A stretch of DNA of 34,726 bases, taken from positions 1-34,726 of the IMG/VR virus record IMGVR_UViG_3300044733_001251; one strand, 5' to 3'. Position 1 is the first letter of the stretch. The number at the start of each line of letters is the position of its first letter. The stretch is from a virus. The translations under genes and the position numbers were made by a program. Shown here one piece after another: positions 1 to 34,726 of the stretch. The notes under the pieces are model-generated. The model was not told the origin of the DNA. It worked only from the letters and a program-made list of their open reading frames with translations, and made no database searches.

Positions 1-238
1 CTCCTGCGCCAAACCGGGCACTTTTAGTTTCAAAATCGCGGGTTGGTAACGCTGGGGTACTACAATTTGAGAATGGCATCGATCAATTGCAAACCCCGGT
101 ATTACAAAATGCATTCTCATTTATGGAATTTATACGTTGTTGGCCATTTTCAGGACCGTATCGGCCCCGTTTGGGGTCGTTTTGGGGTCGTTTGGGGTTT
201 TTGGCGGGGTCGTTTGCCCGTATTAGGGCGGTGGCGGG
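1..238. other. Left-edge stretch without an assignable gene
   Basis: Two weak reading frames cross the edge. On the minus strand a frame runs from an ATG at 120 off the left end (about 40 codons, no good ribosome binding site). On the plus strand a frame is open from base 3 to 302. Neither product resembles a family I recognise. From about 150 onwards the sequence becomes runs of G with GGGGTCGTT-like words, similar to 2891-3290. If the genome is circular, the next minus-strand genes to the left would be expected to be terminase, because the neighbouring HNH gene usually sits there. Nothing in these bases shows that directly. Confidence 0.25.
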
Positions 239-685
239 TCAATCGCGGGGCGGGGCGGGGTCGTTGTTGGTCATTAGCTGGGGCCAATCCCCCGGTTTGT
301 AGTCAATCGCCCCCCGGTTACTGTAATAACGAAAAATTCTACGTTGTTCGATCCCGGTTTTGACCGAATGACAAGCCCCGCATAAGGTTTGGAATAGATT
401 GTTAACAAACCCGCCCGGGCCAATGGTTCGCCATGGGATCACATGGTCAACATGATCACCCAGCGTGACGCGCCCCGCCAATTGGCACGATTGGCACAAT
501 GGTTGTTTTGACAATTGACCCGCCCGGATCGTTTGCCAAACCCGGGTTTTGTATTCCCGGTCGTTTTCCCGTTTGATCATGTTGACCCGGGGCGGGGGGG
601 CATGATCCATGCACATTGATGACCCGGGGGTTGTTGGTTGTTTGCACCTATATATAGAGCATTGATCACGGGGGGTTGTTGGCAT
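239..685 (-). CDS. HNH endonuclease
   Basis: A 148-residue HNH nuclease, likely a DNA-nicking or cutting enzyme. Such enzymes next to phage terminase genes assist DNA packaging at cos sites. The core motif is visible: two zinc-knuckle pairs (C64/C67 and C102/C105) flank GDHVDHVIPW (residues 76-85) and a NNL...CGACH segment (95-106) supplying the Asn and final His. The N-terminus has three more cysteines (C9, C14, C25) that could form a further small zinc site. The frame extends upstream to 736, but the ATG at 685 was chosen because the extra 17 residues are hydrophobic and atypical. It is transcribed away from the plus-strand gene run that starts at 872. The family call is firm; the packaging role is inferred from known gene neighbourhoods, since terminase is not in the window. 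Confidence 0.85.
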   Translation of the reverse strand: MPTTPRDQCSIYRCKQPTTPGSSMCMDHAPPPRVNMIKRENDREYKTRVWQTIRAGQLSKQPLCQSCQLAGRVTLGDHVDHVIPWRTIGPGGFVNNLFQTLCGACHSVKTGIEQRRIFRYYSNRGAIDYKPGDWPQLMTNNDPAPPRD

Positions 686-829
686 GATTTCCCAGGTAAA
701 AAATAAAAACCAAAATTTGAATTGTTTGGTTTGCAAAAAATAGCCGTTTTCCCAAAATGCTCAAATTTTAGCGGGTTGTAAGGGTTTCCCCTATAGAGTA
801 TTTTGGGGATAACTCAGACACTATTGATA

Positions 830-854
830 CGGGCAAATTGTGCCCGGGTTTTTT
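830..854 (+). terminator. Leader terminator-like hairpin upstream of the first plus-strand gene
   Basis: A perfect 6-bp stem CGGGCA / TGCCCG (830-835 and 841-846) with a 5-base loop is followed by GG and six T (849-854). This is the form of an intrinsic terminator reading rightward, yet it lies only 18 bases before the ATG at 872 and downstream of the only intergenic space available for a promoter (686-829). It could attenuate the operon or end a short leader RNA. I could not identify a convincing promoter upstream; a TATAGA-like box lies near 791-797. Confidence 0.5.
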
Positions 855-871
855 AATACTGGGGTTTGCAA

Positions 872-1135
872 ATGAACAAACAAATTTACCAATCAACCCG
901 CCGATCCATTCGCGACAATGGTTTGCGCTATACCGCGCAACATGCAATTGATACAGACAACATGGAAATGTTGTTCGTTTGCGATGAAATTGCTAATACC
1001 CTCAAACAAACCGATTGGTTGGCAATGCGGGTGCAATTTGCCCGATCCGAAAAACCCGCCATTGCAATCAAATTGACATGCAATGAATGGTTGTTGCGCC
1101 GTGAAATGAACAAACCAATTGTTTGGGGGGCTTGA
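872..1135 (+). CDS. Hypothetical protein, 87 aa
   Basis: First gene of the plus-strand run in the odd-composition segment. The product is soluble and begins MNKQIYQSTRRSIRDNG. It has no motif I recognise and no membrane segment. The ATG at 872 is preferred to the upstream in-frame TTG at 866. Codon use is extreme and matches its neighbours here: Leu is nearly always TTG, Gly and Pro lean on GGG and CCC, and AG-containing codons are rare. Its stop lies two bases before the ATG of the next gene, implying one transcript. Confidence 0.6.
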   Translation: MNKQIYQSTRRSIRDNGLRYTAQHAIDTDNMEMLFVCDEIANTLKQTDWLAMRVQFARSEKPAIAIKLTCNEWLLRREMNKPIVWGA

Positions 1136-1137
1136 TC

Positions 1138-1305
1138 ATGCTGCACAAAATTTTGATCGGGTTGGTTTGCACGGGCGGGGTTGTTCTTTTCGCCATTGGT
1201 TCGCTGGGGTTGGCCCTAGGGATTGGCCCCGGGTTTTTGTCGTTGGCAATGGTAACCATTGGCGGCTTTGCTGCAATCGGGTTTTCCGGTTTGCTAGCGG
1301 ATTAA
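1138..1305 (+). CDS. Small hydrophobic membrane protein, 55 aa
   Basis: The product is almost entirely hydrophobic, with two likely membrane helices (about residues 5-27 and 30-52) joined by a short glycine/proline turn (GIGPG) and no charged cytoplasmic domain. The ATG at 1138 lies two bases after the upstream stop, so translation is probably coupled. A longer in-frame start at 1123 (TTG) would overlap the upstream gene and is less likely. Function is unknown. It could be a holin-like, superinfection-exclusion or other inner-membrane peptide, but nothing in the sequence decides between these. Confidence 0.6.
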   Translation: MLHKILIGLVCTGGVVLFAIGSLGLALGIGPGFLSLAMVTIGGFAAIGFSGLLAD

Positions 1306-1331
1306 ATTTTCACATTACAGGATAAAACATC

Positions 1332-2204
1332 ATGCAAATTAAATCATTCAAAACCGCCCCCAAATTTGCAAAATTGCAGGATTTGGCAATTGCCGTGCAA
1401 ACGGGGGATGATCACGTTATCGCCCGTGCATTGTATAAATTGCAAATTGACAACGATTTTTCCGGCCCGGGTTGGCAAACAAGCTTTGCAAAATTAGCAG
1501 ATACTTTTGCGAGCAAAACCCCCCAATTGGCAATTTTTGCGCTGGGGGGCAATAGTAAATTGCCGTTTGTCTCGTTTTCCACTATTCCCGGGGTTACATG
1601 CCCGGGGGCGGGGGATTGCATCGATTTTTGCTATTCATACCGCGCATGGCGATTTCCATTGGCGTTTGCCCGAATGATCCAAAACGCTTATTTGATGCGG
1701 TTTGCCCCCGATCAAATCGCACGGGCATTTGCAGCGATTGCAGCAAAACGACCCGGGGGGTTTGATTTCCGTTTGTATGTTGACGGGGATTTTGCAAACG
1801 GGGGTGATGTCGCTTTTTGGATGTCGTTGTTATCGTCAACCCCAAACGCGCGCGCATACGGTTATTCAAAATCGTTTCATGCGCTATTGGGGTTTGACGT
1901 TGTTGGCGTTTGGCCCTCAAATTATCAATTGAACATTTCCGGGGGTCACAATGCATCCCGGGCAATTGTTAACGCTGTCAAAAAATTGCCGATCACCCGG
2001 GGGGAATTTATCGCGGTTTCGATTGGGCGAAAAGTGAAAAGCACCGATCATGGAACCCCCAGCGTTAACGCTGCAATCCGGGCCAAATTTCCGGGGGTTA
2101 AAGTTTTCCCGTGCCCGGGGGCATGCGGATCATGCACGGGGGCGGGGCATGCATGCGGATTGCCCAAAATGAAAAATCGCGTGATAGCAATTGCAATGCA
2201 CTAA
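1332..2204 (+). CDS. GP88-like cysteine-rich phage protein
   Basis: A 290-residue protein resembling the phage GP88 family (named for mycobacteriophage gene 88). The family signature appears in order: GGNSKLPFVSFSTIPG (72-87), CPGAGDCIDFCY (90-101, Cys 90, 96 and 100), a central FDFRLYVDGDF segment, a later YGYSKSFHA segment, and a C-terminal Cys cluster (C261, C265, C268, C275). Seven cysteines in two spaced clusters suggest a metal or iron-sulphur site; the biochemical role of the family is, as far as I know, not established. The start has a purine-rich site (ACAGGATA) upstream. Codon use is unusual, with TTG for Leu and CCC/GGG runs. Function is not claimed beyond family resemblance. Confidence 0.65.
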   Translation: MQIKSFKTAPKFAKLQDLAIAVQTGDDHVIARALYKLQIDNDFSGPGWQTSFAKLADTFASKTPQLAIFALGGNSKLPFVSFSTIPGVTCPGAGDCIDFCYSYRAWRFPLAFARMIQNAYLMRFAPDQIARAFAAIAAKRPGGFDFRLYVDGDFANGGDVAFWMSLLSSTPNARAYGYSKSFHALLGFDVVGVWPSNYQLNISGGHNASRAIVNAVKKLPITRGEFIAVSIGRKVKSTDHGTPSVNAAIRAKFPGVKVFPCPGACGSCTGAGHACGLPKMKNRVIAIAMH

Positions 2205-2215
2205 AGGATTAAAAA

Positions 2216-2455
2216 ATGACTGAAATTCTATTACATGACATGGAACGATTGAATTATCGGGCAGCATCAAAATGGATCTATTCCCTCAAACCAATTGATT
2301 TGTATGATTTTTTGGCTGATACGGGGGCCGATCCATGGGGCAAACCGGGGGCCAATACCCGGGCGGGGTTAATCGAATTTGCGTTTTTGCACATTGATGA
2401 CGTTGGCCCGTGCATTTTGCTTGATTGGATTGAACAAACGGGGGGCCAACAATGA
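2216..2455 (+). CDS. Hypothetical protein, 79 aa
   Basis: A small acidic protein beginning MTEILLHDMERLNYRAASKW. An AAAGGA ribosome binding site lies just before its ATG, and its stop overlaps the ATG of the next gene (ATGA at 2452-2455), so the two are translationally coupled. It is predicted soluble with mixed helix; the segment around residues 23-50 (KPIDLYDFLADTGADPWG) has no family I recognise. It shares the AG/CT-poor composition of the segment. Confidence 0.6.
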   Translation: MTEILLHDMERLNYRAASKWIYSLKPIDLYDFLADTGADPWGKPGANTRAGLIEFAFLHIDDVGPCILLDWIEQTGGQQ

Positions 2456-2625
2456 CTAATCAACAAATTTGCGATTTTTACGATAACAACCCAAATTTGA
2501 CAATTGCCCAATTGGCGCAAATGCTCAGAATGACGACCGATCAAGTTAAAACAATCCTACAAACCCCGCCCCCCGTGCAAATGTACGGGCGAAACCGGGG
2601 TCGTTCAAACAATTACAGGGGCTAA
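2452..2625 (+). CDS. Small putative helix-turn-helix protein, 57 aa
   Basis: A 57-codon gene that opens on the ATGA overlap with the preceding stop and ends two bases before the next ATG. Residues about 15-36 (NLTIAQLAQMLRMTTDQVKT) have the spacing of a helix-turn-helix: a helix, a short turn around MTT and a second helix. The tail is rich in proline, arginine and asparagine. This suggests a small DNA-binding or regulatory protein, but the call rests on pattern alone. The tight packing between two genes supports it being translated. Confidence 0.5.
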   Translation: MTNQQICDFYDNNPNLTIAQLAQMLRMTTDQVKTILQTPPPVQMYGRNRGRSNNYRG

Positions 2626-2627
2626 TC

Positions 2628-2849
2628 ATGGGGAAATTTTCTGACATTGACATAGAATTAACTTACGGGTCAAAACCAACAACAACCCCCCGGATTGGAT
2701 CGTTTGGGGTTTGCCTAAATGACCCCAGCAACCCGCCCCGGTTTTTTACGTTGTTGCAAATTATCGGGGGTTTGGGGTTGTTTGCCCCGGTTGATGACCC
2801 CGCTACAATCGCACAATTCCCGATTGATGACTATTGGCAATTGACGTAA
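2628..2849 (+). CDS. Hypothetical protein, 73 aa
   Basis: Last gene of the plus-strand run. The product starts MGKFSDIDIELTYGSKP, is soluble and contains a hydrophobic centre (FFTLLQIIGGLGLFAPVDDP, about 39-58) that is too short and polar-flanked to be a clear membrane helix. Its stop codon is immediately followed by the intrinsic terminator at 2849-2890, which marks the end of the operon. No family recognised. Confidence 0.55.
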   Translation: MGKFSDIDIELTYGSKPTTTPRIGSFGVCLNDPSNPPRFFTLLQIIGGLGLFAPVDDPATIAQFPIDDYWQLT

Positions 2850-2890
2850 ACCCAAAACGACCCCGGGCCAAACCGGGGTTTTTTTGGGTT
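2849..2890 (+). terminator. Intrinsic terminator of the left plus-strand operon
   Basis: A nested hairpin: an outer stem AACCCAAAA (2849-2857) pairs with TTTTGGGTT (2882-2890), and an inner stem CCCCGG (2861-2866) pairs with CCGGGG (2873-2878), with the loop GCCAAA between them. Seven T follow the inner stem. It overlaps the stop codon of the preceding gene. Confidence 0.8.
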
Positions 2891-3290
2891 TGCTAAGTTA
2901 GTTAGCGCTCACTTCATAATTGGCCCCGTTTGCGGGGTTGTTTGGGTTTTGCTGGGGGTTGGCCCGGGTTGGTTGGTTGGCCCGTTTGCGGGGCGATTGG
3001 CCCCCAGCGATTGGGCGATTGTTTGGGCGGGGGTTTGGCCCCGTGCGATTGGCCCCGGGTTTTGCTGGGGTTGGTTGGCCCGATTGATTGGCCCGGGATT
3101 GATCGGGCAGGATTGGTGCAATTGGGGCGGGTTGGCCCGGGTTACTGGGGGCGATTGGCGGGGGTTTGCATCGATTGGGGCGGGTTGGTTGGCCCCCATT
3201 AATTGGGGCGGGGTTGGCCCCCGGGCGATTGGGCGGGGCGGGGCAATTGACCCCCAATCATGCCAACCCGGGCGGGGTTTGTAATGATTT
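2891..3290. repeat. Low-complexity GGTTGG/GGCCCG-rich non-coding block
   Basis: About 400 bases built from a few degenerate words (TTGGCCCGGG, GCGATTGG, GGTTGGTTGGCCC, GGGGCGGGG). The plus strand is rich in G and T. In the stretch 2941-3285 I count about two AG and three CT dinucleotides. Reading frames are open on both strands because TAG and TAA are almost absent, not because the block is coding: the predicted products are Gly/Trp/Pro-rich low-complexity strings and different frames are equally open. There is no clean tandem period. Runs of G at regular spacing could form G-quadruplexes on the plus strand. Confidence 0.7.
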
Positions 3291-3354
3291 TCCCGTCATT
3301 TTGCATTTTTTGTAGGTCATTGGGTCACATTTTCAATGGCACTAGGGGTAAACC

Positions 3355-3386
3355 CTGTAATACTGTGTTTCCATCCAGTAATACTA
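3355..3386. repeat. Pair of 11-bp direct repeats, CWGTAATACTR
   Basis: CTGTAATACTG (3355-3365) and CAGTAATACTA (3376-3386) are spaced 21 bp start to start, close to two helical turns, as expected for a protein-binding operator. They lie in gene-free DNA between the left segment and the terminator of the early operon. The function is unknown. A related AATACTGGGG word occurs at 855-864 before the first plus-strand gene. Confidence 0.4.
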
Positions 3387-3439
3387 GGGCCAGAAAAGTC
3401 CAAAAGCCAACTACGCATTTCGGAAAAAAAATTTAGAAG

Positions 3440-3466
3440 AAAAAAAATGCCTAGCTGGACTAGGCA
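3440..3466 (-). terminator. Intrinsic terminator of the minus-strand early operon
   Basis: Read on the minus strand, TGCCTAG (3466-3460), loop TCCAG and CTAGGCA (3454-3448) form a perfect 7-bp stem followed by seven T (3447-3441). It lies about 50 bases past the stop of the last gene of the operon (3514). The plus strand carries A rather than T after the stem, so it should work only leftward. Confidence 0.85.
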
Positions 3467-3513
3467 AAAAATTTCCCTTTCCGGAAATCTGGAAAAAATA
3501 CAAAAAAATTAGG

Positions 3514-3714
3514 TCATGCCTTCTCAAATTTTCTGACCAGATTTGCTGATGGTTTCCAAGAACCTTCGTCAATCCTGTAGGAAATCACATCTTTGCTCTG
3601 TGCTTTGTAGCCAGAAGCGTATGCGGCTCTAGCAACTTGCAATGCTTTTGCTTTTGTATCGAATGGCCCTTGCGAACCCCAATACCATCCTGATTGTTTC
3701 TTAGTGAGTGGCAT
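3514..3714 (-). CDS. Hypothetical protein, 66 aa
   Basis: Last gene of the early minus-strand operon. The product begins MPLTKKQSGWYWGSQGPFDT and is basic and soluble. The GWYWGSQGPFDTKAKALQVA portion resembles small phage proteins in which a WYWGSQGPF-type strand is followed by an AxxxARAAY helix, but I cannot name a family. Its ATG overlaps the upstream stop (TAATG), so translation is coupled. The operon terminator follows. Confidence 0.65.
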   Translation of the reverse strand: MPLTKKQSGWYWGSQGPFDTKAKALQVARAAYASGYKAQSKDVISYRIDEGSWKPSANLVRKFEKA

Positions 3715-3917
3715 TATTTTAGGAATCTTAGTTTGTATTTGATGGAATCTGTCAGGTCAAGCAGTTCATCCACGATGTTTTGCAGTTCGCTTTCCTGTGG
3801 GAATCCGGGCATCTTGCGATAGCTTTCGATCTGGTCACAGACGTACTGAACAAGCGCCAAACCATTTTCCCCCAGAAAAAGTGCCTTTTCCGCGAAAATT
3901 ATTTTCGTGTCTCTCAT
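3714..3917 (-). CDS. Hypothetical protein, 67 aa
   Basis: Begins MRDTKIIFAEKALFLGENGL and looks all-helical, with acidic centre and a basic end (KYKLRFLK). It is joined to its neighbours by ATGA upstream and TAATG downstream overlaps, which supports the start and the reality of the gene. No recognised family. Confidence 0.6.
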   Translation of the reverse strand: MRDTKIIFAEKALFLGENGLALVQYVCDQIESYRKMPGFPQESELQNIVDELLDLTDSIKYKLRFLK

Positions 3918-4138
3918 GCTTCCCTCGCTTTTAGCATTGCTTGGCGGCAGTCGTTCCAGCCTTGAATGTACTCAAGGGTCTCGCTCGTGTCGGTGTGGTG
4001 AATGGCATCGGGCACGGCTGGCTGTGCTGCAAGGGCTTCGCTTAATCGGCGTAGCTCGGCAGCGGCTTGTTTATGATGTGGTGCTGTGTGATATGCATCT
4101 AGCTCATTAGCAAGTCGCATAGCTTCAGATTGTTTCAT
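3914..4138 (-). CDS. Hypothetical protein, 74 aa
   Basis: Starts MKQSEAMRLANELDAYHTAP. Two helical segments (about 3-35 and 52-73) flank an alanine/proline linker, and the C-terminus (YIQGWNDCRQAMLKAREA) resembles the end of many small accessory phage proteins. Overlaps both neighbours by ATGA. Function unknown. Confidence 0.6.
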   Translation of the reverse strand: MKQSEAMRLANELDAYHTAPHHKQAAAELRRLSEALAAQPAVPDAIHHTDTSETLEYIQGWNDCRQAMLKAREA

Positions 4139-4509
4139 GTGTTCTTCTCCTTAAGGGTCCGCATCGTCATTGCTATTGCCATATTTTTTGTCAGCGCCAT
4201 TTCGTCTATGGCTTTAATCTGCTCATCCGTCAGCCCAACCCATTGCCGCTGTGCTGCGGGTGGGGTGGCATAGAGGAACGTGTGAGGCGGATTCCAGTCA
4301 GGCCAAAGCTCATGTTTATAGATGTCACCCAATGCATCCATCCACGCCACAGGCTCCTGCACAGGTGCTGCAAGGGCTTGCTTGATGGCGGTGATGGCTT
4401 CGCACATCAGTTCTGCCGCCTCACCAACTTCAGCGCCGTTGGTCATATCAACCGCTAACTCAGTTTCCAACGCCTTCAGCGCCAGCTTCAATGCTTTTTT
4501 GTCAGTCAT
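4135..4509 (-). CDS. Hypothetical early phage protein, 124 aa
   Basis: Begins MTDKKALKLALKALETELAV. The ATG at 4509 is chosen over the upstream ATG at 4545 because it forms an ATGA overlap with the small zinc-ribbon gene just upstream. The organisation is an N-terminal helix (1-47), an AAPVQEPVAWM linker with a Trp/Pro-rich segment, then PPAAQRQWVGLTDEQIKAI leading into a C-terminal helix. This arrangement recurs in uncharacterised early proteins of Burkholderiales phages. No function is known to me. Confidence 0.65.
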   Translation of the reverse strand: MTDKKALKLALKALETELAVDMTNGAEVGEAAELMCEAITAIKQALAAPVQEPVAWMDALGDIYKHELWPDWNPPHTFLYATPPAAQRQWVGLTDEQIKAIDEMALTKNMAIAMTMRTLKEKNT

Positions 4510-4601
4510 TTGATGATCCTCAGAAAAGCGCCGCATCGAGCGCACTTGTACAAAGGTTGGCCCTCAACAGGCTCCCACATGTGTTGTTTGCAGTCCATCA
4601 T
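4506..4601 (-). CDS. 31-residue zinc-ribbon-like miniprotein
   Basis: A short gene in the gap between its neighbours. Its ATG (4601) overlaps the upstream stop as ATGA, and its own stop overlaps the next ATG in the same way. The product MMDCKQHMWEPVEGQPLYKC... carries C4, H7, C20 and C23, a CxxH...CxxC arrangement suited to one zinc ion. A second ATG directly follows the first. The position in an unbroken chain of coupled genes is the main support. Role unknown, possibly protein-protein or nucleic-acid contact. Confidence 0.55.
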   Translation of the reverse strand: MMDCKQHMWEPVEGQPLYKCARCGAFLRIIK

Positions 4602-4852
4602 GTCCCCCTTGTTCCCCAATCGGGCATCTTTTCGTTTGCCGCAAGCGCCTCAAGTTCAAGGTACAAGTCGTTTAGTTCATGGCTGTTAAACGTGCGGCTG
4701 CAATAGCAACCCCAAAAATAAGCGGCTTCTTCCCACAAGCATTCTTTAAACAGCCTGTCCCGCACAAAAGCGCCGGGGCTGTTGGGCATATAGCATTTCA
4801 AAGGGTTTTCAATTTCGGCTCTCATAGCCGCTGCAATGGCTGTGTAGTTCAT
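4598..4852 (-). CDS. Hypothetical protein, 84 aa
   Basis: Begins MNYTAIAAAMRAEIENPLKC. Rich in aromatic residues (WEEAAYFWGCYCS, around 40-52) with an acidic C-terminal half ending PDWGTRGT. No family recognised. Coupled to both neighbours by ATGA overlaps in the recombination-gene portion of the operon. Confidence 0.6.
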   Translation of the reverse strand: MNYTAIAAAMRAEIENPLKCYMPNSPGAFVRDRLFKECLWEEAAYFWGCYCSRTFNSHELNDLYLELEALAANEKMPDWGTRGT

Positions 4853-5133
4853 GTTTGTCCTATCTTGTTAAGTGTCCACTCAAGCAGTTGTTGCTGAGTG
4901 ATGTCATAGTAGTCAACAAAACCTTTGTTTCCAAGCCCGTGGAAACCCTTATTGCCACGATGATGTTCTACGCATAAAGGAATAAGTGTCTTGTAGTCGC
5001 CTTTGCCCCAACCCCCTGCTCTTAGGTGGTGTAACTCCACTGGCCCCGGCTCATGTTCGCCATGCAAGTGATGACATAGCGCACAGCCAAGGCTTGCCAC
5101 TTTGCCTTTATGAATAATTTCAGCGTTCTTCAA
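4849..5133 (-). CDS. Ref-like / HNH RecA-dependent nuclease
   Basis: A 94-residue HNH-type nuclease like the Ref family (phage P1 Ref, RecA-dependent nuclease), which cuts DNA in RecA filaments and enhances recombination. Visible motifs: GCALC (16-20) as the first metal pair, ELHHLRAGGWG (34-44), IPLCVEHH (51-58) and HGLG (65-68). There is no ATG upstream of the conserved region. The longest start is TTG at 5133, overlapping NinB by 14 bases; a GTG at 5100 is an alternative. It sits directly after ninB and two genes after a VRR-NUC-like nuclease, which supports a recombination role. It could instead be a general HNH nuclease. Confidence 0.7.
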   Translation of the reverse strand: MKNAEIIHKGKVASLGCALCHHLHGEHEPGPVELHHLRAGGWGKGDYKTLIPLCVEHHRGNKGFHGLGNKGFVDYYDITQQQLLEWTLNKIGQT

Positions 5134-5431
5134 GCGTTACCCCGTTTGTGTTGGCCCAATACAACAGCCACTCAGTAAAACTAATGGCTTGCTCTTTGGT
5201 AAACCGTCTGCTTTGCAGTCCTAGCTGTACTATCCGCAAACCATCAATGCTTGGCATGACTTTGCTGACAGATGCTGACTCTCCGTTCTCATGCGCCCAC
5301 TGGTCTATCAGGTATCGTTTCCATGACTCTGTTGACCAGCGGCTACCGTGCAGCTTTGACTGTTTGGCAATCTGGTTGATGATTGCGTGATACAACTTTT
5401 CTTGCTCACGGCTTTTCATGTCAGGTGTCAT
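5120..5431 (-). CDS. ninB: NinB/Orf-family recombination protein
   Basis: A 103-residue protein of the lambda NinB (Orf) family, a recombination mediator that binds single-stranded DNA with SSB and can stand in for RecFOR. Family features: REQEKLYHAIINQIAKQ near the N-terminus, WSTESWKRYLIDQWAHE in the middle, MPSIDGLRIVQLGLQSRRFT then SFTEWLLYWANTNGV at the C-terminus. The start at 5431 makes an ATGA overlap with the upstream gene; a second Met (MKSREQ) follows four codons later. Length is slightly below the 140-plus residues of lambda NinB. Confidence 0.8.
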   Translation of the reverse strand: MTPDMKSREQEKLYHAIINQIAKQSKLHGSRWSTESWKRYLIDQWAHENGESASVSKVMPSIDGLRIVQLGLQSRRFTKEQAISFTEWLLYWANTNGVTLEER

Positions 5432-5691
5432 AAAACACCAATCATGCGTAAAGCGTCTTCAGGGCCATCAATGCGATGCAAGCCACCACCACACCAATTC
5501 CCAAAAAACTCTTGCTGTAACCTCGTTAAAACCTTTTTAGGGCCATCCTTGATCTCAACCAAGTATGTCTGACCGTTGTAGCCAACTAAGAGGTCAACAG
5601 GTAGGCCAATAATCCAGACGTAAGCGCCAGCACCTCTAAGTGCGGATACGATTTGCGCCTGATTTGCGTCCACACGGCTTGCGTATCTCAT
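5428..5691 (-). CDS. VRR-NUC-like nuclease
   Basis: An 87-residue protein with a minimal PD-(D/E)xK nuclease fold of the VRR-NUC type, usually a junction or flap-cutting enzyme. The motif order fits: VDANQAQIVSALRGAGAYVW (5-24) as helix and strand, GLPVDLLVGYNGQTYLVEIKDG with D30 and the E-I-K core (about 26-47), then LTRLQQEFFGNW. The ATG at 5691 is chosen because it overlaps the upstream stop by ATGA; the frame extends to 5739 without support. It probably works with NinB and the Ref-like protein encoded next. Confidence 0.75.
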   Translation of the reverse strand: MRYASRVDANQAQIVSALRGAGAYVWIIGLPVDLLVGYNGQTYLVEIKDGPKKVLTRLQQEFFGNWCGGGLHRIDGPEDALRMIGVL

Positions 5692-5918
5692 GCTGCATCC
5701 TTTTTCTTTTGTAAATTTGCCTCGCAACAATCTTTGCAAACAAATTTATAAAAACCAGATGCAACTTTTTGATGTCCACCAAGTATGTGTTTGTCTTTTT
5801 GGCATGACCAACAAGTTTTTTTATTTCTTCCCCATTGTTGTTTTTGATAAACTTCTTCTGACTTTACGCGAATAGCCATTTTTTTTGGGTCGTATGAAGT
5901 TCCAAGGTTGTCGCTCAT
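5688..5918 (-). CDS. Small zinc-finger protein, 76 aa
   Basis: The C-terminal half carries two CxxC pairs, CWSC (36-39) and CKDC (61-64), spaced by 21 residues with a GGH in between, followed by CC-EANLQKKKDAA. This is a typical four-Cys zinc ribbon. The N-terminus is basic. ATGA overlaps join it to both neighbours. Likely nucleic-acid binding or a structural adaptor; no specific family assigned. Confidence 0.65.
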   Translation of the reverse strand: MSDNLGTSYDPKKMAIRVKSEEVYQKQQWGRNKKTCWSCQKDKHILGGHQKVASGFYKFVCKDCCEANLQKKKDAA

Positions 5919-6121
5919 TCCAATTCTCCGTCTTGTAGTTTTTTCATGTAATCACGAATTCTTGCGACAGAACCCGTACCGTACCGTTTTTCCAACCATT
6001 CCATTCTGACTTGCGTCAGAACTTTCTGCTTGGTCACTTGGTAGGTGCAAAGCAATACCCTTGCTTCGCCCAACTCAATCTGGTATCTGTCGCCAGCGTC
6101 TTGAATCTGTCTGCGTGTCAT
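5915..6121 (-). CDS. Hypothetical protein, 68 aa
   Basis: Begins MTRRQIQDAGDRYQIELGEA. The ATG at 6121 is preferred to 6151 because it overlaps the upstream stop by ATGA. It is mostly helical with a basic patch (QVRMEWLEKRYGTGSVARIR) that looks capable of binding nucleic acid. No family recognised. Confidence 0.6.
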   Translation of the reverse strand: MTRRQIQDAGDRYQIELGEARVLLCTYQVTKQKVLTQVRMEWLEKRYGTGSVARIRDYMKKLQDGELE

Positions 6122-6306
6122 GGGTAGGGCCACAGTTTTATCAAGCCCCACTTCATCTTGGGGTACTTGCGAACAACATCAATCTTTTGCAGACGCTGGA
6201 TGCTGGCCCACACTTGCTTTGTTGTCCAGCAGGTGATTTCTTCAATTTCCCTGCTAGACAGTTCGCCGTGTTCAAGCAGTTTCTTCAATGCGTAAGGTCG
6301 TTTCAT
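6118..6306 (-). CDS. Winged-helix-like protein, 62 aa
   Basis: A short basic protein. HGELSSREIEEITCWTTKQV followed by WASIQRLQKIDVVRKY has the layout of a winged helix: helix, SSREI helix, TTKQVWASI recognition helix, then a beta wing. This suggests a small DNA-binding protein, possibly a regulator or a partner of the DUF1376 replication protein encoded just upstream, with which it overlaps by ATGA. Confidence 0.6.
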   Translation of the reverse strand: MKRPYALKKLLEHGELSSREIEEITCWTTKQVWASIQRLQKIDVVRKYPKMKWGLIKLWPYP

Positions 6307-7082
6307 ACTTTCCTCAAAACTTGGTTGATCTGTTGACGAATGTGTTCTGGCATGGGCGCAGCCTTCTGACGGTCTGCATCAATTTTAAGCAGCACAGGGT
6401 CACGACCAGAGTGTTGGGCAGGGACTGTTGTTCGGGCAACGTCAGCGGCTTGTTGGGCAAAGGTTTGCTTGGGTGCTACCCACTCTGCTTTAAAACTTGT
6501 CCAGCCTCTTTCAACGCATTCAGTGATTGCCCTTGCAAGCGACCAGTTCGCCTTGTCTGCTTCCCGCTTGATGCCAGTTAAGGCAGTGACCGTTACTGGT
6601 GCTTTCTTTGCTTTGCGTAAAGCAAGGAAGTCTACCCACACTGCTTCTTCAACATTGACAGGACAAACAGCGATAGCTGTCTCTTTCTTTGGTTTATGGT
6701 TATTGGTTAGTGGGTTATGGTTAATGGTTGCTATTGGGGTAGCAATAGGGGGGCTATTACCCTCCCCATCGCCACCCTTTAACCACCTCTTAGCCGCCCC
6801 ACGTTTTCCATCTTCAATGAACTTGCGATACTTTGCAATTTCATCGTCAGCCCTTGGATTTATGAACCCATCGTCAGTTGACACAAAGAACTCATTTAAG
6901 ACAGTTAATACGTCTTGTTCATGCTCTCTCATGCCTATCTGACGAGCAATGTCCCGCTGTTTAATTGGTTGTTCATGCAAATAGTAATGGTCAAGAAGTC
7001 GGCGAAAAGCCAAGTCTTCCATTTGCGAAAGATGGTGGGTGTGACTTTTGTAGTCACCAATGTGGAACTGGTAATAGTGCAT
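6303..7082 (-). CDS. DUF1376 phage replication protein
   Basis: A 259-residue protein with an N-terminal DUF1376 domain (about 1-95): YYQFHIGDYKSHTHHLSQME leading into DLAFRRLLDHYYLHEQPI, a winged-helix-like fold found in phage replisome organisers and YdaU-like proteins. A low-complexity linker follows (IATPIATINHNPLTNNHKP), then a region with a conserved WVDFLALRKAKKAPVT segment and a C-terminal helix. It probably binds the phage origin or recruits host helicase. It heads the tightly coupled part of the early operon, with a promoter-like sequence about 100 bases upstream. The origin itself is not identified. Confidence 0.8.
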   Translation of the reverse strand: MHYYQFHIGDYKSHTHHLSQMEDLAFRRLLDHYYLHEQPIKQRDIARQIGMREHEQDVLTVLNEFFVSTDDGFINPRADDEIAKYRKFIEDGKRGAAKRWLKGGDGEGNSPPIATPIATINHNPLTNNHKPKKETAIAVCPVNVEEAVWVDFLALRKAKKAPVTVTALTGIKREADKANWSLARAITECVERGWTSFKAEWVAPKQTFAQQAADVARTTVPAQHSGRDPVLLKIDADRQKAAPMPEHIRQQINQVLRKV

Positions 7083-7141
7083 TAAAGCATCCTCGCAACC
7101 CTCCAGAAGAAACGCACGGCAGGTGGGAGGTTCACTTTTTA

Positions 7142-7161
7142 GCAGAGTAGCTACTCTCTGC
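7142..7161. repeat. Imperfect inverted repeat in the leader of the replication operon
   Basis: GCAGAGTAG and CTACTCTCTGC form an inverted repeat with a perfect 12-bp palindrome GAGTAGCTACTC at its core (7145-7156). It lies in the 110-base gap before the DUF1376 gene, just downstream of the predicted start of transcription. No T-run follows in the direction of transcription, so it is more like an operator or an RNA leader hairpin than a terminator. Confidence 0.45.
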
Positions 7162-7179
7162 CTAGCCGGGTTTCATAAA

Positions 7180-7209
7180 ACTATACCACCACTTAAGCCC
7201 TGCTGTAAA
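7180..7209 (-). promoter_or_regulatory. Candidate sigma70-type promoter for the DUF1376 operon
   Basis: On the minus strand TTTACA (7209-7204) and TATAGT (7185-7180) are separated by 18 bp, close to the TTGACA-N17-TATAAT consensus. Transcription would start near 7173 and run through the inverted repeat at 7142-7161 into the DUF1376 gene. It overlaps the 3' end of the upstream gene. This is a pattern match only. Confidence 0.4.
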
Positions 7210-7579
7210 TAGTAATCGGATTGTTGTTTTGGTACTTCTGCTGCAAGTGCGCCAGTTCTTGTCTGCTAAACACTATTGATGGCCCACGCCAATCAAACGC
7301 ATTGCCTGTTGACCTTGCTGACCCGTCATCCCAAACATCAAAATTCTCTTGTTGCATTTCAACAACATTGACTTTGCCTGTCAATTCGTGATGGTAGTTG
7401 TACTTTCCATCAGATTGCAACACTTTCTTGACGCACACAATAATGCCATCTGCAACCAATGCGTCTTTAATTCTTGCTGCTGAGTCTAGATATTTGCCTG
7501 TCATGCGCTTGGTGATTGTTCTATGGCTTAGAGGGCCATTTTCAAGCTGCTTCAAGTAGTAGAGTTTTGCTGGTAACAC
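7193..7579 (-). CDS. Putative winged-helix DNA-binding protein, 128 aa
   Basis: The N-terminal half (KLYYLKQLENGPLSHRTITK, RMTGKYLDSAARIKDALVAD, then GIIVCVKKV) has the helix, turn, helix and wing pattern of a winged-helix protein. The C-terminal half contains the tryptophan-bearing FDWRGPSIVFSRQELAHL. The longest start is GTG at 7579, which overlaps the upstream gene by 28 bases; the next ATG would remove part of the helix-turn-helix. It may regulate the early region, as it lies close to the divergent promoters. Confidence 0.6.
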   Translation of the reverse strand: MLPAKLYYLKQLENGPLSHRTITKRMTGKYLDSAARIKDALVADGIIVCVKKVLQSDGKYNYHHELTGKVNVVEMQQENFDVWDDGSARSTGNAFDWRGPSIVFSRQELAHLQQKYQNNNPITIYSRA

Positions 7580-7743
7580 AGTGTCAATTCTTTCTTTGTG
7601 GTGAGTTCAATGGCCCGAGCTAAGAGAGCAACAGTTGCCGCCTCAAAGTCACCGGGATCAAAAGTGTACTGCTTGACAGCTTGGATTGCAGTCACGCAAA
7701 GCTCCTGTGCTGCGGCAGTTTCATGGTGGTCTGGTGTGTTCAT
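7552..7743 (-). CDS. Hypothetical protein, 63 aa
   Basis: First gene of the leftward early operon. The product starts MNTPDHHETAAAQELCVTAI and is acidic and helical. The ATG at 7743 is used because the frame upstream of it would run into the divergent gene at 7849 and through its leader. The ribosome binding site is weak. No family recognised. Confidence 0.5.
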   Translation of the reverse strand: MNTPDHHETAAAQELCVTAIQAVKQYTFDPGDFEAATVALLARAIELTTKKELTLCYQQNSTT

Positions 7744-7848
7744 GCTGGCAAGAGTATCATTGTTGACCCGGTTGTCTATTAGGGTTTGTCCTAGTGTTTT
7801 TTTTGTTGATGCGTCATAAGATTGAGGCTCAACAAGACAGGAGTTCAC
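7744..7848. promoter_or_regulatory. Divergent early control region
   Basis: The 105 bases separate the two early operons, which are transcribed away from each other, so at least one promoter in each direction is expected here. I see a TTGACC (7763-7768) and a TAAGAT (7817-7822), but no pair with correct spacing. A run of eight T (7797-7804) and an ACAGGAG ribosome binding site for the plus-strand gene are clear. No repressor gene flanks the region, unlike a lambda-type switch. Confidence 0.45.
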
Positions 7849-8007
7849 ATGAGTACATTTCAAATTCGTTGCAAGGCCCGTGAGTTGTTTAAGACTTACG
7901 ATGCGCCACCAGCAGTAATCCAGCAGTACCAACGCAAGTGGGTGCGTTCTGTTATCCAGCTTGGGCCTAACTGGTTGCTTGCTGAACCAGTAAGGAAAGC
8001 AGCATGA
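7849..8007 (+). CDS. Hypothetical early protein, 52 aa
   Basis: The product MSTFQIRCKARELFKTYDAP... ends WVRSVIQLGPNWLLAEPVRKAA. Small basic proteins with a WVRSVxxLGxxWLLA core are common as the first gene before phage recombinases. The start at 7849 has an ACAGGAG site at good spacing and is preferred over 7822. Its stop overlaps the ATG of the ERF gene. Function unknown. Confidence 0.65.
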   Translation: MSTFQIRCKARELFKTYDAPPAVIQQYQRKWVRSVIQLGPNWLLAEPVRKAA

Positions 8008-8618
8008 ACGTCTATCAAAAACTTAACACTGCTCGTAATCAGTTTCACAACACTGAAATTAAAAAGTCAGGCCACAACAAGTTTGCTGGCTATAAGTATT
8101 TTGAACTTGGCGACTTTATTGTTCCAGCACTAAGCATCTTTGATGAAGTTGGTTTAACAAGCGTTATCAGCTTTGGCAAAGAGTCTGCTGACATGCGGAT
8201 TATCAATACTGACAAGCCAGAAGAAATGATTGTGATTGAGTCTCCCATGTCGGAAGCTAATCTTAAAGGCTGTCATCCCGTGCAGAATCTTGGCGCTGTG
8301 CAGACCTACATTCGCAGATACTTGTGGGTTGCTGCGCTTGAGATCGTAGAACACGATGCTCTTGACTCATCTAAGCCTGTTGAAGAAAAGAAAGTCATCA
8401 TCACACCATCACAGGGTATTGCAGACACTATTCCTCCAGAGGAAATGCAGTACCTTCAAGAATTAGCGATTGATCTAATCGCTAACGTAGCTGAAGGAAA
8501 CCCAAAGCAAGCCCTTGACAGGCTTGACTCTGAGAATCTTGAGGCTGATCAAAAGGTTGCACTGTGGTCATTGCTAGATAGCAAAACCCGGTCGGCTATT
8601 AAAAAAGCAAAGGAATAA
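8004..8618 (+). CDS. ERF-family single-strand annealing recombinase
   Basis: A 204-residue protein of the ERF superfamily (P22 Erf), which anneals complementary single strands during phage recombination and end repair. The hallmark N-terminal block is clear: NTARNQFHNTEIKKSGHNKF, AGYKYFELGDFIVPAL, and later NLGAVQTYIRRYLWVAALEI (about 95-115). The C-terminal third (140-204) is a charged helical region that probably mediates partner contacts. It overlaps the upstream gene by ATGA and is followed at once by an SSB-like gene, a typical ERF-SSB pairing. No paired exonuclease gene is seen. Confidence 0.85.
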   Translation: MNVYQKLNTARNQFHNTEIKKSGHNKFAGYKYFELGDFIVPALSIFDEVGLTSVISFGKESADMRIINTDKPEEMIVIESPMSEANLKGCHPVQNLGAVQTYIRRYLWVAALEIVEHDALDSSKPVEEKKVIITPSQGIADTIPPEEMQYLQELAIDLIANVAEGNPKQALDRLDSENLEADQKVALWSLLDSKTRSAIKKAKE

Positions 8619-8620
8619 AT

Positions 8621-8875
8621 ATGGAATACGACAACAGCAATCGCGGAGCCATCTTTAAAAACGATGACAAGCAACAAGACAACCATCCAGACTACAAAGG
8701 AAGTCTGAACGTCAATGGTGTTGATATGTGGGTTTCTGGATGGCTTAAAACGTCTGAGAAGACGGGTAAAAAGTTTATGAGCTTGTCGGTTAAGCCCAAA
8801 GAAGATAGGCCCGTTAAACAGGCTTCTAGCCCTAAACGTCAGCCTGTTGTGATGGATGATGACATTCCATTTTGA
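8621..8875 (+). CDS. Small SSB-like protein
   Basis: 84 residues beginning MEYDNSNRGAIFKNDDKQQD, with the core HPDYKGSLNVNGVDMWVSGW followed by KKFMSLSVKPK and a disordered tail ending in the acidic DDDIPF. That tail copies the C-terminal tip of bacterial SSB, which recruits SSB-binding proteins. The strand-rich core fits a minimal OB-fold. It follows the ERF gene by two bases. The family is a known phage type often annotated as conserved hypothetical; the SSB role is inferred from tail and context. Confidence 0.65.
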   Translation: MEYDNSNRGAIFKNDDKQQDNHPDYKGSLNVNGVDMWVSGWLKTSEKTGKKFMSLSVKPKEDRPVKQASSPKRQPVVMDDDIPF

Positions 8876-8968
8876 TTAACGGGGAAAAGCGGATGCTGGT
8901 TACTTGTCCTAGGCAAGGAACACAAAGAGACACCAGTGCAGCGAGTACCCCACCTACAAGGACAAAAC

Positions 8969-9280
8969 ATGAATTTAAAAGACCTTTTTGGCGGCAATCC
9001 TTTAGACCTTTTTCCAAGGGTTAGAAAGGACGATCCCATCACATCTTTTGAAGCAGCAGACTCAATCGTAGAGTCGGCATCTAAACATTGGAATGTTATT
9101 TCCGATTGCTTAAAAGAACATGGGCCACTTGGAAAAGATGGCATTGCAAGGTTAACTGGCCTTGATGGAAATCAAGTTGCTAGGCGCATGAACGAAATGA
9201 AAGTTATGAACATGGTGTTCCTAACAGGCAAAACAGTTAAATCAAACAGTGGTCGTAATGAAAGAGAGTGGACAGTATGA
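8969..9280 (+). CDS. Winged-helix-like protein, 103 aa
   Basis: Starts MNLKDLFGGNPLDLFPRVRK. The segment RKDDPITSFEAADSIVESAS and the following CLKEHGPLGKDGIARLTGLD plus GNQVARRMNEMKV match phage winged-helix proteins that begin with an R-x-D-P-x-T-S-x-E-A-A motif. The ATG at 8969 has an AAGGA site upstream and avoids the unlikely extension to 8936. Likely DNA-binding, possibly regulatory or replication-linked. Confidence 0.65.
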   Translation: MNLKDLFGGNPLDLFPRVRKDDPITSFEAADSIVESASKHWNVISDCLKEHGPLGKDGIARLTGLDGNQVARRMNEMKVMNMVFLTGKTVKSNSGRNEREWTV

Positions 9281-9495
9281 AAACAATTGAAGCATACCTA
9301 ACAGATGACGGTAAGATTTTTAAATCACTTACTGAGGCCAGAGTGCATGAAGAAATTCAAAAACATATGCCAGAAATAAATGCGTTTATTCATTCTGAAT
9401 CTTGCAAATACGACAATGTTGCACACAGAAAAATTGTGGAAAACACTTTGCTTGCATGGATTTTCTGGAAAGCAGATGGAGGTATTAACCAATGA
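9277..9495 (+). CDS. Hypothetical protein, 72 aa
   Basis: Starts MKTIEAYLTDDGKIFKSLTE at an ATGA overlap with the upstream gene and ends in an ATGA overlap with the MazG-like gene. The opening (a strand, then FKSLTEARVHE) is typical of small phage proteins with a beta hairpin followed by a helix. Function unknown. Confidence 0.65.
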   Translation: MKTIEAYLTDDGKIFKSLTEARVHEEIQKHMPEINAFIHSESCKYDNVAHRKIVENTLLAWIFWKADGGINQ

Positions 9496-9809
9496 AAGAA
9501 ACACAATCGTATAGCAGCACTGAGTTTGCTGTAATGCAGTGGGCAAAAGACCGAGGCATTTACGAAAACGGTACAGCACTAGGCCAAGCAAAAAAGACGC
9601 TTGAAGAAGCTGGCGAGTTGCTTGCGGCTGTTGCCAGTAATGACCGTGAGGAAATTGCTGATGCTATTGGTGACGTTATGGTTACGCTGGTCAACGTAGG
9701 TGTGTTGTGCGACTTGGACTTGCGCCAATGCTTCTATAACGCCTACAAAATCATAGAGCCGCGCAAAGGCTACATGAACAAAGCAGGTCAATTTGTAAAG
9801 GAGTCGTGA
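9492..9809 (+). CDS. MazG-like nucleotide pyrophosphohydrolase
   Basis: A 105-residue all-helical NTP pyrophosphohydrolase. The metal-binding signature is present: E38-E39-xx-E42 (KTLEEAGELL) followed by E54-xx-D57 and D61 (EEIADAIGDVMVTL). Such enzymes hydrolyse (d)NTPs or modified nucleotides, and in phages may clean nucleotide pools or lower host alarmones. It lies in the recombination operon, overlapping both neighbours. Substrate cannot be told from sequence. Confidence 0.8.
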   Translation: MKETQSYSSTEFAVMQWAKDRGIYENGTALGQAKKTLEEAGELLAAVASNDREEIADAIGDVMVTLVNVGVLCDLDLRQCFYNAYKIIEPRKGYMNKAGQFVKES

Positions 9810-10120
9810 TGCTTTGCAATACTTGTACAAATCCAACTCATTGTGTAAATCTTGGGCATTGCGGTATGCGTATTAGTACACAAGCAACTGTTCATGTGTC
9901 TGCCCTTGATAAACAGGTATCTGGTAGTCACTACAAAGACAAAGGCATCCAGCCGATTGTCTACATCCATGCAAATGATCTAGGCTTTTGTGAAGGCAAT
10001 GTTGTGAAATATGTTACTAGACATAAATCCAAAAACGGCGCTGCTGACATACGCAAAGCCATTCACTACCTAGAGTTATTGCTTGAATTGGAATACAAAG
10101 ATGACACCCCTGCTGCCTGA
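9809..10120 (+). CDS. DUF3310 family protein
   Basis: The C-terminal 65 residues match DUF3310: DKQVSGSHYKDKGIQPIVYI then CEGNVVKYVTRHKSKNGAAD and LRKAxHYLELLLELE-type helix. Phage members of this family are often labelled nucleotide kinase-like by analogy to T7 gp1.7. The N-terminal 35 residues carry four cysteines (C3, C6, C12, C18 in CNTCTNPTHCVNLGHC), a probable extra zinc site. The ATG at 9809 (TGATG overlap) is used; a GTG one codon earlier is possible. Its neighbour encodes the MazG-like enzyme, consistent with nucleotide metabolism. Confidence 0.75.
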   Translation: MLCNTCTNPTHCVNLGHCGMRISTQATVHVSALDKQVSGSHYKDKGIQPIVYIHANDLGFCEGNVVKYVTRHKSKNGAADIRKAIHYLELLLELEYKDDTPAA

Positions 10121-10286
10121 TGTTTGTCGGTGTGAACCAGTGTTCCCTGATAACTATTGCAAAAACTGTCGGCGTTGGCTTAGTCACCCTGAACAAGTGA
10201 CTAGTCCACGCACTCCAATTGTCAGGGTAGAAACAAGCACATCAGAATCTTGCTACTACATCCCAGTATCACTCTTGAAGAAATAG
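10101..10286 (+). CDS. Small Cys-rich protein, 61 aa
   Basis: Starts MTPLLPDVCRCEPVFPDNYC inside the end of the DUF3310 gene. The Cys pattern CRC...CKNCRRW suggests a small zinc-binding knuckle. It is the last gene of the plus-strand operon. It ends inside the endolysin gene on the other strand, so the two converging operons overlap by 18 bases with no room for a terminator. The start is uncertain. Confidence 0.55.
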   Translation: MTPLLPDVCRCEPVFPDNYCKNCRRWLSHPEQVTSPRTPIVRVETSTSESCYYIPVSLLKK

Positions 10287-10778
10287 GGCAATCTCAGCCT
10301 CCCGGCGTTTAACAAGACCGGGCAGCACCTTGCCACCACCCTTAGTCCAAGCCCTAAAAGCCTCCGCAGCACCACTCCAATCGCCTCTATTAGCCTTCAT
10401 ACGGATAGTAGAGCGTTGGAGGTTGCCTAGTCCAAAATTAAAGGATATTGAGACAAGAGCGTCAAAGCTGCCTTGACGGCCAACAACGCCGGGAACAAGT
10501 CGTAAAACACCACGTTCAAAACTTGCAACGTCATCAGAGAATAGTTTTTCGATTTCTTCTTTTGACCAGACACGGGCATCCTCCTGTCTCAATGGCATTT
10601 CTTTGCGGATCATGGGTATCTCTTTGCCTTCTACCCGCACCATTGGCAATCTGATCTGCTCTTGGTAAAGCACATGACCGTAGCCAATCGTCCAGATGTG
10701 GGCAGGGCAAAGGTATGGCTTGTTTCTGCACCCCTCAAAGCGGTGCATTAAATCTGCGCCAGCTTTAGAAAGTTTCAT
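10269..10778 (-). CDS. GH24 endolysin (lysozyme)
   Basis: A 169-residue T4-type muramidase that cuts the glycan strands of peptidoglycan at lysis. Catalytic Glu is E15 in RFEGCR, and the WTIGYGH signature at 29-35 supplies the Thr. The usual Asp between them is a Cys (C24 in YLCPAHIW), a substitution seen in many phage endolysins. The C-terminal half shows FDALVSISFNFGLG and FRAWTKGGGKVLPGLVKRR, both standard in the family. The ATG at 10778 overlaps the holin stop (ATGA) and is preferred to 10808. No N-terminal signal is seen, so export should need the holin. It is the last gene of the late operon. Confidence 0.9.
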   Translation of the reverse strand: MKLSKAGADLMHRFEGCRNKPYLCPAHIWTIGYGHVLYQEQIRLPMVRVEGKEIPMIRKEMPLRQEDARVWSKEEIEKLFSDDVASFERGVLRLVPGVVGRQGSFDALVSISFNFGLGNLQRSTIRMKANRGDWSGAAEAFRAWTKGGGKVLPGLVKRREAEIALFLQE

Positions 10779-11278
10779 TTCTTGTTCCAGCCGCGAGAGC
10801 CAAACCAAAACCCAATGATGCCGCCAAGCATTGCCATTTCGTCAGCACTAAAGATCAGATCTGCATACTTGATGACATCATCAATACTGGTAATTAAGTC
10901 TGGGTGATTCCACAAGTACCAAGCCATAAAAGCATTGATTAAAACCAACTCAAGAACAAAGATGTAGGTGACAGTAGGGCGAACAGTGCCGACATAGTTG
11001 GCAACCCATTTACTGGCCTTCTCAAGCACCTTCTCATCATGGGCAAGAGCCGCCTCAGTCATCTGGGCATCAGTCTGCATTTGGATCTGATCGGTTCGGA
11101 CCTCTTCAATCTTTAATTGAGCAGCAAAACCAGCAGCAGCCATTTGCAACTCACGTTCGGTCTGCATCTGCGCTAATGCCAGTTCGTGCTTTTGGTCAGC
11201 CTTGTTTTGAAAGTACTCCAGTAGTTTAGGAAGGCCAGAGATCAACAGACCCCCAAGTGTTGAGAATAGTGAAAGCAT
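10775..11278 (-). CDS. Holin, 3-TM superfamily (GTA-holin-like)
   Basis: 167 residues. A short hydrophobic N-terminus (LSLFSTLGGLLISGLPKLLE) is followed by a long charged helix (about 25-90, KADQKHELALAQMQTERELQ), then two membrane helices: VRPTVTYIFVLELVLINAFM (101-120) and MAMLGGIIGFWFGSRGW near the C-terminus. This matches the GTA-type 3-TM holin family, which makes the inner-membrane lesion that releases endolysin. The start is the ATG at 11278 in a TGATG overlap. The adjoining endolysin supports the call. Confidence 0.75.
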   Translation of the reverse strand: MLSLFSTLGGLLISGLPKLLEYFQNKADQKHELALAQMQTERELQMAAAGFAAQLKIEEVRTDQIQMQTDAQMTEAALAHDEKVLEKASKWVANYVGTVRPTVTYIFVLELVLINAFMAWYLWNHPDLITSIDDVIKYADLIFSADEMAMLGGIIGFWFGSRGWNKK

Positions 11279-11886
11279 CAATTACCCCTTTTGGTCAACA
11301 TTGCGCTGGCGATCTCCAGCATGAATTTTACTTGTTGAATGTCTGTCGGTGGTTCTGCCCACCCGACCGTGACCTGTCCAACAAACCGATGCGAGTCTGG
11401 CGGTACGCTGACCCGGCAGGTGAACGTCACGCCCTTTTCGATGTACCACAGGCCCACCTCAGACTGAGCATAGCGGTACTCGCTACACGGAATCTCGTTG
11501 GTCATCAGTTTGACCACATCGGCGTTGTTGGCAGAGTTCTGACTGAACAGCCCCACATCAATGTCTTCAATCGTCTTGTCGCGCCCGTCCTTGGTGTAGG
11601 CTTTGTACAGCACCCGGCTGTTAAACAACGGGTTGACCTTGAACACCGCCACCACGGTTGCGCCCGTCTTTTTGAGCAGCATGGAACTGGCATCATCGGC
11701 CCTTGCAGCGTTGATCTCTGGCAGCTTCTTGGACTCTTTGTAAGCGTCAAACATGAAGGTCTGGTTCTGCCAAAGGAAGTACCCGGCAAAGGCCACCACG
11801 CCCATCACAAGGATGGCAAACAGCTTGAACGGGCTGTCTACATAGGACAGCACTTTGTCAATGATGGACTCAGGCTTTTCGCTCAT
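11278..11886 (-). CDS. Membrane-anchored protein with external domain, 202 aa
   Basis: One membrane helix near the N-terminus (PFKLFAILVMGVVAFAGYFL, about 19-38) is followed by about 160 residues predicted to be outside the inner membrane. Two cysteines (in NEIPCSEYRY and VTFTCRVSV) could form a disulphide. It lies directly upstream of the holin, coupled by overlaps on both sides. Position suggests a lysis or membrane role, for instance a spanin-like or holin-control protein, but the fold is unlike a coiled-coil i-spanin and I do not recognise a family. Confidence 0.6.
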   Translation of the reverse strand: MSEKPESIIDKVLSYVDSPFKLFAILVMGVVAFAGYFLWQNQTFMFDAYKESKKLPEINAARADDASSMLLKKTGATVVAVFKVNPLFNSRVLYKAYTKDGRDKTIEDIDVGLFSQNSANNADVVKLMTNEIPCSEYRYAQSEVGLWYIEKGVTFTCRVSVPPDSHRFVGQVTVGWAEPPTDIQQVKFMLEIASAMLTKRGN

Positions 11887-12329
11887 CTCAAGTGCTTCAT
11901 GTAAAGAACAATGCCGCCTACCAGAAGGCCAGCAAGGACGATTACTCCCAATCCGATGGCTATGTACTCAACCATGTCTTCAAGCTGCCGCTGCCGCCTC
12001 TTTGCTTCTCTGGCGGCTTCTTCCTTGGCTTCCCTGCGCTTACGGGCAGCAGCGGCTTGGAACTTCTGCCAATCACTCCACATCCCCGGACGGCCAGCGT
12101 AGACCATCCGTTCACGCAGTTCCACTTCTTGCGCGTTCAGTTGCTCCAACGCCATGAATTCTTCCATGTCGCTGCCGCCACCCTTCTTGGTGGCCCGTTC
12201 TTGGATCACTGCCTTGTTGTCAAAATAGTCAAACACCCGTGAGCCGAGCGCAGACAGTTCTTTGCCGTTGGCTAGAGCGCCTTTGATGACTGCAAAAGCA
12301 GCGTTAGCAGCAGCAAGTTCGGCAATCAT
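11883..12329 (-). CDS. C-tail-anchored coiled-coil protein, 148 aa
   Basis: An alanine-rich N-terminus is followed by a strongly charged helix (about 88-117, ARKRREAKEEAAREAKRRQR) and a single C-terminal membrane segment (IAIGLGVIVLAGLLVGGIVL, about 123-142). The orientation is the reverse of an i-spanin, with the coiled coil likely cytoplasmic. ATGA overlaps link it to the 30-residue peptide upstream and the 202-residue membrane protein downstream. Function unknown; virion-associated or lysis-related are both possible. Confidence 0.6.
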   Translation of the reverse strand: MIAELAAANAAFAVIKGALANGKELSALGSRVFDYFDNKAVIQERATKKGGGSDMEEFMALEQLNAQEVELRERMVYAGRPGMWSDWQKFQAAAARKRREAKEEAAREAKRRQRQLEDMVEYIAIGLGVIVLAGLLVGGIVLYMKHLR

Positions 12330-12418
12330 CGCAGCACCTCAACAAATACTTTGGCGCACCAGACCACCAACCCACAAAGTAGGGCCGCAGCAATAAAGCT
12401 AACGGCCCAGTCTTTCAT
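12326..12418 (-). CDS. 30-residue single-pass membrane peptide
   Basis: MKDWAVSFIAAALLCGLVVW, then CAKVFVEVLR and stop. One membrane helix (about 5-24) with a basic C-terminus. It opens on an ATGA overlap with the upstream gene and closes on another with the next, filling the only gap in the row, which is strong evidence that it is translated. It could be a small holin, antiholin or regulator of the lysis proteins, but its size alone does not decide. Confidence 0.6.
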   Translation of the reverse strand: MKDWAVSFIAAALLCGLVVWCAKVFVEVLR

Positions 12419-12594
12419 TTCAATATCCACACAGCCGAAAAAATCGTGCCACCCATTCCCAAAATCATTATGCCAGCAGTCTTTAGCATGATGTTCTCAA
12501 TCCTCTTAAGGCGTGCGTTGATTTGTTCATAGCGCAAAGCACACACAGCCTCATGTGAGTTCAACCGGGCTTCTGTTTCGTTAATCGTGTTCAT
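12415..12594 (-). CDS. XhlA/holin-like small membrane protein, 59 aa
   Basis: Starts MNTINETEARLNSHEAVCAL. An N-terminal amphipathic, coiled-coil helix (3-36, with RYEQINARLKRIENIM) is followed by one C-terminal membrane helix (TAGIMILGMGGTIFSAVWIL). This layout is that of XhlA/hemolysin-type lysis accessory proteins. The ATG at 12594 overlaps the upstream stop by ATGA and is preferred to the upstream frame extension. It begins a run of five membrane proteins leading to the endolysin. Confidence 0.6.
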   Translation of the reverse strand: MNTINETEARLNSHEAVCALRYEQINARLKRIENIMLKTAGIMILGMGGTIFSAVWILK

Positions 12595-13052
12595 TCTGCG
12601 GGTGTCCAGTTTGCATTGGGTTGTACAGGCCAATTCAAGTTCCCCGGAACCGGATTGATGGCGATGTTGCGCACCACGTTGCGATACACAACAAAATCAT
12701 TTGCGTTGCTCAGATACGGGTTAGAGACAGCAGGGTTGGCAACGTCAGGAATGGTCGCCCAATCTGTTTCTTGCAGACGGAAAACGGCATTTTGTTTGTT
12801 GACTTCCGCTGTTGGAACAGGTGGCGGCTCAGTGTCTTTGACAACCCAAGCCTGATACGCATTGTTGGCCCACTCAGGCAAAACGCTGATTTGTTCGTTG
12901 GCGTTTGTTTTGTCTTTAAATTCAATGAACCCTTCAACATCAAACCACTGCAAAGCGTGTACGTCATCTGGCGTGCCGCTCCAAGTTAGATTTGAAATGG
13001 GTTTGTCATCCACATACACCGTTTGGTCTGAGGGAATAATTGTCAGTTTCAT
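12591..13052 (-). CDS. Tail fibre assembly-like protein
   Basis: A 153-residue protein. The N-terminal half starts MKLTIIPSDQTVYVDDKPIS and contains ALQWFDVEGFIEFKDKT, the form of XkdW-like and other fibre-linked phage proteins. The C-terminal half has FRLQETDWATIPDVANPAVS followed by ANDFVVYRNVVRNIAINP, the L-x-x-TDW...PDV...YR-x-x-R pattern of tail fibre assembly chaperones. It follows the large fibre gene, where such chaperones usually lie. Likely helps fibre folding or attachment. Confidence 0.7.
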   Translation of the reverse strand: MKLTIIPSDQTVYVDDKPISNLTWSGTPDDVHALQWFDVEGFIEFKDKTNANEQISVLPEWANNAYQAWVVKDTEPPPVPTAEVNKQNAVFRLQETDWATIPDVANPAVSNPYLSNANDFVVYRNVVRNIAINPVPGNLNWPVQPNANWTPAE

Positions 13053-13339
13053 CGTGTCAACCTTGCTTGTTGTTGAGCTTGCAACAGGACGTTTGCGGTG
13101 AAGTCGTTTGATTTGACCATTTCATTCCTGAATGATTCAACTGCCGCCCCTGTCTGTTTTTGTTGGTGCGCGTTTTCAATCAGCATGATGGGCAACCAAG
13201 CCACAGCACAACCCCATTCTTCAATTTCCGCGCCCGTGTTGGGATTGCTACCCGCCACTTTGATGAACCAACCGCATTCAAGTTCTTTGCAAGGCGCAAA
13301 CCCGTTCAATGGGCAATTATTTTTTGGCTTCATTTGCAT
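13049..13339 (-). CDS. Hypothetical protein, 96 aa
   Basis: Starts MQMKPKNNCPLNGFAPCKEL. Three Cys near the N-terminus (C9, C17, C22) and one in WGCAVAWLPIMLIE. GGAG lies five bases before the ATG at 13339, which favours that start over 13333. Small proteins with CPLNxFxPCKxxxCGWF are seen beside phage fibre genes. It lies between the large fibre and the fibre-assembly gene and is probably associated with them. No known function. Confidence 0.6.
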   Translation of the reverse strand: MQMKPKNNCPLNGFAPCKELECGWFIKVAGSNPNTGAEIEEWGCAVAWLPIMLIENAHQQKQTGAAVESFRNEMVKSNDFTANVLLQAQQQARLTR

Positions 13340-13350
13340 ATTGGCTCCAA

Positions 13351-16300
13351 TCAGTTTTTGGTCGCAATAATCACATCAACGTATTGCACTGCCAAGTTTA
13401 TTGCAGTGCCGCTGAATGTTGCGGAAGTGATAGAGGGCGAACCAGACAAACTTGGCGACCCGGTAAATGTGTGTGTGTGACCGTTGCCAGTAAACGAATG
13501 GTTGTGCGATCCTCCCCCGCCCGTTGCTTGTACGTTGTCCATTGTTCCGCTGTAACCGCCGCCATAGCCGCCAGAGCTGACATTTGCCCCGGCTCCAAAG
13601 ACGTTTGTATAGCCTACCGTATTTGAATGCTGATGGCTTGGCATCTGCGATGTTGAGATTGTTGTTGCCCCAACAGAACCTGTAGCTGTTGTGCTAACCG
13701 TTGCCAACGTACCCACCCCAACACTGAGTGTCCCTGCGCTAACTCCAACAGAAACAGTTCCGCTAACAGCTTTCGATGCGAATGCTGTTGTAAATGCCAC
13801 CGTGCCGCCGCTTCCCGCTGTGCCGCTGACAACGCGCAAGGCTTTGTTGTCGTGTGTTGTTGATTTTGTCCAACCCGTAGGTGCTGCGGTTTGAGCAAAC
13901 ATCATCACGGTTCCAGCAGGGAAAGCTGTTGCTGCACCGTTTGTGATGTAACCGCTTGGATTGCTTGACGGGTAAGCCCCAAGGCTTGTCAGTGCGTTAG
14001 CGGCAGTGGTTGCGCCCGTGCCGCCATTTGCCACTGCAACTGTTCCAGTGACGTTTGCGGCTGTTCCTGCCGTGTTCTGGTTCAGAGTTGGAATGTCAGA
14101 TGCAACCAACAACCTAAATGTGGGAACACCATCCGCAGCATTTGGAGCAGCAAGAACTGTTTTGGCTGTTTGACTTGCAAAGTTGGAAGGCGTGACCGCC
14201 AGCGTGCCGCCCAAAGTAATCGTGCCTGTTGTGGTAATCGTGCCGCCCGTAAGCGTCAGGCCGCTGACAGTGCCGGATGTTGCAACTGATGTGACAGTTC
14301 CGTTTCCGTTTCCAGTGCCTGCTCCAATAGCGGTGCGAAATGATGCAGCGTCTAATGTTGAAACGGTGTTGTCAGCGTTAAATCTTGGAAACGCAATCGC
14401 GGTCACGTTTGGAACCGTGAACACGTTTGCGCCAAGGGTTGTCGCGCCCAAATTTGTACGCGCCCCCGCCGCCGCTGTTGCGCCTGTGCCGCCGTTCGTA
14501 ACAGCAAGAGTGCCGCCCAAAGTAATTGTGCCGCTGGTTGTAATTGGGCCGCCTGATGTAGTGAGTCCAGTTGTGCCGCCTGAAACAGCAACACTTGTAA
14601 CCGTTCCGTTGCCAGCGCCAATGGCCGTGCGAAATGACGCCGCATCTAATGTGGACACCGTGTTGTCAGCGTTGAATCTTGGAAACGCAATTGCGGTTAC
14701 GTTTGGAACCGTAAACACGTTTGCGCCAAGGGTTGTGGCTCCAAGGCTGGTTCTTGCTGAGCCCGCTGTTGTCGCGCCCGTGCCGCCGTTGGCGAGAGCC
14801 ACTGTACCTGTCACGTTTCCAGCAGTAGTTGCGCTAGTCGCTGTAGTTGCGCTACCTGCTGTGGTTGCGCTACCTGCTGTGTCTGCATAGCCAGCGTGAA
14901 TTTTTCGCCAAGCCGTAAAGCTGTTGGCTTCGTTATATCGAACAGATAAATATGGCGTTGTTGAATTTCGGTCAACTGCAAACATTGCGCCATATGAACC
15001 AGCACCTGTTGCAAAATAGTCCGAACCTAAACCGATGTACCAAGAATAGTATTGTGTGCCGCCTGTTCCGGGGCCGTTAGTGTTACCTTGAACAAACCTG
15101 TATCCAAAACCATAACTTGGCGTAGTTGCGTCAAATGACGTTATTGTACTGTGGGCGTTGCCCATGTTGTTGTACAAGTTCACTGCCGAAATGCTGTTCA
15201 ACAAAGAGGCGTTTGATGCTGTCGCTGCATTGCCTGTGCAAGAACCTGATGAACCCGTTGTGTTTTGATTCCATGTCGGAACCGTTCCTGTCAATCCGCT
15301 GTACGCCACGTTGGTTGCTGTCGCCGCATTCCCGCTGATGCTTATCGCATAAGTTCCAGCCGCCAACGAATTAACTGTGCCAGATAGCGTCAAGTTGCCG
15401 CTTGTTGTAACTGTGCCGGACAAAGACAAGCCAGAGGCTGTTCCTGTTCCAGATACGCTTGTGACCGTGCCGCCTGAGTTGGTGTCTGTCCACGGCACGT
15501 TCACAACACCTTGCCCATCTGCGTTCACTTGCAGCGCATAGCTGCGGGAAGCCGTGGCGGTCACTGAATTTGCGGCCACGGTTTGCGCTGTGTCTGAACC
15601 CAACTCAATGCCGCCGCGAACCGTACTGGTAGCTGCTGGCAAGGAATACACGGTATCTGTCCAAGGGACGTTCACAACACCCTGATCCGCTGCGTTGACT
15701 TGCAAGCCGTAAGTTCTTGAGGCCGTGGCGGTCACTGAATTTGCGGCCACGGTCTGTGTTGTGTCTGAATTTAACTCAATACCACCCCGAACCGTACTGG
15801 TTGCTGCTGGCAAGGAATAAACAGTGTCTGTCCAAGGGACGTTGATGACCCCTTGACCATCTGCGTTGATCTGCAACCCGTAAGTTCTGGAGGCTGTGGC
15901 ACTTACTGCGTTTGCGGCCACGGTTTGCGCCGTGTCTGAATTTAACTCAATGCCACCGCGAACCGTGCTGGTCGCTGCTGGCAAGGAATAAACAGTGTCT
16001 GTCCACGGCACATTCACAACACCCTGCGCATCCGCATTGACTTGCAAGGCGTATGAACGGGATGCTGTGGCCGTGACAGCGTTTGAAGCAACTGTTTGTT
16101 GCGTGTCGGAACCCAACTCAATCAAGCCAAGAACCGTTGAGGTGGCAAGGCTGTACGTTGTGTCTGTCCACGGCACATTGACAACACCTTGCCCATCTGC
16201 GTTCACTTGCAACCCGTAAGTTCTTGAGGCCGTGGCGGTTACTGCGTTTGCGGCCACGGTTTGCGCCGTGTCGGAACCCAATTCAATACCACCGCGAACC

Positions 16301-17259
16301 GTACTGGTAGCCGCTGGTAAAGAATAAACGGTGTCAGTCCAAGGCACATTGATGACCCCTTGACCATCTGCGTTGACCTGCAACCCGTAAGTTCGGGAAG
16401 CTGTGGCGGTTACTGAATTTGCGGCCACGGTTTGCGCCGTGTCTGAATTTAACTCAATACCACCCCGAACCGTACTGGTTGCTGCTGGCAAGGAATACAC
16501 GGTGTCTGTCCAAGGCACGTTGACCACGCCTTGACTAGCTGCGTTTAGTTGTAGGCCGTAGGTTCTGGATGCCGTAGCCGTCACAGCGTTGGCCGCAACA
16601 GTTTGCGCGGTGTCAGAAGCCAACTCCACTAGACCAGCCACGGTTGATGTGGCAAGGCTGTATGTCGTGTTGACGCTAGAAATCGTGAAGTTGGGATATG
16701 TACCAGTGATGGTTGTCGCGCCGCCCTGCGTCAAAGCAACGGTCTGGTCTGGTGCGGTGTTGGTAATAGTTGGGTCTTGTGAGGAACCGTTGCCGTGAGC
16801 AATGCTGATTCCAGTTCCGGCTTGCAAAGTTCGCCCTGCAATTGCTCCGCTGCCGTTTTGCGTAAAAAAACCCGCGCCAGACAAGTTTTCAATAGCAGTA
16901 AGTTTGGTGCTCAAGCCAACATCAATGTTTCCACTTGTCGTGATGGGGCTTCCGCTTACAGTGACGCCTGTTCCGGGCGTGATTCCAACGCTCGTAACGG
17001 TTCCGGAACCCGCTGAACTGTTCACCCATTTGGAAGTTGTGCTGTTGTAGCTAAGTGATTGCCCGTTGGTTGGGCTTGATACAGCGACATCATCAAGGCC
17101 GCTAAGGTTACCCGCCCCCACCTGAACAACAGCCGTGCCGTTGTTGATGTAGACTTTTTTGTCGGCCATGTTGACACCCAACTCACCACTGGTCAACTCT
17201 GTGGTGTTTGGGACTTTTGCGGCTGTGTTTGACCGCTTGGGCTTGATGATGTTTGCCAT
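13351..17259 (-). CDS. Large tail fibre with tandem repeats and C-terminal collar-like tip
   Basis: 1302 residues, the largest gene in the window. The short N-terminus (MANIIKPKRSNTAAKVPNTT, then LTSGELGVNMADKKVYIN) is similar in plan to that of the fibre at 17303-18859 and is probably the attachment module. Seven copies of a 55-57-residue repeat follow (about 198-593), then a glycine/threonine-rich shaft with NGGTGATT motifs and a duplicated 98-residue unit. The C-terminus has a tail-collar-like tip: PAGTVMMFAQTAAPTGWTKS, histidine clusters (SHQH, SHNH, GHTHTF) and the end AVQYVDVIIATKN. HxH clusters may bind metal in a trimer. It likely binds receptor. Confidence 0.9.
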   Translation of the reverse strand: MANIIKPKRSNTAAKVPNTTELTSGELGVNMADKKVYINNGTAVVQVGAGNLSGLDDVAVSSPTNGQSLSYNSTTSKWVNSSAGSGTVTSVGITPGTGVTVSGSPITTSGNIDVGLSTKLTAIENLSGAGFFTQNGSGAIAGRTLQAGTGISIAHGNGSSQDPTITNTAPDQTVALTQGGATTITGTYPNFTISSVNTTYSLATSTVAGLVELASDTAQTVAANAVTATASRTYGLQLNAASQGVVNVPWTDTVYSLPAATSTVRGGIELNSDTAQTVAANSVTATASRTYGLQVNADGQGVINVPWTDTVYSLPAATSTVRGGIELGSDTAQTVAANAVTATASRTYGLQVNADGQGVVNVPWTDTTYSLATSTVLGLIELGSDTQQTVASNAVTATASRSYALQVNADAQGVVNVPWTDTVYSLPAATSTVRGGIELNSDTAQTVAANAVSATASRTYGLQINADGQGVINVPWTDTVYSLPAATSTVRGGIELNSDTTQTVAANSVTATASRTYGLQVNAADQGVVNVPWTDTVYSLPAATSTVRGGIELGSDTAQTVAANSVTATASRSYALQVNADGQGVVNVPWTDTNSGGTVTSVSGTGTASGLSLSGTVTTSGNLTLSGTVNSLAAGTYAISISGNAATATNVAYSGLTGTVPTWNQNTTGSSGSCTGNAATASNASLLNSISAVNLYNNMGNAHSTITSFDATTPSYGFGYRFVQGNTNGPGTGGTQYYSWYIGLGSDYFATGAGSYGAMFAVDRNSTTPYLSVRYNEANSFTAWRKIHAGYADTAGSATTAGSATTATSATTAGNVTGTVALANGGTGATTAGSARTSLGATTLGANVFTVPNVTAIAFPRFNADNTVSTLDAASFRTAIGAGNGTVTSVAVSGGTTGLTTSGGPITTSGTITLGGTLAVTNGGTGATAAAGARTNLGATTLGANVFTVPNVTAIAFPRFNADNTVSTLDAASFRTAIGAGTGNGNGTVTSVATSGTVSGLTLTGGTITTTGTITLGGTLAVTPSNFASQTAKTVLAAPNAADGVPTFRLLVASDIPTLNQNTAGTAANVTGTVAVANGGTGATTAANALTSLGAYPSSNPSGYITNGAATAFPAGTVMMFAQTAAPTGWTKSTTHDNKALRVVSGTAGSGGTVAFTTAFASKAVSGTVSVGVSAGTLSVGVGTLATVSTTATGSVGATTISTSQMPSHQHSNTVGYTNVFGAGANVSSGGYGGGYSGTMDNVQATGGGGSHNHSFTGNGHTHTFTGSPSLSGSPSITSATFSGTAINLAVQYVDVIIATKN
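15482..16667 (-). repeat. Seven 171-bp coding repeats in the tail fibre
   Basis: Seven imperfect tandem units encode a 57-residue repeat: TDTVYSLPAATSTVRGGIEL, then SDTAQTVAANAVTATASR and YGLQVNADGQGVVNVPW. Two units are 55 residues long, with TTYSLATSTV in place of TVYSLPAATSTV. Nucleotide identity between units is high but not complete, and variation sits at fixed positions (NSD/GSD, GVV/GVI, RTYGL/RSYAL), which suggests copy exchange by recombination. Confidence 0.85.
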
Positions 17260-17275
17260 ATGGCTCCCTTGTCGC

Positions 17276-17287
17276 GCCTATATAGGC
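17276..17287. repeat. 12-bp perfect palindrome between fibre genes
   Basis: GCCTATATAGGC lies in the 43-base gap between the two fibre genes, 16 bases upstream of the large fibre ATG and just before its GGGAG ribosome binding site. It could be an operator, an RNA hairpin or an RNase processing site. It has no T-run and is not a terminator. Confidence 0.35.
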
Positions 17288-17302
17288 AGGGTTGATAAAA
17301 AT

Positions 17303-18859
17303 TTAGAACGTGCCGCCGTCAATCGTAATGCCATCAAAGGTGGTCAGGTTTGTGATGCTGCCGCCAGTGATTGCAACGCTTGCCGCGCTTTGGGTTGACA
17401 TTGTGCCCAATCCCGTGATGTCTGTGTTGGGAATTGTAGACGAGGCAGTCATGGCTGTTGTGCCAGTACCCTTGACGTAGCCAGTCAGCGTTGTCGCGCC
17501 TGTACCACCGTTGGACACAGCCAGAGTGCCAGTAACGCCTGTGGTCAATGGCAAACCCGTGCAACTTGTCAAAGTGCCGCTAGATGGTGTGCCAAGATCT
17601 GGAGTAACCAAAGCAGGGCTGGTTGCAAATACCAATGCTCCGCTACCAGTTTCGCCAGTAACTGCTGCGGCCAAGTTTGCGCTGGAAGGTGTTGCAAGAA
17701 AGGTGGCAACACCAGTGCCTAAGCCGCTAATGCCGGAAGCCACGGGCAAACCAGTACAGTTTGTCAAAGTGCCAGATGTTGGTGTGCCAAGATCTGGAGT
17801 AACCAGTGTTGGGCTTGTAGCCAACACGTTTGCGCCGGAACCTGTGCTGGTAGTTACGCCTGTACCGCCGTTTGCCACTGCAACGGGTGTAGCAAGAGCA
17901 AACGTGGTCCCGGTAAGGGTAAGGCCAGTGCCAGCGGTATAGCTGCCAGCGCCGCTAAACTGCGCCCAAGTAATTGGGGTTGTGCCCAACGTGCCGCCTT
18001 GGTTGACAGTACAGACCCATCCTGTGTCGGCTTGTGTTGTTCCTTGCTCAATAAAAGTGTAAGCAGCCGGAAACTCCGAATACACATCCATGTCAGAAGA
18101 ACGTGCCCATGCCGATGCGCTTGCGACATAAATACCGTTGTCGGCTTGTGCGGTTTGGTTCTTCACCAGCACACGATCACCAGCAGCAACAGTAATGCCG
18201 TCAACGGTCAGAAGGCCGCTGAGTGTGGCAATGTTGGCGGTAGATGCGACAACGCAAGATGCCTTGGTGTCCAAACCTTGTGCCGTGCTGTCCACATACG
18301 ATTTTGTTGCAGCGTCCTGTGCGTTTACAGGATCGGCAAGGTTGGTCAAGTTTTGGCTGTTGAAGCTGAATGCTGCCGTAGGCACAGACAAATCAGACAG
18401 GCTTGCTTGTGAGCCAGCAGTTGCCAAGCCTTTGGCGTTGATGGTCACTTTGGTGTAAGTGCCCACGTTGCTGTTGACGGTCGCCAGTGTGCCAGTGCCA
18501 GTGACGTTGGCCGTGCCATCAAAAGAGCCGCTGGTGTAGGCCAAGTCGCCAGTGATGGCAATAGTGCGTCCAGTTGCAAGGGCTGTAGCTGTGCCAGCAT
18601 TGCCAGTTACAGAACCAGTAATGGGGGTACTGAACGTCTTGGTTCCACCAATAGTCTGGTTTGTCGAGGTGTCAACGAAAGCGCCAGTACCCGCAATTGC
18701 GATGACACTGGTTGCGCTGCCGCCAGCGCCGCCTGTACCTGTGCCGTAGTACAGCACATTGGTTTGTTCGTTGAACGCAAGTTCAGCGTTTTGAAGGGTT
18801 GCGGGTGCGCCAGAGCCACCACCGTTTGCTCTGCGTTTGATGCGAATTGTGTTTGCCAT
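17303..18859 (-). CDS. Tail fibre protein, 518 aa
   Basis: The N-terminus (MANTIRIKRRANGGGSGAPA, then LQNAELAFNEQTNVLYYGTG) is the head of a common phage fibre family. Residues about 135-290 form a globular region with PVNAQDAATKSYVDSTAQGL and AGDRVLVKNQTAQADNGIYV, a module widely shared between phage tail fibres. The remainder is a Gly/Thr/Ser shaft with LVTPDLGTPTSGTLTNCTGL repeats. The protein ends ITIDGGTF without a collar domain. It may form the proximal shaft or a second fibre alongside the large fibre. Confidence 0.85.
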   Translation of the reverse strand: MANTIRIKRRANGGGSGAPATLQNAELAFNEQTNVLYYGTGTGGAGGSATSVIAIAGTGAFVDTSTNQTIGGTKTFSTPITGSVTGNAGTATALATGRTIAITGDLAYTSGSFDGTANVTGTGTLATVNSNVGTYTKVTINAKGLATAGSQASLSDLSVPTAAFSFNSQNLTNLADPVNAQDAATKSYVDSTAQGLDTKASCVVASTANIATLSGLLTVDGITVAAGDRVLVKNQTAQADNGIYVASASAWARSSDMDVYSEFPAAYTFIEQGTTQADTGWVCTVNQGGTLGTTPITWAQFSGAGSYTAGTGLTLTGTTFALATPVAVANGGTGVTTSTGSGANVLATSPTLVTPDLGTPTSGTLTNCTGLPVASGISGLGTGVATFLATPSSANLAAAVTGETGSGALVFATSPALVTPDLGTPSSGTLTSCTGLPLTTGVTGTLAVSNGGTGATTLTGYVKGTGTTAMTASSTIPNTDITGLGTMSTQSAASVAITGGSITNLTTFDGITIDGGTF

Positions 18860-18870
18860 GATGCTATTCC

Positions 18871-19161
18871 TCAGTAGTTTCCACCGTCAGTGATTTCCAC
18901 TTGCGGCACGTTTGTCCATTCATTGTCTAAAAACATTAGCGCATCGTAGTTGGACGGAGTTGACACGCTAATTGGATAACCGCCGATGGCGTTTGGACCC
19001 GGAGGGCCAACAAAGCCACGATCAAGGCTGATGACTTGATTTGGTGTTGGGGTGATGCTTGCAGTAATGCTTGTGCTATTTAAGTTGATGACTTGTGAAG
19101 TCGTTTCAACATTTGCAATCAAGCTGTTACCGCTTTGTACCGAAACATTGACGCTTGCCAT
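18871..19161 (-). CDS. Small virion-associated protein, 96 aa
   Basis: Starts MASVNVSVQSGNSLIANVET. It is Ser/Thr/Asn-rich and strand-rich, with a GFVGPPGPNAIGG collagen-like stretch (49-61) and ends in a DGGNY. Placed between fibre genes in the tail module, so a tail fibre adaptor or minor fibre is likely. No specific family assigned. Confidence 0.6.
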   Translation of the reverse strand: MASVNVSVQSGNSLIANVETTSQVINLNSTSITASITPTPNQVISLDRGFVGPPGPNAIGGYPISVSTPSNYDALMFLDNEWTNVPQVEITDGGNY

Positions 19162-19166
19162 GATGT

Positions 19167-19658
19167 TTACTCCACAACGATACCGTCAGAGCGCACCAAA
19201 AACATCAAAAATATAATTGCATCGTCAGCAGGAACTGTTATGCCCACAGCAGGGAAACCAATTTTTACTCGGCCTGAGTATCCAACGCAGTTTTGTGCGT
19301 TGATGTCTAGTCCGGGGTCGTTATCCATCAACCCCCAAGCTGCGCTGTCAATCACCAAAGTGAATACGCCAGTAAGGTTGTCGCGATTTGTAATTGTCAA
19401 CGGAATGGATGGGGGTGTTGGCGTGTAGTTGTCAATGTCAAACGTCAACCCATTGCGGGTATCTTGAATGTTTGTGACGTTGCGGCGAACAATCTGAGCG
19501 TCAATTGTTGCGCCAGTTAGGTTTATCGGGGTTACATTGTCAGCACTTTTCAGGTTGAAATTCCAAAAAGTTTGCTGATCCCAAACCAATTCTCCGGCAA
19601 TGATAGGGTTGTCAAACCCTGACACTTGCGTAAGTGAGTTTTTGTTAAAGACAGCCAT
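19167..19658 (-). CDS. Tail module protein, 163 aa, beta-rich
   Basis: Starts MAVFNKNSLTQVSGFDNPII. The plan (GELVWDQQTFWNFNLKSADN, then INLTGATIDAQIVRR) resembles the N-terminal domain of BppU-like or other baseplate upper proteins, which also open with a W-x-F-x-L strand pair followed by LTGAT. It follows the tip-protein genes and precedes the fibres, consistent with a baseplate or fibre-anchor role. Assignment rests on resemblance and position. Confidence 0.6.
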   Translation of the reverse strand: MAVFNKNSLTQVSGFDNPIIAGELVWDQQTFWNFNLKSADNVTPINLTGATIDAQIVRRNVTNIQDTRNGLTFDIDNYTPTPPSIPLTITNRDNLTGVFTLVIDSAAWGLMDNDPGLDINAQNCVGYSGRVKIGFPAVGITVPADDAIIFLMFLVRSDGIVVE

Positions 19659-19742
19659 AATTTCCCTGTACTCAGGTGGTGACGCTCCCTATGTACTCAC
19701 AGGGCTACGAGTATTGTCATGTCTTGATGAGATTATGCCTTA
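19659..19742 (-). promoter_or_regulatory. Intergenic region with repeated GTACTCA words
   Basis: The 84 bases are one of the few gaps in the late operon. On the plus strand TCCCTGTACTCA (near 19663) and TCCCTATGTACTCACAGGG (near 19689) repeat the same word, the second being a partial palindrome (CCCTATGTACTCACAGGG). The spacing is about 26 bases. This may be a protein-binding or RNA structure element. No consensus promoter is evident. Confidence 0.3.
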
Positions 19743-20327
19743 TTAAGCAGTTCTTCGCCACATACAAACGGTGATGTATGGCTGAAGGTTAGCGTTTGTG
19801 GCGCTGGAGCCTGTTGTTGAAATACCAACAGAGATGCCTGTTGATGAAGATGCAGTGTTTCCATAAAGAGAAATATTAGGTCCGGGTCCACCATAGCCAA
19901 ACGATCCAGAACCTGTGTCAGATAAAAAGCTACCCGCAGGGGGTGCGTGCTGGTGTCCGGGGTCAGTAACAGTAGCTGTGTGCGAATGACTTACAACAAC
20001 AGCGTCTTTACTACCGCCTGTTTCTTGCAACGTGTCAAAAGCAGAATCACCTGCATTTAAACCCACCATAACTCGACCAGCACCAAAAGCTGTCCAAGTT
20101 CCAAAGCCCAACAATGTTGCAGGGTTTGTTGTAACTCCAGCATTGATGTAAATTGATCCAACAGGATAAATTGATGCCGACAAGTTAGAAACAGCAGCAG
20201 CAACGCTAGATGCTCCTGTACCGCCATTAGCTACAGGTACAGCGTTTACAAGACCGTCAGTAGCGTCTAGTTGACCTGCTGTGTTGAGGTTGTTTGCAAG
20301 TTGCGATAGGTTAAAGGCTTGAGTCAT
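19743..20327 (-). CDS. Collar/fibre tip-like protein, 194 aa
   Basis: Begins MTQAFNLSQLANNLNTAGQL with an NGGTGASS shaft motif, then IYPVGSIYINAGVTTNPATL, LGFGTWTAFGAGRVMVGLNA and SHSHTATVTDPGHQHAPPAG, and ends NLQPYITVCMWRRTA. This is the short tail-fibre tip pattern (GTW-x-x-x-G-x-G-R-V and HxH sites, with a QPYI-x-V-x-x-WxRTA end). Such tips form trimers that chelate iron and contact receptor. The position between J and the fibres suits a receptor-binding protein. Confidence 0.8.
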   Translation of the reverse strand: MTQAFNLSQLANNLNTAGQLDATDGLVNAVPVANGGTGASSVAAAVSNLSASIYPVGSIYINAGVTTNPATLLGFGTWTAFGAGRVMVGLNAGDSAFDTLQETGGSKDAVVVSHSHTATVTDPGHQHAPPAGSFLSDTGSGSFGYGGPGPNISLYGNTASSSTGISVGISTTGSSATNANLQPYITVCMWRRTA

Positions 20328-20336
20328 GTGATGTCC

Positions 20337-23300
20337 TTATGCTGCGCCATCTCGGGCAAAAGTTTGTTGATTCAGAAGGGTTAAATTGTTGTTAAATGCT
20401 GTGGTCAAAATGTAATTTGCCGAACTCGCAGTGTAATCATATGACGCACCTTGTGCAAGCAATGCGCCGTTGGCAAAAATCTCCAACGACAGTGGGTTGC
20501 TTGTGAACGGGTATGTTGTTTGACCTGCTGTTGAGTAAGCGGTGACGTTAACCACGTTAGATGCTGGCACGTTCAAGTTGTTTGGCGCGAACAAAATAAT
20601 GGTCATATTTCCTGTCAATGGGGCAGGGAACCCATCAATCGCCAAACCACTAATGTTGTAGTCAATTTCGTTTATCTGTGCGCCGTTTACATAAATTGAC
20701 TCAGCACCGTTCTGAATTGCCCATGTTGTTGGCGTGTATGTTGTTGCAGCAGTTAGGGCGACCTTGTATCTGCTGAATGGCGCATAGTTTGCACCAGCAG
20801 CCCGAGCAATATAAACTTGATTGCCAGCAGTTGCACCTGCAATGGTCGTGGTAAAAGTAATCACCTTTGTTGTGGTGTTTATGCTTTGAACAGTGTATTG
20901 CGTTGGAGGACTTGGCAATACAACGTCTGTAAACGTCATCTTGTCGCCAACATTGACAATTTGCCAAGGCGCATTGCTGTATGTGATTGTGTTAGTTGTG
21001 CTTGACGCAATCGTCATGTTCGTCTGCACATAGGACGCAGATGTGCTGACACCACGCATGTAAAAGATAGCAATCACTTCTCCAGCAGCGCAAGCATTTG
21101 CCATCACAACAGTGGTAGATGTTTCAGAATACTCGGTCGTATCCAGTAAAACACCATTGCGGAAAACCAAAATCCAGCCAACCGTGTGAGTGTTGCTGAA
21201 TGTGGTTTGTGCGGCAGTTGCTGTATATACAGTTTCCGTGTAGAAGAACTGATCTTGCTCAAGAAAGCCGACCACTCGACCATATACGTCTACGGTCAAT
21301 TTTGCAACGTCAAAAGACTTTGTATAAATTCCTGTACCAAAATTCAAAAACTGCTGCAAGTTAACCCGCATTTGTCCATCAGTATTGTTGGTGATAGACA
21401 AGAATCCATCATTTTGATTAGGACTAGAAAAGCCATTAACAATAACTTGTCCAGTCGATCTGTCTAAGTCAATGAAACTTTGTATTCCAGCAGTAGGGTC
21501 AATCAATCCTGACCATACAGTTGAATCATAAACAGAGGTTTCGCTTGGTACAAATGCACCACCGAGGTTGACGTATCCCGCATTGCCTACAGCAAAGCTA
21601 AATTTTCTATTGCTACGATTTGCGTACAACAAATAATTGTCAGCAGTTGTCCCAAAATTTACAGGTGACAAATACCATTTGTATAGCGTTGGATCAGTGC
21701 CGCCGTTTGCAATCACGTTGTTGTACAAACCGTAATATGCTTTGTTTCGAGGGCTAAAGCTGAAACCAGATGTGCCTGTTGCATTATTCGCATAGGCAAC
21801 AGCAATGTATCTGTCTGTGTATTGAAATGTTGTTGGACTCCAAGCAAAGACAGTGCTTGCTGGTGAATACTCGCTGTTGGCAATTGGATTGACCAATCTA
21901 GCAAACAGATACCAGTTGCCAGCAGGGATTTGCAGGTTGACTGTTGGTAATGTTTGACCAGCAGTATAAGGAACACCGTTGCTAGGCAGTGATGTAGTCC
22001 CGCCAAGCAATCGTTGCGTTGCGGTTGGGCTTGCAAATGCGGAATACCAAATTTCGGCATATGTTGCAAAACTAGCGGAAGTCATAAATGGCTGCACGTT
22101 AAAGCTAGGAACAGCAGCATTAGGAAAGCTAGAGGTCACTGTAGGCGCTGGAACAGGGCCAAAGTAGGATGGGTCAGGTAGGTCTGAGTTAGGGGCTGGA
22201 ATGTACTTTGTAATGTCTTGATCGTCATAGACTTGGGCGTTGTACTCGTTCAATTCAAACGATGCGCCAAGGTTGCCATCAGGCAGCGACACCTCAGACA
22301 CACGCATAACCCTAAACGGCTTGTTTGACCAGCCGTAAGATGAGTTGGTCACAGTCACCACATCGCCAGCGTCAACCTGTATGCCAACATATGCCGTGCT
22401 GAAGCTCACAATCAGGTCTTCACGGGCTTGCTCAAGGATTCGGTTTGCAAGATACTGCGCCTGTACCGAATCGTTGGTCATTGCAAATTGAACCGACTGC
22501 TTGTTAATTGGTTCGTTGGGGTACAGCAGACCTGCTGGAGTTTCAATATAGACAAAATCAGATTGGTCACGATTGTCGCCGCGAGGAAACTCGGCTTCAA
22601 TCTGGTTGACGCTGCTTGTAATGTCGTAAGCACTAACGCGAATTTCACCAACAATTGAATTGTCATCAAACGCATATGCTGTTGACGTATCCTTGTTAAT
22701 GACAACGCTCCATTTGCCTTGTGCTGCGTTGTATTGATTCCAAGAATCGCACACAATCATTATTGAGTTGATGTTGTTTAAGCACGACTGACCAGTATCA
22801 ATAACACCGTTGATGCGGTAACGAGGTTGTGTTTGTGCGCCTGTTGTATCTGTGTAAGGTATTAAGCCATCAGAGTAGGTGTTCAATGCTGTGGCAGATG
22901 TTGCGTCTACCAAGTCTGCTGGCATAGCGCCGCCGTACTTTTCGTTTGTAATGTAGTCATACCAAACGTCCCCCGGCTTCGCAGCACCAGTACCGTTAAG
23001 GTAATGGCTAACAGAAAAGGTCAGAGTCTGCATATTTGTAGTCTCTGCTTCACGGTTGTAATTTATTTTTACAATTGCAAAACCAAGACCGTTCATTTGA
23101 CGATTAGATGCCGCCCACCGCAACTCAACAGGCAAGTCTGAGCCGCCCATGTAAGTTGTTGGCAAAGCCGCGCCGTTAACAGAAGTGATGACACCAGCTT
23201 CTGTTGACTTGTACAAAGCTATGAACAAGTTGTCACTAACCTTAGTGTCCACGTTACCTGCGCTGTCAGTCAGGCTTACAACCTTTGTTTGGTCTGTGCC

Positions 23301-23684
23301 ATCAAAAGTAATCTTGCGATCACCCCAATACATTTCTGTTAGATCAAATGAGAATTGACCGTTAGGGCTGATGTGCGAAATTGCCAGAACGTAGTACATT
23401 GTTTTGGCATCAGTGCTAAGAGCCGCATCAACAAACGAACCACCCATGTAAGCATCGCCGTACACAACAGGAATGCTGTTTGTTGATGATGGTGGAACTT
23501 GCTGACGTACACCGTTATCTACTGCTTGATTGCCACTTGCATCAGGCGCAAAAGCACGGGCAAACAATGAGGAAACTGCAAAGTTAATTGCAAATGTTGC
23601 CGCTGCAAGACCAAATGAACCCAAGGCAGCCGCAGCCATAAAAGTGCTGCCGTAAATAGCCGATAAAACTAAGGTTGCTACCAT
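20337..23684 (-). CDS. Tail tip protein J-like (central fibre)
   Basis: 1115 residues, gpJ-like tip attachment protein at the distal end of a lambda-like tail. It opens with an unusually hydrophobic stretch (about 1-48, MAAAALGSFGLAAATFAINF), as in phages where a gpI-like tail assembly region joins J. Residues about 60-110 (NSIPVVYGDAYMGG, MYYVLAISHISPNG) and 210-460 carry the TipJ-type hub (TNEKYGGAMPADLVDATSAT, VDAGDVVTVTNSSYGWSNKP). Fibronectin-like and beta-rich domains follow. The C-terminal part has repeated FSNTHTVGWILVFRNGVLL-type segments that may vary with host. It is preceded by an acetyltransferase-like gene. Confidence 0.85.
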   Translation of the reverse strand: MVATLVLSAIYGSTFMAAAALGSFGLAAATFAINFAVSSLFARAFAPDASGNQAVDNGVRQQVPPSSTNSIPVVYGDAYMGGSFVDAALSTDAKTMYYVLAISHISPNGQFSFDLTEMYWGDRKITFDGTDQTKVVSLTDSAGNVDTKVSDNLFIALYKSTEAGVITSVNGAALPTTYMGGSDLPVELRWAASNRQMNGLGFAIVKINYNREAETTNMQTLTFSVSHYLNGTGAAKPGDVWYDYITNEKYGGAMPADLVDATSATALNTYSDGLIPYTDTTGAQTQPRYRINGVIDTGQSCLNNINSIMIVCDSWNQYNAAQGKWSVVINKDTSTAYAFDDNSIVGEIRVSAYDITSSVNQIEAEFPRGDNRDQSDFVYIETPAGLLYPNEPINKQSVQFAMTNDSVQAQYLANRILEQAREDLIVSFSTAYVGIQVDAGDVVTVTNSSYGWSNKPFRVMRVSEVSLPDGNLGASFELNEYNAQVYDDQDITKYIPAPNSDLPDPSYFGPVPAPTVTSSFPNAAVPSFNVQPFMTSASFATYAEIWYSAFASPTATQRLLGGTTSLPSNGVPYTAGQTLPTVNLQIPAGNWYLFARLVNPIANSEYSPASTVFAWSPTTFQYTDRYIAVAYANNATGTSGFSFSPRNKAYYGLYNNVIANGGTDPTLYKWYLSPVNFGTTADNYLLYANRSNRKFSFAVGNAGYVNLGGAFVPSETSVYDSTVWSGLIDPTAGIQSFIDLDRSTGQVIVNGFSSPNQNDGFLSITNNTDGQMRVNLQQFLNFGTGIYTKSFDVAKLTVDVYGRVVGFLEQDQFFYTETVYTATAAQTTFSNTHTVGWILVFRNGVLLDTTEYSETSTTVVMANACAAGEVIAIFYMRGVSTSASYVQTNMTIASSTTNTITYSNAPWQIVNVGDKMTFTDVVLPSPPTQYTVQSINTTTKVITFTTTIAGATAGNQVYIARAAGANYAPFSRYKVALTAATTYTPTTWAIQNGAESIYVNGAQINEIDYNISGLAIDGFPAPLTGNMTIILFAPNNLNVPASNVVNVTAYSTAGQTTYPFTSNPLSLEIFANGALLAQGASYDYTASSANYILTTAFNNNLTLLNQQTFARDGAA

Positions 23685-23686
23685 GT

Positions 23687-24133
23687 CTATTCCTTAACAA
23701 AACTTGCGCCGACAGCTTTGTATCCGCGCTTTGTGTAATTTATCAATGGGCCATTTGCTGAAACTGATGTGTAGGCACAATGTATAGCGCCATCATCAAG
23801 CAGTTTACTGGCTATCTTGTCGTATTCAATCCAAAGTTTTCCACCAACAAGATTATTTCTGTGTTTATGGTCTACCCACCACAACAACTCATGCAATTCC
23901 ACAACATCAGGACACCAGATATTGTTTTGCTTAATGGCAATTAGTGTTCCTGTCATGTGCTTATCAATCAAGATAAACCCGCGACCATTGATGATGGAAA
24001 ACAACAATTGCTCAACGTGCTTAACTAAATGTCTTGTCGTATCGCCAAGAATGTTAACAGGGTACTCTTTTGAGTAAGCCTCTACAAACTCTAGCAATCT
24101 TGGAATGTCGTATCTTGTTGCAAGTCTAATCAT
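23687..24133 (-). CDS. GNAT-family acetyltransferase-like protein in the tail module
   Basis: 148 residues. The opening MIRLATRYDIPRLLEFVEAY is the classic first strand and helix of GNAT enzymes, and GFILIDKHMTGTLIAIKQNN with the later LHELLWWVDHKHRNNLVGGK fits the beta4 and acetyl-CoA-binding loop region, although the R/Q-x-x-G-x-G/A loop is degenerate. Such proteins are found in the tail region of some phages next to J and may modify host or virion proteins. It overlaps the upstream gene (TAATG). The fold call is good; substrate unknown. Confidence 0.7.
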   Translation of the reverse strand: MIRLATRYDIPRLLEFVEAYSKEYPVNILGDTTRHLVKHVEQLLFSIINGRGFILIDKHMTGTLIAIKQNNIWCPDVVELHELLWWVDHKHRNNLVGGKLWIEYDKIASKLLDDGAIHCAYTSVSANGPLINYTKRGYKAVGASFVKE

Positions 24134-24780
24134 TATGATGAAAAGTTTGAGTCAAAATTTGTATCTGATGGAGCGTTTGAAACCGCTTGGCTTCCTGATG
24201 TCGGCGCACTGCCAAAGTCAAAGTATGACCCTGCAATAGATGGAACTCGGTTCATGCTGTTGTCGCCGGGATAGAAGGCTTGCCAAATCTTAGGCGTAGT
24301 GCGAACACCGCCAACCCTGTTCTCCAAGATTGTGCGGAAAGACGCACAAGACAAGCCTACCGTAGCAACACGGCTTCTAGCTTGCTCGTTCCAATCTTCA
24401 GTAATGGAATAGTTGGAAACAATGCCCTGATAGCGTTTGAAGAACTGCAAGGTAGGTGTTGTGATGATCTGATTGTTTGAGTCCATAAAGCCGCGCCAAA
24501 CTTCAATGCGCGATCCTTTAATGTCAGACCCCAAAACGATTGATACGTTTGTTCCATCAACACCTGTTAGCGAAATGCTCAAATCAGAACTGTTGGCCTT
24601 AATGTCACGCTTGATATCAGAAAGCTGCAACAGACTGCCAAGGTGTAAAAAGGTGATGCCACTTACCGTAATAGGTGCAGCAGCATTGCAAAAAGTGTAG
24701 GTGTTAGACGGCATCGTCAGCCGAATAAACTCAGCATGTCGGATAGACGAACTATCCAATGCTGTCATTGTCGTAGTCAT
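24133..24780 (-). CDS. Tail hub-like protein, 215 aa (DUF2163-like)
   Basis: Starts MTTTMTALDSSSIRHAEFIR. Residues about 15-150 (IRLTMPSNTYTFCNAAAPIT, LQLSDIKRDIKANSSDLSIS, IEVWRGFMDSNNQII) resemble the DUF2163 / distal-tail hub proteins of siphoviruses and GTAs, which sit between tape measure and tip. It ends in a Ser/Asn-rich tail. It follows a 211-residue partner of unknown fold and precedes the acetyltransferase and J, as in lambda-like gpL/M positions. Functional assignment is by position and resemblance. Confidence 0.65.
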   Translation of the reverse strand: MTTTMTALDSSSIRHAEFIRLTMPSNTYTFCNAAAPITVSGITFLHLGSLLQLSDIKRDIKANSSDLSISLTGVDGTNVSIVLGSDIKGSRIEVWRGFMDSNNQIITTPTLQFFKRYQGIVSNYSITEDWNEQARSRVATVGLSCASFRTILENRVGGVRTTPKIWQAFYPGDNSMNRVPSIAGSYFDFGSAPTSGSQAVSNAPSDTNFDSNFSS

Positions 24781-25412
24781 GTAATGTCCTCTCTAAATAC
24801 AAACGCATCGTCCCAATTAACTAATGCGCTTGCTGGATATGGCGTTAGTGTATAGGTGGGACACTTTTCTGCCAAGACCCTAAATGTGCAATTGTTGCCG
24901 CAAGCCACAGCAGCGCCAGATACGGGCGAACCAATAACAGGTCGATGAATGCTCACAGTTGCCGTTGCACCTGTGTAGGGTACGTCAGCCGTGATCTTGT
25001 AGCTGTAGCCGCCAATCATAATGAAGTCACCAGCCTTAAAGATTGCTCCAGTAGACGCTGGTAAATTGGCAAGAGACAAAGTTTGCGAGTTGGCAACAGG
25101 TGTAGCACCTAGTGTCACGGTCGTTGGCGTTGTGGCTGCACCACCTTGGTATTTCGTAAACCAAGATAAATTTGTGCTATTAAAAGTAATTGTCTCTGGC
25201 AATTGCCTGTCAAGATTGTCAATGGTTTGAATGATTTGCCGGGATGTTGCATAGGCCAGATAGTTGTGTGGCATAACAGTGAACACCCAAGGCACAGCAG
25301 TCAGGTACTGAGCCACACGCATTTGACCAGAACGGCTAACCTGCTGGCCTACCGTTCTGCGGTTGTTAACAGTCATTGACTGTTGCACCTGAAAAATGGT
25401 TTGGAATGACAT
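24777..25412 (-). CDS. Distal tail protein-like, 211 aa
   Basis: Starts MSFQTIFQVQQSMTVNNRRT. It has beta-strand character and contains a central region LSLANLPASTGAIFKAGDFI followed by MIGGYSYKITADV, a pattern of tail proteins with a GDFI-x-x-GG-x-x-Y-x-I element. The gene stands directly after the tape measure, the usual place of distal tail or tip-assembly genes. The start is the ATG at 25412 (TGATG with the tape measure stop). No specific family. Confidence 0.6.
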   Translation of the reverse strand: MSFQTIFQVQQSMTVNNRRTVGQQVSRSGQMRVAQYLTAVPWVFTVMPHNYLAYATSRQIIQTIDNLDRQLPETITFNSTNLSWFTKYQGGAATTPTTVTLGATPVANSQTLSLANLPASTGAIFKAGDFIMIGGYSYKITADVPYTGATATVSIHRPVIGSPVSGAAVACGNNCTFRVLAEKCPTYTLTPYPASALVNWDDAFVFREDIT

Positions 25413-27844
25413 CAAGTTCTCCCGAAATTAGTAGACAGGTTTTTGTTGGCGTATTGGTTTGCCGCCCAGATTGTGTTTGAGCTACCAAGCAAACGATCTT
25501 CAAACGACTTAACGTCAATGGCGTTGATGTAGTTGTTTGTGACGTTGGTGGTGCTGCCCATGCCCATCTGGTTGTTTGGAATAATTGTCCCAGAGCCTGA
25601 TGGCATAAACAATTCTGGCCCACGTTCACCCACGATGTACGGGCTACCTGCGCTTACAGGGCCACCTGTGGCTTTTCCCGTTACTCCCGATGCCTGATAG
25701 ACATTTGCAAACCAGCCATCATTTGATGGGTTGGGGCCAGTTGCAAGACCAAAAGCCGCACCCAAAAAGCGCATCACAGCAGCTTTCATTTGGATTGCAA
25801 TCAAGTCTTGAATGATGCTACGAGCCAAATCCTTCATGCTTAACTTGCCTGTCTTGACAAAGTTGTCAATGGCAGAAGACAAGTTGCCAAACACGCTATC
25901 AAACACTTGCTGTGTGCGCTTGGCAGACTCATCCATAGTCACAAACATTTTTGCAATTTCTTCTTGCTTGTTAAGGTCTGCAAGTTGAGATTCTGATTTG
26001 TTTTCTCTGCTTTCAAGTTCTTTGCGTTTTCTTGCATATTCCAAAGAAATTTGCGCTAACTTTTGCTCAGTTTCTGTTGCGTAAATTAATTGGTATTTAA
26101 GCTCAAGCGACTTGCGTTGAAATTCAAGTTCTTCAGTTTGGTTGTATGCGCCCAAATCTGCTGTTTCTCTTGCTTTGCTTTTACGAACAAACTCATCATC
26201 AATGTCTTTTTGGTAAGCAAGTTTTTCTTCTTGTTCTTCCATGTATTTTTTAATCTGAATTTGCTTTATTTTTTCAGCGGTTTCAGTGGCAATCGCAATA
26301 GACTTGTATTGATATATTTGAAGATTTTTTTCAGCAAATTGATTGTCTTCTTGAGTGTTTTTAGCTTTCATCTCAAGCTGTGCGTCAGAGAGCTTTTTGG
26401 CAGCGTCTAACTGAAGCATCTGTATTTCATTGGCGCTTTGTTTGGCAACTGCAAATTGTGCTTCTGCTTCTGCTTTTGCCAGTTCTGCGGCCTTGGCTAT
26501 ACCCATAGGCCCATACTTGTCTTCTTTGCGAATGTCATCTGCATTTTTTGCTGCGGCTTTAGCTCTTGCTTTTGCAGCCTCGTCTTCCATTAACATAGAC
26601 TTCAGCAGCAACTTTCTTTGCTCAAGCAATAAATCTAGCTTGGCTTGATTTTCATCTTTTGCTTGCGTCATGCGATTAGTAGGCGCATTCATAGCAGCAG
26701 TAGCCAAAGCAATTTCTTTATTTAGCTTCTGTAAATCTTGGCCTTTATCGTCACGACCCCAGCCCATCATGGCATCCCATGCCCCTGAAGCGGCTTTACC
26801 AAGCAATTTCCATCCTTCTTCAAAATACCCAAGTTCGCGCCGTGAGGTCTGAAAACTTTGGTTCAGCAAAGTGGATTGCAGCCGTATGGACTCTTGCAAC
26901 TGACCTTGCTTTTCCAAAGCCTTAATGTTCTTGTATTGCTCAAGCGTCAGGAAATGATATTTGTCATTCAGTTGCTTTGCAGAACTTGCTGTTCCATCTA
27001 GCAATGGAATAAGTGTTTCAGCGGCTTTTGCAGCATCAACACCAGCAAGCTTGGAAAAACGCAGAATAACTTCACCAACAGCCTGCATGGATGTATGCGT
27101 GTATTTTCCAGTTGCAGCCAATTGCTGCATTAAATCTCTTGCATCTCCAATAGCTACGTTTGTTTTTTCGGAAAGTACATTGCCAAGATTTAACAGGCCA
27201 GTATAAGTAACGCCAGCAAAACCACCAGTCAAAGTCATTGCCGATTTGAATTCTTCCAAGTCTTCTTTGGCTTTGTAAAAGGCATACCCGACACCTCCAA
27301 CAACAGCAGCAACAGAACCAAGGCCAACACTAAATGGAGTGAACAAAGAGCCAATAGCACGGAACATATTGCCCACGCCACCCATCGTGTCCTTCAACTG
27401 ACCGCCCTGTTGAATGGCTGCAATGAACGGGCTTTGACCAGATGCAATCTGCGTAAAGAAATCAGTGGTCTGATAGGTAAGGTTAATCTTCTGTTGCTCG
27501 TTCATCTTAAACTGAGCGCCAGCCATGTTTTTTACTGCGTTAGCTTTTGCGTCATACGCAGCAGCTTCTTTACGCAAAATTTCAATCAAAGATCCTTCAG
27601 CACGTTGATACCGTCCAGCTTTAATTTCTCTTTCAACTTGCTCAACTTTTGTTAGCGTCTTGCCGTAATCTTCTGTTGCATAACGCAGAGCAACAATGTC
27701 TTTTGCCGCGCTATTTGAGTCACGCTCTACTTGCTTGGTAAAGCCGTGAAAAGTCTCTTTCGCTTTGGAAATCTTGACTTCAAGTTCTGCCGTATCAACG
27801 CCAAGAACAATACCAAGTCGAGCAATATTACTTGAAGCCATCAT
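25412..27844 (-). CDS. Tape measure protein (lambda gpH type)
   Basis: 810 residues. Order: N-terminal tail-length region, hydrophobic segment (FTPFSVGLGSVAAVVGGVGY, about 168-187), a long helical part with an Ala/Lys/Glu-rich coiled coil (about 420-640), and the lambda gpH C-terminal motif SSAIDNFVKTGKLSMKDLAR, SIIQDLIAIQMKAAVMRFLG (about 655-695). At about 1.5 angstrom per residue the length suggests a tail near 120 nm. It sets tail length and is ejected with DNA. The start overlaps the gp10-like gene (ATGA); a second Met follows directly. Confidence 0.9.
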   Translation of the reverse strand: MMASSNIARLGIVLGVDTAELEVKISKAKETFHGFTKQVERDSNSAAKDIVALRYATEDYGKTLTKVEQVEREIKAGRYQRAEGSLIEILRKEAAAYDAKANAVKNMAGAQFKMNEQQKINLTYQTTDFFTQIASGQSPFIAAIQQGGQLKDTMGGVGNMFRAIGSLFTPFSVGLGSVAAVVGGVGYAFYKAKEDLEEFKSAMTLTGGFAGVTYTGLLNLGNVLSEKTNVAIGDARDLMQQLAATGKYTHTSMQAVGEVILRFSKLAGVDAAKAAETLIPLLDGTASSAKQLNDKYHFLTLEQYKNIKALEKQGQLQESIRLQSTLLNQSFQTSRRELGYFEEGWKLLGKAASGAWDAMMGWGRDDKGQDLQKLNKEIALATAAMNAPTNRMTQAKDENQAKLDLLLEQRKLLLKSMLMEDEAAKARAKAAAKNADDIRKEDKYGPMGIAKAAELAKAEAEAQFAVAKQSANEIQMLQLDAAKKLSDAQLEMKAKNTQEDNQFAEKNLQIYQYKSIAIATETAEKIKQIQIKKYMEEQEEKLAYQKDIDDEFVRKSKARETADLGAYNQTEELEFQRKSLELKYQLIYATETEQKLAQISLEYARKRKELESRENKSESQLADLNKQEEIAKMFVTMDESAKRTQQVFDSVFGNLSSAIDNFVKTGKLSMKDLARSIIQDLIAIQMKAAVMRFLGAAFGLATGPNPSNDGWFANVYQASGVTGKATGGPVSAGSPYIVGERGPELFMPSGSGTIIPNNQMGMGSTTNVTNNYINAIDVKSFEDRLLGSSNTIWAANQYANKNLSTNFGRT

Positions 27845-28341
27845 TTTCTCCTTTGCGCTATTTTATTCGCATATGCTGTCAGGAATTGAGCAAAGTTTGT
27901 TTTGAAACTGTCTACAACTGACTCAGCGTTTTGCTCAATTGCTCTACGCAAAAATGGTTGTGCTGGAATTTTCTTAGTGCCAAATTCTTGAGCCAAAGAT
28001 ACAGCACTTCGTTTGACAGACACAACTGCAATAGCTGCATCTGTTGGATTGACGTAAATTGACTGGTGATCTCTTTTTGTCGGAATTCTTGCGTCTAATC
28101 GAACAGTGTCTCGCAAGTGAATTGGGCTTTTTTCTGTTCGTGGTGAAGGGTCGTATGGCGCTGTGGCCTTGACCTGATCGGCAACGGGCTGCATAGCTAC
28201 TTTTGCGGCCTTGACAATGGTAGCTCTTGCCGCAGTATCGGCGCGATTGAACTCCATCAATTCAGAAAGTTTCGCCTCAAGGTCTTCCATTCCCTCAACG
28301 CGAAACATCCTGTTTTTGCCATCAGGAGTCCAAGTAGCCAT
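27841..28341 (-). CDS. HK97 gp10-like neck/tail-completion protein
   Basis: 166 residues. The family plan is visible: an N-terminal strand and helix (FRVEGMEDLEAKLSELMEFN), the RATIVKAAKVAMQPVADQVK helix, SPIHLRDTVRLDARIPTKRD and the C-terminal LAQEFGTKKIPAQPFLRRAI motif (E-F/Y-G-T...P-A-Q-P-F-L-R-x-A) of HK97 gp10. That family usually lies between the head-tail connector and the tail-tube genes. Here it sits after the tail chaperones and just before the tape measure, so it is displaced by about 2.7 kb relative to the common order. Confidence 0.8.
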   Translation of the reverse strand: MATWTPDGKNRMFRVEGMEDLEAKLSELMEFNRADTAARATIVKAAKVAMQPVADQVKATAPYDPSPRTEKSPIHLRDTVRLDARIPTKRDHQSIYVNPTDAAIAVVSVKRSAVSLAQEFGTKKIPAQPFLRRAIEQNAESVVDSFKTNFAQFLTAYANKIAQRRK

Positions 28342-28342
28342 A

Positions 28343-29136
28343 CTATTCTTTCAAATAAGCCTCCGAACCCGGTCTAGTAGTCAAGAATGCCATCAACTGC
28401 TTGCTGGCTTGCTCTTGCTGTTGTTCCTTTGTCAGCGGCGGGACAATGTATTCGTGCGTTGATGGAAGAACATCTTTCATCGTAAACGGTCTTGTCGTCT
28501 TCTGTATTTTCGAGTTTAAGTTGCCTGTGGTCAAGGAACTCAAAGCCAGCAAAATAGCTTTGTTTCCTAACATACCATCCGACAACATAATCTCGATATT
28601 CCGCATATCGTCTACAGGAACATCATCAGGACACCCACCATGAGCGTAAACATACGCTCTGGCTTGCAGGTGAATGTCCCAAATTAGTTTTTTCGAGAGT
28701 CCTTGTAACCGGGCTGAATAGCCTCAGAAATTTTGGCAAGGACTTCCAACTGAACAGCAGTAGGCCACTCAGCTTCAATGTCTTCATAAGTGATTTCATC
28801 AAGCGTTCCATTTACAGGAACTAACAACCTGATGTACTCGACCATTCGGTTTTCCATCTGCAAGATGGTTTGCACCAGTTCTTTGGTAGACCGACCTTCA
28901 ATAACCACATCGTCCTCCGTCACTACAACACCATCAATAGTGCCAGTGCGGAAAGATGAAGTCATCTTGTCAAAGCGTTTTTGATATTCGGCTTGGTCAA
29001 ACTTCTCAATGCGATCTTGCATGGCATCAAGCTCTTTTGTCAGCGGAACACGAACCTTGAAGTTGTATCCAGCAAGCTCAAAAGACTTAGTACGCAGATT
29101 GGGGATTTCGCCAAAGGCAGATGTAAGTTTTGTCAT
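28343..29136 (-). CDS. Tail assembly chaperone, frameshifted long form (GT)
   Basis: Produced by -1 frameshifting at the slippery heptamer 28693-28687. The 150-residue short form is extended by 114 residues (LIWDIHLQARAYVYAHGGCP ... GSEAYLKE), giving about 264 residues in place of ending at TAA 28686-28684. The extension ends at 28343, one base before the next ATG, as T of lambda does. This is the gpG/gpGT arrangement: G and GT bind the tape measure and recruit tail-tube subunits, and both must be made at a fixed ratio. The frame was traced base by base through the shift. Confidence 0.85.
28684..29136 (-). CDS. Tail assembly chaperone, short form (G-like)
   Basis: 150 residues, beginning MTKLTSAFGEIPNLRTKSFE. 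An N-terminal beta-rich part (FELAGYNFKVRVPLTKELDA) is followed by a helical region (about 45-75 and 85-110) and LVPVNGTLDEITYEDIEAEW near the end. It ends on codons CGA AAA AAC then TAA, which coincide with the slippery site. It is the product made when no frameshift occurs and is by analogy to lambda gpG much more abundant than the long form. It precedes the gp10-like and tape measure genes. Confidence 0.85.
   Translation of the reverse strand: MTKLTSAFGEIPNLRTKSFELAGYNFKVRVPLTKELDAMQDRIEKFDQAEYQKRFDKMTSSFRTGTIDGVVVTEDDVVIEGRSTKELVQTILQMENRMVEYIRLLVPVNGTLDEITYEDIEAEWPTAVQLEVLAKISEAIQPGYKDSRKN
28687..28693 (-). promoter_or_regulatory. Programmed -1 ribosomal frameshift site, A AAA AAC
   Basis: Read on the minus strand, codons CGA AAA AAC TAA contain the X XXY YYZ heptamer AAAAAAC (28693-28687) with the stop directly after it. 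A shift of -1 puts the ribosome into an open frame that continues 114 codons to 28343. The motif is the strongest class of bacterial slippery heptamer. No attempt was made to fold a downstream stimulatory structure. Confidence 0.85.
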
Positions 29137-29139
29137 GGT

Positions 29140-29361
29140 TTATCGTGTGGCTTTAATGATCTTGTGGTAAATCGACTCATTGACGCTGATGGCGTAATCC
29201 ACCACCTCGTCAGGAGTCATCTTGTCAGCGTGATTCCTTGCAATGTCGTGTGCAAGGGCAATCGCTGTAATCCTCTGTTGTTGAAACCCAAACCAATTCT
29301 TTGAAGAATCGGATTGGGCTACAAGGAAGTTTAGAAGGTCGTTACTGTCTTTTACTATCAT
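29140..29361 (-). CDS. Hypothetical protein, 73 aa
   Basis: Starts MIVKDSNDLLNFLVAQSDSS and is predicted all-helical, ending DYAISVNESIYHKIIKATR. It lies between the second tail-tube paralogue's partner and the chaperone gene, six bases from its upstream neighbour and three from the chaperone ATG, so is part of the late operon. No family recognised; it may be a small tail or chaperone partner. Confidence 0.6.
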   Translation of the reverse strand: MIVKDSNDLLNFLVAQSDSSKNWFGFQQQRITAIALAHDIARNHADKMTPDEVVDYAISVNESIYHKIIKATR

Positions 29362-29367
29362 GTCTTT

Positions 29368-29580
29368 TTACTCTGTTGTGTCTGGTGGAACTTCTTCAAT
29401 GACCACTACGGGAGCAGTCACGTTGTACTTCTTCAGCAAAGCCAAAGCAATGGCTTCTGCTGTGTCAGGTTGCGCTGTAGCTTTTGCAAGCTCGTCAGCG
29501 TCAACCACCATGCCACGGGCAACAAGATCAATGTCGCCATAGCTGGTCACGATTGCCTCAATTGCGTCTGAGAGTTTCAT
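29368..29580 (-). CDS. Hypothetical protein, 70 aa
   Basis: Starts MKLSDAIEAIVTSYGDIDLV. The ATG at 29580 overlaps the stop of the second tail-tube paralogue by ATGA; the frame upstream of this is discounted. The middle is alanine-rich and helical (ADELAKATAQPDTAEAIALA), and the C-terminus (APVVVIEEVPPDTTE) is acidic and probably flexible. No family recognised. Confidence 0.6.
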   Translation of the reverse strand: MKLSDAIEAIVTSYGDIDLVARGMVVDADELAKATAQPDTAEAIALALLKKYNVTAPVVVIEEVPPDTTE

Positions 29581-30098
29581 CAGTTGTTCGACCAGCCGTA
29601 CTGGTTGCCCCGTGGATGAATAGTGAATGTGCATTTGGCTTCAGCGCCGGGTGCAGCATCAATTTGGAACTGACCAACACGACCGTTAAACGCATAAGCA
29701 ATGGTGTTTGTGCCTTCCACTGCTGCGATCACAAAAGTGCGGTCAACAACACCAGAGTAAGCATCAGAACGGATTTGCAACAAGGCTGTATCAGCAGGGT
29801 TCCAAGCAGACGTAATGGTCAAACTTGTAGGAGCCGCTTGCACAGGAATCTTGTCGCTTTGACGGGAGCCAGCAACACCGAAACTTGCCACCGCATCATC
29901 CATACCAAAGGCAGGGATTGCTTCGACAGGCACAGCAACACCAGATGCGCCAGTGCCGTTGGCTGAAGTGCCAACAATGGTGGTAACTTGAGCAACCCAC
30001 ACAGACAGGTTAGCGGTTGTCAATGGAGTTGGAGTTGCAGCCGATTGCATCCAAAGCGATGCGGCAAAACCGGGAAGAACTTTTGCAGGAATAGTCAT
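29580..30098 (-). CDS. Tail-tube paralogue 2, 172 aa
   Basis: Closely related to the gene at 30108-30602. Shared blocks include PLTTANLSVWVAQ/PLTTAQLSLVAS, VPVEAIPAFGMDDAVASF (identical), SRQSDKIPVQAAPTSLTIT (identical) and the C-terminal FTIHPRGNQYGWSNN. The main difference is a 10-residue insertion around GTSANGTGASGVA (about 43-55). It has its own AAGGAGTCAT ribosome binding site. Either both copies form a mixed tube or one is a minor terminator or decoration. The family is the beta-sandwich tail-tube type; the two-copy state is unusual. Confidence 0.8.
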   Translation of the reverse strand: MTIPAKVLPGFAASLWMQSAATPTPLTTANLSVWVAQVTTIVGTSANGTGASGVAVPVEAIPAFGMDDAVASFGVAGSRQSDKIPVQAAPTSLTITSAWNPADTALLQIRSDAYSGVVDRTFVIAAVEGTNTIAYAFNGRVGQFQIDAAPGAEAKCTFTIHPRGNQYGWSNN

Positions 30099-30107
30099 GA
30101 TGACTCC

Positions 30108-30602
30108 TTATACGTTGTTGGACCAACCGTACTGGTTGCCACGGGGATGGATAGTGAATGTAGCCTTGGCTTCTGCACCGGGAGCGGCATCCACTTGGAA
30201 CTGGCCTACACGCCCGTTAAAGGCGTAATAAACGATGTTTGCACCCTCGGTAGCCGAGATGATGAAAGTGCGGTCAATCACGCCAGAATAGGCATCAGCA
30301 CGCATCAACAGCAAGTTGGTGTCAGCAGGATTCCATGCAGCCGTAATGGTCAAGGAAGTGGGAGCAGCCTGAACGGGAATCTTGTCAGATTGACGCGATC
30401 CAGCTACAGAGAAACTAGCTACAGCATCGTCCATGCCAAAAGCAGGGATTGCTTCGACAGGAACAATGTTGGCGCTAATAGCAATTGGAGACACGCTTGC
30501 AACCAAGGACAACTGTGCAGTAGTCAAAGGAGTAGGTGTGGCTCCGGGCTGTGCGTACAACGCAGCCGTAAAACCGGGGAGAATTTTGTTTGGTAAAGCC
30601 AT
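30108..30602 (-). CDS. Major tail tube protein (paralogue 1), 164 aa
   Basis: Starts MALPNKILPGFTAALYAQPG, a fold start typical of siphovirus tail-tube proteins, with VPVEAIPAFGMDDAVASFSV and a C-terminal RVGQFQVDAAPGAEAKATFT repeat of strands. A GAAGGA site lies upstream. It follows the neck genes and precedes a second tail-tube gene of nearly the same sequence. Such proteins stack as hexamers around the tape measure to build the tube. Which of the two is more abundant cannot be told from sequence. Confidence 0.8.
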   Translation of the reverse strand: MALPNKILPGFTAALYAQPGATPTPLTTAQLSLVASVSPIAISANIVPVEAIPAFGMDDAVASFSVAGSRQSDKIPVQAAPTSLTITAAWNPADTNLLLMRADAYSGVIDRTFIISATEGANIVYYAFNGRVGQFQVDAAPGAEAKATFTIHPRGNQYGWSNNV

Positions 30603-30639
30603 TTTGAGTATCCTTCAAAAGTTGAACAATTGTCTTGTA

Positions 30640-31059
30640 TTACGCAGGAATGTCAATGGTGCAGTCCAAGAAGATTTGCGCCATTTTTTCCTCATCGTTG
30701 TAACTGTTATACAGCCACATAACGTCAGCTTTAGAGATGTAAAAGCCTTCTGCTGGACTGCCCAAGATGCCGCTATACCCGTGCAAGGCTTGAAGAATCT
30801 GATTTGAGATTGTAAATCCTTCTTCAATCTGCTGAGTAAAGATAGAGATTTGAAATACAGGACGGTCAATGCCTTTGTTGCTTTGCTGTGTCCCCGTATA
30901 TACAGGCTGATGCACGTTACGCAGCATCCAAGTAATGAACTTGGGCTGAGTTGCAAAGTTACGGTTAAATGCCGCATACACAGGCACTGGCGTGACAATG
31001 TTTGCCAGTTGATACTGGATGGCTCTACCGTAAACAACAGGGTTTAATTGTGCTGCCAT
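30640..31059 (-). CDS. Tail terminator/completion protein (DUF3168-like), 139 aa
   Basis: Starts MAAQLNPVVYGRAIQYQLAN. The alternating strands and helix with PVFQISIFTQQIEEGFTISN, then AEGFYISKADVMWLYN and the C-terminal MAQIFLDCTIDIPA match the plan of DUF3168-type terminator proteins that cap the tube at the neck. Located between the closure protein and the tail-tube genes, the normal position. The family match is by plan and position, not a firm signature. Confidence 0.65.
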   Translation of the reverse strand: MAAQLNPVVYGRAIQYQLANIVTPVPVYAAFNRNFATQPKFITWMLRNVHQPVYTGTQQSNKGIDRPVFQISIFTQQIEEGFTISNQILQALHGYSGILGSPAEGFYISKADVMWLYNSYNDEEKMAQIFLDCTIDIPA

Positions 31060-31403
31060 TAGACCGCCGTAACTGGGTCAGAACGATAGCACAGGAACAT
31101 GACCGTCATTCGATCATCCGATTCCCGCGCACTGTCAATACGCCAATCTTGCCCACGATATGTAATTGAATAGAGGTTTTGATTTGCCACTATCAATTTC
31201 GTGTTTATTGTGTAATTGACTGTGAAATTAATCATGTCTTGATACAGACGATACTTGTCTGCAATTTTGAGGCTGTTTGCCACTGAAGCCACTCTTGCCC
31301 GAGTTGCAAACCACAATGCCTGAACAGTCGCAGACTCACCAAACGCCGACTTGGTAAAAGTCAGGTTGTTGATGTTGATGTTTTCAAAACGAGCAATTGC
31401 CAT
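31059..31403 (-). CDS. Head-tail adaptor / head closure protein, 114 aa
   Basis: Starts MAIARFENININNLTFTKSA. The final half (VANQNLYSITYRGQDWRIDS, then ARESDDRMTVMFLCYRSDPV) has the strand-strand layout of head-tail joining (SPP1 gp16 / HK97 gp7) proteins, where a Y-x-I-x-x-R-x-x-x-W-x-I/V motif is usual. It follows the connector gene by one base and precedes the tail terminator by an overlap, the expected order. It would seal the portal vertex after packaging. Confidence 0.7.
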   Translation of the reverse strand: MAIARFENININNLTFTKSAFGESATVQALWFATRARVASVANSLKIADKYRLYQDMINFTVNYTINTKLIVANQNLYSITYRGQDWRIDSARESDDRMTVMFLCYRSDPVTAV

Positions 31404-31404
31404 T

Positions 31405-32076
31405 TCACATCACCAGTGGTTTGTAATTGCGTAGCAGCGTTGTAACACCAAAAGGAATGTCTTTTAACTTTGTTTCTGTCGCATTTGCACGATTGTTGTA
31501 CAAGTGCGTGAGCAACAACAGACCTGCTTGCTTGATGACAGGGTAAGCAGCCAAAGGATTGGAAACAGTTGTGTATTGAACAACGATAGGAGCAGTCATC
31601 ACCGAATTAACATTAGTCGGCAAATTGTTAACAATTACTTTGTTGCCAGAAGCATCGTAGTAATAGCTTGTGCTTGCAAGCGTCTGAAAGACAGGTGGGA
31701 ACGCATCATTCCAATAGCCAACTGAATTGATTGTGACGCCGGGTTGATTAGTAGCAAAGTTTTGGCTGACTTCAGGCAAATCAAAGCTAATAGGGGACGC
31801 CACAAGGCTTTCAGAGCCGTACCAGACACGATAGCTTACCGGGAAGATAGACAACCCTAAGTAATCTTCAATTGCCTGTCTAGTAGCCACTTCAAGACTA
31901 GACAAATATGCATCTTGACTTTCGTCTTGAAACAAGTTTAGTTGTTGCGTGATTTCATCAAGGGTCAACCACGCCGTGACACTATCACGCCCAATCTGTT
32001 CAACCTTTGCATAGTTAAACGGATTGCGCGTTTGAGCGCCAAAAGGCGCAGCATATTGATAGTTGTCTACGCTCAT
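31405..32076 (-). CDS. Head-tail connector (gp6-like), 223 aa
   Basis: Residues about 35-75 (VTAWLTLDEITQQLNLFQDE, DAYLSSLEVATRQAIEDYLG) are the N-terminal helical part of phage gp6-like/phiE125 gp8-type connector proteins, with the LSIFPVSYRVWY strand. A beta-rich insert follows, and the C-terminus VIKQAGLLLLTHLYNNRANA (about 180-199) forms the family's last helix. It joins the portal to the closure protein. It lies directly after the second capsid paralogue. Confidence 0.8.
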   Translation of the reverse strand: MSVDNYQYAAPFGAQTRNPFNYAKVEQIGRDSVTAWLTLDEITQQLNLFQDESQDAYLSSLEVATRQAIEDYLGLSIFPVSYRVWYGSESLVASPISFDLPEVSQNFATNQPGVTINSVGYWNDAFPPVFQTLASTSYYYDASGNKVIVNNLPTNVNSVMTAPIVVQYTTVSNPLAAYPVIKQAGLLLLTHLYNNRANATETKLKDIPFGVTTLLRNYKPLVM

Positions 32077-32079
32077 GGT

Positions 32080-33111
32080 TTAAACACCTACAAGTCGGAT
32101 GCCAGCAAACGGGTCACGCACGGTACTTACAAGACGCTTTTCCGCATATAGGGTAATGAAGCCGGGGCTTGTCTGTTCCATTGCCTGAATGGTCATTTCT
32201 TCAACGTCAGCAATGCTTACAAAACGAGGCCAGTTAGCCAAATAAATGTTGAAGTTACCAGCGCCAGTTGTTTGGATGTTTGGGTTCGCAATGACAGGAA
32301 AGCCAAACACATTAACAACAGCACCGCCATCATCATCGCCAGTTTCAGCAAATTGTCTAATTGCCGCGCCACCCGTCCCGAGGTTACGCAGTTCGTGAAT
32401 TGTTTGTGGGTGCATCATCCATGCAGTACCGGGAAGATTCCAGTATTGAGCAGGGAACAAACGTGTCATGTCAGTAATGTCGGAATACGACACAGCCGCT
32501 GCTGCTTGAGTGTATGTAGCAATGGAGTGAATGCCGTTGGTGATTGCTGTGCCACTTGTACCAAATGCAGATGAAACAGCACTGGTGTACATATTCAAAC
32601 CACGCAAACCGTTTGTCGCGCCGTTGATTGTGGTGGTAGAACCAGCTTGGTCATTGTTCAAAACCATTGAAGCGCCTTCGATTTGTGCAAATTCCAGCAT
32701 CAAATCTTCGACCAGCGTTTCATTTAGGTAGTTCACATCCGACATAACCGCTGAACGCACAGGCAATTGAGCAGAAATAACACGGGTTGGCAGTTGCCAG
32801 ATAGATGTGTTGATGTTTGGCGAACCGCTGTTAGGCGTGAACGTGTATCCAAACGGGTTTGTGGAGTTTGTCGCATTACCTGTCTTAGCGACAAACTGAA
32901 CGCTTGAGCCAGATGCAGGGATAACACGCGACATCTCACGAATTGGGTTTGCAAAACGCAATGCAGCAAATGCGTTGTCAAAGAAGGTACGACCACCAAC
33001 CCCGTCACCAGAGCCTGTGATAGCAGATGCCTCGCGCAAGTCAATTGTGACTTTCTCGCCAGTTTCCAATGTTTGCTTAATTCCAGACAGGATGCGTTCG
33101 GTAATGGTCAT
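32080..33111 (-). CDS. HK97-fold capsid paralogue 2 (no delta domain), 343 aa
   Basis: Homologous along its whole length to the C-terminal part of the gene at 33168-34517. Matching blocks are REASAITGSGDGVGGRTFFD (26-45) versus KEASALTAGGDGKGGRTGYD, NTSIWQL versus DTSIWQL, NNDQ, GATNGLRGL versus GGTNGLRGL, and the ending SPGFITLYAEKRLVSTVRDP versus LPGFITFFGEKRLATSVRDP. It starts about 79 residues later than paralogue 1 and so lacks the coiled-coil scaffold-like N-terminus. It may be a minor capsid or vertex protein (as gp24 is to gp23 in T4) or a mixed lattice subunit. An intrinsic terminator lies between the two genes. Confidence 0.8.
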   Translation of the reverse strand: MTITERILSGIKQTLETGEKVTIDLREASAITGSGDGVGGRTFFDNAFAALRFANPIREMSRVIPASGSSVQFVAKTGNATNSTNPFGYTFTPNSGSPNINTSIWQLPTRVISAQLPVRSAVMSDVNYLNETLVEDLMLEFAQIEGASMVLNNDQAGSTTTINGATNGLRGLNMYTSAVSSAFGTSGTAITNGIHSIATYTQAAAAVSYSDITDMTRLFPAQYWNLPGTAWMMHPQTIHELRNLGTGGAAIRQFAETGDDDGGAVVNVFGFPVIANPNIQTTGAGNFNIYLANWPRFVSIADVEEMTIQAMEQTSPGFITLYAEKRLVSTVRDPFAGIRLVGV

Positions 33112-33134
33112 AACAGTTCCTAAATTATTGGCAC

Positions 33135-33161
33135 AAAAAGGAGGGGGAATTACCCCCCTCC
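33135..33161 (-). terminator. Intrinsic terminator between the two capsid genes
   Basis: Read on the minus strand, GGAGGGGG (33161-33154), loop GTAATT and CCCCCTCC (33147-33140) form a perfect 8-bp G/C-rich stem followed by TTTTT (33139-33135). It is directly after the stop of the first capsid gene and about 24 bases before the start of the second. It should lower expression of the second capsid and downstream tail genes relative to the first, unless an antiterminator or partial read-through acts. Confidence 0.8.
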
Positions 33162-33167
33162 GTTTTA

Positions 33168-34517
33168 TCAGGCGGCTGTACCTGTCGAGCGATAACGCAC
33201 ACCTGCGTTTGGATCTCTAACACTTGTGGCAAGCCTTTTTTCGCCAAAAAATGTTATAAATCCTGGAAGCGTCTGGTCATATCTCCGCATAACCATGTTC
33301 AGACGATCCACGATGGTGTGGAAGCGGCTCCAGTCAGCAAAGTACATTGGGTACAGGCTAGTAGTGCCAGCAGCGCCAACTGTAGATTGGAAAGGAGAGT
33401 CCAAGTAACGGTTCATCACCACATCAAAGCCAAGCATATTGCCAATGATGCCATCAGGAATCAACGACTCAGTAGAGTTGAAGATTGGACGACCATTGGT
33501 GTCTTGCAGACCACGAATAGCTTGAGCCAAGATTGGGCTGACCATGAACTTGGCGTTTGGAGTCCAATACTGCTGCGGCAAAGCCATTACCAAGTTAATA
33601 ACGTCTTTGTAAGCAATGTTGTTCAAGCCAACAGTGTTCACGTTAGAAGTCAGTTGGTCATAAGTAGCCAGCGAGTGCAGACCGCTTGAAGAACCAGTGC
33701 CAGAAGTGCCAAAAGCAGCAGCAGAAGTTGTGCCACCAGTGTAAGTGGCGTTAGAACCACCGTAACTATCAAGGCCGCGCAAACCGTTAGTTCCACCGTA
33801 GGGGTTATTCACGCCTTGTGCAACTTGGTCATTGTTCGCCACCATCGAAAGTGCCTCACTCTGACTGAAGGAGGCCAGCATGTCGTCAACAACAACAGCT
33901 TCCAAACCATCAATGTCGTCCAATGCCGCAGTACGGATTGGGAACTGCACGTTCAAGTCTTGCAAAACCAATTGCCAGATGCTTGTGTCTTCAGTAGTGG
34001 CTGCGCCGTTGTTCTGAATACCATAGCCCCATGCTTCACCCGGATTGCCCGTGCGAACACGAAATTGGTACGAGGAACCGTCAGTAGCCACAGTGCGAGA
34101 CAGACCGCGCATTGGGTTCATCAAACGCAAAGCCGTGAAGGTAGGATCGTAGCCAGTACGACCACCCTTGCCATCACCGCCAGCGGTCAGAGCAGAGGCT
34201 TCTTTCAAGTACGCATCCATTTGGCTTTCGTCTGCAAAGATTTGCAGTTCTTTTTCCAAACGGTTGTTGCCTTTGTAGAAAGTAGACAATTGCTCACGCA
34301 CATGACGGTTCACATCTTGGCGAACAGTCTTTGCGGGTGTGCGAATGAACTCAGGCATATTGATAGAAGCAACTTTGGCTTCCAGAGCAGCAACCATCTC
34401 GCTGAATTCAGCTTTGACAGCCTCAACAGCAGCAGGGATTTTGGCTTCAACAGCAGTGATGCTTTCGGCTTGTTTAGCTTCGATAGCATCCAGTTTTTCG
34501 AGGATAACTTGGGACAT
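33168..34517 (-). CDS. Major capsid protein (HK97 fold), 449 aa
   Basis: N-terminal about 5-50 is a coiled coil (LEKLDAIEAKQAESITAVEA, then KAEFSEMVAALEAKV), matching the delta domain of HK97 gp5 that guides procapsid assembly and is removed by the protease. A linker follows to about 103, then the HK97-fold body beginning near LKEASALTAGGDG (104) and including FTALRLMNPMRGLS, TEDTSIWQL, YQFRVRTG and the terminal FGEKRLATSVRDPNAG. An AAAGG site lies upstream of the ATG at 34517, and only three bases separate it from the upstream stop. Length is typical of an HK97-like precursor. Confidence 0.9.
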   Translation of the reverse strand: MSQVILEKLDAIEAKQAESITAVEAKIPAAVEAVKAEFSEMVAALEAKVASINMPEFIRTPAKTVRQDVNRHVREQLSTFYKGNNRLEKELQIFADESQMDAYLKEASALTAGGDGKGGRTGYDPTFTALRLMNPMRGLSRTVATDGSSYQFRVRTGNPGEAWGYGIQNNGAATTEDTSIWQLVLQDLNVQFPIRTAALDDIDGLEAVVVDDMLASFSQSEALSMVANNDQVAQGVNNPYGGTNGLRGLDSYGGSNATYTGGTTSAAAFGTSGTGSSSGLHSLATYDQLTSNVNTVGLNNIAYKDVINLVMALPQQYWTPNAKFMVSPILAQAIRGLQDTNGRPIFNSTESLIPDGIIGNMLGFDVVMNRYLDSPFQSTVGAAGTTSLYPMYFADWSRFHTIVDRLNMVMRRYDQTLPGFITFFGEKRLATSVRDPNAGVRYRSTGTAA

Positions 34518-34520
34518 GAT

Positions 34521-34726
34521 TTAACCTTTAAGTCGTTTATCAAGGAGTTTCAGAAGTTCACGTTGCTCAAGAGCAGCAAGAATTTCTGCTTCGGTTGCCT
34601 CCGCATCAGAATCACTCTGGTTTGGCGCAGTTTCAATAGGCACTTCAACAGCATCACGCTGTTCAATTACCGTCTTGAATACAGATGCGGCGGCAACCGA
34701 CATCTGCTTGGACAGACCTGCATCCC
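34521..34726 (-). CDS. C-terminal fragment of a head gene, probably prohead protease
   Basis: The frame is open to the right edge and reads ...DAGLSKQMSVAAASVFKTVI, then EQRDAVEVPIE, SDAEATEAEILAALEQRELL and KLLDKRLKG. The start is outside the window; the ATG at 34703 is merely internal. A flexible, acidic C-terminal tail followed by a short helix is typical of the ends of phage prohead proteases, and the position directly upstream of the major capsid gene suggests it, but no catalytic motif is inside the window. A scaffold or portal tail cannot be excluded. Confidence 0.5.
   Translation of the reverse strand, partial: DAGLSKQMSVAAASVFKTVIEQRDAVEVPIETAPNQSDSDAEATEAEILAALEQRELLKLLDKRLKG

Follow-up and report, generated by a model that had tools for sequence, protein, structure and literature searches.

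Positions 1–3338 of the DNA analysed here (the window, a viral stretch of 34,726 nucleotides) are the terminal segment of the chromosome of a cos-type siphophage, at the end distal to the terminase genes terS and terL. About three-quarters of the AG/CT pairs are missing from this terminal ~3 kb, whereas the remaining genome is normal. The location at the cos end and the long-term maintenance of the bias are well supported. As its cause we tentatively favour ongoing selection at the DNA level against AG/CT in the DNA that enters the cell first, a reading that we rate at somewhat below an even chance.

Results

An earlier sequence-only reading had described the left 3.1 kb of the window as depleted of AG and CT. 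We calculated dinucleotide odds ratios in 500-base windows, and found that the left segment separates from the rest: the symmetrised AG/CT odds ratio was 0.22–0.40 over positions 1–3500 and 0.56–1.20 elsewhere. In positions 1–3290, 108 AG and CT dinucleotides were observed compared to 406 ± 16 expected from mononucleotide shuffles (z = −18.9), while windows of the same 3,290 bases taken elsewhere in the contig contained 295–428, so the depletion is real and had been understated. The earlier counts held as well, with 13 AG and 13 CT in the GP88 gene, 2 AG and 3 CT in positions 2941–3285, and leucine encoded by TTG in 14 of 18 cases. The reported richness in G/C runs was also borne out, since runs of four or more G or C occurred at 26 per kb in this segment (hereafter the island) and at 2.3 per kb outside it, and CCCGGG was found 21 times inside and 0 times outside. 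The GA odds ratio of the island was low too (0.55–0.79), and AA and CC/GG were raised. AG was depleted in all contexts, most strongly in AAGA (0.06) and GAGN (0.13–0.19) and hardly at all in TAGT and TAGG. A milder AG dip (0.56–0.82) was seen at positions 12501–14500, near the start of a large ORF region (13351–17259).

The AG/CT loss was strand-symmetric, affected genes and spacers alike on both strands, and was evenly spread over whole genes. Avoidance at the RNA level was rejected because both strands and the spacers are affected. The earlier view that the bias is a property of the DNA and not of the proteins therefore stands for coding and non-coding DNA on both strands, but has to be given up in its second half, since amino-acid pairs are altered as well. 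By change-point analysis, the island runs from ~28 nt inside the physical end (position ~29) to position ~3338. The left border is earlier than the proposed 150, because the change-point places it so close to the physical end. Chi sites, which were looked for as zone boundaries at the island borders, were not found there.

The preference for G/C runs is separate from the avoidance of AG: at glycine third positions flanked by two G, the base was G in 67 of 84 cases, compared to 7 of 88 in relatives. In the GP88 gene (positions 1332–2204), GGG made up 70 of 107 glycine codons in the AG-poor clade and 3 of 24 in the relative L006.

Several contigs locate the island at a physical end. The window and contig L004, which come from different metagenomes, have an identical first base, CTCCTGCGCC, while L359 begins at a homologous one. 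About 20 terS contigs start at GTCAATT; in most of these the start lies ~104 b upstream of terS, six of them sharing this exact distance. Contig L002 contains portal, terL and terS on the minus strand and continues into the island, and across the junction it reads GGCGCAGGAG, CAGGCGCGGG and GTCAATTC in succession, the middle 10 nt of which are absent from both types of contig end. Because of the common contig starts and the 10-nt gap spanned by L002, position 1 of the window is a cos end, the left-hand terminus of the virion chromosome. The gap suggests a 10-nt 3' overhang, and the loss of these 10 nt from both end types fits 3' overhangs that were polished away. The gene order HNH, cos, terS, terL is that of HK97-like cos phages with a ~10-nt 3' overhang, of which we infer the polarity here. 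The island (1–3338, delimited by odds ratios, counts and change-points) lies on the side of cos away from the terminase genes and starts within ~30 nt of the physical end in L002 together with the window and in L359, where it starts at base 11.

The genes of the island point inward on the plus strand except for that of an HNH endonuclease (239–736, minus strand; Pfam PF01844, PHROG 144), which lies beside the terminase end and is AG-poor too; the main identified genes to the right are on the minus strand. The plus-strand genes are a small ORF (866–1135) with a weak match to PHROG 7646, a small hydrophobic ORF (1123–1305) conserved in L003–L005, the GP88-family gene (1332–2204; PF17338, 2.1e-14), a small ORF (2216–2455) recognised only as an ORF, a small ORF with a possible, non-significant HTH (2452–2625) that is also present in L115, L349, L355 and L359, and a small ORF (2628–2849) so far seen only in AG-poor islands (L003–L005, L349, L354, L355 and L359). 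A terminator-like hairpin with a T run (2848–2891, plus strand; inverted repeat I6, 89% complementary) ends this operon. It is followed by the inner border of the island (2892–3290), which by its sequence and repeats is non-coding, G/T-rich and repeat-rich, and whose homologues in L003–L005 contain 36–40% G and 10–16% A.

The GP88 product scored 54.4 bits against the curated cut-off of 24.4 for PF17338, which places it in the family. Its predicted structure (pLDDT 74) weakly resembles a radical-SAM-like barrel; the top VIA matches, viperin (Z 6.3) and TsrM (Z 5.5), are below the safe level, and Foldseek with GP88 gave no confident match. Cysteines 90/96/100 and 261/265/268 are conserved, the pattern sought for radical SAM proteins being a CX3CX2C cluster. 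Pfam and PHROG profile scans of the ORFs tested gave no match resembling A1, of the T5 pre-early genes A1/A2. A host origin of GP88 was rejected, as the gene occurs in only 4 contigs from ~85k species genomes.

Six or more further phage contigs carry an AG/CT-poor segment of 2.4–3.7 kb, each time in the identical position, and the carriers are water-dwelling bacterial viruses that form one family. By terL, the isolate nearest to them is Methylophilaceae phage P19250A. Searching IMG/VR with the GP88 protein returned 19 relatives, of which four (L002–L005) are fully depleted and two (L015 and L016) partially, the GP88 genes of the others lying at 0.64–0.95; the gradient among the relatives runs from 0.23 to 0.95. 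Searching with terS added L349, and the small ORF at 2628–2849 used as a query added L354, L355 and L359, all of them AG-poor at the matching place. L349 carries a Pfam DUF7227 gene (2373–3098) in the place of GP88, with Cys motifs reminiscent of it, and L359 has an island of this kind and gave no GP88 match; the two contigs are apparently near-copies, each with a poor segment of 3,689 b. GP88 was rejected as the cause of the depletion because L349 and L359 have the island without it. In L003, the HNH-side piece of the island (1–388) is inverted relative to the window.

An AG-free 14-mer was used to scan DNA for genomes with the same dinucleotide signature and picked up one unrelated contig, the actinophage-like G001 (L079; L105/L106, IMGVR_UViG_3300048912_000331; 21,053 b, GC 67%). 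It lacks GP88, its AG odds ratio is 0.23 throughout, and its other dinucleotides differ from those of the island. The tape-measure relatives of G001 have ordinary AG. The idea that AG depletion is common in phages was rejected, with no other strong case in ~260 loci before L349, L355 and L359.

Comparison of related islands showed how the bias is kept. Island pairs are 12–25% diverged, and the AG/CT fraction at differing sites was 0.06–0.09 in the island compared to 0.12–0.18 in the flank. Of the AG dinucleotides deduced from the agreement of relatives, 17% were kept in the clade of the window, whereas 70% of GA and 92% of CC were kept. Lost AG became AA, GG, TT, TG, CG or GC, by transitions and transversions at both positions. 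Residue pairs that make AG unavoidable ([KEQ][VADEG]) numbered 2–3 where 9.7–10.7 were expected and 4–25 in relatives, and after codon shuffling the observed/expected (O/E) ratio of AG plus CT was 0.66 for GP88, 0.69 for neighbouring genes and 1.01 for far genes. Because the depletion outlasts 12–25% divergence, uses all substitution types and changes the protein, we infer that it is held by continuing selection on the DNA, strong enough to alter protein sequence. An extreme mutation bias could also cause the loss of AG at the protein level.

The O/E ratio of 6-bp palindromes was 1.17 in the island and 0.34 in the rest of the window, so the island shows no avoidance of Type II restriction sites, whereas the avoidance outside it is what restriction would lead one to expect. 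By codon shuffling it was 1.12–1.37 for GP88 genes and 0.35–0.60 for distant ORFs, irrespective of AG depletion; a pure protein effect was rejected, as the excess survives this shuffling. A palindrome-exempt zone of ~3 kb surrounds GP88 in most of ~70 loci (L006–L020, L115–L177), nine loci being without the exemption in a grouping made after the data were seen. The zone tracks GP88, and an alternative in which it is set by the distance from terL was rejected. Wherever terL was found, GP88 is located upstream of it and on the other strand. In many loci, exact DnaA boxes (TTATNCACA) occur within 1 kb upstream of GP88, with 41 and 23 in two 0.5-kb bins (64) compared to 0–7 elsewhere, and this cluster is perhaps an origin. 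In L005, DnaA-box clusters are located at both island borders (9162–9271 and 11810–11938).

Discussion

By analogy with the polarity of lambda and T7, packaging of the present phage would begin at the terminase side, so its island end would be packaged last and would be the leading, first-injected end, and the plus-strand genes of the island (GP88 or DUF7227, and the small ORFs) would be the first expressed. Spacer acquisition in staphylococci, according to work of Modell in 2017, reportedly favours the first-injected cos end. Inside the cell, the leading segment might meet a DNA-acting factor that reads AG/CT, for which a host nuclease, the adaptation machinery and the phage's own host-DNA-degrading nuclease are speculative candidates. 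Only the leading segment would be purged because later DNA would enter once the factor had been blocked or spent. No AG/CT-specific factor was found. Several observations count against this scheme: the leading end of T7 has no AG drop and that of T5 a mild one; the GP88 zone tolerates palindromes more than the remaining genome does, although exposure to Type II restriction would predict the reverse; the gain of G/C runs is not accounted for by AG avoidance; and G001, AG-poor throughout, shows that avoidance of AG can occur without a link to an end. The exemption from palindrome avoidance and the preference for G runs are thus left unexplained by an AG-reading agent.

One of the closest known parallels is the first-step-transfer DNA of T5 (L269), where AG is 0.79 in positions 1–10219 and 1.11 beyond, the shift coinciding with the known border. 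Three further phages of the T5 type (L270, L271 and L272) change in the same direction. In T5-like first-step-transfer DNA, AG and GA are lower and CG and GC higher than in the rest. An AG drop was looked for at the leading end of T7 and was not seen there. Like the island, the T5 segment is terminal, carries early genes of its own as well as DnaA boxes, is non-coding at the inner border and has lowered AG, and the shared ends and the spanning contig fix the island at a virion-DNA end, as in T5-type transfer. However, T5 carries its segment in a 10-kb direct repeat, whereas the ends here fit cos with a 10-nt gap and no large direct terminal repeat carries the segment; the AG drop of T5 is mild, and no shared genes were found. 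The analogy is only partial because palindromes are avoided more strongly in the T5 segment than elsewhere in T5, while the island tolerates them. The chlorovirus enzymes M.CviQII and Nt.CviQII are an AG methylase and a RAG nickase; AG-specific DNA enzymes thus exist, and RAG contexts rank with the most strongly depleted ones of the island, but no such genes were recognised here and CAG is depleted too. Phages avoid restriction palindromes (PMC6286503), as the rest of this genome does, whereas the island shuns a non-palindromic motif of two bases, at one end only. Depletion of PAMs also occurs in phages (PMC12174588, PMC4246573) and likewise reduces a short non-palindromic motif on both strands; the island, however, loses AG in all contexts and not in one PAM, and CC/GG, the I-F PAM, is enriched.

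Among the four options raised by the sequence-only reading, motif avoidance is the best supported and a local mutational or modification process remains the main rival. On this account, AG/CT would be removed from the terminal segment without selection, through processing of the end, the proximity of a replication origin or damage linked to transcription. The sharp borders at the physical end, the DnaA-box cluster upstream of GP88 and the strongly asymmetric base composition of the spacer agree with such a process; it is nevertheless rather unlikely, as AG was lost by both classes of substitution at both positions, its replacement is lineage-specific (AA/GG in the islands, AT/AC/CG in G001), and the depletion is strand-symmetric and extends to amino-acid pairs. 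Whole genes that are evenly biased, leading palindromes that vary between lineages and the lack of a longer motif common to the lineages make it improbable that AG-free, G-run-rich DNA is needed for a structural or binding role (a two-step injection stop, packaging, an origin or silencing), although the repeat-rich non-coding inner border, the abundance of G/C runs and the DnaA clusters at both L005 borders, as in T5 first-step DNA with its injection stop signal, would suit it.

Recent import from a wholly AG-poor phage lineage, followed by amelioration, has in its favour that G001 is AG-poor across 21 kb, that the GP88 relatives are graded, and that the island is common to L005 and the window while their terminase small-subunit families differ and their structural ends are unlike. 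Yet G001 has no GP88 and differs in its other dinucleotides, GP88 is nearly absent from the species genomes, and the bias persists in islands that diverged in parallel with their flanks (the island is 84–88% identical to that of L003, the flanks 72–91%) and is graded in relatives at the same position, so we consider this option very improbable. The island lies at the very start of the window contig, which might have pointed to a chimeric assembly or contamination; such an artefact is refuted, since the same island occurs in independent contigs, the sequences of L002, L005 and L349 continue past the left border or into both flanks, and the contig starts at cos.

That phages avoid restriction palindromes and PAMs is established. 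A two-base motif purged fourfold in the cos-proximal 3 kb only, with proteins changed to match, points to an AG-reading agent that acts in a position-dependent manner and has not been described previously. It is conceivable, though unlikely, that a widespread bacterial (or phage-encoded) factor reads AG/CT in fresh linear phage DNA, and that phages respond by purging the first-entering segment, down to amino-acid pairs, and rarely the whole genome. A dinucleotide bias at one end could mark the injection-leading end of uncultured phages from sequence alone, and could likewise mark pre-early genes for host takeover and counter-defence, for which GP88 and DUF7227 become candidates.
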